From: Nitrosospira sp. NpAV
Lineage (GTDB): Bacteria; Pseudomonadota; Gammaproteobacteria; Burkholderiales; Nitrosomonadaceae
Assembly: GCF_000832065.1 (NCBI RefSeq)
Contig: NZ_JXQM01000008.1
Coordinates: 62,001 to 126,000 of the forward strand
DNA length: 64,000 nucleotides
Direction of reading: 5' to 3'
Shown here: piece after piece, positions 1 to 64,000 of the stretch
Numbering within the stretch: position 1 is the stretch's first letter
How the letters are laid out: each line of letters begins with the position of its first letter
Made by a program: the position numbers and the translations under genes
Notes under the pieces: model-generated
What the model saw: the letters and a program-made list of their open reading frames with translations, nothing else
Told to the model about the DNA's origin: nothing
Database searches by the model: none

Positions 1-653
1 AGAATAAGCAGTGCGCCGGCCAATGTATCGGTGAGTAATATCCACACGTTGGACATCCCGCTGCCTTTGTGAAAGTTGGCGAGAGTCGCCCAAAGATTGG
101 CTTCCTTCTGCTCAATATGTGTCTCCGCGTCCCCTTTCCAGTACTCTGAAGTCACATTCAGATTGGGCGCGATGAGCGTGATGCGCCAGTTCTCCGGTTG
201 CTCGATTTGCCCGCCCCCCCAGGGAACGGGGCCGGCAGGCTTTTTCTGCACGCGGGATTTCGCATCGGGCAGCTTGAATTCCGCCCGTAACCATGCTTCC
301 AATGCTTCGGGGGTTTGCAGACTGGCAGCGGGTGGGGTAAGCACCTGGCGAGTTTCTTCCTGCTTGGCCAGCGGAATTTTCATCTCGGTGCGATGATTGA
401 GCAGAATACCGGACACGCCGAACAGCAAACCCATCGCCGCCCCCCATAGCCCCATCCAGGCATGCATACGGCGCAGCCAGACAAGAAAGCGGCCGCGCTT
501 CATGCCTTGCGACAGAAAAAGGTAGCCGCGCGGCTCAGTGGGAGGCGGCGGGGGTAGATCAGCTGCGCGCGGCTCGGCTATATGGGACTCGGTTAAACGT
601 GCTCCGGTTGGCCGTAACCCGGGCTCGCCTGTTCCGGATTGCAACGTACTCAT
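1..653 (-). CDS. PepSY-type membrane protein, N-terminal part (runs off the left edge)
   Basis: The reading frame starts at ATG 653-651 and stays open to base 1, giving about 217 residues with no stop, so the C-terminus lies outside the window. A proline-rich N-terminal stretch is followed by a basic segment and a hydrophobic helix at about residues 65-85 (MHAWMGLWGAAMGLLFGVSG) with the H-x-W pattern of PepSY-associated membrane proteins. A periplasmic part follows, then a second hydrophobic segment (NVWILLTDTLAGALL) near the edge. The family (PiuB-like) is often found with TonB receptors and iron transport. Its start overlaps the stop of the upstream DUF4198 gene as ATGA, so the two are translationally coupled. 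The family assignment is by pattern; the exact role is not shown. Confidence 0.75.
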   Translation of the reverse strand, partial: MSTLQSGTGEPGLRPTGARLTESHIAEPRAADLPPPPPTEPRGYLFLSQGMKRGRFLVWLRRMHAWMGLWGAAMGLLFGVSGILLNHRTEMKIPLAKQEETRQVLTPPAASLQTPEALEAWLRAEFKLPDAKSRVQKKPAGPVPWGGGQIEQPENWRITLIAPNLNVTSEYWKGDAETHIEQKEANLWATLANFHKGSGMSNVWILLTDTLAGALLI

Positions 654-1315
654 TTGTAAATGCTAAGGGTGACCTTGTGGCTCTCGATGGCGTAGGACTT
701 ACCCTCGAATTCCCCTGGGTTCTTCAGCTCATATTTCGCCTCAACCACATAAAGACCGGATTCGGGCAGCGGAAAAGAAACCTCTCCTTTCTCGTCCGTC
801 TTCAAATGCTTCTCCCAGCCATTTGGCGCGATAATAATAATCTCGGCTTTGGCTGCAGGCTTTCCCATAAAACTTAAGCGCAGGATATCGCCGGCGTTCT
901 CTATATCCAGAGGCAAACTGCCGCCCTTGCCAAGACGCGCATACATAAAGCGTTTTGAAACAGGGCCGGGATTCTCTCCCTGTGGTTCACGTATAGGCTG
1001 TTTAAGCGCCTGCACCAGCACTGTGGCGCCCACAGCACCCGTAGGGCCTGTGGGAATCGCAAAGTAACCATTTTCGCGGATGGGTGCGACCGCGTTTTCC
1101 TTCCCTGTCGCTTCGATCACCACCGCCACCGGTTCGACAATGCTGTCAAGCCTGCCGGGCGAAGCTTCACGCAAATTCTCGCTGTATTCACCAAAATAAA
1201 GCTTGGTTGATTTGGCATCCCCTTCCAGCCAAAGCGCATGGGCCGAGGCATTGAAGCTAAAGAGACCGCCAACGATGGCGGCGATGGCAGTAAATATAAT
1301 GTGTGTGGACTTCAT
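650..1315 (-). CDS. DUF4198-type periplasmic protein
   Basis: 221 residues with a clear signal peptide (MKSTHIIFTAIAAIVGG, then a cut after NASA), followed by an HALWLE start of the mature protein. This is typical of DUF4198 proteins, which are periplasmic beta-sandwich proteins found near metal-uptake genes. A longer frame can be opened from a TTG at 1333, but the ATG at 1315 has an AGAAGGA ribosome site 7-8 bases upstream and gives a proper signal peptide, so it was chosen. The gene is coupled by ATGA overlap to the PepSY gene after it. The pairing suggests metal or siderophore handling at the inner membrane; this is inference from neighbours. Confidence 0.8.
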   Translation of the reverse strand: MKSTHIIFTAIAAIVGGLFSFNASAHALWLEGDAKSTKLYFGEYSENLREASPGRLDSIVEPVAVVIEATGKENAVAPIRENGYFAIPTGPTGAVGATVLVQALKQPIREPQGENPGPVSKRFMYARLGKGGSLPLDIENAGDILRLSFMGKPAAKAEIIIIAPNGWEKHLKTDEKGEVSFPLPESGLYVVEAKYELKNPGEFEGKSYAIESHKVTLSIYK

Positions 1316-1561
1316 AACGCTTTTCCTTCTCAATGGGTTTTGATGGGGTGGGCTTCACTCCACCCATCCTGTATTTTTTCTATGCGTTCTTTCTATTTTA
1401 TCCAGGCTCAATGCATTTTATGCTCCAATATTAGCGGGATGAGTGGAGCGAAGCGCAATCCATCGTTCCCTCCCGATTTGGATTATTGTGAGTACGCTAC
1501 GCTTTCCCCCATCTACATCCGCCACGTAGACATCATGCCGAGAATGATTCATACGTATCTT

Positions 1562-2545
1562 TTACGGCAGGACGCGCCAGCGGGTGGCCATCCCGGCCAT
1601 CATATGGTCGTCAACGTGACAGTGGAAAAGCCAGTGGCCAGCGGAGCGGGGAACCATATCGACCGAAGTCATGCTGGCGGGCAGTACCTCAATCACATCG
1701 GTCCGGCGTCCATGGTCTAGCACCGTTTGTCCATGCCAGTGGACGGTATGATTATCCGTTTCGTTACCCAATGCAACGATGTGCCAGCGAACGCGCTTGC
1801 CAAGCCGGGTTTCATAACCATCCAGATTGCCAAAAATGCGGCCGTTGATCGCATGCTTCATCCCACCTTCTTTCCCCTCTTCTTCATTAAAAATCATGTA
1901 TAGGGAAGTAAATTCCTGATCCACGTCGCTAGGCGCGGGATTGGAGGCGGAACGGGCCATTCCTTTGCGTGTAATGACGATGGTGCCGATCAGCCCCAGA
2001 TTCGGCTCCTCTTCTTCCATTACATGAGAATGATAAAGCCAGACAATCGATGAGGGATCAGCAGGTCCGGGGCCGGCGTCCTCATCCGCAACCCATGTGT
2101 AAGTGTAGGATTTGCCCGGTGGGACGCTTGCTCCCGCGCCGGACCCATCCGCCCCTTCGCTGTTTTTATCGTAAAGCATCCCATGCGGATGCATGGAAAG
2201 CGGTCTGTCTGTCTTGTTCAGAAAATGAATCTTGAGGGTATCCCCCACCACGGCCCGAAGTTGAGGACCCAGAATCCCCATCCACTCGGGCTGTGCCAGC
2301 GGCTTGGCATAGCTGCCGTCCGTATAACCTATATAACGGTACTTGGTATATGCGGGAGTTTCTCCCCAAACACCAAGCCCGGCATCAGGCTTGATCAGAT
2401 TTCGTCCGGAAGGCGCGTAATTCCATGTCGTCTTTTCCGCGGCGATCCAGTACTCCCTCACTGCCGCCTGCGTCGGAAACGACATCCAACAGCCCATAAC
2501 AAAAGCTATCAGCGCGGTGATCCTGCCTGCGTAATTGGAATTCAT
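1562..2545 (-). CDS. Two-domain multicopper oxidase
   Basis: 327 residues with a signal peptide ending near residue 27 (TQAA). Cupredoxin domain 1 carries HPHG (H119, H121) and a YHSH pair (H172, H174). Domain 2 carries HTVHWHG (H266, H269, H271) and HCHVDDHMMAGM (H308, C309, H310, H314, M319). The trinuclear-site histidines are therefore all present. The type 1 copper ligands (H266, C309, H314, M319) exist only in domain 2, because domain 1 has Ser where a type 1 Cys would sit. This layout matches two-domain laccase-like oxidases. A GGGTGGGAG ribosome site precedes the ATG. Likely substrates are phenols, Cu(I) or Fe(II); the ferritin genes upstream make ferroxidase or copper-defence activity plausible, but that is inference. 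Confidence 0.88.
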   Translation of the reverse strand: MNSNYAGRITALIAFVMGCWMSFPTQAAVREYWIAAEKTTWNYAPSGRNLIKPDAGLGVWGETPAYTKYRYIGYTDGSYAKPLAQPEWMGILGPQLRAVVGDTLKIHFLNKTDRPLSMHPHGMLYDKNSEGADGSGAGASVPPGKSYTYTWVADEDAGPGPADPSSIVWLYHSHVMEEEEPNLGLIGTIVITRKGMARSASNPAPSDVDQEFTSLYMIFNEEEGKEGGMKHAINGRIFGNLDGYETRLGKRVRWHIVALGNETDNHTVHWHGQTVLDHGRRTDVIEVLPASMTSVDMVPRSAGHWLFHCHVDDHMMAGMATRWRVLP

Positions 2546-2568
2546 GCTCCCACCCGATTAACTCTCTC

Positions 2569-2886
2569 TCATTTACAATGACGCATTACTGTACGAATTT
2601 GCCGGACAAACGGTACCTCAGCCCATGACCGGATGCCATTGATCCAGCTGGTCGTTAAGAATTGTTTGATATGGGCAATTTTCTTTCCCAGCAACGTCTG
2701 GATACAAACGGTGGGGAAGTCAAGGCGCCAGGCCGCACTGATGGTGTCACGTAGCAACCCAGGTAGCGAATGCATGGACATGGCTTCCAAGCCATGAAGA
2801 TGAGCCAGCAGGATTTTCTCGTCGCGCGATCCTGCCGCAATCGGAAAAGGGGCGATAGCGCCTGAAATTATTTTTTTAAGCTGCAT
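2569..2886 (-). CDS. Hypothetical protein between bacterioferritin and the oxidase
   Basis: An open frame of 105 residues from ATG 2886 (127 if a TTG at 2952 is used), ending 23 bases before the multicopper oxidase start. The sequence (MQLKKIISGAIAPFPIA...) has ordinary amino-acid composition and no recognisable domain or signal peptide. The ribosome site is weak. It could be a small conserved gene of the iron cluster, the remains of a longer gene, or a chance frame. No function is proposed. Confidence 0.3.
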   Translation of the reverse strand: MQLKKIISGAIAPFPIAAGSRDEKILLAHLHGLEAMSMHSLPGLLRDTISAAWRLDFPTVCIQTLLGKKIAHIKQFLTTSWINGIRSWAEVPFVRQIRTVMRHCK

Positions 2887-2992
2887 CACAGCCCGTTCCC
2901 CGGCAAATCCGATAAAAATAGCTGGCTTGCCCGGGAGAGGGCTGGCTGGCAAAGCGCCGCCGGATTTAGGGAAGCCGGCAGCGACGAATAAA

Positions 2993-3457
2993 TTACATCT
3001 GGCTCTGTAGCCAGTTCTGAATACCTACTTTCTGCATTACATCCAACTGTGTCTCCAGCCAGTCGATGTGCTCTTCGGTATCTACCAGAATGTCCTCGAA
3101 AATCTCTCTCGACACATAGTCCTTGGCGGTTTCGCACGCGGCAACGGCGCCGAGTAGGGTTTCACGGGAAATTATTTCAAGCTTGAGGTCACAAGCGACG
3201 CATTCTTCCGCCTTTTCGCCAATCATGAGCTTGCCGAGCTCTTGCAGATTAGGCAGCCCTTCCAGAAAAAGGATCCGCTCGATCAATGCGTCGGCATGCT
3301 TCATTTCCTCGATGGATTCTTCGTATTCATGCTTGCCCAGGCTATTGAAGCCCCAGCTTTTGTACATACGGGCATGGAGAAAATACTGATTGATGGCTGT
3401 CAACTCGTGCTGCAGTTGGCGATTCAGCCACTGGATGATATCTGCGTTGCTTTTCAT
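2993..3457 (-). CDS. bfr: Bacterioferritin
   Basis: 154 residues, the normal family length. Bacterioferritin stores iron as a mineral core in a 24-subunit haem-binding shell. Ferroxidase-centre residues by E. coli numbering are E18, E51, H54, E94 and H130, and the haem ligand M52 is in place (EEMKHAD). The position of the sixth ligand, Glu127 in E. coli, is Thr here (DTEEH), with Glu at 128 and 129; the pattern is reported in other bacterioferritins, but it makes the ferroxidase site slightly non-canonical. It sits 40 bases after bfd in a hemP-bfd-bfr run, so iron release (Bfd) and storage (Bfr) are probably co-expressed under Fur. Confidence 0.95.
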   Translation of the reverse strand: MKSNADIIQWLNRQLQHELTAINQYFLHARMYKSWGFNSLGKHEYEESIEEMKHADALIERILFLEGLPNLQELGKLMIGEKAEECVACDLKLEIISRETLLGAVAACETAKDYVSREIFEDILVDTEEHIDWLETQLDVMQKVGIQNWLQSQM

Positions 3458-3497
3458 GTTTGCCTCCTCAGGCGAGATCTCGCATGTGCGAGTGGGT

Positions 3498-3692
3498 TTA
3501 TGTGGGCTGGTATTGCGCCAGCGTTTTCTGCATCAGCGTTTGTTCCAACACCTCCTTCGCGTGGCAGGCGCATATTCCACATTGCCCACTCACACCCAGG
3601 CAGGTCTTCAAATCCCGCATCCGGTCAGCGCCGTTGTGAACAGCCTCGCGGATTGCAGAATCGGTTACACCTTTGCAGACACAAATATACAT
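3498..3692 (-). CDS. bfd: Bacterioferritin-associated ferredoxin
   Basis: 64 residues with the [2Fe-2S] ligands C4, C6, C38 and C41 (MYICVCKGV ... GQCGICACH). Bfd docks on bacterioferritin and delivers electrons to the haem to release stored iron as Fe(II). It lies 19 bases after hemP and 40 bases before bfr, the natural partner, and is probably transcribed from the Fur-type promoter ahead of hemP. Confidence 0.93.
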   Translation of the reverse strand: MYICVCKGVTDSAIREAVHNGADRMRDLKTCLGVSGQCGICACHAKEVLEQTLMQKTLAQYQPT

Positions 3693-3711
3693 GATAAGCG
3701 ACCCAAGTCTA

Positions 3712-3897
3712 CTATTTAGTTAAGATCAACTTGCCGTTACGGGTGCGGCGCAAACGGTATTGCTCACCCTGATGCTGAATAAACACTTCGTCGCCATGCT
3801 GAAACAAGGTATCACTGTAAATCCGCTCATTCTGCTCCAGCATGACAAAATTCCTTTTATTAACATCTACTTCCGGAACTACGCCTGACTTTTCCAT
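3712..3897 (-). CDS. hemP: Hemin uptake protein HemP
   Basis: 61 residues ending in the HemP-type core (VFIQHQGEQYRLRRTRNGKLILTK, where the central residues read as R-L-R-x-T-x-x-G-K-L-I-L). Small HemP/HmuP proteins are basic and are needed for full expression of haem-uptake genes in other bacteria, probably by acting on DNA or mRNA. An AAGGAG ribosome site lies 7 bases before the ATG. It is the first gene after the Fur-type promoter and heads the hemP-bfd-bfr run. Its usual partner, a haem receptor, is not adjacent here; one lies at 48740-51106. Confidence 0.85.
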   Translation of the reverse strand: MEKSGVVPEVDVNKRNFVMLEQNERIYSDTLFQHGDEVFIQHQGEQYRLRRTRNGKLILTK

Positions 3898-3920
3898 TCG
3901 GTGCTCCTTCCGCGATTATT

Positions 3921-3965
3921 AATGAGAATGATTCGTAATTATATTCACTTTTAGGGGAAATGCAA
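3921..3965 (-). promoter_or_regulatory. Promoter of hemP-bfd-bfr with a Fur-like box
   Basis: Read on the minus strand there is TTGCAT (3960-3965), a 16-base spacer and a perfect TATAAT (3938-3943). Just downstream and overlapping the expected start of transcription is AATGAGAATGATTCGTAAT (3921-3939 on the plus strand), which has one good half of the palindromic Fur box AATGAGAATnATTCTCATT and a weaker second half. The spacing to hemP is short. Iron-responsive repression is expected from the match and the genes served, but binding is not shown. Confidence 0.7.
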
Positions 3966-4889
3966 GATCAAATAAAAAAAATTTGAAAAGGCACTGCGAC
4001 GGCGAAAGCATCAGGCAAGTATAGGCGGCTTATCTGGCTAACAGTCAACGTAAAATCAAGGTACATATTGAACAGAACGCGCACTCGACAAATCTACGCT
4101 GGCATTCGCGCTGAAACATGATTTGACCAATCTGAGGTCATAGCCGCTATGTACTTGACGGAGAGTAGTATCCGGCATTTGTCGAGCAAGGGTTCAGGGG
4201 TCTTATCAAGTACGCGCTGGGAACATTTACCACATAGCAGGAGTGGCACATTTGATAAAGATGCGGGGTAGTGATCATCATGGCTTTCCCCCTATCATGG
4301 CGACTGAGGGCTGGCGCAGCTAATCATTGACGCGGATCGCTTATATGTGAAGGCAGGGGAAATCCTCGAATTACCCGCGTGAGCGCGCCTCATGCACCGC
4401 CTGGTCAGCCTTATATGACGATTGACACATCTATTGAGGACCCGGCGGAATGTACGCGAAAAGTGTTATGTGGAATAATCGGCGGTGTCGAGAAATCTGG
4501 TACCCTCAAACAGCTGATTTTTGACTAACTGAGCCGATCATAGAGACCGTTTTCCGTATCGCGGCAGAAATGACCGCCAACTTCTGGCGCAATCAAACCT
4601 GATTATCGCGCTGATTAACATGTATGTAGTTATTTACTTGACCTATCGCGGCTCGAGGATAGACATCCTTGGAATCCCTATCAGATAAAAAAACTGCGAG
4701 AACACTCCTTTTACTTAATAAGCCGCATGACCAAGTGTTACAAATACCAATGCAAGGACATGTCGTTGGAAGTCAAACCATGCGGAACCACTCTCTTTAG
4801 CGTTAATTACGCATATTGCCCAACGTCTGCCTGCCCGGCTACTCACCAGCTTGATTGGCTGTATTTAGCAAATACCAAGAAAAGAAATA
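3966..4889. other. Gene-free stretch before the polysaccharide cluster
   Basis: About 0.9 kb without a credible gene: stops interrupt all frames and no repeat, tRNA or insertion-sequence end was recognised. Base composition becomes AT-rich towards wzm. It marks the left border of the polysaccharide cluster and should hold that cluster's promoter. The texture is of eroded sequence, but no parent gene was identified. Confidence 0.5.
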
Positions 4890-5693
4890 ATGATTAAACA
4901 ATTTCTTGAACTGCTAATTGCACTGACAAGCAATAAACAACTCTTATTTACATTAGTGAAGAATGATCTTCGTACTAAATATCTAAATAACTTTCTAGGG
5001 ATATTTTGGGCATTTATACAACCCGTCGCTACCGTTCTAATTCTATGGTTTGTCTTCGAGGTGGGCTTTAGAGCTAGACCGGTGAATGATGTGCCATTTA
5101 TTTTATGGTTAATTACCGGACTAATTCCTTGGTTTTATTTTTCTGAAAGCATGTCTAGTACGTACGGAGCAGTAAAAGAAAACTCTTTTCTAGTTAAAAA
5201 GATTGTATTCAAAGTGAGCTTGCTGCCAATTGTAAAGCAGAGCTCGGCACTGATTATTCATTTATTTTTTGTGTCTTTTATGTTGCTGATACTTGTTTTA
5301 TATGGTTATTCACCGTCTTGGCATTGGTTACAACTGGTTTACTACATTTTATGCGCGAGCATTTTTCTAGTTGGATTAGCCTGGTTAACAAGTAGCGTCG
5401 TAATTTTCTTTAATGATTTGAGCCAGCTCATTGCCATGGCAACACAATTTGGATTCTGGCTTACTCCAATTTTTTGGCAAATAGATCTCGTCCCAGAAGG
5501 ACTGCGCTGGTTATTTATGTTTAATCCTATCTATTATATTGTTAATGGTTTCCGGGAAGCTCTTATTCAACCAATATGGTTCTGGGAAAAACCATTCGAG
5601 ACCATGATTTTTTGGGGTATTACGCTGGTAATGTTGGTAACAGGAGCGACTGTTTTTAAAAAATTGCGCCCTCATTTTTCGGATGTCATTTGA
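4890..5693 (+). CDS. wzm: Polysaccharide ABC transporter, permease (Wzm-like)
   Basis: 267 residues with six hydrophobic segments, the usual length for the ABC-2/Wzm permease family. Conserved features include a cytosolic N-terminus followed by LVKNDLRTKYLNNFLGIFWA, and the membrane segments FWAFIQPVATVLILWFVF and PIFWQIDLVPEGLRWLFMFNP. The protein forms the membrane channel that exports lipid-linked O-antigen or capsular polysaccharide together with Wzt. Its stop overlaps the wzt start (TGATG), so the two subunits are coupled. Codon use is visibly AT-rich compared with the flanking housekeeping genes, which suggests the cluster was acquired. Confidence 0.92.
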   Translation: MIKQFLELLIALTSNKQLLFTLVKNDLRTKYLNNFLGIFWAFIQPVATVLILWFVFEVGFRARPVNDVPFILWLITGLIPWFYFSESMSSTYGAVKENSFLVKKIVFKVSLLPIVKQSSALIIHLFFVSFMLLILVLYGYSPSWHWLQLVYYILCASIFLVGLAWLTSSVVIFFNDLSQLIAMATQFGFWLTPIFWQIDLVPEGLRWLFMFNPIYYIVNGFREALIQPIWFWEKPFETMIFWGITLVMLVTGATVFKKLRPHFSDVI

Positions 5694-6913
5694 TGCCAAA
5701 AGCAAATGACAGTTACAACAATGTGGCTATTTGTGTACAACAAATCAGCAAAATATTTAAACTCTATGAGAAGCCTATAGATCGGCTTAAAGAGGCTTTG
5801 CATCCAGGAGCAAAAAGATATCATCAAGACTTTCATGCTTTGAGTGATATCAATTTCAGCGTGAAACGGGGAGAAACCATTGGAATATTGGGAAAGAACG
5901 GCGCCGGCAAAAGTACCTTACTTAAGATAATTGCAGGTGTACTCACACCGTCGGCAGGTACTGTACAAGTCAATGGAAGTATTGCTTCTCTCTTAGAGTT
6001 GGGGGCAGGATTTAACCCCGAATACACCGGGATTGAAAATATTTTTTTCCAAGGTGCTTTGATGGGGTTTTCTCGCGAACAAATGGCCGCATGTGTGGAT
6101 GACATTGTGGCATTTGCTGATATCGGTGCATTCATTCATCAGCCCATAAGAGTCTATAGCAGTGGTATGTTCGCTCGCTTGGCTTTTTCTGTTGCTATTA
6201 ATGTTGAACCTGATGTGCTCATTGTTGACGAGGCTCTAAGCGTCGGCGATATGGCTTTCCAGGAGAAATCCATTACAAAGATGAAAGAAATGGTTTCACA
6301 AAAGCGCGCGATTCTCTTTGTTAGTCACAGCTTGCCCAGCATTCGTAATTTTTGTAACCGTGCAATCTGGATTGATGGAGGAAAGATTATTGACGAAGGT
6401 GATGCACATGCCATTTGCGAGAAATATGATGAATTTAACAAAAAATCAATATCAAATATCAAGTTAAGCAAAGGATCATTAGAGGCTAACAAACAAAAAT
6501 CAAAAAGCATCTATATTTCGAATGTAGAACTCAGTAAAGAACGATATCAAACAGGTGAAGAAATAAAACTAACGGTTCAGTTCGGTTTCAATAAAGACAT
6601 TCGCGATTTTGCGTTTGGTGTATTGATCTTTGATGAGAAGGGTCATTTGGTCACTTTGTTTAATACAATAAGAGATGATATGGATGTTGAAAGAAATAAA
6701 GGCTGTTTTAATTTGATTATTCCCGAAAATAATTTTTTACAGGGTCGCTACTTTATTACAGTCAGCATTTCAGATAAACATGGGATGTTTAGTTACGATA
6801 AGGCCGACTATTGCGCAGAACTCAATCTCGAAACGCCAAAAAATACAAAAGGTATACCAATTAGTGAAGGAATCCTATGGAGCAAGCATTACTGGAGTCA
6901 AATAGACGATTAA
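5693..6913 (+). CDS. wzt: Polysaccharide ABC transporter, ATPase with carbohydrate-binding tail (Wzt-like)
   Basis: 406 residues. The N-terminal ABC domain has Walker A (GKNGAGKST), signature (YSSGMFARLAFS), Walker B (VLIVDEALS) and the switch His (FVSHS). A C-terminal part of about 150 residues after residue 255 has the beta-sandwich pattern of the Wzt C-terminal domain, which in E. coli O8/O9a types recognises the capped, often methylated, end of the O-antigen. The ATG at 5693 overlaps the wzm stop; a TTG three bases earlier is also in frame but less likely. The presence of a long C-terminal domain suggests export of a chain with a defined terminal modification; the methyltransferase at 10402 is a candidate. 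Confidence 0.92.
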   Translation: MPKANDSYNNVAICVQQISKIFKLYEKPIDRLKEALHPGAKRYHQDFHALSDINFSVKRGETIGILGKNGAGKSTLLKIIAGVLTPSAGTVQVNGSIASLLELGAGFNPEYTGIENIFFQGALMGFSREQMAACVDDIVAFADIGAFIHQPIRVYSSGMFARLAFSVAINVEPDVLIVDEALSVGDMAFQEKSITKMKEMVSQKRAILFVSHSLPSIRNFCNRAIWIDGGKIIDEGDAHAICEKYDEFNKKSISNIKLSKGSLEANKQKSKSIYISNVELSKERYQTGEEIKLTVQFGFNKDIRDFAFGVLIFDEKGHLVTLFNTIRDDMDVERNKGCFNLIIPENNFLQGRYFITVSISDKHGMFSYDKADYCAELNLETPKNTKGIPISEGILWSKHYWSQIDD

Positions 6914-7008
6914 TATCCAGCAATTTTAACGATAAGCCCATATATGTGTTATCCATTAAATAAAAAACCGCTCGGACTCGCAGGACATTTTACCTGAGGA
7001 AATTGCAA

Positions 7009-10000
7009 TTGAAATTATCGGCTAGCATCAATTTTTTTAACAGCGAGGAAACCTTATTTCAAGCAGTGCAATGCATACGCCCTTATGTTGACCATTTATC
7101 CATCATATACCAGGAAGTTTCCAACTACGGGCATCCGATAAGTACGGAAGCTCTTAATATTTTAGAACAGCTAAAAATTCACAATCTAGTGGATGACTGG
7201 ATTAAATACCAGCCAGATCTCAGTCTTCCAGCAACTAAAAATGAGTTCTTAAAACGGCGTGAGGGTTTGCGAATTGCTCGAGACGAGGAGGCCACGCATT
7301 TTCTACTAATGGATGCTGATGAATTCTATCTTCCATCCGAATTTGAAAGTGCAAAAAATGTTATCGAAGAAAAAAATATCGATTATAGTTGCGTGCATTC
7401 TTATTTCTATGTGCATAAGCCAACTTACAGATCCTTGGATGTAGATACAACGAACGTTTGTTTCATCGCAAAAATTACCGATAAATTAGCATTTGATTTT
7501 GCTGGTGAATTCCCTGCCGAATCTGTTGATCCGACCCGAAGGATTTCGGTTCCAGGGGGCAAGTTTAAATTCTTTGATGAGCATGAAATATGCATGCACC
7601 ATATGAATTTTGTACGTAGAGATTTTATCTCCAAATTACTTAATACCAGCAGCGCCGCCGATGAAAATTTTATTAAACAGGCGAGGAATAGCTTAACATC
7701 TTGGCGATATCCGGCGGTATTTTCGTTTCCTAATAAGCCTTTACATCAAATTATTGAAACAGAAAACTTATTCAATCTCAGTGAATCTCTTTACAAGAGT
7801 GATTCTTCGCTTAGTCCGCTGGATAACTCAAAGGATATGCACCAAAAAAATATTTTAATTTGTACTCTCTGGCTCAGAGGTTTTAGAGGCAGCGAGATCG
7901 TGACGTATGAGGTTGCGTCGTGGTTTGCCAAACAGAATTGGAAAGTCTCTATTTTTACATCGGAATTTGAGGATCCTATTGCGCAGGAATTTCTAGCATT
8001 AGGCTCTAATGTTGTGGTTTTTACCGATCAAACTGATTCAGAATTGATTGATATCTATCCCAACCTCGATTTCTGTTGGATTCATCATCAGCATTTACCG
8101 GAAAGCTTTATTGATTTTCTTGCCCATGGTGGCAAAAAGCCGTGGATGACATTTAATCATATGTCGCCCTATGAACAGCTGGAATATCCTGTCGTGTCAG
8201 CAGCAGAAGAGAAATTAGCAGATATTATTTTATGCAATTCTCAAGAGACATTGGATGTATTAAGAAACTACTTCAGCGACTCTATAGATAAGATTAAGTT
8301 ATTTCAAAATCCAGCACCTGTCGATTTCTATGAAGCAGCCCAGGAATGTGATAGGACACATTCGGAAAGATTAAGTCGAGTAGTTATCGTTTCTAATCAT
8401 TCACCCGCTGAATTGAAAGAAGCAGCATCGTTGTTGCAAAAAAATAATGTATTGGTGAATTTTATTGGGACGGATCAGCATTTAACGGTGCGAGTTACTC
8501 CGAATCTTTTGAACAATTATGATGCGGTTATTACTATTGGAAAAACAGTGCAATATGGGCTAGCTATAAAAAAGCCCATTTATATTTATGACCATTTTGG
8601 CGGCAGCGGCTATCTGTCAAAAGATAATTTTCAAGAAAACGAGTACTACAATTTTTCGGGACGGCACAACGAAAAAAAGACAGGTGAACAAATCGCCGAT
8701 GAAATCATAACAAATTATCTTGATGCTAGAAATTTTGTGCAGAACCTGAGTAATGATCAACTCAAGCGTTTCTTATTAAATGATCAACTACTAATACTAC
8801 TAAATCAAAGTGCTGATTATCAGAAGAAAATTATTCCGGCTGAGGACTTTTTCGAAATTGATTTAATTAAGGCTTATAGTCGCAATTTATCAATATTATT
8901 GATTAGCAACTCTTCAAATAATGCTATAGCGGCACACAACGAACAAATCACTAGCTTTAGCCAGATTCTAGCTACGCAGAAAGAGCAGATCACAAGCCTC
9001 AACCAGACGATTATAGAAACTCAGCGTGAATTAGGTGAAACCCGTGGCGAGTTAGGTGATATTCGAAATACTCTCGCACGCGTATTTTCAAGTAGATCAT
9101 GGAAAATTACCCGGCCTTTAAGGGTATTAAATCGAGCAGTACATTGGCGGCAGTCGCCTCCAAATAGGATAAGCAATAATTTCAAAATTCTGGCTACCTC
9201 TTTGCGAGAAAGAGGGCTTAACGAGACCGTCTCTAAGATAGCCGCCCGATTGAAGGTCATGACCGCGATAAGCGCACGCGTAGATGAATCGTGGATCACT
9301 ACCTCAGGTGCTCGGTCTACGGCTCAATTGCCAAAAACGCTTAACCAGCCTATAGATCAGACTAGAAAGAAAATAACACTCATTTCAATGATCAGGAATG
9401 AGAAAAGTATTGTGGAGGCCTTTTGTGCGCACGCGTTATCGTTGTTCGATCAAGTTATTCTTATCGATCACCTCTCATCTGATGGCACTAGAGAGTACAT
9501 AAAACTCCTTTCGGAAAAACACCCAAGTATTGAGTATTTTTATTTCGAAGAACCCGGCTACTATCAATCGGAGTTGATGACCTGGATTGCCAGAAATGTT
9601 GTGGATAACGAAGTGCCAGGATGGGTGTTCTTTCTCGATGCGGACGAATTCTTGCCCTTTAGGTCAAGGGAAGAGTTTGATCATATGCTTTCTAAATTCA
9701 GATCCTTTCCAATTATTTCAATGCCATGGCTCAATCTTGTTCCTTTAGACATGGAATCTGGTCGAGTAATTGACGAGCTATTCCTGAAACCACCAACGCC
9801 TTCCTTCAACTGCAAGATTGCTTTCCAGCCTAGTCTTATCCCTTTAGACGATTACATTGTTGCGCAGGGTAACCATGCCCTCCTCATGGGAGACAAGTTC
9901 TCGCAAAGGCTCCCCGTGGAAAACGCCTTCCCCATCTACCATCTACCGATAAGAACAAAACACCAGCTACGCGAAAAAATTTCGCATGGTGTCGAGTCAT

Positions 10001-10362
10001 ATCGTCGCATGGGTAAGGATCGCACGACTGATCTCGGTTTTCATTGGGACGAAATTAATCAAATCATTGAGACCAGCAGCCTTACGAATGAGATGATGGC
10101 GGGAATTGCATCTAGATACGGCGATTCATTAAGCCCACCTTATGAAAGAGATATAGATGAATTAAGGGAGAAGGGCTATAGCGAAATGCGAATGGATGTT
10201 TGTTTTACACAACTCATGACTTCATTTTGCGATATTAAACTCGCCCTCGATAACGAAATTAAGGAAGAAACGGTTTCTTCCACCTATACGACGAGCGAAT
10301 CAGAAGGCTCCAAGAAAATTAGTTTGGATCCTGTAACACATACGTTACGATTTAGCAGGTAG
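7009..10362 (+). CDS. Three-module glycosyltransferase
   Basis: About 1117 residues. Module 1 (about 1-265) is GT-A/GT2-like with a D-x-D core in LLMDADEFY. Module 2 (about 280-620) has a GT-B/GT4-like layout beginning KNILICTLWLRGFRGSEIVTYEVASW (core residues RGFRGSE). A coiled-coil linker (about 640-700, repeated NEQITS/KEQITS and GETRGELGD) ends in a SRSWKITRPLR motif common in multi-domain polysaccharide glycosyltransferases. Module 3 (about 785-1050) is another GT2-like unit with SMIRNE at its start and VFFLDADEF. The TTG at 7009 is preferred because GAGGA lies 8 bases upstream; a TTG at 7003 is too close to it. It probably adds several sugars in one polypeptide and may set chain length through the coiled coil. 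Confidence 0.82.
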   Translation: MKLSASINFFNSEETLFQAVQCIRPYVDHLSIIYQEVSNYGHPISTEALNILEQLKIHNLVDDWIKYQPDLSLPATKNEFLKRREGLRIARDEEATHFLLMDADEFYLPSEFESAKNVIEEKNIDYSCVHSYFYVHKPTYRSLDVDTTNVCFIAKITDKLAFDFAGEFPAESVDPTRRISVPGGKFKFFDEHEICMHHMNFVRRDFISKLLNTSSAADENFIKQARNSLTSWRYPAVFSFPNKPLHQIIETENLFNLSESLYKSDSSLSPLDNSKDMHQKNILICTLWLRGFRGSEIVTYEVASWFAKQNWKVSIFTSEFEDPIAQEFLALGSNVVVFTDQTDSELIDIYPNLDFCWIHHQHLPESFIDFLAHGGKKPWMTFNHMSPYEQLEYPVVSAAEEKLADIILCNSQETLDVLRNYFSDSIDKIKLFQNPAPVDFYEAAQECDRTHSERLSRVVIVSNHSPAELKEAASLLQKNNVLVNFIGTDQHLTVRVTPNLLNNYDAVITIGKTVQYGLAIKKPIYIYDHFGGSGYLSKDNFQENEYYNFSGRHNEKKTGEQIADEIITNYLDARNFVQNLSNDQLKRFLLNDQLLILLNQSADYQKKIIPAEDFFEIDLIKAYSRNLSILLISNSSNNAIAAHNEQITSFSQILATQKEQITSLNQTIIETQRELGETRGELGDIRNTLARVFSSRSWKITRPLRVLNRAVHWRQSPPNRISNNFKILATSLRERGLNETVSKIAARLKVMTAISARVDESWITTSGARSTAQLPKTLNQPIDQTRKKITLISMIRNEKSIVEAFCAHALSLFDQVILIDHLSSDGTREYIKLLSEKHPSIEYFYFEEPGYYQSELMTWIARNVVDNEVPGWVFFLDADEFLPFRSREEFDHMLSKFRSFPIISMPWLNLVPLDMESGRVIDELFLKPPTPSFNCKIAFQPSLIPLDDYIVAQGNHALLMGDKFSQRLPVENAFPIYHLPIRTKHQLREKISHGVESYRRMGKDRTTDLGFHWDEINQIIETSSLTNEMMAGIASRYGDSLSPPYERDIDELREKGYSEMRMDVCFTQLMTSFCDIKLALDNEIKEETVSSTYTTSESEGSKKISLDPVTHTLRFSR

Positions 10363-10401
10363 CAAAGCCAATAATAATTTATATAAGCATATTGGACATA
10401 T

Positions 10402-11220
10402 ATGAGTGAAGAGCCTGGGGAACTGCTGAAATTTTTGGAGCCGTCCGGAACAACAATTGAAACGCTAACACCGACCGCATGGGGTGGACACATACCATTC
10501 ATGTTTTGCCTCATGAACTATATGCGTCCACGCACATATCTAGAGCTCGGTACACACTATGGGGCTAGCTTTTTTGCCGTATGCCAGGCGATACGAAAAT
10601 TTGAAATAGATTGTTCGCCGACCGCTGTCGATCTCTGGTTGGGAGATGAGCATGTTGGGCAGTACGATGAAGATGTCTATAAACGGTTTAAATGGATACT
10701 TGAGAATAAATATACTGGCATTGGTCATGCAATTAGAAAAGATTTTAATGAAGCGGCAGCCGAGTTCAAGAATCATACCCTTGATCTCATCCATATAGAT
10801 GGGCTGCATACCTATGAGGCTGTTAAGAACGACTATGAAACGTGGCTCCCAAAAGCATCTGAAAATAGCGTTATCCTATTTCATGATACTGACGTAAGGG
10901 AGAGAGGTTTTGGAGTTTGGAAACTCTGGGATGAAATCAAGGATGACTATGTAAGTTTCAACTTTACTCATACGCATGGACTGGGCATTATTGCGCTCGG
11001 CTCTGCTTTAGAAAACCCAATAATCCGCTTATTACAAATCATAAACTCTTCTGAAACTTGCAAGAAGTCATTCGATAATTTTTTTCGTCTAGCTGGTGAA
11101 CGTGCTATCGGGGAAGCTATGGCGACAATAAGACACGGTGAACTGCAAGCATTTCATGATCGAGTCCCACCGCTGATTATTAGTTTTGTTCGATATTGTA
11201 GGCGAATTCTACGCGGATGA
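10402..11220 (+). CDS. Class I SAM-dependent methyltransferase
   Basis: 272 residues. Motif I is YLELGTHYGASF. A later DLIHIDGLHTYEAVKNDYETW segment (core HIDGLHTY) and FHDTDVRERGFGVW match the methyltransferase-24 type often found in polysaccharide clusters. It sits between two glycosyltransferase genes and overlaps the next start by ATGA. A role in methylating a sugar of the exported chain, perhaps as a terminal cap read by Wzt, is inferred from position and not proven. Confidence 0.82.
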   Translation: MSEEPGELLKFLEPSGTTIETLTPTAWGGHIPFMFCLMNYMRPRTYLELGTHYGASFFAVCQAIRKFEIDCSPTAVDLWLGDEHVGQYDEDVYKRFKWILENKYTGIGHAIRKDFNEAAAEFKNHTLDLIHIDGLHTYEAVKNDYETWLPKASENSVILFHDTDVRERGFGVWKLWDEIKDDYVSFNFTHTHGLGIIALGSALENPIIRLLQIINSSETCKKSFDNFFRLAGERAIGEAMATIRHGELQAFHDRVPPLIISFVRYCRRILRG

Positions 11221-12473
11221 GCTCCAATCCTGGCATCCTGATTCGCTACATCGACCTGCCGTGGTATCGAAAAATATCAGGTCGCCGCTTTTCTTCCGGA
11301 GCTGATGCTGCAGCTTACTATGTGCGTGAAGGTGAGGCCCGCGGTGATTGGCCTAATCCTCTTTTTGATCCAGGCTTTTACCGGCAACAGATAAAGCTTG
11401 GCGCCGACAAATCAAGTCTCCAGCACTTTGTTACAGACTCAGCTGGTAGGAAAAGCCGCCCTTCTCGCTTTTTTGATCTGGATTGGTATGAATGGCAAAA
11501 TCCTGATTTTAGCGAGACGGGCTGTGGACTCCTCCATTATCTCGAAATCGGTGGGAAACAGTACCGAGACCCATGTCCACAGGTCGACATGACTGCCCTC
11601 TCCCGAGTTCATGGGCACTTGGGTGACGGAACCATCCTAACGCATTTGCTTGCTGCCGGACATATTGATTGCCGTATGGTCAATGCTGTTACCAACGATG
11701 ATACGGATCTAGTACGCCGCCAACGGGAATTTCGTCGCAAAATCAAACCATCTCTTTTAAAAAGTCGTACCCAGCCCCTGCAAGGTCGAAATTTAGTATT
11801 TGTTCAGTGCGCCAAAAACACGGAATTTTGGTCGTGGTTTGATGCAAAAAAGAAACGTGATTGGGATATTTTTCTAAATTGCTATGCTGGCGATTTCCCC
11901 GAAACAAGAAACGCGGAACATGTTTGCGAGCAGGCCGGCACAAAGTTCACAGGAATGTTTAACTGCTGGCTACATTGGCCTGAGATATTCAATCTATACG
12001 ACAATATTCTTTTTATCGATGACGATCTTGTTTTCAATTTTAAGGATATCTCAACATTTTTCAAGAAAATGGAAGATGCAATGCTTGATTTAGCGCAGCC
12101 CTCACTATCGGCTGAATCGCAGTGTATATGGCAAGCATTTTTCAATGTCCAGAAGACCGGGAGTCGGAAAACAAATAGTGTTGAAATCATGATGCCAGCA
12201 TTGTCTAGACGTGCAAGAGATATCTTTTTACCGTATTTCCTCTACAGTGTCAGCGGCTTTGGTCTCGATCTTCTCATGGGCAAGCTGGCATCGACCCATG
12301 AACTCACTGTTGGCGTTATTGATGACATAATTGTGCATCATGGAAAGAATATCGATCAGTCAAATGGTGCATATTATGAGTTCCTTCGTCGCAATCACAT
12401 AAATAGTCGTTATGAGTTATGGCGTATTATTAATATATTTCAAACAAGTCGCGGTCTTTATGAAATGAATTAA
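11217..12473 (+). CDS. Putative glycosyltransferase with N-terminal FDxxWY repeats
   Basis: 418 residues. The first 130 residues contain about three copies of a pattern seen at the ends of polysaccharide glycosyltransferases: FDxxxY/WY, NPDF, then G-x-x-HYL-x-x-G and R-x-P. The C-terminal half (about 195-400) has a nucleotide-sugar-transferase look, with an acidic FIDDDLVF core and a WDIFLNCYAGDF segment reminiscent of DUF707 proteins. The start overlaps the methyltransferase stop. Its sugar specificity cannot be read from the sequence, and family assignment is moderate. Confidence 0.6.
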   Translation: MSSNPGILIRYIDLPWYRKISGRRFSSGADAAAYYVREGEARGDWPNPLFDPGFYRQQIKLGADKSSLQHFVTDSAGRKSRPSRFFDLDWYEWQNPDFSETGCGLLHYLEIGGKQYRDPCPQVDMTALSRVHGHLGDGTILTHLLAAGHIDCRMVNAVTNDDTDLVRRQREFRRKIKPSLLKSRTQPLQGRNLVFVQCAKNTEFWSWFDAKKKRDWDIFLNCYAGDFPETRNAEHVCEQAGTKFTGMFNCWLHWPEIFNLYDNILFIDDDLVFNFKDISTFFKKMEDAMLDLAQPSLSAESQCIWQAFFNVQKTGSRKTNSVEIMMPALSRRARDIFLPYFLYSVSGFGLDLLMGKLASTHELTVGVIDDIIVHHGKNIDQSNGAYYEFLRRNHINSRYELWRIINIFQTSRGLYEMN

Positions 12474-12709
12474 ACCGACGCTCTTAAAGGGACATATAGA
12501 GCCGCTTTCAGCTTAGTGCAATCGTAAACAGATAACATTTCCATCTCCTTCTAGTAACCGGGATGTGGGGACGCCTGCCAAAACCATGTTCTGATCATGC
12601 TGATACGATTCAGGATTTCTGTTTTCCGCTGAAACTGTTCTTGTCGTACTGCAAGACCTGACGAAATGAGCCTGCCAAGACTAGATCACTACACATTTTG
12701 GGTGGATTG

Positions 12710-14470
12710 ATGCGAAAGGTGTGGATTGAATTTTCTCGTAAGGCTGGGACAATAAAATACTTGCTGAAGCACCCTGAAATTCTGCGCGGTTACGCCTTAC
12801 ACGCGCGGAAATTGGGTATGCTAAACTCATTACGTCGCGCAATTGAAATTGTCAAACGAGGAGAACTGCGTCAGGGACCCATGCCCACCGGCACCACACC
12901 CAAACTTCTCTTGCGATCGAATTCGGTGGCGCCTACAATCATTCTTACCACTCCACATTGTCTCTACTTGGCCCATGCCATCTCGGCTGCCTTGTCTCGA
13001 ATTGGGGTCGAAACTCAAATCATCAATGAGCGCCCTGGTCACGGCTACAACGATGAGCTTTACTTTGTCATTTGTCCCCAAATGTTTGCATCACTGCCGC
13101 CCTTATACATCGCATTACAGATGGAGCAATCGGTCAGTTCACGCTGGTTTAATGATGAGTATCTGCGTATCTTAGAAAATTCTGCCGCCATCCTCGACTA
13201 CTCTACGATCAATATCAGCTTCCTCACGCTTAAGGGCTTGAGCCCGCGCCAAATCTACTATCTTCCCATAGGTTACATCGCTAATTATGGGCCCGAGCCG
13301 GATCATACGTTGGAAGATTGTGATGTAATTTTTTATGGGGATGTAAAAAACAAGCGGCGGCAGGGATTTCTGCGCGAACTTAAAAAACATTTTCGCGTAG
13401 AAATAGTTAATGATCTCTTTGGGAAATCGCTTCATGCTGCCTTGGCGCGCGCTCGCATAGTTGTGAACATTCACTACTATGCTGGGGCGTTGTTGGAAAC
13501 GACCCGAATTTGGGAATGCCTATCATTGAATAAGCTCATTATCTCAGAACGTTCCAGCGACATGGATCAACATGGGGAGTTGCTGCAGATCATTGATTTC
13601 GTGGATATTGATGATATATCAGGTATGGTTGCACGTGTACGCTATTGGCTAGACAACGACAGCTTACGTCAGCAGCGTATTTCTGAGAATCGCCTTTTGC
13701 TCCAAGAGCAACCCAATCGATTCGATTACTTTTTCTACAGATTTCTATTGGCAACAGGCAACATCACCTTTAAAGATTTTTGGCACCAAGCTGGTCACAA
13801 AGTTAAATTACCCAGTGACAAAATTTGCCTCACATTGCCTGAATATGTTGAACGCACGGATGAGTTTAACAAAGATAATCACTTCAGTTTTTCATGTTTT
13901 CCAGGACTGCGGCACACTCAAAGCTGGCTCGGTTGCGCAATGAGTTATAAGTTGATAATCATGCTGGCACGCCAACAGTGTTTGCCACAAGTAACCATCT
14001 GCGAAGATGACGTCGAGTTTCCACCCGATTTCGCCTCGCGATGGCGAGACATACAGCATCACTTGAACGATGAGAATTCGAATTGGGATATCTTTTCGGG
14101 GCTGATGGCCAATCTTGATAAGGATGTGCGTATCTTGGAGACGCATATCTATCAAGGCCACAACTTTGCCAGTATTGATAAATTAATCAGCACAGTTTTC
14201 AACGTCTACCACCAACGAGTATTCGACACTATCGTACGGTGGGATGAAACCAACCATGATGTAATAACCAACACTATTGATCGCTACCTTGAGAGACACG
14301 GATCCATAAAAGTATTGACTGTTGAGCCCTTTCTTGTGGGGCACAAAGAATCTCAACAATCCACCATCTGGGGCGTTGAAAATAGCCATTATACGGATCT
14401 GATCCTTGCCAGTAGTGAGTTATTGAGAGAAAAGATGCGGGCGTACAATACAGATACAAAATCTTCGTGA
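12710..14470 (+). CDS. Bifunctional glycosyltransferase (GT-B-like plus GT25-like)
   Basis: About 586 residues from the ATG at 12710 (four more if a TTG at 12698 is used). The N-terminal half (about 75-350) looks like a GT-B enzyme of the CgeB/glycosyltransferase-1 type, with IYYLPIGY, DVIFYGDVKNKRR and a WECLSLNKLIISERSS donor-site segment. The C-terminal part (about 370-560) has the layout of family 25 LPS transferases: a GLRHTQSWLGCAMSYK acceptor-side segment, then an acidic TICEDDVEF core. A 236-base gap separates it from the upstream genes, so it may have its own promoter. Sugar donors are unknown. Confidence 0.68.
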   Translation: MRKVWIEFSRKAGTIKYLLKHPEILRGYALHARKLGMLNSLRRAIEIVKRGELRQGPMPTGTTPKLLLRSNSVAPTIILTTPHCLYLAHAISAALSRIGVETQIINERPGHGYNDELYFVICPQMFASLPPLYIALQMEQSVSSRWFNDEYLRILENSAAILDYSTINISFLTLKGLSPRQIYYLPIGYIANYGPEPDHTLEDCDVIFYGDVKNKRRQGFLRELKKHFRVEIVNDLFGKSLHAALARARIVVNIHYYAGALLETTRIWECLSLNKLIISERSSDMDQHGELLQIIDFVDIDDISGMVARVRYWLDNDSLRQQRISENRLLLQEQPNRFDYFFYRFLLATGNITFKDFWHQAGHKVKLPSDKICLTLPEYVERTDEFNKDNHFSFSCFPGLRHTQSWLGCAMSYKLIIMLARQQCLPQVTICEDDVEFPPDFASRWRDIQHHLNDENSNWDIFSGLMANLDKDVRILETHIYQGHNFASIDKLISTVFNVYHQRVFDTIVRWDETNHDVITNTIDRYLERHGSIKVLTVEPFLVGHKESQQSTIWGVENSHYTDLILASSELLREKMRAYNTDTKSS

Positions 14471-14625
14471 TAGCTTGACCAGTTGAAGGGAAATCTTTTG
14501 ATTGGCATTTACATAATGCACGGCCGCACGCAAGGCATGAGTTGCTACGGTGCTGAAAATCGCGATTGCTGGATAAGCACCTGCTTCTTCTTAAAAAGAG
14601 TCGCGAAGACAAATGAAAGATACCA

Positions 14626-15543
14626 ATGGTTATTGAGATAGGTACTCACTCAGATAAGTCCTCAATCTCAGTCATCATCGTCAATTACAACGCTGGTCAA
14701 TTCCTGACAGCATGCATTGGTTCGGCATTGTCCGAGGTGAATGAGGTGCTAGTGGTGGACAATGCCTCTACAGATTTAAGTCTTGAGCTTTGTACAGAAC
14801 ACTTTCCTCAGGAACCGAAACTCAAGATCATTCGCAATACGACCAATCTCGGTTTTGCCGCGGCCTGCAACATCGGTATCGCGCAGGCTATGGGCGCTTA
14901 TGCGCTGTTCCTGAACCCGGACTGTGTTTTGAGTGCAGGTTCATTGCGGCGGATGATCCAGGTGCTTGAGACCAGCCCGGACGCCGGGATGGTGGGTGGG
15001 CTATTAACCAACGAGGACGGTACCGAGCAGGCAGGAGGGCGTCGTGCGGTACCCACCCCATGGCGCTCCTTTGTTCGTGCCTTTGGGCTGCATCGGTTTG
15101 CGGAATATTGGCCTCGTTTGTTTTTTGATTTTCATCTGCACAAACACGCTCTGCCCGATAACCCGATTGAGGTGGAAGCGATTTCCGGTGCGCTGATGCT
15201 GGTGCGGCGAGAGGCAATCGATAATGTAGGTCTGTGGGATGAAGGTTACTTTCTGCATTGTGAAGATTTCGACTGGTGCATGCGCTTTCGGCAGAAAGGC
15301 TGGAAAATTCTATTTGTACCCGATGCTCCGGTTATGCATCATAAGGGAGTATGCAGCCGGTCTCGTCCCATCTTTGTGGAATGGCACAAGCATAAAGGGA
15401 TGATGCGGTTCTATCGCAAATTCTTCCAATCTCAATATCCCGGTGTTTTGATGTGGCTGGTGGCGCTGGGGGTATGGTTGCGCTTTACGGCTGTGGCGGC
15501 ATATTACTCCGCCCGCCGCATTGCCGGATCCAGGCAGGAATAA
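14626..15543 (+). CDS. Glycosyltransferase family 2 (rhamnosyltransferase-like)
   Basis: 305 residues of a compact GT2 enzyme. The visible motifs are VIIVNYNAG at the start, VVDNASTD, the metal-binding LFLNPDC and the catalytic-base region LHCEDFDWCMRF. A hydrophobic segment near the C-terminus (VLMWLVALGVWLRFTAVAA) probably anchors it to the membrane. The pattern is closest to WbbL-type rhamnosyltransferases, which start or extend O-antigen chains; substrate specificity is inferred. Composition is closer to the genome average than the wzm-wzt end of the cluster. Confidence 0.85.
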   Translation: MVIEIGTHSDKSSISVIIVNYNAGQFLTACIGSALSEVNEVLVVDNASTDLSLELCTEHFPQEPKLKIIRNTTNLGFAAACNIGIAQAMGAYALFLNPDCVLSAGSLRRMIQVLETSPDAGMVGGLLTNEDGTEQAGGRRAVPTPWRSFVRAFGLHRFAEYWPRLFFDFHLHKHALPDNPIEVEAISGALMLVRREAIDNVGLWDEGYFLHCEDFDWCMRFRQKGWKILFVPDAPVMHHKGVCSRSRPIFVEWHKHKGMMRFYRKFFQSQYPGVLMWLVALGVWLRFTAVAAYYSARRIAGSRQE

Positions 15544-15618
15544 GCCAAACTTTCTGCCTTCCTGGACCGCCTCCCGCGAACGGGCTTTCTCAACTCAAAC
15601 CTGGCGTTTAATGTCTCA

Positions 15619-16512
15619 ATGTCTGATCTTGCCTCTCCTCCCAAAATTATTGTCACTGGAGCAACCAGTATCATTGGACGTTTCTTGCTGCCCCGGCTCG
15701 TTGATGCGGGTTACGAAGTACATGCCATCAGCCGCAATTACCGTGAGAATCCAGACGAAATCGATAAGAGGATGTTCTGGTATCCCTTGGATATTACGCA
15801 TCCGGAGCAATTGCCCGGGGTCAACGCGCAGGCGCTTATTCATCTCGCTCCGCTTTGGCTGCTGCCGCCGTTGCTGCCCGTTTTGAGTTCGCTACGGATC
15901 ACGCGGGTGATCGGCTTTGGTTCAACCAGCCTGTTTAGCAAAATCAAATCTGCCGATGCCGGTGAACAACAGCTGGTAGCGCGTTTTGTTGCAGCGGAAG
16001 AATCTATTACGCAGCTTGGCGGTGGTCTGGAAATAAATTGGACAATATTTCGTCCAACGTTGGTTTACGATTGTGTGCACGATAAGAATATCGCGGTAAT
16101 TGCACGCTTTATTCAGCGCTATGGTTTCTTCCCATTATTGGGGGAAGCCTCGGGATTACGGCAACCGGTACATGCCGATGACTTGGCGGAGGCATGCATC
16201 ATCGCGCTTGGTCAGCCTGTTACGTTCTGTCGGGCATATAACGTAAGTGGCGGGGAGACGTTAAGTTACCGTCAAATGGTTGAAAGAATTTTTAATTCGC
16301 TTGGTAAGTCTGCGCGTTTTCTGATCATTCCCGCGTGGCTGTTTCGAGGTGCGATACGTGTCATCATGCTACTGCCCGGTAAGCGGAACATGACGCCGGA
16401 AATGGCGATGCGCATGAATGTCGATCTGTGTTTCGATCACACCGATGCGACGCGTGATTTTGGATTTTCACCGAGGCCGTTTTTGCCGCGTTGGGAGGAT
16501 CCAGGGAAGTGA
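15619..16512 (+). CDS. NAD(P)-dependent epimerase/dehydratase-like protein
   Basis: 297 residues of the short-chain dehydrogenase superfamily. The N-terminal Rossmann glycine motif is TGATSIIGR. A RPTLVYD segment and a QPVHADDLAEA segment follow, as in extended SDR sugar-nucleotide enzymes and NAD-dependent epimerases. The usual YxxxK catalytic pair is not clear, so it may be an atypical member or have a redox role other than epimerisation. It closes the polysaccharide cluster 75 bases after the glycosyltransferase. Confidence 0.75.
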   Translation: MSDLASPPKIIVTGATSIIGRFLLPRLVDAGYEVHAISRNYRENPDEIDKRMFWYPLDITHPEQLPGVNAQALIHLAPLWLLPPLLPVLSSLRITRVIGFGSTSLFSKIKSADAGEQQLVARFVAAEESITQLGGGLEINWTIFRPTLVYDCVHDKNIAVIARFIQRYGFFPLLGEASGLRQPVHADDLAEACIIALGQPVTFCRAYNVSGGETLSYRQMVERIFNSLGKSARFLIIPAWLFRGAIRVIMLLPGKRNMTPEMAMRMNVDLCFDHTDATRDFGFSPRPFLPRWEDPGK

Positions 16513-16576
16513 GTCTCTCCAAGTTTCAACAAGTGTAGATATTTCAGATTACCGGGAAGTTGCGAAAAAAATCTAT

Positions 16577-16996
16577 ATGGCTATTATCATTCCCGAAAAC
16601 GAGATCGAGATAACTGCAATTCGGGCGCAGGGGTCTGGCGGACAAAATGTAAACAAAGTTTCCAGCGCGATTCATTTACGCTTCGATATTCAGGCTTCAT
16701 CGCTAGTCGATATTTACAAAGAACGGCTGCTGAAACTGAAGGATCAGCGTATTACCAAGGAAGGCGTTGTCGTTATCAAGGCGCAACGGTATCGCAGCCA
16801 GGAGAAGAACCGCGAGGAGGCATTGGAGCGTCTATATGAACTCATCGATAGCGTAACCCAGGCACTCCGGATACGTAAACCGACCAAACCGACCCGTAGC
16901 TCGCAGGCAAGGAGGCTCGGCAGCAAAATACAGCGGGGACAGCTTAAGACGTCGAGAAAAAAATTATCGACCGAACCTGGCTCGGATGGCTCATGA
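16577..16996 (+). CDS. arfB: Alternative ribosome-rescue factor ArfB
   Basis: 139 residues, the family length. The release-factor-like domain carries the catalytic GGQ in AQGSGGQNVNK. A flexible basic C-terminal tail (RRLGSKIQRGQLKTSRKK, core basic residues throughout) is the part that enters the empty mRNA channel. ArfB (YaeJ) hydrolyses peptidyl-tRNA on ribosomes stalled at the end of non-stop mRNA. The frame is open further upstream, to 16418, but that part overlaps the epimerase gene; MAIIIPENEIEIT at 16577 is the family start. Confidence 0.93.
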   Translation: MAIIIPENEIEITAIRAQGSGGQNVNKVSSAIHLRFDIQASSLVDIYKERLLKLKDQRITKEGVVVIKAQRYRSQEKNREEALERLYELIDSVTQALRIRKPTKPTRSSQARRLGSKIQRGQLKTSRKKLSTEPGSDGS

Positions 16997-17058
16997 CGGA
17001 GCAGGCAGGCAATTTGTGCCGCGAATGGGTGGGTGGCGCCGAGTGAACATTCCCCTTT

Positions 17059-18561
17059 CTATCCGGTTGGTTCCAGCGACCCCGCCTGCGGGCTCGCTGG
17101 ATGCGCAACCGGACTTCCAGGTTCTTGCACGCCCTTTTCCGCAACCGAGGCACTTTTCTCGCCCTGAAAGACAACGGAAAAGGCTGTCCCCTTATTGGGC
17201 TCGCTGGAAACCTTGATTTGCAGTTTGTTATTTTCCGCAACGGTTTTTACTATCGATAACCCTATTCCGCTTGATGTTCTATTGTGGAGTACGGCTCTGG
17301 GTGTATAAAAATATTCATCGAAAATATGCGGCAAGTCTTTTTCTCCGATCCCAATCCCGTGATCGGTGACCGTTACCATGGTGGATAAACTTTGCCTGTC
17401 GATAATCGATGCAATCTCCACCGATGCACCATCGTATGAATAGGCAATGGCATTTGAAATGATATTTTCGAAGAGAATTTCCAGCTGATTGCGAATGCCT
17501 TCAACCACAAAGTCCTCAACGGATACTTTGATGTCGATGTGCCGTGAATTGGCGATAGGGTGTAATTTGTCGACACACTTGCGGATCACCGCTTCGATAT
17601 TGACATGTTCTCGCGCATTTTCACTTCGGGCAGCCGCTTTCAATCGTTCAAGTTTGAGTACATCCAGAATCAGGCCTGCCATACCGGAAGCACGGTAATC
17701 GATTTTTGCTATGACATCTTTTATTTCAGGTGAAACTTCTCCGCAATAATCGCCCTTTATCAGATTGATTTTGCTGCGAATCGCATCGAGCGGCGCTTTA
17801 AGCTGGTGTGTCATCAGAACTGCGTACCGATCTTTCTCAACTTGGGCTCGGCTGATCTGTTCGTAAGCATCGAGGAGCTGGCGTTCGCGTGTACGTACCA
17901 CGATAGCAAGCCGTGAAACCACATACCAGACAATGACAAACAGTACGTCAAGGGTAAACATCCATGAAAGGATATCAATTTTATGCGGATTTATGCCGGA
18001 TGTGCCGGAACCAATCAGCACGGATTGGGGAGAGAGAAAAAGAAGCGGGGTTTCTATCACTAAAACGATTGCATACATGATGCAAACCAGGATCGTCACT
18101 ATCAGGCTTTCCATTGCCGAGAAGAAAATACACGATAGGGCAATGTGCAGCACATAAAAAAACGGAGCAGGTGTTGCGATGCTGCCAACATAGTGGACGA
18201 CAACCGACAAGCATAAAAGGTCGATAATGATTTGTGCCCAGATATTTATCGACGGGGAGTTATAACTGGATTGCCGGCGGGAATCCAGGGCATAGATGCA
18301 GACAATATTCGCGATGCACAATACCAGCGTGATAGCGAGCGGCCATCCTTGTTGATGAGTGATGCCCGCTTCGGTAAGCGTATCTGAAGCAATTACCGCT
18401 ACTATCTGAAAAAGGATGAGAATGCCGATCACACCCCATCGAAAAATAATAAACCATCGGGCGTTGCCGATTAATACTTCATCGCTGAGCTTCGAGCCGG
18501 TTACCCCGGAGAATGCAAAGCGACTCCTGGATTCACCCCAGGAAAATTCGGCAATGGCCAT
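17059..18561 (-). CDS. Membrane sensor histidine kinase
   Basis: 500 residues. About six hydrophobic segments (residues 37-220) form a membrane sensor without a recognisable periplasmic domain. A short coiled coil leads into the H-box, MTHQLKAPLDAIRS, with H252 as the phosphorylated residue. The ATPase domain has N (FENIISNAIAYS), G1 (DHGIGIG), F (FDEYF) and G2 (SSGIGLSIV) boxes. It follows the response regulator gene at 18589 by 27 bases, so the two form a pair. The last codons run into a strong inverted repeat. The stimulus is unknown. Confidence 0.9.
   Translation of the reverse strand: MAIAEFSWGESRSRFAFSGVTGSKLSDEVLIGNARWFIIFRWGVIGILILFQIVAVIASDTLTEAGITHQQGWPLAITLVLCIANIVCIYALDSRRQSSYNSPSINIWAQIIIDLLCLSVVVHYVGSIATPAPFFYVLHIALSCIFFSAMESLIVTILVCIMYAIVLVIETPLLFLSPQSVLIGSGTSGINPHKIDILSWMFTLDVLFVIVWYVVSRLAIVVRTRERQLLDAYEQISRAQVEKDRYAVLMTHQLKAPLDAIRSKINLIKGDYCGEVSPEIKDVIAKIDYRASGMAGLILDVLKLERLKAAARSENAREHVNIEAVIRKCVDKLHPIANSRHIDIKVSVEDFVVEGIRNQLEILFENIISNAIAYSYDGASVEIASIIDRQSLSTMVTVTDHGIGIGEKDLPHIFDEYFYTPRAVLHNRTSSGIGLSIVKTVAENNKLQIKVSSEPNKGTAFSVVFQGEKSASVAEKGVQEPGSPVAHPASPQAGSLEPTG
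17062..17113. terminator. Large inverted repeat at the 3' end of the sensor kinase gene
   Basis: A nested palindrome of 52 bases. The outer arms are TCCGGTTG (17062-17069) and CAACCGGA (17106-17113). The inner arms are CCAGCGA-c-CCCGC (17073-17085) and GCGGG-c-TCGCTGG (17088-17100). It lies inside the last codons of the kinase and between convergent genes (arfB ends at 16996). There is no clear T-run, so it may be a weak bidirectional terminator or an mRNA-end stabiliser. Confidence 0.5.
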
Positions 18562-18588
18562 GGCTGGGTTCTCTAGACGGCGCCCACT

Positions 18589-19059
18589 TTAGATTTCCGC
18601 ATTCGCCTTCTCAAGGCGGCTGCGAATAATCGATAGGAAACTGGCGGGCTCAACCGGCTTCTCCACGATCAGAATCCATTCGTCGGATACGCCTGTGAAA
18701 TACGGACGGATCTCTTCCCCGAGAGAAGTCATGAATATCATATGAAGCTGTGGAAGGCGTTTGCGGATTTCGACAAAAGCTTCCAAACCGGCATCCATGG
18801 TTTCGACCATCACATCGAGAATTGCCAGATCCGGCGGATTTTCCGATTCCCGCAGGGATTCCAAGAAATCTCCCATTGTCTGGTAGCTATCGACTATATA
18901 TCCATTGGCGCTCAGAATACGCTTTACCGTATCCCGGATATCCGGATCGTCATCGACATGAGCAATCCGTTGTTTCGCAGAATCTTCTTCTGCAAGTACC
19001 GGATTCGACCGCTGACCCGCCAGTTTGCCCGGTTCTGAGTGTTGAAGAGTGGCATGCAT
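18589..19059 (-). CDS. Single-domain response regulator
   Basis: 156 residues consisting of a receiver domain only. The acidic pocket is D36-D38 (HVDDDPD), the phospho-acceptor is D82 (AILDVM), the switch residue is T111 (MTS) and the conserved lysine is K134 (VEKPV). No DNA-binding or other output domain follows, so it probably passes the signal to another protein. A low-complexity N-terminal extension of about 28 residues precedes the receiver. It is the first gene of a two-gene unit with the sensor kinase at 17059. Confidence 0.88.
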   Translation of the reverse strand: MHATLQHSEPGKLAGQRSNPVLAEEDSAKQRIAHVDDDPDIRDTVKRILSANGYIVDSYQTMGDFLESLRESENPPDLAILDVMVETMDAGLEAFVEIRKRLPQLHMIFMTSLGEEIRPYFTGVSDEWILIVEKPVEPASFLSIIRSRLEKANAEI

Positions 19060-19150
19060 TTTAGTCTCCTCCGTTTCTGTTATATATGTATGGAAATACC
19101 CTATTGTTAGGAGGGTAATATAGTATGTGTGAAGGCAGCGTCAGGCGCAA

Positions 19151-19167
19151 GTTAAGAATTCGTTAAG
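19151..19167. promoter_or_regulatory. Direct repeat GTTAAG-n5-GTTAAG upstream of the two-component pair
   Basis: Two identical GTTAAG hexamers (19151-19156 and 19162-19167) are spaced 11 bases start to start, about one helical turn, some 90-110 bases upstream of the response regulator start. The geometry is that of binding sites for tandem winged-helix (OmpR/PhoB type) regulators. The adjacent receiver protein has no DNA-binding domain, so a different regulator would be involved. This is a pattern match only. Confidence 0.35.
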
Positions 19168-19404
19168 ATTGCAGTTGGGCGGGGATTAAAATGATGTCAG
19201 GGGCTGCTGTGCCGTGTGCCGTATTGAGGCAGTCTTCCCTTTTTCCGCGTATTGGCGACACCGCAGGGCGCAACCCATTGCGCCATATGGCGTAGCAGAT
19301 TGGGGAGGGTGCGATGAAGGTACGTTTGAATAGGGATTAAATTGGGACGGCAGATGGCATAACGCGCCTCGCTTATTACACCCTACGTCCTGCTTTCCGC
19401 GGAG
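19168..19404. other. Gap between the two-component pair and the esterase
   Basis: No gene, hairpin with T-run or recognisable repeat was found here. Together with 19060-19150 it makes about 345 bases between the response regulator start and the esterase stop. It should contain the promoter of the response regulator-kinase unit. Confidence 0.4.
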
Positions 19405-20091
19405 CTACATCAAAATTCGCTTCAGCCAATCACTGATATCGGCTATTTCCTTTGCACAAACAGAGTGTGCCATCGGATATTCATGCCACTCCACCGCATA
19501 GCCGGATTCAAGCAATTGCCGGCTTGAATCCGCTGCCAGCGTCCTGGGTACGATGTTGTCGGCGCTGCCATGTGCCATGAAAATCGATATGCCGGAATTA
19601 GCTCGATGCGCCTCCGCCGCGAGCATTTGCGACGCCGGCAAGTAACACGATAATGCCATGATGCCGGCAAGTTTTTCCGGGTAACGCAAGCCGGTTTGCA
19701 GTGCGATGGCCCCACCTTGGGAAAAACCTGCCAGGACGATATTTCCCGGTTCGATACCACGGTGCTTCTCACGGCCTATCAGCGCTTCGATTGCCCGTTG
19801 CGAATCGCGCAAGCTCATCATATCTTCATGAACGCCGGAGTCTGGATCGATCATGTCATAGTCGTGCCATGCCCGCATCACCAAGCCCCGGTTAATGCTC
19901 ACCGGCCTCATGGGTGCATGCGGGAACACAAAACGGATGTGGAGACTGGACGGCAATGCAAGCTCATCCACAATGGGAACAAAATCGTTGCCATCGGCTC
20001 CGAGACCATGCATCCACAAGACCGCGTATGTGGGACGAACTCCGGTTTCAAGTTCGACGGCGGGAAGCAACCCTGTGGGAGAAGTAGTCAT
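19405..20091 (-). CDS. Phospholipase/carboxylesterase family hydrolase
   Basis: 228 residues, the usual size of the alpha/beta-hydrolase esterase family. The early LWMHGLGADGNDF segment forms the oxyanion side. The nucleophile elbow is AGFSQGG, the acid is in HGSADNIVP and the catalytic His is in PMAHSVC. These enzymes cleave short-chain acyl esters or lysophospholipids in the cytoplasm. The gene is divergent from the transglutaminase gene at 20207. The true substrate is unknown. Confidence 0.9.
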   Translation of the reverse strand: MTTSPTGLLPAVELETGVRPTYAVLWMHGLGADGNDFVPIVDELALPSSLHIRFVFPHAPMRPVSINRGLVMRAWHDYDMIDPDSGVHEDMMSLRDSQRAIEALIGREKHRGIEPGNIVLAGFSQGGAIALQTGLRYPEKLAGIMALSCYLPASQMLAAEAHRANSGISIFMAHGSADNIVPRTLAADSSRQLLESGYAVEWHEYPMAHSVCAKEIADISDWLKRILM

Positions 20092-20206
20092 TGATAAAAA
20101 AGGGATTTGAAATAAGAGTTGAAAATGTGGGGTTGACTTAGCCGAAAGGCGGGATTAGATTCGCGCTTTCGATTGTTAAGATGCACCAGAATAGCGGGGG
20201 AAGATC

Positions 20207-21313
20207 ATGAAGCGTAGGGATTTTATCAAACTAGCGGGGATCGGTGGGATGAGCGCCGTATTATTTCCGGTTCCATCATCCGTATTCGGTCAACAGGCTG
20301 TCCGGCCGCGATCGCGCAGCTACCGTCTGACCTATAAAGTCGACCTTCCCAACGAGGGGAAAAAGGCGCGTCTATGGTTGCCGTTACCGGACACCAACGA
20401 TACCGCCCATCAGTTTTCCCAGGGTAGCGTATGGAGCGGTAACGCAGATATCGCCCGGTTTGACAACATTCCGGGAACGACGTCGCCCATGTTTTATGCC
20501 GAGTGGCGCGGCACGGGTCCGCGCAGCGTCGCGGTAAGCAGCATTATAAAGACTACCGATCGCGTCGTCGATTTGCGTCACTATACCGAGAGTGGCGCGG
20601 CCAGCATCCCGGCGGAAGTGAAACGTTATCTGCAACCGACCAAACATATTCCGCTGGATGGCATCGTGCGCAAGACCGCGTTGTCCATCGTCAAAGAGGC
20701 CAATGCCCAAACACCTCTGAAGAAAGCCCAGGCGGTATACGATTGGGTCGTAGAAAATTCCTATCGCGACCCGGCAACGCGGGGCTGCGGACGGGGCGAC
20801 ATCAAATCCATGCTGGAATCCGGCAATCTAGGCGGAAAATGCGCCGACCTCAATGCCCTGTTTGTAGGCCTCACTCGGGCCGCCGGTGTGCCCGCCCGGG
20901 ATAATTATGGAATTCGCATCGATGAGTCCGCCGCGCATAAAACGCTAGGTCAATCAGGCGATGTGTCCAGCGCCCAGCACTGCCGTCCCGAATTTTATCT
21001 TGCCGGCCTGGGGTGGGTACCCGTGGACCCCGCTGATGTGCGCCAACTGGCATTGGACGAGGATTTACCCATCAGTAATCCGCGCGTGGCCGCGCTGCGC
21101 GAGAAATTGTTCGGTGCCTGGGAAATGAATTGGGTGGCCTTCAATCATGGCAGAGATATTAACTTGGCGAAAGATAGCATATTGGGCGAGCTCCCGTTTT
21201 TTATGTACCCCCAGGCTGAGGTCGCCGGTCATTTACAGGACAGCCTGGAGCCAGCGGAATTCATTTATAAAATAGTTTCATCGGAATTGGTCGGCACCGG
21301 CGTCAAATTCTAG
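20207..21313 (+). CDS. Exported transglutaminase-like protein
   Basis: 368 residues. The N-terminus MKRRDFIKLAG carries a twin-arginine (Tat) export motif with a hydrophobic segment and a cut near residue 28. The transglutaminase-like domain has the nucleophile in GGKCADLNALFVGL and the catalytic His-Asp region in AQHCRPEFYL...WVPVDPADV. Family members may act as proteases or cross-linking enzymes in the periplasm. The Tat signal implies folding, perhaps with a cofactor, before export. A GGGGGAAGATC-type ribosome site precedes the ATG. Confidence 0.87.
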   Translation: MKRRDFIKLAGIGGMSAVLFPVPSSVFGQQAVRPRSRSYRLTYKVDLPNEGKKARLWLPLPDTNDTAHQFSQGSVWSGNADIARFDNIPGTTSPMFYAEWRGTGPRSVAVSSIIKTTDRVVDLRHYTESGAASIPAEVKRYLQPTKHIPLDGIVRKTALSIVKEANAQTPLKKAQAVYDWVVENSYRDPATRGCGRGDIKSMLESGNLGGKCADLNALFVGLTRAAGVPARDNYGIRIDESAAHKTLGQSGDVSSAQHCRPEFYLAGLGWVPVDPADVRQLALDEDLPISNPRVAALREKLFGAWEMNWVAFNHGRDINLAKDSILGELPFFMYPQAEVAGHLQDSLEPAEFIYKIVSSELVGTGVKF

Positions 21314-21409
21314 TCGCAACGTAGGATGTATACGCTAGGCTTCATCCATCCACCCTGCTCAAACTGACACCCGTTGCTCGCCCTATCCGCTGCGCGCTTG
21401 GAATATCCG

Positions 21410-21970
21410 TCATTCATTTTCCGCCAGGTCGTCTGCGTCGATCTTCCTGGACTCTTCCGGAATAATCTTCTGTAATTCGTGGAACAACGCGCGAAAGCTC
21501 CTGGGTGGCTTATTCGCAAGCTTCTCCTTGCGCACGTTGCGTGCGAGTGCACGCAGATGCTGCAAGTCAGCATCTGGATGTTTCTGCGCAAATTCAGCGA
21601 AAGCCTGTTCATCCGCCAGCAGCCGATCGCGCCAGCGTTCCAGCAGATGCAATCGTGCGGTATTTTGCAGGGTTACGCCGCTCCATAAGTCAAATTTTTC
21701 CAAAATTGGCGCCGCGTCAACGTCGCGCATCAACTTGCCAATATATTGCATCTGCCGGCGGCGGGCTTCATGTTTATGTATCCGCCTGGCTTCGAGTATG
21801 GCGTCCGTTAGCGCCTCCGGCAAATCCAGCTCCGTCAGCCGTTTGAGATCGAGTTGCACCAACTGTTCGCCAATATCCTGCAGGGCGTGCATTTCTTGCT
21901 TGCGGCGGGTCTTGCTGGGGGATGGTTCCAGCTCGGGCTGCCCCAAAATGTTTACCCGGTTTTTTTGCAT
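21410..21970 (-). CDS. darP: Ribosome biogenesis protein DarP (YjgA)
   Basis: 186 residues, the normal length. The protein is helical and charged, with an early SKTRRKQEMHALQDIGEQL segment (core RRKQEMHALQ) and VRKEKLANKPPRSFRALF near the C-terminus, as in DarP/YjgA. DarP associates with late 50S precursors. It is divergent from pmbA, the same arrangement as yjgA-pmbA in E. coli, which supports both assignments. Confidence 0.92.
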   Translation of the reverse strand: MQKNRVNILGQPELEPSPSKTRRKQEMHALQDIGEQLVQLDLKRLTELDLPEALTDAILEARRIHKHEARRRQMQYIGKLMRDVDAAPILEKFDLWSGVTLQNTARLHLLERWRDRLLADEQAFAEFAQKHPDADLQHLRALARNVRKEKLANKPPRSFRALFHELQKIIPEESRKIDADDLAENE

Positions 21971-22116
21971 GGCGGCATTGGTTAATGCAACGTTAAGAAA
22001 CTGCTATCATAGCGTCATTTAACCATAATGTAATTTGATCCTGCCGAACTTGACCCTTGCTTAGAAAACTAGGGGTCATTCAATAACCAATCCACTATTA
22101 TTTCCATAAAGCTGCC

Positions 22117-23475
22117 ATGAACGAAAGCGCAAAGTCTTCGCCACGTTTTTCCTATCCTTTTACAGTACTCCAGAATATTGCACGGGATGTGCTGGACCAT
22201 GCCAAGAAGGCCGGCGCCTCCGCTTGTGAAACCGATGTCTCGGATGGATTCGGCCAGAATGTCACAGTGCGCCGGGGTGAGGTGGAGACCATTGAATACA
22301 ATCGGGACAAAGGCCTCTCGGTGACCGTTTATATCGGCCAGAAGCGCGGTCATGCGAGCACTTCTGATTTTTCTCCCCAGGCTGTGAGTGATACCGTGGC
22401 GGCAGCGCTCTCCATCGCCGGACACACCGCCGCCGATGATTGCGCGGGATTGGCCGATGCTGATTTACTGGCGCGGGAATTTCCCGATCTCGATTTGTAC
22501 TTCCCTTGGGAATTGCCTGTGGAACAGGCAATCGAGCTTGCTCAGGCTTGTGAAGCGGCCGCGTTTGCGGTTGACAAACGTATTAGCAACTCCGAGGGGG
22601 CGAGTGTGTCATTGAGCGAATCGCAGTTCGTTCACGCCAACAGTCTCGGTTTCATGGGTGGTTATCCTTCCTCTCGCCACAGCATCAGTTGTGCGATGAT
22701 CGCGAGCCAGGATGAGGCCATGCAGCGTGATTATTGGTATAGCACGGTACGTGACGCCGCTGATCTGGAGCAGGCCGATAGTGTCGGCAAAAAAGCTGGG
22801 ATGCGCAGTGTCGCGCGCCTGGGCGCAAGAAAAATCGCTACCTGTGAAGTACCGGTATTGTTTGAAGCACCAATCGCCTCCAGCCTGATAGGGCATCTTG
22901 TTAGCGCCGTGAGCGGTGGTAGTCTTTACAGAAAGTCGTCATTTCTGCTGGACAGTGTAGGCACACAGGTATTTGCGCCGGATATACAGATGCGGGAGCT
23001 GCCTCATCTGAAAAAAGGTTTGGCGAGCGGAGCATTCGATGATGAGGGTGTCGCCACTCATGAACGCAGGTTGATAGAAAATGGCGTCTTACAAGGCTAT
23101 TTTCTCAGCAGCTATTCCGCGCGCAAGCTTGGGTTGCGCACCACCGGCAATGCCGGGGGCAATCACAATCTGATTCTGGATAATGGTGCGGCCCTCGAAT
23201 TTTCTGCACTGCTCAAGAAAATGGGGAAAGGATTGTTGGTAACCGAGTTGCTCGGGCACGGTGTGAACGCTGTTACCGGAGACTACTCTCGTGGAGCCGC
23301 CGGTTATTGGGTAGAAGGTGGGGAGATCTGTTATGCGGTTGAGGAAATCACGATCGCCGGTAACCTCAAGGACATGTTGCTCGGTATTTCCGCGGTGGGT
23401 AGCGATGTGATAATACGTGGCTCTAAACAATGCGGGTCGCTGCTGATAGACAGGATGACAGTGGCGGGCGGTTAA
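22117..23475 (+). CDS. pmbA: Metalloprotease subunit PmbA (TldE)
   Basis: 452 residues of the TldD/PmbA family. Recognisable parts are an early RRGEVETIEYNRDKGLSVTVY segment (core EVETIE...GLSVTVY), EAPIASSLIGHL, TGNAGGNHNLIL and the C-terminal GEICYAVEEITIAGNL. PmbA works with TldD as a heterodimer that degrades unfolded peptides and matures some ribosomal peptides. PmbA itself lacks the HExxxH zinc motif, and none is seen here. TldD is not in this window. Confidence 0.94.
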   Translation: MNESAKSSPRFSYPFTVLQNIARDVLDHAKKAGASACETDVSDGFGQNVTVRRGEVETIEYNRDKGLSVTVYIGQKRGHASTSDFSPQAVSDTVAAALSIAGHTAADDCAGLADADLLAREFPDLDLYFPWELPVEQAIELAQACEAAAFAVDKRISNSEGASVSLSESQFVHANSLGFMGGYPSSRHSISCAMIASQDEAMQRDYWYSTVRDAADLEQADSVGKKAGMRSVARLGARKIATCEVPVLFEAPIASSLIGHLVSAVSGGSLYRKSSFLLDSVGTQVFAPDIQMRELPHLKKGLASGAFDDEGVATHERRLIENGVLQGYFLSSYSARKLGLRTTGNAGGNHNLILDNGAALEFSALLKKMGKGLLVTELLGHGVNAVTGDYSRGAAGYWVEGGEICYAVEEITIAGNLKDMLLGISAVGSDVIIRGSKQCGSLLIDRMTVAGG

Positions 23476-23614
23476 AAAGGCTCACCGCAGAATAGTGCTG
23501 CTTCCCCCGGTTATTTCCACCGTTAGCTCGTCCGGTTTCTTGTATTGATCCGGTAACCATCGTATCCGGCTACGTCCGCTTCCGTACCCACCCTTTCCCA
23601 ACTGCGGATTCAGG

Positions 23615-24661
23615 ATGATCCTAAATCTACACTTGCTTATTCCTTCCCTCTTTTGGCCAGATGCGTCCCTACCTGAGATTTACCGGGATTTGCCGCTGCC
23701 CGGACTGGAAAGTCTACTAGCCAAAAGTTTGCGGACTGAGGATAAACCAGTACCCGTCGAGGCGTGGCTTTGCCGGGCTTTCGGGGTACCGAAACAACGG
23801 GACTGGCCAGTAGCGCCAATTACCCTCGATACCGATGGCGCGGGAAGCATAAAGGTTGGGGGCGATTACTGGGTTCGCGCCGACCCTGTGCATCTGCGCA
23901 TCGAGCGTGATCAGATCCTGCTGGGCGATAGCCGTGTGTTCCGGATCTCGATGGAAGAGGCGGAACAATTCACTCGTTTGCTTAACCAGCACTTTGCCGG
24001 GAGTGGCCAGGAGATGGTATTTGTTCCGATACGGCCCGATCGCTGGTATTTACGCGCAACGGCAATACCTCCGGCGGAAACCCATTTGCTTAGCGAGGTT
24101 GTCAACAAGGGTATCAATGAGCTATTGCCATTCGGTACCAACAATACATCCTGGCATGCTCTCTTCAACGAAGTTCAGATGGTGCTGCACGAACATCCTC
24201 TTAACCAATCACGCGAAGCACGCGGCGAACCTGCCATTAACGGTACCTGGTTTTGGGGGGGTGGAGTCATGCCGCAGTCTATGACCTCTCCCTATACCCA
24301 TGTATGGAGCGATGATGTGCTTGCCGCCGCTCTCGCGCTAGCATCAGGTATAACCCACATGCGGTTACCCTTGGATGCGACCGCATGGCGTGAATCTGCC
24401 GTACCTGGCGATCATTTTATCGTACTTGATTCGCTGCATGGCAGGGCCCAGTATGCGGACGCTTATGGTTGGCGGGAAAGTTTAAAAGAACTGGAACGGA
24501 ATTGGTTCGCGCCCTTATGGTCAATGTCGAGACAAGGCAAGCTCGATCAGTTGACACTCACGAGTATCAGTCATCGCAAAACCCAGAATTTCGTCTTGAG
24601 AAAGAGCGATACGAGAAAATTCTGGCGTAGAACGCAATCATTTTCCAGCTATGCTCAATAA
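23615..24661 (+). CDS. RpfE-type conserved protein (COG4255-like)
   Basis: 348 residues resembling the group annotated as RpfE-type regulatory protein or phosphoglycerate mutase-like. Typical segments are the N-terminal LHLLIPSLFWP, the repeated LLxxHF and NEVQMVLHEHPLN region, and NGTWFWGGG. The family is widespread in betaproteobacteria near recJ or other housekeeping genes, and its function is not established; the regulatory name comes from the Xanthomonas rpf locus. No signal peptide or membrane segment is seen. Here it lies alone downstream of pmbA. Confidence 0.7.
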   Translation: MILNLHLLIPSLFWPDASLPEIYRDLPLPGLESLLAKSLRTEDKPVPVEAWLCRAFGVPKQRDWPVAPITLDTDGAGSIKVGGDYWVRADPVHLRIERDQILLGDSRVFRISMEEAEQFTRLLNQHFAGSGQEMVFVPIRPDRWYLRATAIPPAETHLLSEVVNKGINELLPFGTNNTSWHALFNEVQMVLHEHPLNQSREARGEPAINGTWFWGGGVMPQSMTSPYTHVWSDDVLAAALALASGITHMRLPLDATAWRESAVPGDHFIVLDSLHGRAQYADAYGWRESLKELERNWFAPLWSMSRQGKLDQLTLTSISHRKTQNFVLRKSDTRKFWRRTQSFSSYAQ

Positions 24662-25016
24662 GATTAGCGGATGAAAAGAACGATCGAATCTTTCCTATAA
24701 ATCCATTAAAACATTTCTCTATCGCTCATAATCATCCCTCCCTGATTTTCCGGAATATCAATCACAATAAATGTTTTGCGTAAATAGCTACTTTGGACCA
24801 ATTAAATTAGTCCATACAGGCGAATAGTCATATTGTGGAAGCCCTGAATCGCGGTATGATTAACAAACAGATTGTTGAGCCATTGAAAAAGTCTCCACAG
24901 ATCTGTAAATAACATATTGTAATATATGAATCTTTTATAAATCATCCTGACTAAAATAATGGTTTATTGGGGCCCTCTGGGGAAACAAAGGGAATAAATC
25001 ATGAAAGGGAAAAATC
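24662..25016. other. Upstream region of the LuxR gene
   Basis: 355 AT-rich bases without a gene. A weak palindrome, CCACAGATCTGTAAA, occurs near 24895 and could be an operator, but it does not match a lux box well. The ribosome site AAGGGAAAAATC lies directly before the luxR ATG. No tRNA, repeat or terminator was recognised. Confidence 0.35.
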
Positions 25017-25751
25017 ATGAATGATCTAAGCCTGCTCGAATCGTTGCTAAATTGCAACACTGTGGAAGAACTGCATAGCAATACAACTGCCATTATTGGC
25101 CAGATGGGATTTGAACATTTTCTTTATGGAGTGCAGGTAAATACTTCGCTCACCCGTCCCTATCGATTCATCCTCAGTTGTTATCCGGAAGAATGGCGTA
25201 AGCATTATGATGAGGAGGGTTATGCCAATATCGATCCTACCGTATCACACTGCGCCAGAACCACTATTCCGGTTATCTGGAAGAACGAGGTTTTCAAAGG
25301 ACGCAAGGAAGCCAGGGTAAGGAGCGAAGCAAAGGATTCCGGCCTGGTGAGCGGTGCCAGCTTCTCTGTTCATGGAGGGCGCGGTGAAGCCGCAATGCTT
25401 AGTCTTGCCACTTCACGGGAGTCCCGCGAAGCGCAGAATGACATTTTGGCGATGATGGGCCACGCTCAGCTGTTAACCTGTTATCTGCACGAGGCGGTAC
25501 AGCGTATTGTACTTAGCCAGGGTCCCTTGCCCCTGAAGAAAATCAGTTTGACGGAACGGGAAAGAGAGTGCTTACTATGGGCGGCGGAGGGCAAAACGGG
25601 TTGGGAAATCGCCAACATTGTCCACATTTCGGAACGAACGGTGACTTTTCATCTCCAGAATGCGGCGCAAAAAATGGGCGTGGTCAACCGTCAGCAGGCA
25701 ATCTCGCGCGCCCTCTCCATGGGACCTATCGCGCCCTGCAGTATTTCGTGA
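25017..25751 (+). CDS. LuxR-family regulator with autoinducer-binding domain (orphan)
   Basis: 244 residues. The N-terminal autoinducer-binding domain keeps all six residues conserved in acyl-homoserine-lactone receptors by TraR alignment: W60, Y64, D73, P74, W88 and G113. The C-terminal helix-turn-helix begins LTERERECLLWAAEGKT and has ISERTVTFHLQNAAQKMG (core ERTVTFHL). It should bind an acyl-homoserine lactone and then DNA. No luxI-type synthase lies in the window, so it is a solo here; it may sense a signal made elsewhere in the genome or by neighbours. Confidence 0.92.
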   Translation: MNDLSLLESLLNCNTVEELHSNTTAIIGQMGFEHFLYGVQVNTSLTRPYRFILSCYPEEWRKHYDEEGYANIDPTVSHCARTTIPVIWKNEVFKGRKEARVRSEAKDSGLVSGASFSVHGGRGEAAMLSLATSRESREAQNDILAMMGHAQLLTCYLHEAVQRIVLSQGPLPLKKISLTERERECLLWAAEGKTGWEIANIVHISERTVTFHLQNAAQKMGVVNRQQAISRALSMGPIAPCSIS

Positions 25752-25819
25752 GCGGCTAGCGTGGACATCAGCCCCGTGCAAATAAATAAGCATGGCATTT
25801 CAGGGAGACGCGCATAAAT

Positions 25820-26617
25820 TTATGAAACATCCGCGTTGAGCCCCAGTGGCTTAGTCCTTAGTTCCACCATTACCGGCGCATGATCGGAAGGCCGCTCAAG
25901 CTTGCGTGTCGCTTTATCTATGACGCATGCGGTGCATATTTTTGCTAGCTCATTACTCAACAAAATATGGTCTATCCGCAAACCCATATTACGACGAAAG
26001 GCCATCATGCGATAGTCCCACCACGTATAGGATTTTTCCGCCTGATCGAACAAGCGAAAGCTGTCCAGAAGACCCAGATTGAGTACGTCGCGGAATGCCT
26101 CGCGCTCCGGCAAACTGAACAGAACTTGTCCTTCCCATAATTTCGGATCATGCACATCGCAGTCTTCCGGCGCGATGTTGAAGTCACCCAGCAGCACCAA
26201 TTTCTGGTGTTGGTTCAGCATATTCCGCAGCCATCCATTGAGTGCGGCCAGCCACTTCAACTTATATTGATATTTTTCCGACTCGATGTTTTCCCCATTG
26301 GGCACATAAATGCAAATTACCCGCACATCCTCGTAGATAGCCGAGAGGACGCGTTTCTGAGGATCATCGAAACCGGGCATCGCCGTAATAACTTCACTTC
26401 CCGGTTGCTTGCTGAGCAAGGCAACACCGTTATAAGTCTTTTGACCGGCATAAATGGTGTGATAACCCCCTTCCGCGATTGCCGCTATGGGAAAATTCTC
26501 ATCTTGCAGCTTGGTTTCCTGCAGACACAGCACATCTGGCTGATTTATCGCCAGCCAATCAAGAACCTGAGGGAGGCGAACCTTAAGGGAATTGACATTC
26601 CATGTGGCAATTTTCAT
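25820..26617 (-). CDS. xth: Exodeoxyribonuclease III
   Basis: 265 residues of the ExoIII/AP-endonuclease family. Motifs in order: MKIATWNVNSLKVRLP, LCLQETKL (metal-binding Glu), LLGDFNIAPEDCDV and the C-terminal RIDHILLS plus RPSDHAPVMVEL with the catalytic His. The enzyme nicks abasic sites and trims 3' ends in base excision repair. It is convergent with luxR. The last residues extend slightly past the DHAPV motif, as is normal for the family. Confidence 0.94.
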   Translation of the reverse strand: MKIATWNVNSLKVRLPQVLDWLAINQPDVLCLQETKLQDENFPIAAIAEGGYHTIYAGQKTYNGVALLSKQPGSEVITAMPGFDDPQKRVLSAIYEDVRVICIYVPNGENIESEKYQYKLKWLAALNGWLRNMLNQHQKLVLLGDFNIAPEDCDVHDPKLWEGQVLFSLPEREAFRDVLNLGLLDSFRLFDQAEKSYTWWDYRMMAFRRNMGLRIDHILLSNELAKICTACVIDKATRKLERPSDHAPVMVELRTKPLGLNADVS

Positions 26618-27181
26618 TATCTGTAATTTCTTCGCTGGATTGACACAAACTGCTTAAGCTTGAATTCGCTAGTCGCGATTGATCCCGATAATTAGTTCCA
26701 TTATTTACCATCTCCCTACCAAGAACGTTTCATCGATGTCGTTCTCGCCGGCGGATTCATTGACACCGTTACAGCTGAACAAACCGAATGCAATAATTTT
26801 GTCCTAGCCACTAAATTCTGAGCATGCAGTTCTTCTGGACACCCAGGTAATGCGAGAAAACCGATGCTTATTTTAACTTTCATTCCGGGAATTATCACGT
26901 TTCTTTCCCCTAAACCCATCTTTCCGGTAACACCACATTACTAATACTGAATAGTTACATATTTATGTTGTGCTATTATGGATATGGACGTATGGCAAAA
27001 TACGTCTTTCGTCTCACGGAGACATAGGGGGATCATCCATAATCCCCTGCGCCGCTATTAATCATTGCGTTGGTTTCCTGCCAGCACCTGAATAGACCCT
27101 TTAACCGGGACGGTGCCGATGTGAGTAAGTCCCTTCGATACTTGGGACAATCCTTTATATCTAAACAAAGGTATAGTAACG
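26618..27181. other. Region upstream of folE with two hairpins
   Basis: 564 bases without a convincing gene; a 67-residue frame on the minus strand (26716-26919) has no family features. It contains two stem-loops at 26987-27023: GACGTAT-ggcaaa-ATACGTC and GTCTC-acg-GAGAC. They lie 160-195 bases before the folE start and could belong to a leader RNA or an operator. No known riboswitch class was matched. Confidence 0.4.
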
Positions 27182-27766
27182 ATGACCACTTCACATGACT
27201 CAGAATTTGGCGTAGCTGATTGGCAACGGCTGTTGCGTTCGGTTGGCGAAGATCCCACGCGTCAAGGCCTGGTCGAGACCCCGAACCGGGTTGCCCGAGC
27301 CTGGGCACATTGGACACGTGGTTATAAGCAGGATCCGGCCACGATTCTCAAGACGTTCGCCGATGGGGGCGAATGCTACGATGAATTGATCGTTGTCAGA
27401 GAGATACCGGTTTACTCGCATTGCGAACATCACCTGGCACCTTTCTTCGGCCATGCCACGGTGGGCTATCTCCCAAGCGGACATATTGTCGGGCTATCAA
27501 AATTGACACGGCTGGTCAACTGCTTTGCTGCTCGACTACAAGTGCAGGAACGCCTAACCCAGCAGATTGCGCAATCCCTGCTCGAGCATCTGCAACCCAA
27601 GGCGGTTGGGGTAATTCTTCGCTGTCGTCATATGTGCATGGAGTCACGAGGAATCGCAGTTGCGGGTGAAGAAACAGTCACATCCGCAATGCTCGGCGAT
27701 CTAAAAACCAATGCCGCTCAGCGAGCGGAGTTCCTGGCATTGGCAGAGCAACAGACAGCCCGCTGA
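27182..27766 (+). CDS. folE: GTP cyclohydrolase I
   Basis: 194 residues. Zinc and catalytic residues are visible in VYSHCEHHLAPFFG and in RCRHMCMESRG, with SKLTRLV between them. FolE converts GTP to dihydroneopterin triphosphate, the first step of folate synthesis. This zinc-dependent type also feeds queuosine synthesis, of which the window carries tgt and queA elsewhere. The next gene on the same strand (28005) is separated by 238 bases. Confidence 0.95.
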   Translation: MTTSHDSEFGVADWQRLLRSVGEDPTRQGLVETPNRVARAWAHWTRGYKQDPATILKTFADGGECYDELIVVREIPVYSHCEHHLAPFFGHATVGYLPSGHIVGLSKLTRLVNCFAARLQVQERLTQQIAQSLLEHLQPKAVGVILRCRHMCMESRGIAVAGEETVTSAMLGDLKTNAAQRAEFLALAEQQTAR

Positions 27767-28004
27767 TCCCCCAGAACCTCCCACTTATTAAGCCCCAATA
27801 CGGTACCCTTACATCCGTTTGCAATAATATACAAATAAACTTGCTCATCTATATCCAAGATTAAACATTGGACATGCGGATTCAATACCTATCCCACTGG
27901 AATATCACAAGCATATTTTGTCAACCATAACTCTTCTCGCCCGTTTTATTCTCAAGTGAAGCGCGAAAGAACTAAATTACTAACCCATTGAGAGGCAGAA
28001 GCTT

Positions 28005-28898
28005 ATGAAGTTAGGCAAATATCGTTCTATTTTTTCTCCCGCGACGAAACAGCAAAGAAAAGAGAATTTCGAAAATTACTGGGAATTTACTCAGCATCAT
28101 GGTGGCGAACTCTTTGAAGATGATAGAGATTTGGCCAAGAAACGGACTCGCCTTAAGTATTTTCAGGACAACCCGGTAAAATTACGGCGGCCGCTGGCTG
28201 ATCCCGAGAGCTTTTATCGAAACTACGTTGAAATGCGGGATGATCCTAATTCCCTCGATCGCATGACACTGATGTTGACGGGAATGTACAAATTTGCCCG
28301 GCACGAGTGGGTAGGGATAAAGGGCGCATGGGATTCGGTTCCCGATATGGCGAATTCATATAGGGTGGAAGATAAAATCAGCCGTGTGCATTTAGCCGAA
28401 GAATTCTGTCACATACGCCTATTCCATGAAATGCTGGTGACATGTGGCCTGGACAGGATCGAATGGGTGCCTCTAGGACCCATCAAGGAAAAAATCTACG
28501 AACAGTTTCCCAAATTTCCTGGGTTTCTAATGGACTCGCCCGCGTTTGTAACTGAGTTGATGGGTGTCACTTACTACTGTCATCTGAACCGCCTGTTTGA
28601 CGACATATTGGTTGACGAGCCGGAAGTCTGCGGCCGTTTAAAAGAACTTCTGGATGAAATTACGATTGATGAAGTCGCCCATGTAGGACAACGAAGAAAT
28701 TTCATCGGCCCACTGGGCATGAAGGTTTCAAAAGCGCTGGTTAGACCTTTTTATACGCTGTTTTTCAATGATATTCCCGAAATCAAACAATTGTTCAATG
28801 TAGGTCAGATGATTGAGGATGGCATCGCTTTCGATTTTAATAAACTGCCCGATCATATGATTGAACGCAGCTGGATTCCCTCTTACTGCAAAGCCTGA
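28005..28898 (+). CDS. Ferritin-like di-iron protein of unassigned function
   Basis: 297 residues, mostly helical. Four candidate helices carry a di-iron pattern: E in YKFARHEWVG, E-x-x-H in LAEEFCHIRLFHEM, E in FVTELMGVTYYCHL, and E-x-x-H in ITIDEVAHVGQRR. This E/ExxH/E/ExxH layout is that of ferritin-like di-iron oxidases and oxygenases. The C-terminal part (PSYCKA end) shows no further domain, and no signal peptide is seen. I do not recognise a named family. It follows folE, which raises but does not prove a link to pterin or p-aminobenzoate chemistry. A GAGAGGCAG ribosome site precedes the ATG. Confidence 0.6.
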   Translation: MKLGKYRSIFSPATKQQRKENFENYWEFTQHHGGELFEDDRDLAKKRTRLKYFQDNPVKLRRPLADPESFYRNYVEMRDDPNSLDRMTLMLTGMYKFARHEWVGIKGAWDSVPDMANSYRVEDKISRVHLAEEFCHIRLFHEMLVTCGLDRIEWVPLGPIKEKIYEQFPKFPGFLMDSPAFVTELMGVTYYCHLNRLFDDILVDEPEVCGRLKELLDEITIDEVAHVGQRRNFIGPLGMKVSKALVRPFYTLFFNDIPEIKQLFNVGQMIEDGIAFDFNKLPDHMIERSWIPSYCKA

Positions 28899-28933
28899 AA
28901 GGCAATCCATAACGGATAGGAATGCTCGCCGCA

Positions 28934-30628
28934 CTATATCCTTAATCCGGTATCCCTCCCGCCACGCAACATTTCAGCCGCGTGCTTACGCGTGGTTTCG
29001 GTGATCTTCTCGCCGCCCAGCATCCTGGCAATCTCCTCAACTCGCTCCTGCTTTTCAAGCACAGTGATGCGGCTCGATACTTTCCCTCCATTACCGGGAT
29101 CGACGGATTTGGTGACTTGCCATTGATGGTCTCCCGCCGATGCGACTTGTGCCAGATGAGTGATGCACATAACTTGCCGTTCGGTACCCAGTTTTTTCAG
29201 TAACCCTCCCACGATCTCCGCCACGCGTCCGCCTATGCCTGCGTCTACTTCATCGAATATGAGTGTGGGTGCCGCACCGAGCTTGCTCGTGATAACCTGT
29301 ATTGCCAGGCTGATCCGCGACAGCTCGCCGCCCGATGCGACTTTTGCCAACGGCCGTAGCGGCAGTCCCTGATGAGACGAAACCTGAAATTCGATTTGCT
29401 CCATACCGTGTGCATTGCCTTGTTCAAGCGGGAGTAACGCCACCGAAAACTCTCCACCCGCCATCGCCAGGGTTTGCATGGCCGCGGTAACTTGTTGGGC
29501 AAGCGTTATGGCCGCTTCTTGCCTCGCCTCACTTAGTCTCTTTGCAAGCCTGAAATATTCGTTTCGCGCTGCCGCCTCTTCCTTCGCCAGCGTTTCGCCG
29601 TCGTCCCCCTGATCGAGCTCTTTCAACCGGTCGGTCGCAGTTCTCGATAGATCCGGCAATTCGGCGGGGGTAACACGATATTTTCTGGCGGTAGCGTGAA
29701 TCGCCGACAACCGTTCCTCCATCTCCTGCAAACGTTGCGGGTCAAGATCCAGGCGCTGTTGATAGCGCCCTAGTTCGTATACGCCTTCCTGTAGCTGAAT
29801 CTGCGCCGATTCCAGCAAATCAAGAGCAGTACTAAGATCAGTGTCGCAATCAAGCAAGTTGTGCAGACGCGAAATAACCGAATTGATTTGCGCGAGCGCA
29901 GCCGATTCTCCTTCCGACAGCGCTTCCAGCCCCATCTGCACCGCTTCGAGCAAGCTTGCTGCATGCGATAAACGGCTGTGATCGGCTTGCAATGTTTGCC
30001 ACTCATCAAACGAGAAATTCAATGCGGTGAGTTCATTGACTTGCCACTCCAGTTGCTCACGCTCTTGCAGGAAAGCGGTGGCATTCTGCTCCCAGGCCAG
30101 CCGCCGCTGCTGCAAGCCCTGCCAACGACGATAAACTTCCGCCGTACTTTGCGGCAATCCATGGTTGCCTGAGAAAGCGTCAAGCAGTTCACGTTGCGCA
30201 TCGCTGCGCAGCATAGACTGATGCGCATGCTGACCATGGATGTTCACGAGTCTTTCTCCTGCTGCGCGTAATTGCTGCAAGGTGGCGGAGTATCCATTGA
30301 TGAAACCACGCGACCTTCCACTAATATCCACTATCCTGCGCATCAGACATACGCCGCCGTCATCATTACTTTCAAATCCGTTCTCGCGCACCCAGTCTTC
30401 CATCCCCGGCAGTCCCCTAATATCGAACTCCGCGCTGATTTCAGCGCGTTCGCGCCCATTGCGTACCTCGGCAGGATCGCTGCGTTCACCCAGAACAAGT
30501 GAAAGCGCATCAATCAGAATAGACTTTCCCGCCCCGGTTTCGCCCGTAAGCACCGTAAAGCCGGGTACGAACTCCAGCTCCATGCGATCGACAATGACAA
30601 AATCCCGAATGCTTAAAAACTTTAGCAT
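28934..30628 (-). CDS. recN: DNA repair protein RecN
   Basis: 564 residues of the SMC-like RecN family. The start MLKFLSIRDFVIVDRM at 30628 gives the usual N-terminus; the frame is open upstream to 30733 but that part overlaps nadK. Walker A is GETGAGKS, the arms are coiled-coil rich, the signature is ASGGELSRISLA and Walker B is LIFDEVDAGIGG. RecN holds broken chromosome ends together during recombinational repair. It lies 10 bases after nadK, the usual nadK-recN pairing. Confidence 0.95.
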   Translation of the reverse strand: MLKFLSIRDFVIVDRMELEFVPGFTVLTGETGAGKSILIDALSLVLGERSDPAEVRNGRERAEISAEFDIRGLPGMEDWVRENGFESNDDGGVCLMRRIVDISGRSRGFINGYSATLQQLRAAGERLVNIHGQHAHQSMLRSDAQRELLDAFSGNHGLPQSTAEVYRRWQGLQQRRLAWEQNATAFLQEREQLEWQVNELTALNFSFDEWQTLQADHSRLSHAASLLEAVQMGLEALSEGESAALAQINSVISRLHNLLDCDTDLSTALDLLESAQIQLQEGVYELGRYQQRLDLDPQRLQEMEERLSAIHATARKYRVTPAELPDLSRTATDRLKELDQGDDGETLAKEEAAARNEYFRLAKRLSEARQEAAITLAQQVTAAMQTLAMAGGEFSVALLPLEQGNAHGMEQIEFQVSSHQGLPLRPLAKVASGGELSRISLAIQVITSKLGAAPTLIFDEVDAGIGGRVAEIVGGLLKKLGTERQVMCITHLAQVASAGDHQWQVTKSVDPGNGGKVSSRITVLEKQERVEEIARMLGGEKITETTRKHAAEMLRGGRDTGLRI

Positions 30629-30638
30629 GATAAAAGAT

Positions 30639-31523
30639 TCACATCGGATTTCTGGGTAAGCCGCTCCAGCCAAGCTTCTCGCGCAACATACGGTAATAGC
30701 TATGGTCCGAAGAATGCAGCAACGTTGCTTCATGGGGAGAGCGGCGTACTACCACCTTGTCATGTTCCTGCAGGTCGAAATGGGAATGGCTGTCGGAGTG
30801 CACACGAGCAACCGCGGTGCGATGCATCAGGATTTCCACGACGGCATCGGGTTCCACCACGATAGGCCGATTGCTCAGCGTGTGCGGACTAACAGGTACC
30901 AGCGCGATCAAGTCCAGGCTGGGATGAAGGATCGGACCGCCCGCCGACAATGCATACGCGGTCGAGCCGGTCGGGGTGGCCACGATCAGGCCATCGGAAC
31001 GCAGTGAGTAAACGTATTCACCATTGATACGCACCTCGAACTCTATCATGTTGCCGCCGATTCCTCGGTTCACTGCCACGTCATTCAGTGCCAAGGCACT
31101 GAATATGCTGGAATTATTGCGCGTTACTTCAACATATAGCAGCATGCGCCGCTCCATGACATATCGGCCATCGAGCATAGCGCCCAGCGTCTCCACCATG
31201 GAATCGATGGAAAGATCCGTCAGGAATCCGAGCCTGCCCTGATTGATGCCAACCAATGGCACGTTAAAAGGCGCGAGCTTCCGGGCGATATTGAGCATGG
31301 TGCCATCTCCCCCCAGCACGATAGCCAAATCAGCGCGTACACCAATCTCGTCCATCGTGACAGCGGGATATTTCTTTTCTGCCACATTGGCGTCGGTCAG
31401 GCAATCCAACAATACTTCCACATCACGGCTTTCCAGATATCGGCCCAGGCGCAATAACGGAGTCACGATTTCTGGATTCTTGTGCTTGCCGATCAGAGCT
31501 ATTGTTTTGAACGAGGAATTCAT
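30639..31523 (-). CDS. nadK: NAD kinase
   Basis: 294 residues. The nucleotide-binding GGDGTML motif and NQGRLGFLTD segment are clear, followed by GDGLI-like SDGLIVATPTGSTAY. The enzyme phosphorylates NAD to NADP in the cytoplasm. The gene is just upstream of recN on the same strand and divergent from hrcA at 31959, an arrangement common in proteobacteria. Confidence 0.95.
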   Translation of the reverse strand: MNSSFKTIALIGKHKNPEIVTPLLRLGRYLESRDVEVLLDCLTDANVAEKKYPAVTMDEIGVRADLAIVLGGDGTMLNIARKLAPFNVPLVGINQGRLGFLTDLSIDSMVETLGAMLDGRYVMERRMLLYVEVTRNNSSIFSALALNDVAVNRGIGGNMIEFEVRINGEYVYSLRSDGLIVATPTGSTAYALSAGGPILHPSLDLIALVPVSPHTLSNRPIVVEPDAVVEILMHRTAVARVHSDSHSHFDLQEHDKVVVRRSPHEATLLHSSDHSYYRMLREKLGWSGLPRNPM

Positions 31524-31958
31524 TAATGAATTTAAGATGGGAACTCCGCCACACTGCCGGGAACGACCCGCTGTTTAAGAACGTCTGAATAGCTGGTCTA
31601 AAAAAAATTTGCTCAAAGATTCTCTGATCGTTGTTTTCAAGATTAAACCATATCGGGCTTCGGGTGACAAAAGATTCCAGCACAGTGAGATAAATTGCAC
31701 GCTAATCCGCGGGTTGACCCCCTGCCCGATTTGGATGGAAACAAGTTTCTCGATGAAAACAAAAATAGCATCATGACCCACCTGTCCATTGCCACTTTCT
31801 GATTGAACAGAATTTTTTGCTACAGGTCAAATAAAGTGAGCAGTAACGACCTAAAGATGGCAATTGCTTTGATACACTGACTTGTTGCTACTTGTTGCCT
31901 TGGGCCGAATAACGCAATCCCAAAGCCGGCAAGCTGAATCCTGGTGTAAAATAAACTC
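31524..31958. promoter_or_regulatory. Divergent promoter region between nadK and hrcA
   Basis: 435 AT-rich bases. No CIRCE operator (TTAGCACTC-n9-GAGTGCTAA) was found, although HrcA is encoded next to it. No gene, repeat or terminator was recognised. It must hold the promoters for both divergent genes. Confidence 0.4.
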
Positions 31959-32978
31959 ATGCTTAATCAACGCGCAAAAATTCTGCTCAAGACACTGGTA
32001 GAACGATATATCAGTGAAGGTCAGCCCGTGGGCTCCCGCTCGCTTTCCAAATTTTCCGGCCTGGATCTGAGCCCGGCTACCATACGCAATGTGATGGCCG
32101 ATCTTGAGGAAATGGGTTTTGTAGCCAGCCCCCATACTTCAGCCGGACGCGTCCCGACTCATCGGGGCTACCGCTTTTTTATCGATACACTGCTGGTGGT
32201 CAAGCCCCTGGACGTTTTCGAAATCCACCAGCTTCAAGATCAGTTGTACCCGGATCATCCCTCACGGTTGATCAACTCCGCTTCGCAGTTGCTGTCGGAA
32301 TTGACGCGTTTTGCCGGCGTGGTGGTAACTCCCAAGCGGAGCAGTGCGGTATTCCGCTATATCGAGTTCATGGCCTTGTCGGAGAAACGCATCCTGCTGA
32401 TCATCGTAACGCCGGAGGGCGATGTTCAGAATCGCGTGCTTTTCACCGACAGACCTTACAGTCCGGCGGAGTTGATTGAAGCCGCCAATTTCATTAATCA
32501 GAATTACGCCGGTTGTACCTTTGATGAAATTCGCGTTCGCCTTCAAAGCGAATTGAAACAACTGCGCCACGATATGACCAACCTTATGACCGCGGCCATA
32601 GAACTGGGTAACGAAGCGGTCCAGGCAAACAGCGAAGCGGTGGTGGTCGCGGGTGAGCGCAAGCTGCTCGATGTGCATGATCTAGCCAGCAACATGACCA
32701 GCCTGAAGAAGCTATTCGACCTGTTCGAACGTAAAACCGTATTGCTGCAGTTGCTGGAATTCAGCCGGAAGGCGGAAGGTGTACAAATTTTCATCGGCGA
32801 TGAGTCGGGTGTGTTGTCGCTGGATGAATTCAGCGTCGTTACCGCACCTTACGAGGTAGAGGGAAAAATTGTGGGGACCGTTGGGGTGGTCGGCCCCACT
32901 CGCATGGCTTACGAACGGATCATCCCGATTGTGGATGCCACCGCCAGACTGCTTTCCAGCGCGCTATCGCAGCATTGA
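31959..32978 (+). CDS. hrcA: Heat-shock repressor HrcA
   Basis: 339 residues. The N-terminal winged-helix part includes [19 protein letters not shown] (core PVGSRSLSK), [17 protein letters not shown] and [18 protein letters not shown]. The C-terminal domain ends with [16 protein letters not shown]. HrcA represses groE/dnaK operons through CIRCE elements. The next gene here is hemH rather than grpE-dnaK, which are not in the window. Confidence 0.95.
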
Positions 32979-33144
32979 TTATCCCGCATTCGCCCTTGAA
33001 CCAGCGACCCGTTCCTACCTCCTGAGCCCGCTATCCAATGCTATTTCTCGTCAGAAAACCGAACAAGGCGATGAGGACAGTATCTATAGATTTAAAAGCT
33101 TGTCGCTTCCATTAATCCGGCGATTACACAGTATAAGCGCCCTG

Positions 33145-33158
33145 CCGGCGAAAGCCGG
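33145..33158. repeat. Short extragenic hairpin CCGGC-gaaa-GCCGG
   Basis: A 5-bp stem with a GAAA tetraloop inside a segment (about 33135-33200) of the type often scattered between genes in beta- and gammaproteobacteria (a CCGGCGAAAGCCGG-TATCCAG element). Only one copy was seen in this window. It lies between hrcA and hemH and may stabilise an mRNA end. Confidence 0.45.
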
Positions 33159-33275
33159 TATCCAGTGGCGTTCCAGGCATTCCATTGCGGGGTCGGACTG
33201 GGTTGCGGGTGAGGCCCGGAACAAAGAAATTCATGGTAATTTCTTTGCCTGATCAATAATGAGGATTGGAATAAC

Positions 33276-34364
33276 TTGATTTCCCCCGAACCCGCTCACG
33301 AGCATGGCACCCAAAGCCGGACAGGTATTTTGCTGGTCAATCTTGGCACGCCTGATGCCCCCACCGCCCAGGCGCTACGACCTTATCTCAAGCAATTTCT
33401 GAGCAACCCGCGAGTCATTGAAATGCCGCAATGGGCATGGTGGCCGATTCTGAACGGTATCATACTCAATACCCGTCCGAAAAAATCGGCGGAAAAATAC
33501 GCACAAGTATGGATGCCGGAGGGCTCGCCGCTCAAAGTCCATACCGAGCGCCAGACTCAGCTGCTGCGTAATGCCCTGGTGGATCACACTCATCCCGCAC
33601 CGATGGTCGAATATGCAATGAGCATTGGGAGCCCTTCCATCGCGGAAGTGCTGGGGCAGATGAAGCAGCAAGGCTGTGAACGTATCCTGGTGCTGCCGCT
33701 CTACCCCCAGTATGCCTCCAGCAGTACCGCTTCAGCCTTCGACGAGGTCTTCGCGCAGCTGGGAAAGATGCGCAACACCCCTGCCATACGCACCGTGAAG
33801 CATTATCACGACCATCCGGGTTACATTGCCGCGTTGGCGCAAAATGTGCAGGATTACTGGATGAAAGCCGGTAAACCCGACAAGCTGGTGATAAGTTTTC
33901 ACGGCGTGCCGCGCTTCACCCTGGACAAAGGCGACCCCTACCATTGCGAGTGCCAGAAAACGGGGCGATTGTTGGCCGAGGCACTGGAACTCCAAGCGGA
34001 TGAATACCAGATTTGTTTCCAGTCGCGGTTTGGGCGAACAGAATGGCTAACACCCTACACTGCAAAAACGCTGGAACAACTCGGTAAACAAAATATCCGG
34101 CGCGTTGATGTCGTCTGTCCCGGTTTCGTTTCCGATTGTCTTGAAACCCTGGAAGAAATCGCCATGGAAGGCAAAGCCATTTTCATCCAGGCTGGCGGTC
34201 AGGAGTTTCATTATATTCCCTGTCTTAACGAACGTGACGACTGGATACAGGCCCTGGCCGACATCGCGCTTGCTAATTTGCAGGGATGGCTGGGTCTGGA
34301 ACATTCAGAAGAACAATTGACTCAATCGCAGCGGCGGGCGCTGGAGATGGGAGCGGCAAAGTAG
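33276..34364 (+). CDS. hemH: Ferrochelatase
   Basis: 362 residues. [13 protein letters not shown] at the start, [20 protein letters not shown] (catalytic His in FHGVP), [16 protein letters not shown] and [13 protein letters not shown] are hallmark segments. The enzyme inserts Fe(II) into protoporphyrin IX, the last step of haem synthesis, which ammonia oxidisers need in quantity for multihaem cytochromes (context knowledge). The start is TTG with GAGGA ten bases upstream; no ATG is available before the first conserved strand. Confidence 0.94.
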
Positions 34365-34378
34365 AGTCCGGCAGGATG

Positions 34379-35032
34379 CTAGGCTTTCTGGCCGCGATTG
34401 CCCAAGCGGCTGCGTACAAATTGGATAATGCCTGGCAAAATCGAAATAATGATGATGCCAAAAATGAAAAAGGTCAGATTGTTTTTCACTATCGGTACGT
34501 TGCCGAAGAAAAAGCCGCCAAATACAAAAAAGCTGATCCAGAAAATACTGCCGAAGGCGCTGTACGCCATGAAATACGGATAGACCATGCGCCCAACGCC
34601 AGCCACGAAAGGTGCAAAGGTACGCACGATGGGCAAAAAGCGTGCGAAGATAATGGTCTTGCCGCCATGCTTTTCATAGAATCGGTGAGTTTTTTCCAGA
34701 TGGGCGCGATTTAATAGACGTGAATCCGCGCGGCTGAATATCCTGGGACCGAAATAACGTCCAATCCAGTAATTCGTATTGTCGCCGCAAAATGCGGCCA
34801 GCATGAGCAGGGCCGCCAGCCATTGAACATCCATGGCGCCGCTTGCGGCAATCGCGCCTGCAACGAACAGGAGCGAGTCTCCCGGCAGGAATGGTGTCAC
34901 CACCAACCCGGTTTCACAGAAGATAATCAGGAACAGAATGAGATAAATCCAGTTGCCGTAATTCTGAACCAGCCAGATGAGATGCTGATCCAGATGCAGG
35001 ATGATATCGATAAAAGTGGTGAGAAGTTCCAA
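34379..35032 (-). CDS. DedA family membrane protein
   Basis: 217 residues with about five hydrophobic segments. Conserved DedA features include an early LIIFCETGLVVTPFLPGDSLLF (core ETGLVVTPFLPGDSLL), FFGPR-like YFGPRIF and a FARFLPIVRTFAPFVAG basic motif. DedA/SNARE-associated proteins are undecaprenyl-phosphate or lipid flippases in several bacteria. The gene follows secF by 70 bases and is convergent with hemH (14 bases apart). Confidence 0.9.
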   Translation of the reverse strand: MELLTTFIDIILHLDQHLIWLVQNYGNWIYLILFLIIFCETGLVVTPFLPGDSLLFVAGAIAASGAMDVQWLAALLMLAAFCGDNTNYWIGRYFGPRIFSRADSRLLNRAHLEKTHRFYEKHGGKTIIFARFLPIVRTFAPFVAGVGRMVYPYFMAYSAFGSIFWISFFVFGGFFFGNVPIVKNNLTFFIFGIIIISILPGIIQFVRSRLGNRGQKA

Positions 35033-35102
35033 AACGAGCCTTAGGCAAAACGGGACCGGAGCTGCGACGAAACTGGTAAGTGCCTAAAAAATCAAGGCTA
35101 AA

Positions 35103-36038
35103 TCAAGGTATCGCTTCTGCCTCTTCCTTCTTCTTTTCAGGCTTGACAATATCCTCGCGTGAGACACCCAGCAACATGAGGAGCGGGCTTGCCACCAGCA
35201 CCGAGGAATAAATGCCAAACAGGATGCCGATGGTCAGCGCCAACGCAAAGTAATGCAGTGCCTCGCCACCGAACAGCAGCATGGAGACCACGACCATCTG
35301 TGTACTGCCATGGGTGATGATAGTGCGCGATATGGTACGGGTAATCGCATTATCTATGACCTGTGTCACGGGGGCCTTGCGCATCTTGCGAAAATTTTCC
35401 CGTATCCGGTCGAATATCACCACCGATTCATTTACCGAATAGCCAAGGATCGCCAATATGGCCGCCAGTACGGTAAGTGAGAACTCCCATTGGAAAAAGG
35501 CAAAGAAACCGAGAATGATCACGACGTCATGAAGGTTGGCAATGATCCCGGAGACACCGAATTTCCACTCGAAACGTACTGCCAGATAGGCCACGATGCC
35601 AAGCGATACGATCAATAATGCCAACGCACCATTCTCCACCAGTTCTTTGCCCACTTGTGGGCCGACAAACTCTACCCGGCGTATCTCCGCGGTCTCGTCA
35701 TCCTGACGCAGGGCGGCGATCACTGTTTCGGACAACTTGGCGCTGGACATATCCGGCTTGGCTGGCAGTCTTATCAACACATCCCGGGATGTGCCGAAAT
35801 TCTGTACGCTGACATCCGGCATCCCCAGTTTCACGAGCACGTTCCGCACCTTGTTGATGTCCGCCGAGTGGGTATAGCCAACTTCCATTACCGTGCCACC
35901 GGTAAAATCCACACCCAGATTCAGGCCCTTGGTAAAGAGAAAAAATACCGACACAATAAAAGTCAGTAACGAAATGGTGGTGGTATATTTCCCCCAGCTC
36001 ATGAAGGGGATATCGCGCTTGATCCTGAAAAATTCCAT
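35103..36038 (-). CDS. secF: Protein translocase subunit SecF
   Basis: 311 residues with six membrane segments. The N-terminal GLNLGVDFTGGTVMEV motif and the SVNESVVIFDRIREN core are typical. SecF works with SecD to pull exported proteins across the inner membrane using the proton gradient. It follows secD by 61 bases in a queA-tgt-yajC-secD-secF order. Confidence 0.95.
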   Translation of the reverse strand: MEFFRIKRDIPFMSWGKYTTTISLLTFIVSVFFLFTKGLNLGVDFTGGTVMEVGYTHSADINKVRNVLVKLGMPDVSVQNFGTSRDVLIRLPAKPDMSSAKLSETVIAALRQDDETAEIRRVEFVGPQVGKELVENGALALLIVSLGIVAYLAVRFEWKFGVSGIIANLHDVVIILGFFAFFQWEFSLTVLAAILAILGYSVNESVVIFDRIRENFRKMRKAPVTQVIDNAITRTISRTIITHGSTQMVVVSMLLFGGEALHYFALALTIGILFGIYSSVLVASPLLMLLGVSREDIVKPEKKKEEAEAIP

Positions 36039-36099
36039 CCGGTCCTATCTCCCGCTCGTTTCTGCCTGTTTTCTACTTATTTTTTTACTTATTCTTCAC

Positions 36100-37989
36100 T
36101 TATTTTTTCAGTCGGGCAGGCCGCTCCGGCCTACTCATTCCTGCATCAGCGCTTGTCACTTCCGGCTTCCAAACCTGTCCAATGGAAACCGCGTCCAATT
36201 TGCGACGGCCGCCATATGTCAAATTGACCAGACCGCGCGAAACCATCACGGCACTGAATACTGAAGTCAAAATACCCAGACACAACACCACGGCAAATCC
36301 CTTGATAGGGCCGCTACCGAATGCAAATAAAGCGATGCCGGCGATCAGGGTGGTAACGTTGGAATCAAGTATGGTGCCAAATGCCCGTTCATATCCCGCA
36401 TTAATCGCGGCTTGCGGCGACATGCCGTTGCGAAGTTCGTCGCGAACACGTTCGTTGATCAGCACATTTGCATCGATTGCCATGCCTATGGTAAGCGCAA
36501 TCGCCGCCATGCCCGGAAGCGTCAGGGTAGCCTGTAAGATAGAGAGAAGGCCTATCAAAAGCAGCAGATTCACGCCCAGCGCCACTACGGAAATGACACC
36601 AAACATCAGATAATAGACCATCATGAAAATGGCGATCGTCAGAAAGCCATACAACGTGGAATTAAATCCGCGTGCGATGTTGTCCGCACCGAGACTCGGC
36701 CCCACCGTGCGCTCCTCGATGATATCCATCGGTGCGGCCAGCGCCCCGGCACGCAATAACAGCGCCACATCCCTGGCTTCCTCGGTACTCATGCGTCCGC
36801 TGATCTGTACCCTCCCGCCGCCGATCTCCTCGCGGATTACCGGTGCCGTCACGACTTCCGCCTGATTCTTCTCGATCAGCAAAATAGCCATGCGCTTGCC
36901 GACATTATCGTGCGTCAGCTGTCTGAAAATTCGCGCGCCATTGTTGTCGAGGTTAAGATGCACCGCTGGCTGATTGTTGCTATCGAAACCCGCCTGCGCG
37001 TCGTTGATGCGGTCACCCGTCAACACCACTTGCTTTTTGACCAGCAACGGACCCCCGCCACGCTCGTTGTAGAGCTCGGTTCCAAACGGAACCTGCCCGC
37101 GCAATGCTGCGGCCAGATCACGCTCCTCGTCCACCATTCGCACTTCCAGCGTGGCGGTGCGTCCCAGAATGTCCTTGGCTTTGGCGGTGTCCTGTACACC
37201 GGGCAATTGCACGACCACGCGGTCAGCGCCGGCTTGCTGAATAATGGGTTCGGCCACACCCAGTTCATTGACACGATTGCGCAGCGTGGTGATGTTCTGC
37301 TGCACGGCGGTATCCTGGATGAGTTTCTGTGCTTCCGGCTTGAGGGTAGCGGTGAGATGAAACTCATCCCTCACACTGCGCTCGCGCAAGCTCAGATCGG
37401 CATATGCCTTCTTGATCTCGGCCTCAGCCCTGGCGCGCGACTCGGGATCACGGAACTTGACGGTGATCATCGAGCTATCCTTCTCGAGCCCGATATACTG
37501 GATTTTCTGCTCACGCAAGCTGCTGCGTATATCGGCGCTGAAACGGTCAAGCGCTTTGGAAAGCGCCCCGTGCATATCCACCTGCAACATGAAATGTACG
37601 CCACCCCGCAGATCGAGCCCCAGATACATGGGCAATGCGCCGATGTGCGTCAACCACTGGGGAGAATTGGGGAGAAGATTCAGCGCTACCATATAACTGT
37701 TACCCAGCACTGACTGCAGCATATCCTTGGCCTTGATCTGCGTATCGGTGTCGGTGAAGCGAACTTTGACACCACCCGTTTCAAGGAACATTCCAGTAGT
37801 GGTGAGATTAGCTTTCTTTAACGCGTCCTCAACGCGCTGCAGCAACGCAGTATCGGCTTTGGCGGCAGTGCGTAAGGGGGATATCTGTACTGCGGGCGAC
37901 TCACCATAAAAATTCGGCAGGGTATAGAGCAGTCCCAGCAGTATCGTAACCGCGATAATCAGGTATTTCCAGGCAGGGTAGCGGTTCAT
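36100..37989 (-). CDS. secD: Protein translocase subunit SecD
   Basis: 629 residues from MNRYPAWKYLI; the open frame extends 12 residues further but the family start is here. The LGLDLRGGVHFMLQVD motif, a large periplasmic domain, and the membrane core AIALTIGMAIDANVLINERVRDEL (core GMAIDANVLI) are present. SecD and SecF form the SecDF translocase motor. It lies between yajC and secF. Confidence 0.95.
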   Translation of the reverse strand: MNRYPAWKYLIIAVTILLGLLYTLPNFYGESPAVQISPLRTAAKADTALLQRVEDALKKANLTTTGMFLETGGVKVRFTDTDTQIKAKDMLQSVLGNSYMVALNLLPNSPQWLTHIGALPMYLGLDLRGGVHFMLQVDMHGALSKALDRFSADIRSSLREQKIQYIGLEKDSSMITVKFRDPESRARAEAEIKKAYADLSLRERSVRDEFHLTATLKPEAQKLIQDTAVQQNITTLRNRVNELGVAEPIIQQAGADRVVVQLPGVQDTAKAKDILGRTATLEVRMVDEERDLAAALRGQVPFGTELYNERGGGPLLVKKQVVLTGDRINDAQAGFDSNNQPAVHLNLDNNGARIFRQLTHDNVGKRMAILLIEKNQAEVVTAPVIREEIGGGRVQISGRMSTEEARDVALLLRAGALAAPMDIIEERTVGPSLGADNIARGFNSTLYGFLTIAIFMMVYYLMFGVISVVALGVNLLLLIGLLSILQATLTLPGMAAIALTIGMAIDANVLINERVRDELRNGMSPQAAINAGYERAFGTILDSNVTTLIAGIALFAFGSGPIKGFAVVLCLGILTSVFSAVMVSRGLVNLTYGGRRKLDAVSIGQVWKPEVTSADAGMSRPERPARLKK

Positions 37990-38069
37990 GGTTTTGGGAT
38001 GGATACTAAGGAAAAGAAGGTACAAAAGGACGATGCCGCACCCTCATGTCTTGCCTTACCGGAACGTGA

Positions 38070-38405
38070 TTATTCCTTCTCGATGCTGTTCAACGTTCCC
38101 TTGGGCAACAGGGTCTGTATGGCTGCCTTTTGAATGACGATCTGTACATTTTCGGCAATCTGGAGTATTACGTAATTACCACTGACTTTGCTCACGCGTC
38201 CTAACTGACCACCTGTGGTCGCTACCTCATCGCCTTTTTGCAGCGCCTCTATCATCAGCTTCTGTTCCTTGGCACGTTTTGCCTGAGGACGAATGAGCAG
38301 AAGATAAAATACGGCGAAGATGCCAATCAGCGGAAGCAGGCTCATAAAATCCGCACCGGTCGGGGCGGAAGCGGCGGCCTGGGCGAAAGCTTCATTAATC
38401 AGCAT
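38070..38405 (-). CDS. yajC: Sec translocase accessory subunit YajC
   Basis: 111 residues: one N-terminal membrane helix (LPLIGIFAVFYLLLI) followed by RPQAKRAKEQK and a small cytosolic part with GDEVATTGGQLGRV. YajC associates with SecDF. The order yajC-secD-secF is the usual one. Confidence 0.94.
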   Translation of the reverse strand: MLINEAFAQAAASAPTGADFMSLLPLIGIFAVFYLLLIRPQAKRAKEQKLMIEALQKGDEVATTGGQLGRVSKVSGNYVILQIAENVQIVIQKAAIQTLLPKGTLNSIEKE

Positions 38406-38621
38406 GACATTCTCCGATGATAGTTAAACCCGGTAATCCATTAGACGACTCTCCGAGCCTATCGAGTGCTGACAGTCAGTTTGCGTCCATTCTTGCCGCT
38501 TGCCCGGCGTCCGTGGATCAAGCCATGGACTCTTCCCAACCGGCAAAACTGCTTCACGACCTGCCCGCCAGCATCTCGCTTTCTCTTTCTAATAGATTAT
38601 CCGGGTTAAAAAAATGCGATT

Positions 38622-39794
<1,173 letters not shown>

Positions 39795-39960
39795 TTATCT
39801 GGCGGGAAAATACCTTAAGTCTCCTCATGTCTCCCCATTCCAGACTTTGACCAAAAATCCAGGCTAAACCAGCAGTGGCCTGCTTTGCACGCTACTGCAT
39901 CCGGGTTCCGCCCGCATGATGTTTATTGTTCGCCCCCGGATCATACAAGAGGATTCTGCT

Positions 39961-40995
39961 CTATGGCTCCCTTTCGATCAGCATGGCATCGCCATAGCTG
40001 AAAAAGCGGTAGCGCTCATTTATCGCGTGTTGATAAGCGCGGTGGATATTCTCCATCCCGCCAAAGGCGGACACAAGCATGAGCAGGGTTGAGCGAGGCA
40101 GGTGAAAATTGGTTATCAAACGCTCCACCACGCGCAAACGGTAACCCGGTGTGATAAAAATATCCGTATCGCCATGACCCGATCGCAGTTCACCTTTACC
40201 TGCCACAGCCGCCGCCTCCAGCGCTCGCAGCGATGTTGTTCCGACTGCCAGTACACGTCCACCGGCAGCTTTCGCACGCCGGATTGATTCCACCGTTTCT
40301 GGCGGGACATGAAAAATCTCTTTGTGCATTTGGTGATCGGCAATATTTACCACCCGGACGGGCTGGAATGTACCCAAGCCGACATGCAGCGTCACATGCG
40401 CAATCACCACACCCATTCCGCTTAATGTAGCCAGCATGCTTTTATCGAAATGGAGCCCGGCCGTAGGCGCTGCAACAGCACCCGCCTGTTTCGCATAGAC
40501 GGTCTGGTAGCGTGCTTCATCCGTTTCTGTCGCCGTGCGCGAGATGTATGGCGGCAGCGGCAAACTGCCGTAGCGCTCCAGTAACTCGATCGCTGACCAT
40601 TCATGATCGAAGCGCAAGGTATAGAGCTCCTGCTCGCGCTCCAACACCGTCACCTCGATTGTATCCTCAAGAAGAAACCTGGAGCCAGGTTTAGGTGAGT
40701 GGCTGGCCCGGATGACCGCCAGCACGCAATGCGCGTCCAGCACCCGCCCCACCATCACCTCCACCCTGCCGCCGCTGCCCTTTACCCCAAATAATCGCGC
40801 CTTGATGACGCGGGTGTCGTTGAATACCATCACGTCGCCGGCGCGCAAATATCGGGGTAAATCGGAAAACATTGCATCCCGCAGCAGACCGCTCGAACCC
40901 TCCAGATGCAGCATACGACTACTGCCCCGCTCCTTGGCTGGAAATTGCGCGATCAACTCGGAGGGAAGATTGAAATCGAAATCCTGAACTTTCAT
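39961..40995 (-). CDS. queA: S-adenosylmethionine:tRNA ribosyltransferase-isomerase
   Basis: 344 residues from [17 protein letters not shown]; the frame is open to 41046 but no ribosome site supports that. The [29 protein letters not shown] and [10 protein letters not shown] motifs are those of QueA. The enzyme turns preQ1-tRNA into epoxyqueuosine-tRNA after Tgt. It is followed by tgt after a 229-base gap and diverges from tRNA-Leu. Confidence 0.95.
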
Positions 40996-41087
40996 CGCGC
41001 GTATTATACCGATGTGTCTTGGCTTCACCTGCCTTGGTTGCCGCAAGCTGTGTTTTCAGTAATAATGCCCCCTCCTGAAAAGGCATT

Positions 41088-41174
41088 GCCGGGATGGCGG
41101 AATTGGTAGACGCACGGGACTCAAAATCCCGCGACTGTGAGGTCATGGGGGTTCGATTCCCCCTCCCGGCACCA
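41088..41174 (+). tRNA. tRNA-Leu (CAA anticodon)
   Basis: An 87-base tRNA with the CCA encoded. The acceptor arms GCCGGGA and TCCCGGC pair fully, the D arm is GGTAGACGC-type, the anticodon stem is CGGGA/TCCCG with loop CTCAAAA (anticodon CAA, codon UUG), there is a long class II variable arm, and the T arm is GGGGG-TTCGATT-CCCCC. It sits directly before an integrase remnant, so its 3' end is a likely integration site. Confidence 0.95.
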
Positions 41175-41285
41175 GTGATAAGGAATTTACTTATTTCTGT
41201 TCAATACCTTATCTAGCCGATCTTGTCCTTGTGTTGGTACTTTGGTGGTACCGCACGCGCGACTATTCCTTGGAAGCGTATTTAA

Positions 41286-41634
41286 AGTATCTATCCGCGC
41301 GGTAACACCTACTATTACCAGAGGAAAATACCCCTAGCCCTACTGGACCGCTATGGGGGTAAGCAACACATCAAGGTAAACCTCAAAACCAACGATTTAA
41401 AGCAAGCGGCGAAACAGGCTGCTGCGCTCAATAAACAGTATGAATCGGCGTGGTTTACTCTTCGTAACAATGCGGATTTAAAGCCCTGGAGTGTTCGCGA
41501 ATCGACCATTAAGCTACTTGGAGAGTATGACTTAAGGCCCAAGCCCGCGATTATGACGGAAATAACATTGATATGTTTATCAAGTATCTCCAGGGAAAGC
41601 AAGATGGGGGGTATACAAGATGGGTATGGTAATT
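41286..41634 (+). pseudogene. Phage-type integrase remnant (N-terminal part, frameshifted)
   Basis: Translation from 41286 gives RGNTYYYQRKIPLALLDRYG and then KVNLKTNDLKQAAKQAAALN, a pattern typical of the N-terminal arm of tyrosine recombinases that integrate at tRNA genes. There is no start codon at the 5' end. After about 41548 the sense continues in another frame (DYDGNNIDMFIKYLQGKQDG) to a stop near 41632, so a frameshift is present. The catalytic domain is missing. It lies 111 bases after tRNA-Leu, the place of an island integrase. Confidence 0.65.
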
Positions 41635-41642
41635 GGCAGGAA

Positions 41643-41765
41643 CCCCATCCTGAGGACTTCTTAAATCCTCGGCTGCGAGCACAGGTTACAGCTGGCACAA
41701 ACCGGACAAAGCTGACGAAGGAGTTTGGGATAAGCCGGAAAACCCTTTATCAATACATCCGATAA
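41643..41765 (+). pseudogene. C-terminal tail of a serine recombinase (resolvase/invertase type)
   Basis: The frame reads EDFLNPRLRAQVTAGTNRTK and then LTKEFGISRKTLYQYIR before a stop. This is the C-terminal helix-turn-helix pattern of resolvases and invertases (AGTNRTKLxKEFGISRxTLYQYxR). The catalytic N-terminal part is absent; it abuts the integrase remnant, so the two fragments were brought together by deletion or recombination. The 70-residue open frame here is therefore not a gene. Confidence 0.55.
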
Positions 41766-41856
41766 GAAGGAAGAACGGGGTCATCGAATTTGGAGCAACG
41801 AATGTTGCATGCGCAGCTTTTTGATCCAGCAAAAATTCAGTCAGATAGGAGAAAAC

Positions 41857-43479
41857 ATGGCCCAGTTCATCAACACCAAAGAAAACATCGTCACCGAAGC
41901 AGTCGATGGTCTGGTCGCGGCGTCTGGCGGTAAGCTGGCGCGGCTCGACGGCTATCCGCACATACGGGTGGTCGTACGTAATGACTGGGACAAGTCCAGG
42001 GTCGCGTTGATCTCGGGAGGCGGATCGGGCCACGAACCGGCACATGCGGGTTTCGTCGGGGAAGGGATGCTGACGGCTGCGGTGTGCGGTGACATCTTCG
42101 CCTCGCCGACAGTCGACGCGGTACTGGCAGGCATCCTTGCCGTGACGGGATCGTCCGGCTGCTTGCTCATCGTCAAGAATTATACTGGGGACCGATTGAA
42201 TTTCGGGCTGGCGGCCGAACGCGCTCGCCAGTTCGGCTTGAATGTCGAGCTAGTCATCGTCGCCGATGATGTGGCGTTGCCCGACTTGCCCCAAGCCCGC
42301 GGCGTCGCCGGCACGCTTTTTGTGCACAAGATAGCCGGCGCGTTGGCCGAGAATGGTGCCGACTTGGCGCACATCGCCGCGGCCGCGCGCAAGGTCGTGT
42401 CAAAGACAAAAAGCATCGGCATCTCGCTAAGCACCTGCACCATCCCAGGTTCGCCAAAGGAGGATCGCATTCCGCCCGGCATGGCCGAGCTTGGGCTTGG
42501 CATCCACGGTGAAGCCGGGGTTGAGCAGATCGAGTTCAAGGACGCGAGTAAAGCTGTCGCTACCATGGTCGAGCGCCTGTCAGCTGCAATGGAAGAAAAG
42601 CCGCATGTCGCTATGATCAACAATCTCGGCGGCACGTCGGTCATCGAGATGTCGATCATCCTCAACGAAATCCGGCGGTCAGCGATTGGCGAGCGAATAA
42701 CCCACGTCATCGGGCCGGCGGCCATGATGACATCTCTCGACATGCATGGCTTCTCGATTTCAGCCTATCCTGCCGACGATGCCGAGATCGCCCTGCTCAA
42801 GCAGCATACGCCGCTGGCAGCATGGCCGCGGGTCTCCCGGCTAGGCCAGGTCTCGATTCAGGCACTTCCGGACGGCCTGACGCCTGTCGTTCCGATGCCC
42901 TCGATGCACAAGCCGACCAGGGAGTTCCTGACCAGTTGCTGCGAGGTTCTGATTGCCGCCGAGAACGACCTCAACGCGCTCGACGCGAAGTCAGGCGATG
43001 GCGACACCGGCAGCACGCTAGCCGGCGCGGCACGCGCCCTGATCAGTGCCGTGGACCGATTGCCACTTGCCGACCATACCCAGCTCTATCGAGCCATTGG
43101 CTTGGAGCTTTCCCAAACCATGGGAGGCTCGTGCGGTGTGCTCCTCGCGATCTTCTTCGCCGCAGCGGGCGACGCCGCCTCAAGCGGCTTGCCAATGCGC
43201 GAAGCGTTGCAGGCCGGGTTGCGGAGAATGCAGGAGATCGGCGGGGCACGTCCGGGTGACCGCACCATGGTCGATGCTCTTGCGCCAGCCCTTGATGTGC
43301 TGGATGAGAGCATGACCGAGGCAGCGAAAGCCGCGCGTGCGGGCGCCGATCGCAGCGCTCAAATGAGCAAGGCGAATGCGGGCCGCGCTTCCTATGTCAA
43401 TGCCAAGCATTTGGTCGGTCACGCTGATCCAGGTGCTGAAGCGGTCGCGCGACTGTTTGAGCACTTGGCCTTATTATAG
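41857..43479 (+). CDS. dhaK: Dihydroxyacetone kinase (fused DhaK-DhaL)
   Basis: 540 residues from MAQFINTKENIVTEAVDG, with TAGGAGAAAAC before the ATG (the frame is open 16 residues further up). The DhaK part has GGGSGHEPAHAGF (residues 53-65) and the substrate-binding His, H217, in GLGIHGEAG. The DhaL part has the metal-binding SGDGDTGST and MGGSCGVLL. This single-chain type uses ATP to phosphorylate dihydroxyacetone. The gene is conspicuously GC-rich with codon use unlike the neighbours, and lies between integrase and transposase remnants, so recent transfer (perhaps from an alphaproteobacterium) is likely. Confidence 0.9.
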   Translation: MAQFINTKENIVTEAVDGLVAASGGKLARLDGYPHIRVVVRNDWDKSRVALISGGGSGHEPAHAGFVGEGMLTAAVCGDIFASPTVDAVLAGILAVTGSSGCLLIVKNYTGDRLNFGLAAERARQFGLNVELVIVADDVALPDLPQARGVAGTLFVHKIAGALAENGADLAHIAAAARKVVSKTKSIGISLSTCTIPGSPKEDRIPPGMAELGLGIHGEAGVEQIEFKDASKAVATMVERLSAAMEEKPHVAMINNLGGTSVIEMSIILNEIRRSAIGERITHVIGPAAMMTSLDMHGFSISAYPADDAEIALLKQHTPLAAWPRVSRLGQVSIQALPDGLTPVVPMPSMHKPTREFLTSCCEVLIAAENDLNALDAKSGDGDTGSTLAGAARALISAVDRLPLADHTQLYRAIGLELSQTMGGSCGVLLAIFFAAAGDAASSGLPMREALQAGLRRMQEIGGARPGDRTMVDALAPALDVLDESMTEAAKAARAGADRSAQMSKANAGRASYVNAKHLVGHADPGAEAVARLFEHLALL

Positions 43480-44575
43480 ATTGTAAGCACCTGTTGAATC
43501 GCCCTGATTTTTGAGCTGGATAATTATCCCGCGATCACAAAGAAAATTGCCTCTCCCCTTTTGCTATTTTTACCCATGATAACGTCTTTTATCAATAATA
43601 ACGCGATGCGTTAGCTGGAGGGTCGTTCACTGCCTTCATGCGCGATAGCTGCGTTCTCCCCGCCGGTTTGACTGCCGGTTCTCTGATCTAGCGTCCCGTG
43701 AATATGCTTTCTCTGCCGAAATAATAGTGAGGTGGTGCTGTGGGAGAAATTCTCACGCGCTCGTTTCCTCTTTCAGATTTGCACTTCATGCATGAGGAAT
43801 ATGACGATACAACATGGATGGTGCCACGTTCAAACGCCGGGCTGAAGATGCATAAGGAGAAACGCCACTCCGGTCTCCAAAGTGGGGAGGATACGGCGCG
43901 GTTCTTGCGGAATCTGTTCGAATACCCTGGGCGCGTTGAGACCCGATTAGCAGTCTGGTTGCAAATGCTGCCTTGGCGGCTTTCTTTATCTAAATAACTA
44001 TTATTGCCAACCCTAAATGACGCCAATGAATGGTAGATGTAAGGATGTTAGTGTGCGTACGAAAATGGTTCGTAACGTATTGACAAGAAATTGAGTCCTC
44101 TTTTATCTATATTACTGTTTTTATTGGGACATTGTTATCAAAATTATTTATGCTTTAGTCAAGAATAACTTGAAAACAGCTATTCGGAAGGAGTATGATT
44201 TTTTCGTCCCCCTTGAATTTTTCTTATTCACCCGGCACCGATTAAAAAAAATCAACACTTCATCAGCCCATTTATTTAGCCTCGGGACTTATTTTTTTTC
44301 CCATCCTGTATTGGAAGAAGGATAAATGGACAATTTGCCGCTACGTTTTTGGAAGGGCTCTTGGCGTACTGGCTGTACATTAACTAATCCTCCGCGCTGA
44401 ACCCATTATCGGGCTTTCTTGACGGCGAGGAAGAGGAGCCCGTTGATCAGCGGAAAAAACAGCAGCAGGGCCCAGCAAGAATGCGCTGAAACGAATATTC
44501 AATTTCAACATATTCACGAGAATCGCCAGTAATTGTGAATTGACCTGCCTCCACCCCTCTTCATAGCACTCTCTT
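43480..44575. other. Gene-poor region in the scarred zone
   Basis: About 1.1 kb. Two overlapping open frames on opposite strands exist (plus 43740-43997, 85 residues; minus 43688-44026, 112 residues). Neither has a recognised domain, signal peptide or good ribosome site. The right half (44040-44330) is strongly AT-rich with A/T runs. Nothing here could be assigned to a known element. Confidence 0.4.
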
Positions 44576-45736
44576 ATGAAAACGACCCGTCTCGTGGGAA
44601 CCAGCAGTTTAATCCTTGCGATAGCCCTTGGCGTTAGCGTTGCATCGCCGGCTTTATCCCAGACTTTGGGTAATGCCCCCATCATCATAAATCCTGACGG
44701 CACGACGAGGTTTCTTGATACGCTGCGCGGATACTCCTCCTTCGCTTCCGACATAAACGATTCCGGACAAGTGGTGGGAGAAAGTGAACTCCCCAGTGGT
44801 TCTGACCCTGCTTACATTTCTGACCATGCTTTCACAACAGGTCCCAACGGGATCGGGATAACTGATCTTGGCACGCTGCGTGGAGATTATAGCTACGCTC
44901 GGGGCATCAACAATTCCGGACAAATAGTGGGCGGCAGTAGCTTCACCCCAGACGCCAGTTTATATACTCATGCCTTCATTATCAGGTCCAACAAAACAGG
45001 AATGAGCGACCTTGGCATGCTGGGTGGGGATTCTAGCGCAGCTCAGGCCATTAACGCTTCCGGACAGGTAGTGGGAGGCAGTGGTGTGGTTCCAGGTAAT
45101 GGATATGGTCACGCCTTCATAACGGGTCCCAACGGCATGGGGATGAGGGATTTGGGCACCCTGGGAGGATCCTACAGCAACGCCGCCAGCGTCAACGATT
45201 CCGGGCAAGTGGTGGGAGAAAGTGATCTGCCAGATGGTTCTTACCATGCCTTCATCACGGGTCCAGACGGGAAGGGTATGAACGACCTTGGCACGCTGGG
45301 CGGACGGGAAAGCCATGCCTACGACATCAACAATTCGGGACAGGTCGTAGGGTTTTCCACAACTATCGATGGATCTACCCATGCCTTCGTCACCGGACCC
45401 AATGGTAGGGGGATGACGGATCTTGGCACGCTCGGCGGGGATTACAGCGTAGCTCATGGGATCAATGATGCCGGAGCAGTCGTAGGATGGAGTGAAACCT
45501 CAAATAATTCCATCCATGCCTTCATAACGAGTCCCGGCAGTATGGGATTGACCGATCTTTATTTCATTACGGACCCCCATGCGAACGCCGCTTATGGAAT
45601 CAATAACAAGGGACAAGTAATTGCACTAACCGATAGAGCAATTCCCCAAGTTCCCGAACCGGAAGCCTATATCTTGATGCTGGCTGGATTGGGACTGATC
45701 GTTTGCATGGGACGCCGCAAAAAGCAGTTTGCTTAG
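44576..45736 (+). CDS. HAF-repeat protein with PEP-CTERM sorting signal
   Basis: 386 residues. A signal peptide (SLILAIALGVSVASPALS) is followed by six complete repeats of about 45-50 residues and a partial seventh. The repeat pattern is DLGTLGGxxSxAxxINxSGQVVG, then HAF-T-GPNGxGM. The C-terminus is the PEP-CTERM signal: VPEPEAYILMLAGLGLIVCM then GRRKK. Such proteins are exported, processed by an exosortase and placed at the cell surface or in the extracellular matrix. No exosortase gene is in the window. The DNA repeats make length change by recombination likely. The ribosome site is weak. Confidence 0.88.
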   Translation: MKTTRLVGTSSLILAIALGVSVASPALSQTLGNAPIIINPDGTTRFLDTLRGYSSFASDINDSGQVVGESELPSGSDPAYISDHAFTTGPNGIGITDLGTLRGDYSYARGINNSGQIVGGSSFTPDASLYTHAFIIRSNKTGMSDLGMLGGDSSAAQAINASGQVVGGSGVVPGNGYGHAFITGPNGMGMRDLGTLGGSYSNAASVNDSGQVVGESDLPDGSYHAFITGPDGKGMNDLGTLGGRESHAYDINNSGQVVGFSTTIDGSTHAFVTGPNGRGMTDLGTLGGDYSVAHGINDAGAVVGWSETSNNSIHAFITSPGSMGLTDLYFITDPHANAAYGINNKGQVIALTDRAIPQVPEPEAYILMLAGLGLIVCMGRRKKQFA

Positions 45737-45784
45737 TGCTTATATGCCAGGTGGTTCCAACCTCATCAATGAGCGTTTGTTTGT

Positions 45785-45871
45785 GGCCACGCCTTCATTA
45801 CCGGTCCCAACGACACAGGAATGAGAAATCTTGGCGCGCCAGATGGAATTGTCGGCCATGCTTTCGGTTAA
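45785..45871 (+). pseudogene. Stray HAF-repeat fragment
   Basis: Just after the HAF gene the sequence reads GHAFITGPNDTGMRNLGAPD then GIVGHAFG and a stop. It is clearly a copy of the repeat of the preceding gene, in a different context and without a start. It probably remains from a longer or second HAF gene cut by deletion or by the transposase insertion that follows. Confidence 0.6.
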
Positions 45872-45905
45872 CGCACGGCCCTTCAAAATCATCAAAGAGT
45901 CACCG

Positions 45906-46140
45906 CCCGAGCATGACATCCTCGCCAAGCGAGATCATGAGACGAATCAAGGGTCGCACATTGAGCAAGCTGTTTGAAGAGTTTGCGCACCTGAAGAAGA
46001 GATATTGGGGGAAGTATTTTTGGGCGAGAGGATATTTTTGTGCCACGGTAGGGCAAATGACGGAAGATATGATCAAGCAGTATTTGGAGCATCATTTTGA
46101 GCCGAAGTCGGACGATGATTTCAAAATGGAATCCGATTAA
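45906..46140 (+). pseudogene. IS200/IS605-type transposase TnpA remnant
   Basis: The frame reads SPSEIMRRIKGRTLSKLFEE, then HLKKRYWGKYFWARGYFCAT and VGQMTEDMIKQYLEHHFEP. This is the C-terminal half of Y1 transposases of the IS200/IS605 group, including the catalytic-Tyr helix region after WARGYF. The N-terminal half with the HUH motif is missing. A small hairpin typical of the right end, GGACT-ttc-AGTCC, follows at 46168-46180. Confidence 0.72.
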
Positions 46141-46167
46141 GACGCACCGTTCAGCTGACGCGTATCT

Positions 46168-46180
46168 GGACTTTCAGTCC
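46168..46180. mobile_element. Putative IS200-type right-end hairpin
   Basis: GGACT-ttc-AGTCC lies 28 bases after the transposase remnant, followed by CAACCCACCAGCT, which resembles the subterminal sequence of IS200/IS605 right ends. It supports the identity of the remnant; the left end was not found. Confidence 0.4.
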
Positions 46181-46277
46181 GTAACCCCAACCCACCAGCT
46201 TATCCTGTCAATGGTTCCCTAAGGAGAGGGGTAGAACGCCGTTGACGGATGACTAAGCTGCCATTCGCGGAGTTTGG

Positions 46278-46580
46278 CTATTCCCGACATGCGATACGGT
46301 TTCTGTATGAATTTAAAATCTTCCGTGCTGCTATTTCCCTTTGTCGGGCCGATGCGGCATAGCCCGAAACCAAGACCACTTTAATATTGGGATTGAGGCT
46401 GCACGCATCTCGGGCTTGGTCAATGTCGCTCATCCCCGGCATCATGATACCGCTGAAAAGCACATCGACATCCGGTCCCATGCTGCGAAACAGCTCGATG
46501 GCGACGTTGAAAGCCTCCGACTGATCGTCGACTCCCAGCGCTTTTTCACTGCCCTTCGGACTTCGACGCCAATTCTTCAT
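46278..46580 (-). pseudogene. Broken response-regulator receiver domain
   Basis: Overlapping the kinase stop, the frame reads GVDDQSEAFNVAIELFRSMG, then PDVDVLFSGIMMPGM and ACSLNPNIKVVLVSGYAASA. Compared with an intact receiver about 20 residues are missing between RSMG and DVLFS, and the phospho-acceptor Asp before IMMPGM is Gly. The part that remains ends with an unrelated tail. It was presumably the partner of the kinase at 46546 and can no longer be phosphorylated at the normal site. Confidence 0.6.
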
Positions 46581-48111
46581 TCGCGTCGCCTTCCTGTGCG
46601 GGCAGAAAAAGGGAAATAGCTGTGCCCTTCCCCACTTCCGTTTCAATAATCAGCTCACCGCCGAATTGCTTGATTGTGCCGTACACTTGGCTCAATCCCA
46701 TGCCGGTACCTTTGCCAACCTCTTTCGTGGTATAGAAAGGCTCTGTTGCCCTCTTGGCCACGTCAGGCGGCATACCCGTACCAGTGTCCCTGATGGTGAC
46801 TTTCGCATAGCATCCTGCAGGCAATCCATCGATATTGTTCTGGTACACCTCGACTTTTTCAGTGCTCAGCGTGATGGTTCCCCCCTCGGGCATGGCATCA
46901 CGCGCATTCACCACCAAGTTTAATAATGCGGCCTCAAATTTCGAGGCATCGACCATGGCGGGCGGCAATCGCGGGTCGAGTTTAATGTCAAAGATCACCG
47001 AGCCTGTCTGAGCTTGGTGAAGTACCACTTCAAAAGAATTTATGATGTGATTTAGGTTGTATTTATCCTGCTTTAACGGCTGTTTGCGGGCAAACGTCAA
47101 TAACTGCCTCGTTAAGTCCGCACCCTGTGTGGTGGCACGCTCCATGCCTTCAAGAATCTTGGCAGAGGTGGGCGTTTGTATTTCCTGGGCTAGAATTCCA
47201 ATGCCACTTATGATGACACTAAGCAGGTTATTAAAGTCATGGGCGATGCCCCCGGTCAACTGGCCGATTGCTTCCAGTTTCTGGGATTGAAACAAGGCTT
47301 CCTGGGCGCGCCGTAGATTCTCCGCTGCCTGACGCTTTTCCGTGATATCACGCGTGATTTTGGCATAGGCGATCAATTCACCGAGCTCGTTTTTAATTGG
47401 ATCGATTATCACATGCGCCCAGAACCTGGATCCGTCCTTGCGAATGCGCCAGCCTTCTCCCTCAAAGCGGCCTTCCGTCGACGCAATCTTTAATGCGGTC
47501 ATGGGCAATCCGGTATTCCTGTCCTCCTCTGTATAAAACCGGGAAAAATGTGTGCCCACGACGTCGTCACGAGAAAAGCCTTTAATGCGCTGCGCACCGG
47601 TATTCCAGTTGGTGATTATGCCATCGGACGACAACATGTAGATCGCATAGTCGGTTACGCTTTGGACCAGTAATCGGAACTGCTCTTCGCTGCCATGCAG
47701 GGCCTCGGCTGCCTGCTTACGTTCCGTAATATCGCGGGTGATCTTAGCAAAACCTAGCAGCGTACCCTCCTGATCCCTAATCGGGTCAATGACGACGCTC
47801 GCCCAGAAACGACTACCATCCTTGCGCACGCGCCAGCCTTCATCTTCAAACTTGCCTTCTTCAAGCGCGATTTGCAGCGCCCGGAATGGAAGATTGCTTG
47901 CTCTGTCTTCTTCCGTATAAAACCGGGAGAAATGCTGCCCGAGGATCTCGTCGGCCGTATAACCCTTGAACCGCTGGGCGCCTGCGTTCCAGCTGTTGAC
48001 AAAGCCTTCCGGGCTCAGGATGTAGAGGGCATAATCCTTCACGCTATCGATGAACAGCCGGAAACGCGCGGCGTCGATGGATGACGTGACGGGAGGAGAA
48101 GAAGGCTGCAT
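46546..48111 (-). CDS. Soluble PAS-PAS sensor histidine kinase
   Basis: 521 residues from the ATG at 48111, which has AGGA eight bases upstream; the frame is open to 48297 but that part is the remains of another gene. Two PAS domains (about 10-135 and 136-260) are near-duplicates, each with HFSRFYTEEDR and EGWR-RKDGSRFWA and ending in KITRDITE. The H-box is GGIAHDFNNLLSV, followed by N (LVVNARDAMPEGG), G1 (DTGTGMPPD) and G2 (GKGTGMGLSQVYG) boxes, the layout of NtrB-type family kinases. No membrane segment is seen, so it senses a cytosolic signal such as redox state or a ligand. Its likely receiver partner is broken. Confidence 0.88.
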   Translation of the reverse strand: MQPSSPPVTSSIDAARFRLFIDSVKDYALYILSPEGFVNSWNAGAQRFKGYTADEILGQHFSRFYTEEDRASNLPFRALQIALEEGKFEDEGWRVRKDGSRFWASVVIDPIRDQEGTLLGFAKITRDITERKQAAEALHGSEEQFRLLVQSVTDYAIYMLSSDGIITNWNTGAQRIKGFSRDDVVGTHFSRFYTEEDRNTGLPMTALKIASTEGRFEGEGWRIRKDGSRFWAHVIIDPIKNELGELIAYAKITRDITEKRQAAENLRRAQEALFQSQKLEAIGQLTGGIAHDFNNLLSVIISGIGILAQEIQTPTSAKILEGMERATTQGADLTRQLLTFARKQPLKQDKYNLNHIINSFEVVLHQAQTGSVIFDIKLDPRLPPAMVDASKFEAALLNLVVNARDAMPEGGTITLSTEKVEVYQNNIDGLPAGCYAKVTIRDTGTGMPPDVAKRATEPFYTTKEVGKGTGMGLSQVYGTIKQFGGELIIETEVGKGTAISLFLPAQEGDANEELASKSEGQ

Positions 48112-48241
48112 CGCGTTATCCTGCGTGTATGAAATAAAACTCTGCCAATAAAACAACGTTCCGTACAAGGTATTATCTGCCATCACTATCGGATGCGGTA
48201 AAAATTTGTACGGAACCCGGAGTGCAGTTATGGCAACTTGG

Positions 48242-48378
48242 TAATTGCCCCCTCCGCTTGTAGCATTAGTGCGGCGCCGGCAACACTTTGACGGCACACT
48301 CCTAACATGTTGCCCCCGTAGCGGGAGGGCTATCGCAGCCCAAATTGGAGAGACGTTCCGGTTACGCCTTCGTTCACC
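48242..48378 (-). pseudogene. Deleted copy of a Crp/Fnr-type regulator
   Basis: On the minus strand the sequence reads NEGVTGTSLQFGLR, a stop, then RYGGNMLGVCRQSVAGAALM and LQAEGAI. The intact regulator at 52652-53440 has KEGVTGTSLLLG and, about 90 residues later, GNMLGVRRESVTTAALTLQAEGAITY (core GNMLGV...LQAEGAI). The copy has therefore lost the middle of the gene, joining the two ends, and carries an in-frame stop. It lies between the kinase start and the TonB receptor and may now act as the kinase's upstream region. Confidence 0.7.
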
Positions 48379-48739
48379 GGGCTTGCAGTAAGGAGGGCGG
48401 AGCCGGGTAGCTCCGCGTTATTGCTGAAGCCGTGCAAAAAAAATCCTGACCGGATACGTCATTCTTTGCCGTCAGCGCTAATGCAGGATAGGTAATTTGC
48501 CGCTATGGCAGGAATACGTGCGGGGGAGTCCGTCTGCGTCCATTCCTGTCTCGCAGGCCATGTCGAACGCCGACGAACATCGACGCTGTCGGATGCCCGG
48601 TGAAGGGCAGGCATATGAGTACGCTGGGAATGGCCATTTGCGTTGCGGAACCGGAATGACGCGGTCTGTTAGAACCACAAAGCTGTTACTAACAGCCACA
48701 CCGAGGGTATACCGTTTTGGTCCGTGGAATTTCCATAAT
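48379..48739. other. Region between the pseudo-crp fragment and the receptor stop
   Basis: About 360 bases. No gene or terminator with a T-run was recognised. A 73-residue frame on the minus strand (48478-48699) has no family features. Confidence 0.35.
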
Positions 48740-51106
48740 CTAGAATTGATAACTTAAGCTCGCGGAGAAGTTGCGACCGGGCCGCGTATAGCGATCAGGT
48801 CCGCCGATCGAATCTGCCGTGTGTATATCTCTAACCGGCACATCTGCCCATTGCCAGTATTTCTCGTCCAGCAGATTGAATATCCCTACGGACAGCCTGC
48901 CGGTTCGCGCGAATTTCCAATGAGCGAGCAGATCCACCACAGCATAACCTGGCGGCAATAACAGACGTTCCACCCCCCTTGATTCATGGGCGGTTTTGCG
49001 CATCGCGGCAGTTACCAGTGATTCAATGCGTAATGATCCTCGTTCATAGGACAAGCCAAGCACGCCAGTCGCCGGATTGACTTGAATAATCGGAAGCCCG
49101 GTTTCCAGATCGCGTCCCTTTGTCCAGGCGAAGCTGGCCCGCAAACGCCAGCCCGGGTAAAGCTGCTGGTCCAGTCTGCCTTCAAAGCCATAGATGCGGA
49201 CCTTTGGCAGGTTACGAGACTGGAATGTTTGCAATCCCGGCACACAGAGAGGATCGCCCGGACAGACAAGTGGGCGCGAAGAGTCGATAAAATCCTCATA
49301 CCGGTTATCGTAGGCGGTAAAAGATACGGTGCCCCTATCGCTGCTATGACGTAACGATAGTTCGACACCACGCACGACTTCAGGCTTGAGATTGGGGTTG
49401 GCGACCGCTGTGTACGCTGCGCCTAAATTGGTAAAACCGATATTCACATCATTGTATGGAGGAGGCCGGAAACCTTGTGAATATTGGGCAACAAACGATA
49501 AGCCATAACCCATGTGCAGGATGCCGGAAAGCTTGGGTGAAAATGCGCTCAGCCTGACATCCGCTGTGTCCACGCCAGGATTGCGCTGTATGAAGAGTGC
49601 GTCGGGCTTGGGGTTGAGGAAATAATTGTCGTAGCGCAGGCCGGCGATAATAGTGATCCGGTCAGACAACCACCATTCATCCTGAAAAAATGCTGCCAGC
49701 TGGGTGGCGCTTGATGGAGGAAAATCACGCGTCGGCAGCAAATCCGGACCAATCTGTTTGGATTGTGTGCCGAGCGTGAGATTACTTTCCATGCCGTCAC
49801 GTTCCTGCTTTGTATCCGTTCGAAAGGCCTCACCTCCCCAGGTCAGGCTGTGGGCGCCCCACATTTCAAATATCGATTCGTTTTGCAGCTTCGCGCCGGT
49901 AAGCTCTTGCTTGAAATCGAATAAGCGCTCAACCCGAAGACTCTGGGTACCGTTGGCGAATCGCAGCAGGCGGTCATCAAACGTATGCTGACCGGTTCTG
50001 CTTGTTTGTTGGTAGAGTTTAAGATTGATCGTGCCCAGCGGTGTATTCGCTATGCGCTGGTCGAGTGAAATACGATTGCGCTCATAGGTATCTTTTGCCG
50101 TGATTCCTACCGTCAGGCCTCTTGGAAGCGATAAGATATCGGTGTCCACAATGCGTTCGAAACCTTCTGCGGCAAAGGTCGCCCTGTAGCTGGCAAACGG
50201 TGTGAAGACAAGCTTGGCGAGTCCATTCATGGTGTCGATCTCCTGGGGATTTGGTTTCGTGCGATTGATGCCGGCACCCCCCACCGTCCCCATGTTGGCG
50301 GTTTCGTGACCGTTGCGCTGGACTCCTCGCAGCATCAGTTTGAGATACTCATTTCCAGCGGCAACGGTGCCGATAAGCCCCAGCGACCCGTCCACGCTCT
50401 GGTAGATGGTTTCAGGACTCACAGCAAACGAGCGGCCTTTAAGGAAGTCTTCCGGTTCAGGCGAGCGATAAGAGACGACCCCGCCCAACCCCTCTGACCC
50501 TTGCAATGCAGAACCGGCCCCCCGCTGGATTTCAACACCAGAAAGCATGCCGACATCGACCATGTTGCGGCCGGCATTCGAAAAACCACCAATAACAAAG
50601 TTATCCGGCTGGCGGATGCCATCCATCTGGATCAATATGCGATTGCCATCCAATCCACGGATGTTGAAGCCGCTTATGCCGAACCGGGACGGATTGTTGC
50701 CAACAGAAATGCCTGGCTCATAGCGGATCAGATCCTTGATGGACGTGACCATCTGCTCCTTGATCGTTTCGGCAGAAATGACGTTTAGCGTGACGGGCAC
50801 GTTTTTCATATCCCGCTCCGCTCGAGGAGCGGATACCGAGATCGTGCGGAGCACATTCCCGGTATCGCCTGCCTCTCCTGGTAGTGAATCAGCACACGGA
50901 GCCCCCGAGACCGGTTGGGAACCGGTCTCGGGGGTGGATTTCGGGGGTACGGGAACGACTGGACTTTGAGATTCACGTCCCCCGCATGGAGAAGAAGTAG
51001 AGCCCGGCTGAATAGTCGTCTCGGCGTATGCTGCACACGCAAGCATCAGTAACGCAGCCGCCAGAAGGCGAACTTTACATTCGTGTAGCATCTGGCTGGG
51101 CCGCAC
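48740..51106 (-). CDS. TonB-dependent haemoglobin/haem-type receptor
   Basis: 788 residues from a GTG at 51106; an in-frame ATG at 51091 gives an equally good signal peptide (LLAAALLMLACAAYAE). After a proline-rich linker the plug begins near LRTISVSAPRAERDMKNVPV, followed by NIRGLDGNRILIQMDGIRQP and VEIQRGAGSALQGSEGLGG. The 22-strand barrel includes YSQGFRPPPYNDVNIGFTNL and VANPNLKPE, resembling the FRAP/NPNL regions of the haemoglobin/transferrin/lactoferrin receptor family, and ends in the aromatic Phe (SYQF). It imports haem or protein-bound iron with TonB energy. It follows a PEP-CTERM gene by 21 bases in a Fur-type unit. Confidence 0.88.
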   Translation of the reverse strand: MRPSQMLHECKVRLLAAALLMLACAAYAETTIQPGSTSSPCGGRESQSPVVPVPPKSTPETGSQPVSGAPCADSLPGEAGDTGNVLRTISVSAPRAERDMKNVPVTLNVISAETIKEQMVTSIKDLIRYEPGISVGNNPSRFGISGFNIRGLDGNRILIQMDGIRQPDNFVIGGFSNAGRNMVDVGMLSGVEIQRGAGSALQGSEGLGGVVSYRSPEPEDFLKGRSFAVSPETIYQSVDGSLGLIGTVAAGNEYLKLMLRGVQRNGHETANMGTVGGAGINRTKPNPQEIDTMNGLAKLVFTPFASYRATFAAEGFERIVDTDILSLPRGLTVGITAKDTYERNRISLDQRIANTPLGTINLKLYQQTSRTGQHTFDDRLLRFANGTQSLRVERLFDFKQELTGAKLQNESIFEMWGAHSLTWGGEAFRTDTKQERDGMESNLTLGTQSKQIGPDLLPTRDFPPSSATQLAAFFQDEWWLSDRITIIAGLRYDNYFLNPKPDALFIQRNPGVDTADVRLSAFSPKLSGILHMGYGLSFVAQYSQGFRPPPYNDVNIGFTNLGAAYTAVANPNLKPEVVRGVELSLRHSSDRGTVSFTAYDNRYEDFIDSSRPLVCPGDPLCVPGLQTFQSRNLPKVRIYGFEGRLDQQLYPGWRLRASFAWTKGRDLETGLPIIQVNPATGVLGLSYERGSLRIESLVTAAMRKTAHESRGVERLLLPPGYAVVDLLAHWKFARTGRLSVGIFNLLDEKYWQWADVPVRDIHTADSIGGPDRYTRPGRNFSASLSYQF

Positions 51107-51127
51107 GCAATCACTCTTTGCTATGCC

Positions 51128-51844
51128 TTAGGCGCTTTTCGGGGTATTCCGTCGCCGAACAATGGTGCCCATCAAGCCAAGTCCGGCTAGCAGCATGGCC
51201 CATTCGCCGGGCTCCGGTATGGGAGCGGCGATATCCACGGCAACCTGCGCGAAGCTCTGGTGTGGGCCGGTGCTTTGCAGATCGATGTGGAAATTAGTGG
51301 GCGCTGTATCCAGTGTCCACACCGCGAGATATTGATTCAGCTCGACCGGACCCATGGAGCTGGAAAACGCTGGGTCGGTATAAGTTATGGCACCGCTGGT
51401 TGGCGCTACACCATTCAGCTGAATGGTGCTGTAATCCATTGCGGTGCCCCAGGTCTCGAACTGCAACGCCACGGTAACGGGGCCGCTGAACGCGACAGAA
51501 GGAGTGATATCGAGATCAAATATCTCGGTACCGGAGAAGCTGTACAGATTCCCCGAGCTTGCGGCAAAGGTGCCGACATTCCAGGTGAATGTGCTGCTGC
51601 TCACGCCAGATGAGCCATAAACCGTGGAATATGGCGTACCGGGCGTACCGCCCAGAAAATTGTCCCACTCCGCATACGCAGTGCCCGTGTCGCCGCGTGT
51701 CCAACCGCCCCATGCAGCAGTGGCGTCATCAGGCTTGTCGAAACCAAAACCCGCAGCATAAGGATCAGGCCCGTTGGCGATATCGGCAAGGGCCGGGCCC
51801 GCAAGCAGCAGACCGGCAATTAAACTTATCGTTTTCAATTTCAC
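51128..51844 (-). CDS. Secreted PEP-CTERM protein co-transcribed with the receptor
   Basis: 238 residues from a GTG at 51844 with GGAGGG eight bases upstream; the longer frame from TTG 51859 overlaps the ribosome site. Signal peptide: LKTISLIAGLLLAGPALA. The mature part (about 190 residues) is rich in Gly, Ser, Thr and aromatic residues (WGGWTRGDTG, FTWNVGTFAASSGNLYSF), suggesting an all-beta fold; no known domain was recognised. The C-terminus is a typical sorting signal, IPEPGEWAMLLAGLGLMGTI then RRR. It lies first in a two-gene unit with the TonB receptor behind a Fur-like promoter, so it is probably an iron-regulated surface or released protein that presents a ligand to the receptor. Confidence 0.85.
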   Translation of the reverse strand: MKLKTISLIAGLLLAGPALADIANGPDPYAAGFGFDKPDDATAAWGGWTRGDTGTAYAEWDNFLGGTPGTPYSTVYGSSGVSSSTFTWNVGTFAASSGNLYSFSGTEIFDLDITPSVAFSGPVTVALQFETWGTAMDYSTIQLNGVAPTSGAITYTDPAFSSSMGPVELNQYLAVWTLDTAPTNFHIDLQSTGPHQSFAQVAVDIAAPIPEPGEWAMLLAGLGLMGTIVRRRNTPKSA

Positions 51845-52003
51845 GTTAAAACCCTCCAAGTATGAATGAATTAAATATGCCTACGCTCGTTGCGTAACCC
51901 GGCACATACCTGCAACATATCGATGCGGTACATAACCGAGCGCGCACTTGCGTCTTTTATTGAGCTGGCTTAAATCGTGAGGATTGGCTGGCTGGATGAT
52001 TCT

Positions 52004-52123
52004 GAAGTCTCTCTTTCAAAAGACTTCATGGGCAGCTGGCGGGTCAGATGAGAATATCCGACCGCTGGCGGGAAACCGATATAGCGATTTACTCGTCTGT
52101 TTCAGTCACCTAAGCAGGTGACT
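52004..52123 (-). other. Structured leader of the PEP-CTERM/receptor unit
   Basis: Between the promoter (52159-52187) and the first start codon (51844) lie about 300 transcribed bases. They include two strong hairpins: AGTCACCT-aagc-AGGTGACT (52104-52123) and GAAGTCT ... AGACTTC (52004-52027). No T-run follows either, and no riboswitch class was recognised. The leader could carry post-transcriptional control by a small RNA or protein. Confidence 0.45.
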
Positions 52124-52158
52124 TGAATGAGCGAGGAAACTACGCGATACGAATTTGC

Positions 52159-52187
52159 ATTTTATGTAAATGAGAATTATTGTCAAT
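52159..52187 (-). promoter_or_regulatory. Sigma70 promoter with overlapping Fur-like box
   Basis: On the minus strand TTGACA (52181-52186) and TAAAAT (52159-52164) are separated by 16 bases. The spacer and the -35 region are covered by AATGAGAATTATTGTCAAT (52169-52187 on the plus strand), which matches the palindrome AATGAGAATnATTCTCATT at all but two positions. A bound Fur-type repressor would block this promoter. It serves the PEP-CTERM gene and the TonB receptor. Confidence 0.7.
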
Positions 52188-52189
52188 AA

Positions 52190-52651
52190 GACTAGTCAGA
52201 AAGAACTAATATTTTCGAGGATTGGACGTTAAGCTTAACTTGAAGGATGAAGTTATTCCGCTCATATGATTATCCGGGTCATGAGCGCCGGGGCTACCCT
52301 GCTTTTGTTCATTACTTTGGATCATTGTTTGAAGCTACAAACCTCCTTATGACAAATATCTAATATTTTCTCCAAAAACTTGAAATGCGTTAGGTGATTT
52401 CTATCGACTATTTTGGATTCTTATCCCAATTTATTGGAATTAAGAACCAGAGATGAGCGCATGGTACGTTGTAAAATTAAAAACCTCTATACGGAAGCAA
52501 ACATATGAAATCACGAGTTCTTCTGTATAGAATCCCAATATGGGTAGTGGAATAGAGTTGCCGGAATCATTATTTGGCATAACCGCAAGCTATGGTGGCA
52601 GAGGCAACCCTGGCGGGTTCTGATTTTCATGCACCCCATAAATTCCTTCCA
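52190..52651. other. Gap between the Fur promoter and the crp-type gene
   Basis: About 460 AT-rich bases with no gene or recognised repeat. The small open frame on the plus strand at 52592-52867 is a shadow of the regulator gene. Confidence 0.35.
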
Positions 52652-53440
52652 TTATCCGCTTTCGTTCCCGTAGATGGGCTTCGGGTTTTTATTGATTGGA
52701 ATGACATTGGCTACATAACGGTCTTCTGTCTCAGGCTTGTTCGACAACAAACGATGGTATTCTTTTTTAAGTCCTGCGTAAGCCTCGCTCACGCGGTCTT
52801 CCATCAGTTCCCGATTTACCACCGTTATATGCCCGCGTCTATATGTAATTGCCCCCTCCGCTTGTAGCGTTAGCGCGGCTGTCGTCACGCTCTCGCGGCG
52901 CACTCCTAACATATTACCCACCAATTCATGTGTCATGGGAAATGAACTGCCCGATGACCGGTCTTCGGTCATCAATAAGAACCGGCACAATTGGTTCATG
53001 ATAGTTTGACGGTGGTCAACCGCGGACTGTTCTGTTTGAAGGAGCAAAGCCTGGGTAAAACTCAACAGCAGCCGCTGCAAGGTCCCTCCCGGCTTGAGCT
53101 CCTTCTTCAGAATGTTCGCTTTAATACGATAAGCATAACCCGGGCTTTGTACTATGACCGTAGCAGGAGTACTATCGCAACCCAACAAGAGAGACGTTCC
53201 GGTTACGCCTTCCTTGCCAATCATGGAAACCTGCCTCCAGAGACCGGATTCAAGTTGATATATCCGGGCAACAATGCAGCTCGTGGGAAAATAAACATAG
53301 CTAATTGTAATATTAGGTTCGTATATGACTTCCCCTACCGATAAATCCATCAATTCAAGAAATGGCAATATGCGGGTGTATTCATGGACAGGTAAAGCTG
53401 AAATGATCTGATTCTGTTTTGCGCTATGCAATATGGACAC
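52652..53440 (-). CDS. Crp/Fnr-family transcription regulator
   Basis: 262 residues from a GTG at 53440 with GGAG seven bases upstream. The N-terminal cyclic-nucleotide-binding-like domain contains VYFPTSCIVARIY and SMIGKEGVTGTSLLLG. There are no Fnr-type N-terminal cysteines, so it is not an oxygen-sensing iron-sulfur regulator. The C-terminal helix-turn-helix is MTHELVGNMLGVRRESVTTA. It resembles the group of Crp-like regulators common in betaproteobacteria whose ligand is unknown. A deleted copy lies at 48242-48378. Confidence 0.88.
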   Translation of the reverse strand: MSILHSAKQNQIISALPVHEYTRILPFLELMDLSVGEVIYEPNITISYVYFPTSCIVARIYQLESGLWRQVSMIGKEGVTGTSLLLGCDSTPATVIVQSPGYAYRIKANILKKELKPGGTLQRLLLSFTQALLLQTEQSAVDHRQTIMNQLCRFLLMTEDRSSGSSFPMTHELVGNMLGVRRESVTTAALTLQAEGAITYRRGHITVVNRELMEDRVSEAYAGLKKEYHRLLSNKPETEDRYVANVIPINKNPKPIYGNESG

Positions 53441-53750
53441 GGCGGTCTCCTCATCACGAATGGCTAGTCAAATAGAGATAATCTGGGGATCCGCGGATAC
53501 TCCCGATTTTTTTTCTGCTACCAACAACAATGACACCGCTCCGGACACAGCGAAATTGCGAAGGAATAAATATACGCGGAGACACCACTCGATTCTGTTC
53601 GCTATCCCACGTACATCTTCGCTTGCATTAATATCTGCAATGCCCGCTCCGATGTACCTCTGGCCAGCAGCCAATACTGTTGAGCTAGAGTCAGGACGTC
53701 ATAAACTGAACGAAAGAATTCGGATGACGATTTCGAGCCCAGGACCTCAG
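53441..53750. other. Gap between the regulator and the glutathione transferase
   Basis: 310 bases. A 68-residue minus-strand frame (53468-53674) has a hydrophobic part but no good ribosome site and no known family, so it is not called. No repeat or terminator was recognised. Confidence 0.35.
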
Positions 53751-54404
53751 TCAACCGGTCGGTGGCTTGCCGGTGTAAACTGCCAATTGAGCGTCGAAAG
53801 CCCGCTTGTAGGAGGGCCGAGATTCGCCGCGGGCGACATAGGCGGCCAGGTTCGGATATTCGTCCAGAATGCCCGATGACTTCAACCTGAGCAGCACCGA
53901 CACCATCATCAGGTCGCCCGCGCTGAACGCACCATCGAGCCAGTCGGCATCACCCAGACGAGTGGAAAGCTGGGCCAGCCGATTTCTGATGCGCTCCTCG
54001 ACTAAAGGCAAGCGTGCCTTATTCCAAGGCTTGTCGCCCTCAAGCAACTTTGCGGTTCCGAGTTCAAGGATCGGCGGCTCTATCGTATTGACCGCGGCAA
54101 ACATCCAGGTGATCGCGCGCGCCCGGGCATTGGCATCGACCGGAAGCAGGCCCGCATGGCGCTCTGCGATGTGAAACACGATCGCCCCGGTCTCGAACAG
54201 GGCGAGATCGCCTTCCTCATAAGTCGGAATCTGGCCGAAAGGATGAAGCGCCAGATGCGCGGGTTCCTTCATCGCACGGAACGAAACAAGGCGAACCTCG
54301 TAAGGCTGGCCCACTTCTTCAAGCGCCCAGCGCACGCGCGTATCACGCGCCAGCCCCTTGCCGCCATCGGGCGACCGTTCAAAGGCGGTAATGGTGATGG
54401 TCAT
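53751..54404 (-). CDS. Glutathione S-transferase
   Basis: 217 residues from MTITITAFERSPDGGKGLAR, with AGGAGG nine bases before the ATG; the frame is open 15 residues further up. The N-terminal thioredoxin-like part has HPFGQIPTYEEGDLALFETGAI with the cis-Pro (QIPTYE) and the Glu-Thr glutathione-binding pair. The C-terminal helical part has FSAGDLMMVSVL. It may detoxify electrophiles or peroxides; the substrate is unknown. GC-rich codon use suggests it could be acquired. Confidence 0.9.
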   Translation of the reverse strand: MTITITAFERSPDGGKGLARDTRVRWALEEVGQPYEVRLVSFRAMKEPAHLALHPFGQIPTYEEGDLALFETGAIVFHIAERHAGLLPVDANARARAITWMFAAVNTIEPPILELGTAKLLEGDKPWNKARLPLVEERIRNRLAQLSTRLGDADWLDGAFSAGDLMMVSVLLRLKSSGILDEYPNLAAYVARGESRPSYKRAFDAQLAVYTGKPPTG

Positions 54405-54978
54405 CGTGAGGCTCCTCCTGGCGAAAATCATCGGCTGCGGGGCTGGCAAGCTGCCAAGGCAAATGCAACGACATTGAAGACGATCCCGCTTCGTGTCCAG
54501 TTTATCCGCATGGCAGACCTTTGCAAACTCATCTTTCAGAGACCCATGATGGGGCTAGCCATAACTCCAACTCGTGCTGCTGCGCTCGCTGGGCGCGCGC
54601 CCAAACGTGACTATACCGCCATCGAAACATCCATCAGCGAGCCGCCTTAGAAGCGATCGACATGGCTCCATAGGCAACAACGCATCATGCGCAAAACAGA
54701 TGCGCAGAACAGTTATTTTTTATTTTTTATCCCTGCTCTGCGCACTCGTCAGTTTCGGCAGGAATCCTTCCTCTTTCATCCGTTGAGTAGTACCAACGCA
54801 CCGTTTCGTTCTTGAACAACTCGAGAAATCGGCTTGACTATAAAAGGAACACTGCTATGAATAAGTGCAGATAGCGGGTTTAAGTGATGCTCATTTTTCT
54901 TGTTCATGCGGTTTAGCTTCCAAACAGTAATTACCCGGCTCAATCTGCACCATGCTCAACCAATAGGAGGTGACTATC
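54405..54978. other. Gap upstream of the cysteine-rich secreted protein
   Basis: 574 bases between divergent genes. Open frames on the plus strand here (to 54650 and 54574-54786) show no domain and overlap the transferase promoter. No repeat was recognised. The promoter for the next gene should lie in the AT-rich part near 54780-54960. Confidence 0.35.
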
Positions 54979-55752
54979 ATGAAACAGCTACACGTGATCG
55001 GAGTCTTGTCCGTTTTGGCGGTTCTATGGGGAGGCCTAAGCTCTATCGAACTTATTCCATCCTCTCGGGCAGAGACGGTGAAGCCTACGAAGACAATCAA
55101 AACCGAGTATCAATATGCTGCAAAAGTCGTCTGTTCGCTATTGTTGCCACACCAGGATGGAACTTTGGCGAGGGGCACCTACCGCACGACTGTCAATATA
55201 CACAACCCCACCAACAAGCAAATCACTGTTGCCGCCAAAGTAGCGCTTGCCACCCCGTTTGGCTCGGAACCAGGTCCCTTTGGCGTTACGCCATTCAAGG
55301 AAGCCGTTCTCCAACCGGATGGAGCGGTGGGCGTAAGCTGCTTCGACGTCGCCGGCTACTTTTGCCCGATCGACGGAGTTTGTGTGGATTTCGCGTTCCT
55401 GGAAGGATTTCTGGTTATAAAAAGTCCTGTGCCTTTGGATGTTGTCGGGGTATATACGGCCCGGCACACGGATGGAGACGTGGAGTCCATCGACGTCGAA
55501 ACGGTACAGCCCAAGCAAGTTCCTGAGACGGTTAAGGTGGGGTCAACCGAGTCCACGAAACCGGGCGGCGGGAAGCGTGTCGATTATCCGCCCAAAGGAA
55601 GCCCTGCGTACGGCGATAAGGAACCTAAACAAATGTGTGGCGGAATAGCCGGGTTTCCCTGTCCCGCCGGCAAGACTTGCGTGGATGATCCTTCAGATAA
55701 TTGCGATCCCACCCGGGGTGGTGCCGACTGCAGCGGTATCTGTGTGAAATAA
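54979..55752 (+). CDS. Secreted protein with C-terminal eight-cysteine-type domain
   Basis: 257 residues from the ATG at 54979, seven bases after GGAGGT; an in-frame GTG at 54970 lies inside that ribosome site. A signal peptide (LHVIGVLSVLAVLWGGL, cut near SSRA) leads to a middle domain of about 130 residues with TTVNIHNPTNKQITVAAKVAL. A charged spacer follows, then a cysteine-rich tail: MCGGIAGFPCPAGKTC, DDPSDNCDP, GGADCSGICVK. The C-x-G-I-A-G-x-x-C-P-x-G-x-x-C-V pattern occurs in secreted proteins of bacteria and fungi and may be a Kazal-like or carbohydrate-contact module. Function unknown. The neighbours give no clear link. Confidence 0.65.
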   Translation: MKQLHVIGVLSVLAVLWGGLSSIELIPSSRAETVKPTKTIKTEYQYAAKVVCSLLLPHQDGTLARGTYRTTVNIHNPTNKQITVAAKVALATPFGSEPGPFGVTPFKEAVLQPDGAVGVSCFDVAGYFCPIDGVCVDFAFLEGFLVIKSPVPLDVVGVYTARHTDGDVESIDVETVQPKQVPETVKVGSTESTKPGGGKRVDYPPKGSPAYGDKEPKQMCGGIAGFPCPAGKTCVDDPSDNCDPTRGGADCSGICVK

Positions 55753-56007
55753 TAGCGCACGGATGCGGGAAAGTTTTTGCAAGGGGACGCGACATCCATG
55801 GCGGGTCTTGCGCGACAGCAATGAAGCCGCTGACTGCGGGCGGGGAAATATGCGATGGGTGTGGCGTCCCGCAATCTGGGAATCAAATTTGAATTCCGGG
55901 TTTGCGATGCCAGTTTGCCAGCCTAGGCATGCACATGTCGTGTATGTTCATTGCAGTGCCTGATCACCAATGTTTTCAAATCAAATAGAGCGAATAGAGG
56001 AAAAATT

Positions 56008-57246
56008 TTGCGCATTAGTAAACTAGCCATTTCTGAGAACGAGAATACTGCGCGACTCAGCGCAACTGTTTCCCACGAAGCACTGGAAAAGTCCGAGCAA
56101 GATATTTACTTTGAAGTGGGCATTCAGCACAAAAACTATTTGCGTGCATTTTATGAACCTTTCATTTTAGCGTGCTTTCCGGCAGCACTTCTTCACGGTG
56201 AGAAACGAATATCGGTTGAGGGAGCTGCATGCCCAGAACTCATTAGCAATATCAAATCAGCAATGCTGCTTCAGAAACGCTGGTGGAAAGACAAAAATAC
56301 ACTCCCCATTATTGAATACAAAAACAATCGCATCTTGGATTTAGCCCCCCACGGCACGGCAGGCTTTATGTCGGGGGGCGTTGACTCGCTATCCAGCTAT
56401 TGCAGAAACATCTCCTTGTACACATTAAAAGACCCGAGGCGAATACGGCATGCGATATTTGTTTATGGCCTGGATGTTGGCGATCCCAACAAGATGGAAA
56501 GAAAGGATATTTTTGAAGAAGGCAAAAATAAATTGGTTTCTTTTTTAGAAAGGAATGGATGCGAATTAATTCCCGTTTATACAAACGCCCGAAACATTGA
56601 GCCGGATTGGCGCTTCTATGAAGAGAGGCATTTTGGTGCGCTCTTAAGCGGCATCGCCCATGCTCTAAGTGGAAAATTCAGCCATTGCCAGTTGGCACTG
56701 GATTCTCGGGCCGATTTTGCCGATGAGTGGGGCTCTCATCCATGGCTAAATAATTATGTATCCAGTTCGGGGTTGGTTATTAATTCGACCATGGATGCCT
56801 ATTCGAGGCTGGAAAGATATTCTTTTCTAGCCCAAAAACCTGAATCTTTAGAGACCCTTCGGGTTTGCTATATGATGAACAACATACCAACGGGTGAAAT
56901 CAATTGTGGCAAATGTTCAAAATGCACCAGAACAAAAGTTGAATTACTTTCGCACGGCCTATTAAATGACGCCAAGACTTTTTCAGACAAATCCATATCC
57001 CCAGACTTGCTTCGTGGCCTAATAGTTAGGCATCCCCACGAAGTAGAATATGTTGGAGAGCCTATAAAACGCTTAAGGGAGATTGGCGAAAATGAAATTG
57101 CGGATCATCTAGAGGAACAGATTAAGAAATATAATTCTGGCCCAAATATTAAAGATCGAACAATCAATCTTCTGAAAAGTTTTGATGCAAAATTTCTGAA
57201 TGGTTTTTTAAAAACAACCCTTAATAGAAGAGAAAAAAACCCGTGA
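56008..57246 (+). CDS. QueC-like PP-loop ATP-pyrophosphatase family protein
   Basis: 412 residues from a TTG at 56008, chosen because AGAGGA lies seven bases upstream; the frame extends 19 codons further without a better site. The PP-loop SGGVDSLSS is at about 122-130, and a QueC-type zinc site is seen as C287 then C300-x2-C303-x2-C306 (RVCYMM ... NCGKCSKC). True QueC makes preQ0 and is about 230 residues; this one has an extra N-terminal domain of about 115 residues and a long C-terminus. Similar long QueC-like proteins occur in phage-defence operons (QatC, Cap9-type). It is AT-rich and next to an AIPR gene, so a defence role is likely, though its partners are missing. Confidence 0.7.
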   Translation: MRISKLAISENENTARLSATVSHEALEKSEQDIYFEVGIQHKNYLRAFYEPFILACFPAALLHGEKRISVEGAACPELISNIKSAMLLQKRWWKDKNTLPIIEYKNNRILDLAPHGTAGFMSGGVDSLSSYCRNISLYTLKDPRRIRHAIFVYGLDVGDPNKMERKDIFEEGKNKLVSFLERNGCELIPVYTNARNIEPDWRFYEERHFGALLSGIAHALSGKFSHCQLALDSRADFADEWGSHPWLNNYVSSSGLVINSTMDAYSRLERYSFLAQKPESLETLRVCYMMNNIPTGEINCGKCSKCTRTKVELLSHGLLNDAKTFSDKSISPDLLRGLIVRHPHEVEYVGEPIKRLREIGENEIADHLEEQIKKYNSGPNIKDRTINLLKSFDAKFLNGFLKTTLNRREKNP

Positions 57247-57473
57247 TATTTTGATTGCCTAGGTTCTAATTTTTGAATTGATTATTATCGTCCAATTTTA
57301 TTTTCCCCATTGTTTTCTTGGCAATCAATCAAACAGGGGCTAGTTTTTTGAAATTACCAGAAAGCCAACCCTCGTCTGGCCTATCTCTATCTCCCATCCC
57401 GCCTAGCAACTACAGCAGAACCGGGCGAAATATTCCCGACGCTTCAAGATTTGCCCCCCAGCGTCATCCCGGA

Positions 57474-57507
57474 AAAGAAAAAAGGATCAGCCTGTAAGCT
57501 GACCCTT
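57474..57507 (-). terminator. Terminator-like hairpin at the distal tRNA fragment
   Basis: On the minus strand GGGTCAGC-ttacag-GCTGATCC is followed by seven Ts. It lies just beyond the duplicated tRNA 3' half, where the original terminator of that tRNA would have been before an insertion. It resembles, but does not equal, the hairpin at 59915-59952. Confidence 0.65.
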
Positions 57508-57511
57508 GATT

Positions 57512-57561
57512 TTGGTAGCGAATCCCAGATTCGAACTGGGGACCAACGGATTATGATTCCG
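57512..57561 (-). repeat. Duplicated 3' half of the CAT tRNA (attachment-site-like direct repeat)
   Basis: These 50 bases are identical to 59959-60008, the T arm, variable region, anticodon arm and CCA end of the tRNA at 59960-60035. After them the sequence diverges (AAAGCCACCT here versus CTGCTCTAAC in the tRNA), so the 5' half is missing and this is not a functional tRNA. The two copies are in the same orientation and bracket one gene (57713-59749). This is the pattern left by integration into a tRNA 3' end. Confidence 0.85.
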
Positions 57562-57712
57562 AAAGCCACCTGAGAACAGCTTAGATAACAAAGGCTGAAT
57601 TGATAGGCGCTGTAAACAAATAGGCACGAACATATACTTTGTACGCTAGAATTTCAATTTATTTGCCATAACTAAATTCTTTTCTAATGTTTCTGTGCGC
57701 CGGAGAAATACG

Positions 57713-59749
57713 TTGGCAAAAAATGACAAAATCTTGCTGGATGCGATCATTGACGATAGGGTTGAATTGCAAGTTCCGTCGGACAAACGCGACGAGGCAT
57801 TTGAATATCTCGCCTTCCAGCAGATATTAAAGGACTATGATCTTTCTCAAGATGAAACCGAATCGGGATGGATCGATGGGCATAAGGATGGGGGCATTGA
57901 TGGCTTCTTTATATTCGTTAACGGGCATCTATTACAGTATCCAGAATCGTTCATGTGGCCCCGCACTGGATCAGAGCTTCATGTTTCTATTATCACTTGC
58001 AAGCATCACGATACATTCAAGCAGTCAACGCTAGACAAACTTGTTGCAAGCTTGACGGAATTACTCGACTTCGAAGTCGACAATAACGAGCTGAAAGGGG
58101 GATATTCTGAATCCGTAATCAAACTTAGGAATAATCTTAGGTTGGCTTATAGAAAGCTCTCCCCAAGAATGAGCAAATTTACAGCGGATTTTTGCTATGC
58201 GTCTCGCGGGAACACTTCAGAGATTGGCGATGAAGTACGATCAAGAGCTGAACAAATAAAAAGCATAGCATCGGACTGTTTTAGTACATGCGTTCCGCAA
58301 TTTACGTTTCTCGGGAGCAAGGAACTGGTTGAGCTTCATCGAAGAATGCGAAACTATTCTCTGGAGCTACCTTTTATTGAGGTGCTCTCAAGAGGTGAAA
58401 GATATGTTCTCTTGGCTAGACTAGCAGATTACTATTTGTTCACATCGGAGGAAGGCAGACTCAGAAGGTATCTCTTCGAATCAAACGTACGAGATTTCAT
58501 GGGCTTAAATCGAGTCAACGAAGACATAAAGGCAACACTGCATGATATAAATTCTCCAGATTTTTGGTGGCTTAATAATGGAATCACTATCCTAGCTACC
58601 TCTGCAAGCGTTGTTGGAAAATCTATTCAAATCGAAGATATTCAAATCGTCAACGGGCTTCAAACAACCGAATCAATCTTTCGGCATTTTACCCAAGGAG
58701 GAAGTGATCCAGAAGATCGGTCTGTCTTGGTAAAGATAATTGTTTCACGAGAGGAGACTGTGCGAGACGCCATTATCCGTGCAACGAATAATCAAACGGA
58801 TGTCGAGCTTGCTTCGCTTCATGCTACTGACAAAATACAGCGGGACATCGAAGACATCCTCTTACGAAAAGGACTGTTCTACGAGAGAAGAAAGAATCAC
58901 TATACAAATCTTGGGCATACATCACGCGAGGTCATCACACCTCTTTATCTCGCCTCTGGTTATGTGAGTTTGCTTCTCAAGCAACCCCACAAAGCGGCTG
59001 TACTGAAATCAAAATTTATGCGTTCGCAAGAAGCGTATAAACTCGTCTTTTCAGATACTGCGCCTATTGATGTGTGGCCAAAAATCGCCACCGTATTAAA
59101 AAAGACTGACGAACTGCTTGAAAAACTGCGGCCTACTAAAAAGATAACTGAAGGGTTTCTTAAGGGGTGGCGGCATATTATTTGTTTTTTCACTATTTCA
59201 AGGCTTCTTGGACGATTTGATTTTCTGCATGAACATCTCATAGCCTTGGATACTGAGAGCGCTTTCGAAAAGGAGTTACTGGAAAGCTGGAAATACATTC
59301 ACAACTTTGGTGAGAAAAACATCGGTAGAAATATTTGGTCAAAAAAAGGAAATATTGTCGCGTTGTGTGTAGCCGGGGGATCGCATTTCGGCATAAATGG
59401 AATCGAGCGAGTCCAGGCATCGCAGGATTTTGGCTATGGAGCAACTGAGGCCGATAAATTCAAAAAATCTATTCGAACCATTAAAGCTAGAGTAGACATG
59501 GACTTCGCTTTGAAAGTCAAAGATCTGTTACCTCCACAACCTTGGAAGCCGGGCCTACACAAGCTCATCTCAACATCACTGTGCTGTAGCAACAGCGAGT
59601 ATTTTTCAGCGGTCGAGTTACTAATTCACGAAGGCTTAGTGAATCGTCAAGTTGATGGGGTGGTATATGATCCCTCTGGAGATGTTTTGTGTTTCGATCC
59701 TGAACGGGTGGAGCCCAAAACAATGAAGTTGCTTGAAAATAAGCGTTAG
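57713..59749 (+). CDS. AIPR-family (abortive infection/phage resistance) protein
   Basis: 678 residues from a TTG at 57713 with GGAGA six bases upstream; the frame is open to 57695. The AIPR core (about 257-325) is ESNVRDFMGLNRVNEDIKATL then FWWLNNGITILA and IQIVNGLQTTESIF, the hallmark of the family. The N-terminal part has GGIDGFFIF and about 30 residues later IITCKHHDTF, a D...C-x-K arrangement that could be a degenerate PD-(D/E)xK nuclease centre (D63, K97; tentative). The last 200 residues are family-specific without a recognised domain. AT-rich codon use differs from the chromosome. It is the only gene between two 50-bp tRNA repeats. Confidence 0.85.
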   Translation: MAKNDKILLDAIIDDRVELQVPSDKRDEAFEYLAFQQILKDYDLSQDETESGWIDGHKDGGIDGFFIFVNGHLLQYPESFMWPRTGSELHVSIITCKHHDTFKQSTLDKLVASLTELLDFEVDNNELKGGYSESVIKLRNNLRLAYRKLSPRMSKFTADFCYASRGNTSEIGDEVRSRAEQIKSIASDCFSTCVPQFTFLGSKELVELHRRMRNYSLELPFIEVLSRGERYVLLARLADYYLFTSEEGRLRRYLFESNVRDFMGLNRVNEDIKATLHDINSPDFWWLNNGITILATSASVVGKSIQIEDIQIVNGLQTTESIFRHFTQGGSDPEDRSVLVKIIVSREETVRDAIIRATNNQTDVELASLHATDKIQRDIEDILLRKGLFYERRKNHYTNLGHTSREVITPLYLASGYVSLLLKQPHKAAVLKSKFMRSQEAYKLVFSDTAPIDVWPKIATVLKKTDELLEKLRPTKKITEGFLKGWRHIICFFTISRLLGRFDFLHEHLIALDTESAFEKELLESWKYIHNFGEKNIGRNIWSKKGNIVALCVAGGSHFGINGIERVQASQDFGYGATEADKFKKSIRTIKARVDMDFALKVKDLLPPQPWKPGLHKLISTSLCCSNSEYFSAVELLIHEGLVNRQVDGVVYDPSGDVLCFDPERVEPKTMKLLENKR

Positions 59750-59914
59750 TCGAAGTCTATGAAGTTATCAAACAGCCCTGGTAAGTCTGAGTTTGGTTAT
59801 AGCTGAGTCCGCCAGTCATTAGAAGGCCACTAACAATTTCGACGGAAAAATTAATATACAAGAGGGGGGTATAATTTATCCGGAAAGTTATCCCTGCGTT
59901 ACCCCAAAACCCCA

Positions 59915-59952
59915 AAAACTAAAAAAGGGATCAGTCAATAGACTAATCCCTT
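59915..59952 (-). terminator. Rho-independent terminator of the CAT tRNA
   Basis: Minus strand: AAGGGATTAGTC-tatt-GACTGATCCCTT followed by TTTTTAGTTTTT. This is a textbook hairpin and T-run located directly after the tRNA CCA end. Confidence 0.8.
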
Positions 59953-59959
59953 GATCTAT

Positions 59960-60035
59960 TGGTAGCGAATCCCAGATTCGAACTGGGGACCAACGGATTA
60001 TGATTCCGCTGCTCTAACCACTGAGCTAATTCGCC
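59960..60035 (-). tRNA. tRNA with CAT anticodon (Ile2 or elongator Met)
   Basis: A 76-base tRNA on the minus strand with CCA encoded. The acceptor is GGCGAAT/ATTCGCT (one G-T pair), the D arm GCTCAGTGGTTAGAGC, the anticodon arm GCGGA-ATCATAA-TCCGT with anticodon CAT, and the T arm CCCAG-TTCGAAT-CTGGG. The body (TTAGCTCAGTGGTTAGAGCAG) is closer to the E. coli ileX type, which needs lysidine at C34, than to elongator tRNA-Met, but the choice is not certain. Its 3' half is duplicated at 57512-57561. Confidence 0.92.
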
Positions 60036-60272
60036 ACATTGTAAGCGCCCAAGGGGATGGCATTGTGCCTTCAGAGACACGCTCTGTCAAGATTTACAAG
60101 GGCTTGCATGAGGCTTACATAAGGCTTGAGGAAAGCCGGAAAGGTTCTAAATGACTGATTCCAGCGTGTCTCCGGATTTAACCCCATGAAAGAACCTGTA
60201 TTACTTATCCGTTCAAATTCCGGGAAGTTGCATACCTTGGCCCAGCGGCTTAAAGCGGCTTATAATGTCCTC

Positions 60273-61442
60273 ATGAATTTCGATGTCGTGATTGTTGGCG
60301 GCGGACTGGTTGGGGCAAGCCTGGCACTTGCGCTCACGGATAGCGGTCTCAAAATTGCACTGGTGGAGTCGCGTCCACCGACGCCTCTTCCCGTTGACGA
60401 TAGCTGGGACAGCAGAGTTTATGCAATAAGTCCTGGGAGCGCCAAATTTCTGCAAGCCTTTGGCGTGTGGCAAGCGCTCAAGGAAGACCGGATTACGCCG
60501 GTTTATAAAATGGCGGTATTCGGTGATGATAGCGCCGCACGTCTTGATTTCAGCGCCTATGATATCGGATTGACGGAGTTGGCTTTCATCGTGGAGAATC
60601 GCCAGCTCCAGACTGCGGTGTGGAATGCGCTCAAACGCCAGAAAAAACACGTCAAGATCTTCTGCCCTGCGGAATGCGCTTCGATAACCTGGAACGAGTC
60701 TCACGCCGATTTACATCTGGCGGACGGCAATGTGCTGCAAGCGGCATTGATTGTTGGCGCGGACGGCCTGAATTCCTGGGTACGGGAACAAGCAGAAATC
60801 GGGGTCGTGCGGCATTCCTATCAACAAATTGGGGTGGTGGCCAATTTCAACGCGGAACAAAGCCATCGCAATGTTGCCCACCAATGGTTCCGGCGGGATG
60901 GCGTGCTGGCGCTGCTGCCATTACCGGAGACGCGGGTATCCATGGTATGGTCGGCAAATGAAGAACGGGCTCGCGCGTTGCTCGATTTATCCGAAACGGA
61001 ATTGTGCCAGCAGGTTACCCAGGCCTCTTGCCGCGCGCTAGGTGAACTGCGGCTTATTACACGGCCTGCCGCTTTTCCGCTGAATTTCGTGCACGTGAAG
61101 AAACTGGTGCAACCGCGGCTCGCTCTCATCGGTGATGCCGCCCACGGCATACATCCCCTAGCGGGACAAGGTGTTAATCTGGGATTGCGTGATGCGCGCG
61201 AACTGGCCGCGACGATGATTGCGCGCGGACTGGAACCAGATTGTGGCGATTATTTGTTGCTGCGCCGCTACGAGCGTGCACGCAAGGAAGACATCCTCGC
61301 AATGGAACTTGCCACCGATGGTCTGCAGAGATTATTCAACAACACTAACCCGACGCTGGTTCGCTGGCGTAACTTGGGACTGGAAATCACCAACCGGCTA
61401 CCCCTGCTGAAAGACCGATTGATGCAGCATGCGTTGAGTTGA
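60273..61442 (+). CDS. UbiH/UbiF-type FAD-dependent hydroxylase
   Basis: 389 residues from MNFDVVIVGGGLVGASLALAL; the frame is open 29 residues further up without support. The N-terminal FAD-binding motif is GGGLVGAS, DSRVYAIS is the family signature near residue 60, a mid DG motif is GADGLNSWVR and the C-terminal FAD site is ALIGDAAHGIHPLAGQGVNLG. These enzymes hydroxylate the ubiquinone ring. It is either UbiH, UbiF or a broad-range member such as UbiM; sequence alone cannot decide. DsbC follows 238 bases downstream. Confidence 0.9.
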   Translation: MNFDVVIVGGGLVGASLALALTDSGLKIALVESRPPTPLPVDDSWDSRVYAISPGSAKFLQAFGVWQALKEDRITPVYKMAVFGDDSAARLDFSAYDIGLTELAFIVENRQLQTAVWNALKRQKKHVKIFCPAECASITWNESHADLHLADGNVLQAALIVGADGLNSWVREQAEIGVVRHSYQQIGVVANFNAEQSHRNVAHQWFRRDGVLALLPLPETRVSMVWSANEERARALLDLSETELCQQVTQASCRALGELRLITRPAAFPLNFVHVKKLVQPRLALIGDAAHGIHPLAGQGVNLGLRDARELAATMIARGLEPDCGDYLLLRRYERARKEDILAMELATDGLQRLFNNTNPTLVRWRNLGLEITNRLPLLKDRLMQHALS

Positions 61443-61680
61443 CGCGAGATGAAGGCGCAGCAGATGGCGACACAGCTTTGCCGCTGGGAGTGCATTAGCC
61501 TAGCCTATGAACGCCGGTCAAGCAGCGAAATGGCCCAAGCCGACGGCCAGTATACTCGCGCAGGCCGACAGAGAGTTGCCTAGTGAATTATCGGGTTGAA
61601 GCTGAACCGGCAAATTGCAGAATCTGACGAATGCACGGCCAAACGCCGTAATATCTACCTGAACCGGAGTAACCCACTTT

Positions 61681-62397
61681 ATGCGTTTGAATCTCATTTT
61701 CCCCGCCTTATTGCTATGTCTACTATCGGGTTCGGCTTTTGCCGATGAAACCGCCGTAAAAAAGGCGCTCATGGCACATTTCCCCGGCGAGAAGATTGAA
61801 AGTGTGAAAAAAACCCCTTATCTCGGATTATATGAGGTTGTGGTCGGAGGCGAGTTACTCTATACCGACGAAAAAGCGGCCTACTTCTTCCTCGGTCATG
61901 TGGTTGATCCCCAAACCCGGCAGAGTCTGACCAGCGAACGCCTGCAGGAAATAAAGGATGCCCGGCGGATAAGCATCGATTCCCTCCCGCTTGAGCATGC
62001 GATTAAGGCGGTCAAGGGCAATGGTAAGCGCAAGCTGGTAGTTTTTTCCGATCCAAATTGCCCTTATTGCAAGCGTCTGGAGAAGGAACTGATCAAGGTT
62101 ACCGATGTGACCATTTACACGCTGCTTTATCCGGTACTTAACGGTTCGTTACCCACCGCCACGGCGATATGGTGTTCTACTGACCGGCTCAAGGCGTGGG
62201 ATGACTTCATGCTGAAAGGTACCGCTCCGACCGGAAAGAACTGTGAAACGCCCATCGACACGCTTCTTCAGGTTGGCCGGAAAAATGGGATAAATGGTAC
62301 CCCGACGTTGATTTTTGCCGACGGCTCGGTTATACCGGGAATGATAACCACCGAGGCCATAGAAAAGAAATTAGGCGGGGGAGCAGCCGCAAAATAA
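61681..62397 (+). CDS. dsbC: Thiol:disulfide isomerase DsbC family
   Basis: 238 residues. Signal peptide: LNLIFPALLLCLLSGSAFA. The N-terminal dimerisation part is followed by a thioredoxin fold with the CPYC active site (C127, C130) in FSDPNCPYCKRLE, and the cis-Pro loop NGTPTLIF. DsbC corrects wrong disulfides in periplasmic proteins. Ammonia oxidisers export many multi-cysteine cytochromes, for which such an isomerase would be useful (inference). Confidence 0.94.
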   Translation: MRLNLIFPALLLCLLSGSAFADETAVKKALMAHFPGEKIESVKKTPYLGLYEVVVGGELLYTDEKAAYFFLGHVVDPQTRQSLTSERLQEIKDARRISIDSLPLEHAIKAVKGNGKRKLVVFSDPNCPYCKRLEKELIKVTDVTIYTLLYPVLNGSLPTATAIWCSTDRLKAWDDFMLKGTAPTGKNCETPIDTLLQVGRKNGINGTPTLIFADGSVIPGMITTEAIEKKLGGGAAAK

Positions 62398-62443
62398 CAA
62401 GCATACGGGTTTGGCGGCAACCCGGTGGAGAGGTCAACGCATT

Positions 62444-63637
62444 CTAACGGGCCTGGGCTTGCGGTTCATAACCGGCGGGCATTAATACCCACATCCTGCC
62501 GCTCTGCCTCATCTTCCCCGCCTGGTCCCCGGCCTCTGGACCAAAGCCCCAGAAGAAATCGGCACGTACGCTTCCCTTGATGGCGCCGCCGGTATCCTGC
62601 GCCACCATTAGCCGATGAAGCCTCTTATCGGTATTCGGCCAAGTCGTGGCAAGAAACACTGGCGCCCCCTGCGGTACCGCGCGGGGGTCGATAGCGAGAC
62701 TTCTGCCTGCGGTCAGGGGCACACCGAGCGAACCGAGAGGCCCTGGCACCCCGGCGGGCAGTTCCCGAAAAAAAACAAAGCTCGAATTCTGCTGCAACAA
62801 CTCATTCAATCTGCCCGGATTTTTCTGACCCCATGTCTTGATTCCCTGCATGGAGGCCTTTTCCAGCGGCAACTCCCCACGCTCCACCAGCAACCGTCCA
62901 ACGGATCTATAGGGATGGCCATTTTGCTCCGAATACCCGACACGCACGATCTCTCCATTTTCAAGCGCCACCCGACCCGATCCCTGGATCTGCAGGAAAA
63001 ATAAATCAATCGCGTCATCCACCCATAAAAGTTCTTTCCCCTGCAGCGATGCCGGGTTTCTTTCTATTTCAGAACGGCTGTAATACGGCACCACTTTGCG
63101 TCCTTGCACACGTCCGCGCAGCCGCATACTCTTGAGTTCGGGATAAATCTCGCCTAAATCGATCACGAGAAGCTCATCGGGCGTGGTATAAAGTGGAAAG
63201 CGGTAACGCTTCGACTGTTTACGGCTACCTTTCAACAAGGGTTCATAGTAGCCGGTGATTAAGCCATCACCGCTACCGTCGGAATTCAAGACTTGATGCG
63301 GAACGAAACGGCTCTCGAAGAATTGCCGTAGGGCGGCGCTATCCTGTCCCCGCATGGTAGCGGCCTGAAGACAGGTTTCCTGCCATAGCGGCTGATTTTT
63401 GAGGACGGCGCAGCTTTGAAGGAATGCATCCCATGCGGGTAGAATATCGTCATCGGTCCAACCCGTCAGCGCGTCCCAATCCGCCGGCTTGAGCACGGCC
63501 ACAGGGACGGGCGCAACTGGCGGAACTGTGGATGCCGCCGGTTTTTCCGGAACGACAGCAGGGCTTTTGGGCACGGTCGTACAGGCATTGAGCAATAGCA
63601 ACCAAGCGACGGCGAGAAAACTTAATTGGTTTTTCAT
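62444..63637 (-). CDS. mltA: Membrane-bound lytic murein transglycosylase A
   Basis: 397 residues. The lipobox LNAC (cleaved before Cys19) shows an outer-membrane lipoprotein. GYYEPLLKGSRKQ and LWVDDAIDLFFLQIQGSG are family segments, and the catalytic Asp lies in VAQDTGGAIKGSVRADFFWG. MltA cleaves peptidoglycan to 1,6-anhydromuropeptides. The gene is convergent with dsbC (46 bases apart) and divergent from the small membrane protein at 63676. Confidence 0.94.
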   Translation of the reverse strand: MKNQLSFLAVAWLLLLNACTTVPKSPAVVPEKPAASTVPPVAPVPVAVLKPADWDALTGWTDDDILPAWDAFLQSCAVLKNQPLWQETCLQAATMRGQDSAALRQFFESRFVPHQVLNSDGSGDGLITGYYEPLLKGSRKQSKRYRFPLYTTPDELLVIDLGEIYPELKSMRLRGRVQGRKVVPYYSRSEIERNPASLQGKELLWVDDAIDLFFLQIQGSGRVALENGEIVRVGYSEQNGHPYRSVGRLLVERGELPLEKASMQGIKTWGQKNPGRLNELLQQNSSFVFFRELPAGVPGPLGSLGVPLTAGRSLAIDPRAVPQGAPVFLATTWPNTDKRLHRLMVAQDTGGAIKGSVRADFFWGFGPEAGDQAGKMRQSGRMWVLMPAGYEPQAQAR

Positions 63638-63675
63638 TGAATTTTGGTTAAAGTTGCATTTGACAAATATACATC

Positions 63676-63801
63676 ATGCCAGACCCTATGTGGATACTAC
63701 TGCTGGAAGCGGGCGTAGCGTTATCGCTACTGATTCTCATCGTCTGGTGGACGAGGCCGCGGAAAAAAGATGACGATAAAAAAGATGACGAGCCGGGTTG
63801 A
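63676..63801 (+). CDS. Small single-helix membrane protein
   Basis: 41 residues. MPDPMWILLLEAGVALSLLI is part of one membrane segment (about residues 5-25, ending in VWW), and the tail is highly charged (RPRKKDDDKKDDEPG). No ribosome site is strong (AAATATACATC). It starts 38 bases from the mltA start in a divergent arrangement. The hydrophobic-then-charged design is typical of small membrane proteins; function unknown. Confidence 0.5.
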   Translation: MPDPMWILLLEAGVALSLLILIVWWTRPRKKDDDKKDDEPG

Positions 63802-63904
63802 TGCAGGCGGGTAATGCAATGCGATTCAGAAAGTAGTTTGGCGAAGTATGCATTTTGATAGAATGGTTTTGTATTTTGTATAAAGGGATAAGGGGAGAGT
63901 CAAA

Positions 63905-64000
63905 ATGAAATACCAAAGCTTTCAGGAATTCTGCGCCTATATAGCCGACCATAATCCAGGTCAGCCCGAATATCTGCAAGCGGTTGCCGAGGTCATGGAA
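63905..64000 (+). CDS. gdhA: Glutamate dehydrogenase, N-terminal part (runs off the right edge)
   Basis: 32 codons are visible. The ATG at 63905 is preceded by GGGGAGAG at a good distance. The residues MKYQSFQEFCAYIADHNPGQ and then PEYLQAVAEVME fit the N-terminal helix of hexameric NADP-type glutamate dehydrogenase, where NPGE-x-EF-x-QAV-x-EV is typical. The enzyme would assimilate ammonium into glutamate. Only the start is seen, so the call is provisional. Confidence 0.6.
   Translation, partial: MKYQSFQEFCAYIADHNPGQPEYLQAVAEVME

Follow-up and report, generated by a model that had tools for sequence, protein, structure and literature searches.

In the 64,000-nt stretch of Nitrosospira sp. 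NpAV analysed here (the window), a segment of about 2.4 kb beside a CAT-anticodon tRNA gene holds one AIPR/AbiU-type gene and is probably a tRNA mini-island that is CIME-like and non-autonomous, inserted by an integrase that is now absent, being either lost or supplied in trans. A single gene lying between a tRNA and a copy of its tail, at a site where the inserts of relatives differ, looks like a tiny mobile island without an insertion enzyme of its own. Its parts are known; their minimal form is unusual and recurrent.

A repeated tRNA 3' part encloses a single gene

The segment is bounded by a 50-bp direct repeat whose two copies (57512-57561 and 59959-60008) are 100% identical, in the same orientation and spaced 2447 bp apart; six other families of direct repeats in the same region are 14-22 bp long. 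The repeat consists of tRNA nucleotides 28-76 plus one base. One tRNA was found at the locus, at 59960-60035 on the minus strand, with a CAT anticodon (ARAGORN; Rfam RF00005, E 4.5e-14), and its 3' part (59960-60008) makes up the inner, tRNA-side copy of the repeat. The displaced left copy alone is not a tRNA by either ARAGORN or Rfam. Judged by sequence only, the tRNA-side copy is attL-like and the displaced copy attR-like. In the whole genome, five places match the tRNA as query at E 0.001; two of them are 100% identical to it, namely the left copy and the intact gene itself. The target stays a CAT-anticodon tRNA, elongator Met or Ile2. An earlier reading as tRNA-Ile2 was not borne out by comparison with E. 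coli tRNA-Ile (CAT), which agrees with the window tRNA in 57 of 76 positions and with the genome's other non-initiator CAT tRNA in 59 of 77; the best six of 5,999 E. coli records were all annotated tRNA-Ile, and the one checked had a CAT anticodon.

Terminator-like hairpins with T-runs were found on the minus strand beyond both copies, at 57476-57507 on the left side of the displaced copy (folding 57465-57520 gave -16.0 kcal/mol, z -2.99) and at 59919-59952 beyond the intact tRNA (folding 59915-59967 gave -19.1 kcal/mol, z -5.37). Comparison of the 48-nt flanks of the two copies gave a score of 12.5, and none of 500 shuffles reached it.

With a minimum length of 80 aa, just two ORFs lie between the copies: the gene (57695-59749, plus strand) and an antisense ORF contained in it. 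The island has a GC content of 42.2% against 50.0% for the window, and the gene has a low GC3, but among the 40 ORFs of 200 aa or more in the window, 6 have a still lower value. No tyrosine integrase gene was found inside the island, and tblastn with the integrases of the relatives G018, G015 and G022 recovered no integrase remnant from the island or its left flank, the only significant matches there being to the tRNA-encoded tail of the G018 integrase. IMEs and phage satellites are recognised by an integrase of their own, which this island lacks. An earlier note on this DNA had described a perfect repeat of the 3' half of the CAT tRNA with a related terminator hairpin beyond each copy and an AT-rich AIPR gene alone between them, and had read the whole as a very small mobile defence cassette whose integrase acts in trans or was lost. 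The measurements above bear out the description. The reading is supported in part, as regards site-specific insertion at a tRNA, a lone gene of defence type and the missing integrase, whereas continued movement and an integrase acting in trans would be further steps.

The non-coding left inner end of the island (57562-57712) matches none of the other fetched stretches, and the non-coding right inner end (59750-59958) matches one relative, G005, only in its final 44 bp. No arm-type repeats beyond chance were detected in these ends, nor were any ends beyond chance common to this island and the island of G019 described below.

The AIPR/AbiU gene and its protein

The longest ORF starts at 57695 and encodes 684 aa. 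As most close homologues begin with MAKND, the TTG at 57713 is the likelier start, giving a gene of 678 aa at 57713-59749 on the plus strand. The protein matches Pfam AIPR (PF10592) at E 1.4e-41, with 143.6 bits against a curated cut-off of 25 bits, and the PADLOC AbiU profile, which comes without a curated cut-off, at E 8.1e-149 with 495.2 bits over residues 10-542 of the 684-aa ORF; by profile it belongs to the same family as the AbiU/AIPR abortive infection proteins. Close AbiU homologues (53-61% identity) are spread over distant phyla.

AIPR proteins were given an N-terminal HEPN domain in a 2012 paper (PMC3506569). In contrast, the N-terminal domain here is predicted to be mixed alpha/beta (model pLDDT 95) and has conserved D63 and K97, both invariant, with QxK in a divergent branch; with an alpha/beta predicted fold, a HEPN domain is unsupported. 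Among the 50 PDB matches listed for the N-terminal fold, the one of highest probability was MspJI (0.77, TMq 0.41, E 0.16) and none was at E 0.001 or better, nor did the whole-protein fold search give a match at that threshold. By sequence, neither the protein nor the full profile matched a solved structure up to E 1, and the N-terminal profile gave a single partial match at chance level (E 0.34). The PD-(D/E)XK fold is recognised by its topology and a catalytic motif. A nuclease of PD-(D/E)XK-like type may form the N-terminus of this protein, next to the AIPR core, and we infer that the gene acts in phage defence by coupling the two.

The tRNA site is a hotspot

On the right, the tRNA is followed by a UbiH-like gene of the FAD_binding_3 family (60186-61442, plus strand). 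This pairing is conserved in the family, the two genes being found together in 26 of the 30 loci examined, our own included. The conserved left neighbour (54970-55752, plus strand; no Pfam family at E 0.001) is present in 14 of the 20 stretches fetched and marks the far edge of a hotspot, since the content between it and the tRNA with its UbiH-like gene varies among relatives. The earlier note had proposed comparing relatives at this tRNA locus, where empty sites or other cargo would support its idea, and the comparison came out in its favour. Among the 19 with an intact tRNA in the fetched stretch, some of these stretches being short, 15 have a single tRNA copy and four have a second, partial copy with other cargo. 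As the inserts of G015 and G022 are largely alike (87% identity over 2.1 kb), these four cases may represent three events.

Our island is absent from the tRNA site in relatives. AIPR matches occur in 7 of the 22 same-genus genomes at 28-40% identity, none above 40% and none on the contig stretch of the tRNA site; in G013, where the site is split between contigs, a 28% match on a third contig may lie in the hotspot. The outcome that the note had named as speaking against its idea, with all close relatives carrying the gene and the duplicated piece, is excluded. Nor do the data favour a local duplication or misassembly that produced the repeat around an old resident gene. The assembly is a draft of 315 contigs, but the repeat is internal to a contig of 310 kb, no relative has a close counterpart of the gene, and duplications of this kind also occur elsewhere, for instance in G022, which consists of a single contig; we regard this explanation as highly improbable.

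In no relative was an empty site found that shares the left flank of our island, because 55895-57511 is itself genome-specific. An exact empty site was found only for G019, in which the displaced copy lies about 1.28 kb from the tRNA and encloses one 310-aa ORF without an integrase. The sequence of its sister G020 lacks the insert and is collinear at either junction (89% and 94%), which constitutes a precise empty site.

The left flank of our island, outside the repeats, contains a lone QueC-like gene with an SGGVDS loop (55951-57246, plus strand) that was not found at the same place in relatives, and the AT-rich stretch extends leftward past the repeat into this gene. We considered this gene as part of a tandem island, but a second, decayed tRNA fragment on its far side is unsupported (its best local score was 19, while shuffles gave 18.1 on average and 28 at most).

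Breakpoints in the anticodon arm and the probable role of an integrase

In all five genomes examined, the displaced fragments break in the anticodon arm. They are of a 3' type in our genome (G000), G018 and G019 and of a 5' type in G015 and G022, and the stretch common to both types suggests a crossover region at 59997-60008, ATTATGATTCCG, in the anticodon arm; in G018 it is common only up to ATTATGATTC. Breakpoints confined to this arm fit the crossover of an integrase, not random homology, and argue against arrival without an integrase, through homologous or illegitimate recombination anchored on the tRNA and terminator. What favours such an arrival is the terminator stretch beside the intact tRNA, which is 91% identical over 44 bp to that of G005 (score 32, next best 14). 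G005 is a distant congener, with a UbiH-like protein of 74% identity, so the tRNA-plus-terminator block may be imported. The right flank, however, follows close relatives (UbiH-like protein 92-93%), and we consider integrase-free arrival unlikely.

Tyrosine integrases are encoded by three of the four relatives' inserts: G018 (419 aa, PF00589 E 1.4e-23), G015 (344 aa, PF00589 E 6.4e-31) and G022, where the enzyme was recognised by similarity. In genomes of other genera (G028, G035 and G029), an integrase lies at most 300 bp from the same tRNA. Our own genome has six PF00589 matches, none on the window's contig, and no serine recombinases (PF07508). It has no intact integrase above about 30% identity to the hotspot integrases, and at another locus it carries a decayed fragment from the C-terminus of an integrase of the G018 type (57% over 58 aa). 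With no close integrase for the site in the genome, present mobility of the island is unsupported.

Insertion by an integrase would proceed as follows. A mini-island of about 2.4 kb with one AIPR/AbiU-type defence gene, unable to move on its own, would enter through site-specific recombination within the anticodon arm of a tRNA with a CAT anticodon, present once in the genome. The element's own tRNA 3' part and terminator would rebuild the tRNA, and the old 3' part would be displaced to 57512-57561. The recombinase would most likely be a tyrosine integrase of the kind encoded by other elements at the same site. The missing integrase may have been lost by an ancestor, through CIME-like decay, or may have acted from another element; we infer insertion by a tyrosine integrase.

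Loss would make the island what is left of a larger, integrase-bearing tRNA island, reduced to one cargo gene with both att copies and now immobile, and we give this version close to an even chance. CIMEs are described as decayed elements of this sort in PMC5704250, G018 has an integrase-bearing island at the same site, and the decayed integrase piece elsewhere in our genome is also consistent with it. Against it, there is neither an integrase remnant nor a second gene between the copies, and the 100% identity of the copies leaves little time for trimming down to one gene. The same minimal form is repeated with different cargo in G019.

This recurrence instead favours the one-gene form as the mobile unit itself, which would borrow the integrase of resident elements using the same tRNA. 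Three 3'-type islands of the genus (G000, G018 and G019) have their two ends on a single contig, and two of these islands are one-gene and integrase-less, with different cargo; the site is used by several different integrases in the family. Tail searches of 45 homologue loci gave L122 only, in which an AIPR homologue lies in a tRNA-tail-bracketed cell with an integrase; a shorter tail added L135 (Saccharibacteria), where three copies of the tRNA tail delimit a cell of 3.75 kb, with a distant AIPR homologue and a C5 methylase, and a second cell of 3.4 kb. No integrase was detected in the 13.5 kb examined around L135. The host's present lack of a close integrase and the lack of common or repeated end motifs for integrase binding count against borrowing, which we hold to be possible but rather doubtful.

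Comparison with known elements

As in the islands mapped by Islander, an intact tDNA is accompanied by a displaced 3' fragment in the same orientation, and an anticodon-centred subsite is used by 2083 of 3919 Islander islands (PMC4383910). Islander demands an integrase gene within the island; ours has one gene only and no integrase, so Islander would filter it out. With CIMEs it shares an att-flanked segment, att by sequence similarity, in which integration and transfer genes are missing, but it is a single-gene island of about 2.4 kb with no adjacent ICE or IME and no decay trace found (PMC5704250). CIMEs are by definition descendants of ICEs or IMEs and can be mobilised in cis after accretion, an origin and a capacity that our island may or may not share.

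A very small segment is also known from P. fluorescens Pf-5, where a 2.6-kb prophage remnant at tRNA-Cys lies between 84-bp tRNA-overlapping repeats; unlike our island, it has kept a phage tail gene together with a truncated integrase (PMC2647930). The E. coli defence hotspots, 18 of which are in tRNA loci, likewise collect defence genes whose means of transfer is unclear (PMC10121019). Their defence islands typically hold an integrase or recombinase and ours holds neither, but hotspots without detectable mobile elements are mentioned in the same source, so missing mobility genes are not new as such. Among the papers listed, a minority of all matches and with subscription journals mostly outside this coverage, CIMEs and remnants came up, and a one-gene form that recurs appeared in no title or abstract.

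We tentatively propose a class of integrase-less defence mini-islands of one or two genes at tRNA genes, moved in trans by integrases of the same site, although the odds are against it at present. The borrowed integrase would resemble the borrowed transposase of small non-autonomous elements. If the class is real, finders that demand an integrase overlook it, and should integrases act in trans on ends of this kind, counts of islands this small are too low, as Islander-type mapping keeps only islands with an integrase gene. The locus bears on how single defence genes pass between bacteria when mobility genes are not visible, a question that the E. coli hotspots also raise (PMC10121019). It offers a concrete, testable case, a sharp-ended single-gene insert at a tRNA where candidate integrases are encoded by the other inserts, and the second such insert, in G019, adds an empty site in a sister species.

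The duplicated tRNA part and the gene between its copies

An earlier note had described a lone, AT-rich AIPR gene between two copies of the 3' part of a CAT-anticodon tRNA gene, each followed by a related terminator hairpin, and our analysis bears out this arrangement. A repeat search of the window recovered two identical 50-bp copies in direct orientation, 57512-57561 and 59959-60008. The right copy consists of nucleotides 28-76 of an intact CAT-anticodon tRNA on the minus strand (59960-60035; ARAGORN, Rfam) plus one base, and the left copy is the same part without the rest of the tRNA. Folding placed a terminator-like hairpin after each copy, and the likeness between the flanks of the two copies exceeded that of any of 500 shuffles. 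The tRNA query matched five places in the Nitrosospira sp. NpAV genome (315 contigs, 3.45 Mb), with 100% identity only at the intact gene and the left copy. The target tRNA gene is present once in the genome, and any insert must rebuild the tRNA. ARAGORN labels this tRNA Met on the basis of its CAT anticodon; two further CAT tRNAs in the genome appear by eye to be elongator-like and initiator-like, respectively. Among E. coli records, the best 6 of 5,999 were annotated as tRNA-Ile, and one that was inspected has a CAT anticodon; it shares 57 of 76 positions with the window tRNA, compared with 59 of 77 for another CAT tRNA of this genome. By sequence, the target would be a CAT tRNA of either the Met or the Ile2 type.

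The only gene between the repeat copies, on the plus strand, has its longest ORF at 57695-59749, and the TTG at 57713 is the likelier start since most close homologues begin at MAKND. Its product matches Pfam AIPR (143.6 bits, cut-off 25) and the PADLOC AbiU model (E 8.1e-149). The GC content of the island is 42.2% versus 50.0% for the window, and the GC3 of the AIPR gene is 0.42 versus 0.59 for the UbiH-like right neighbour (60186-61442, plus strand, FAD_binding_3). By itself, low GC is a weak sign of acquisition, as GC3 is lower still in 6 of the 40 ORFs of 200 aa or more in the window; five of these are in or adjoin an O-antigen-type gene cluster, and the sixth is a QueC-like gene. The O-antigen-type cluster (4890-14470; ABC2_membrane, Wzt_C, glycosyltransferases), with a GC3 of 0.35-0.42 in five genes, is probably another acquired block.

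The tRNA locus in related genomes

The UbiH-like neighbour was searched in 61 genomes and the best 30 loci, including our own, were taken. The tRNA adjoins the UbiH-like gene in 26 of these; the remaining four have the tRNA 5' half only (relatives G015 and G022), a contig end (G002) or a mostly masked stretch (G007). The stretch beyond the tRNA, up to 20 kb, was taken from 20 same-genus relatives, with contig ends limiting it, on the left of the tRNA, to 2.9 kb in G003, 2.2 kb in G013, 7.3 kb in G018 and 11.5 kb in G010. An intact tRNA is present in 19 of these stretches and the conserved left neighbour (54970-55752, plus strand, in the window) in 14 of 20, and the content between the two varies genome by genome. 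A comparison across Nitrosospira had been proposed as a check for other cargo at this tRNA, and such cargo was found beside a second, partial tRNA copy in 4 of 19 relatives (G018, G019, G015 and G022), some of the stretches being short. In G013, a tRNA copy of 94% identity lies on a different contig, near a gene resembling the left neighbour.

In each of the five genomes examined, the displaced fragment is broken within the anticodon arm. In our genome, G018 and G019 the displaced part is the 3' part, ending at ATTATGATTCCG (ATTATGATTC in G018), and in G015 and G022 it is a 39-nt 5' part starting at ATTATGATTCCG. Neither strand of the fetched stretches contains the exact 10-base core at any other place. 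These breakpoints are consistent with the pattern expected after a site-specific crossover. The Islander survey counts an anticodon-centred site in 2083 of 3919 tRNA islands and a 5' fragment in 159 of 3919 (PMC4383910). G015 and G022 show a mirror-type insertion (loci L085 and L084), in which the element brings a tRNA 5' half and displaces the native 39-nt 5' half; the displaced half lies beside the UbiH-like gene, with an integrase. Their inserts share 87% identity over 2.1 kb and may represent one event.

The left flank of the window island is genome-specific when compared with the relatives' stretches, and a search found no second tRNA fragment to mark it; for these reasons no exact empty site for the island was found in the relatives. 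This flank holds a lone, AT-rich gene at 55951-57246 that is QueC-like by eye (SGGVDS loop, CGKCSKC cysteine motif). Its best match among the relatives is 34% (G017), and searches assigned it to no family in either Pfam (E 0.001) or PADLOC (E 1). QueC-family proteins do take part in phage defence (PMC13329287), so this neighbour deserves attention. It may be a further defence gene of the hotspot.

Integrases at the site and in the genome

In G018, the 6.9-kb island carries the gene for a tyrosine integrase of 419 aa (PF00589, E 1.4e-23). The frame of this integrase (L076) crosses the displaced tRNA part, giving it the tRNA-encoded tail SNHNPLVPSSNLGFATN. A 344-aa integrase (E 6.4e-31) in G015 and a similar 338-aa integrase in G022 lie beside the displaced 5' tRNA part, and in other genera of the family an integrase is found at most 300 bp from the same tRNA (G028, G035 and G029). 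The window island was said to lack an integrase, and we found none there as an ORF, as a tblastn trace beyond the tRNA itself, or as a match to a profile built from ten integrases.

The NpAV genome has six PF00589 matches. Two strong matches and a pair on contig C54, one with an internal stop, are Xer-like by eye, and one is a 275-aa protein on C34 that is a possible helper integrase. Apart from a piece on C85, all of them share about 30% identity or less with the integrases at the tRNA site. The C85 piece (L149, about 5633-5932) is a decayed C-terminal integrase remnant beside DUF3800 and AAA_13 genes, with 57% identity over 58 aa to the G018 integrase. A search of the genome for a PF07508 serine recombinase found none.

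A second one-gene island at the same tRNA

In G019, about 1.28 kb separates a decayed, displaced tRNA copy (90%) from the intact tRNA. The only ORF in the island that reaches 90 aa is 310 aa long. It has a weak match of the TIR type in PADLOC (E 3.6e-5) and a Pfam nucleoside deoxyribosyltransferase match below cut-off (E 0.083); no integrase was found in the island. G019 17403-18235 corresponds to 18746-19583 of its sister G020 (89%), and 19462-19930 to 19532-20000 (94%). Since G020 aligns straight across without the insert, the alignment identifies in G019 a precise one-gene insertion of other cargo at the same tRNA site. The empty site called for in the earlier note is therefore available for this sister pair, not for the window island. 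An integrase-like ORF lies about 7 kb away in G020, on the tRNA-Leu side. Among the 3'-type islands of the genus, three have their two ends on the same contig, and two of these three hold a single gene and no integrase.

Proposed origin and comparison with known elements

In the best-fitting course of events, an element with a tRNA 3' part and terminator at its end would recombine within the anticodon arm of the chromosomal tRNA; its own 3' part would rebuild the tRNA, and the old 3' part would be displaced to 57512. The terminator by the intact tRNA (59915-59958) shares 91% identity over 44 bp with its counterpart in the distant congener G005, and this stretch scores 32 in G005 versus at most 14 in other relatives, some of which also exceed most shuffles. 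The G005-like terminator suggests that the tRNA-side end module may have travelled, with the caveat that related terminators are common at the site. The perfect identity of the copies and the lack of a remnant favour a recent, already minimal insert; that the genome search found no close integrase argues against the island moving today. The integrase would have been either lost or supplied in trans. Of the earlier proposal of a small mobile cassette, the tRNA-site insert with no integrase gene of its own is borne out.

Islander defines tRNA islands as containing an integrase gene, which the window island lacks. Cis-mobilizable elements (CIMEs) are described as keeping their att sites while lacking genes for integration and transfer (PMC5704250); CIMEs derive from ICEs or IMEs, and the island resembles them in sequence organization, descent aside. 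Small tRNA-bracketed remnants are already known from an account of a 2.6-kb prophage remnant at tRNA-Cys, with a truncated integrase between 84-bp repeats (PMC2647930). Tandem islands bounded by tmRNA 3'-end copies in Dehalococcoides, sixteen with an integration module, are a precedent for module-less cells at a shared site (PMC3146451). In the part of the literature covered, we found no recurrent defence form that consists of one gene without an integrase at a single tRNA.

Predicted function and distribution of the AIPR protein

D63 and K97 are invariant in a 44-sequence AIPR alignment, and in an N-terminal alignment of 37 the motif is QxK in the divergent branch and mostly TxK or SxK in the close branch. 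The predicted model has a mean pLDDT of 87 for the full protein and 95 for the N-terminal domain, which runs helices, two strands, helices, strand, helix, strand, an order that we take to fit the PD-(D/E)XK nuclease topology. A PDB fold search with this domain gave no match at E 0.001 or better; the restriction enzyme MspJI had the highest probability among the 50 matches listed (0.77, TMq 0.41, E 0.16). The model points with moderate confidence to a PD-(D/E)XK-like nuclease at the N-terminus. A 2012 paper assigns AIPR proteins an N-terminal HEPN domain (PMC3506569); the predicted model shows none at that position.

The AIPR gene has matches in 7 of 22 same-genus relatives (28-40% identity), none in the stretch of the tRNA site; in G013, whose site is broken across contigs, a match within it is possible. 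Overall, 29 of 199 genomes searched, including our own, have a match at E 0.001 or lower. Scanning named genomes yielded 45 loci with a homologue, in Rhodocyclales, Aeromonas, Acidithiobacillus, Arcobacter, Paraburkholderia, Bacteroidota and others, and this scatter across distant groups fits horizontal spread. Distant homologues occur in 86 of 72,556 plasmid and 18 of 50,697 phage records, none reaching 80% query coverage.

Of the 45 loci, 4 contain a tRNA according to ARAGORN, and in two of these the AIPR gene is flanked on both sides by tRNA-tail repeats. In a Phycisphaerales MAG (L122, 3222-9959), a tRNA-Glu island with an AbiU homologue has a 69-bp repeat spanning a hairpin and the tRNA end, and its own integrase overlaps the tRNA (PF00589, E 2e-10). 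In a Saccharibacteria genome (L135), an initiator-like tRNA is followed by three more tRNA-tail copies at 5831, 9581 and 12996, each preceded by the shared arm GTGCGCTG; the tail pattern occurs three times in the 1.1-Mb genome, all at these positions, and a control pattern not at all. The resulting tandem array (5821-13014) has two cells bounded by the tail copies. The first, 3.75 kb long, holds an AIPR gene (32% identity to that of the window), a 183-aa ORF and a gene for a C5 cytosine methylase; the second spans 3.4 kb, and its genes include NYN and CutA1. No integrase was detected in the 13.5 kb of this locus that were searched.

At another locus (L127), an integrase lies 4 kb from the AIPR gene. 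In an Acidimicrobiia MAG (L133), a 39-bp direct repeat (92%; 5868-5906 and 11527-11565), not recognisable as a tRNA part, brackets an AIPR homologue. In a Bacteroidales MAG (L097, 470-4930), an AbiU homologue lies between repeats of 148-178 bp that resemble integron attC sites, which would make it a gene cassette.
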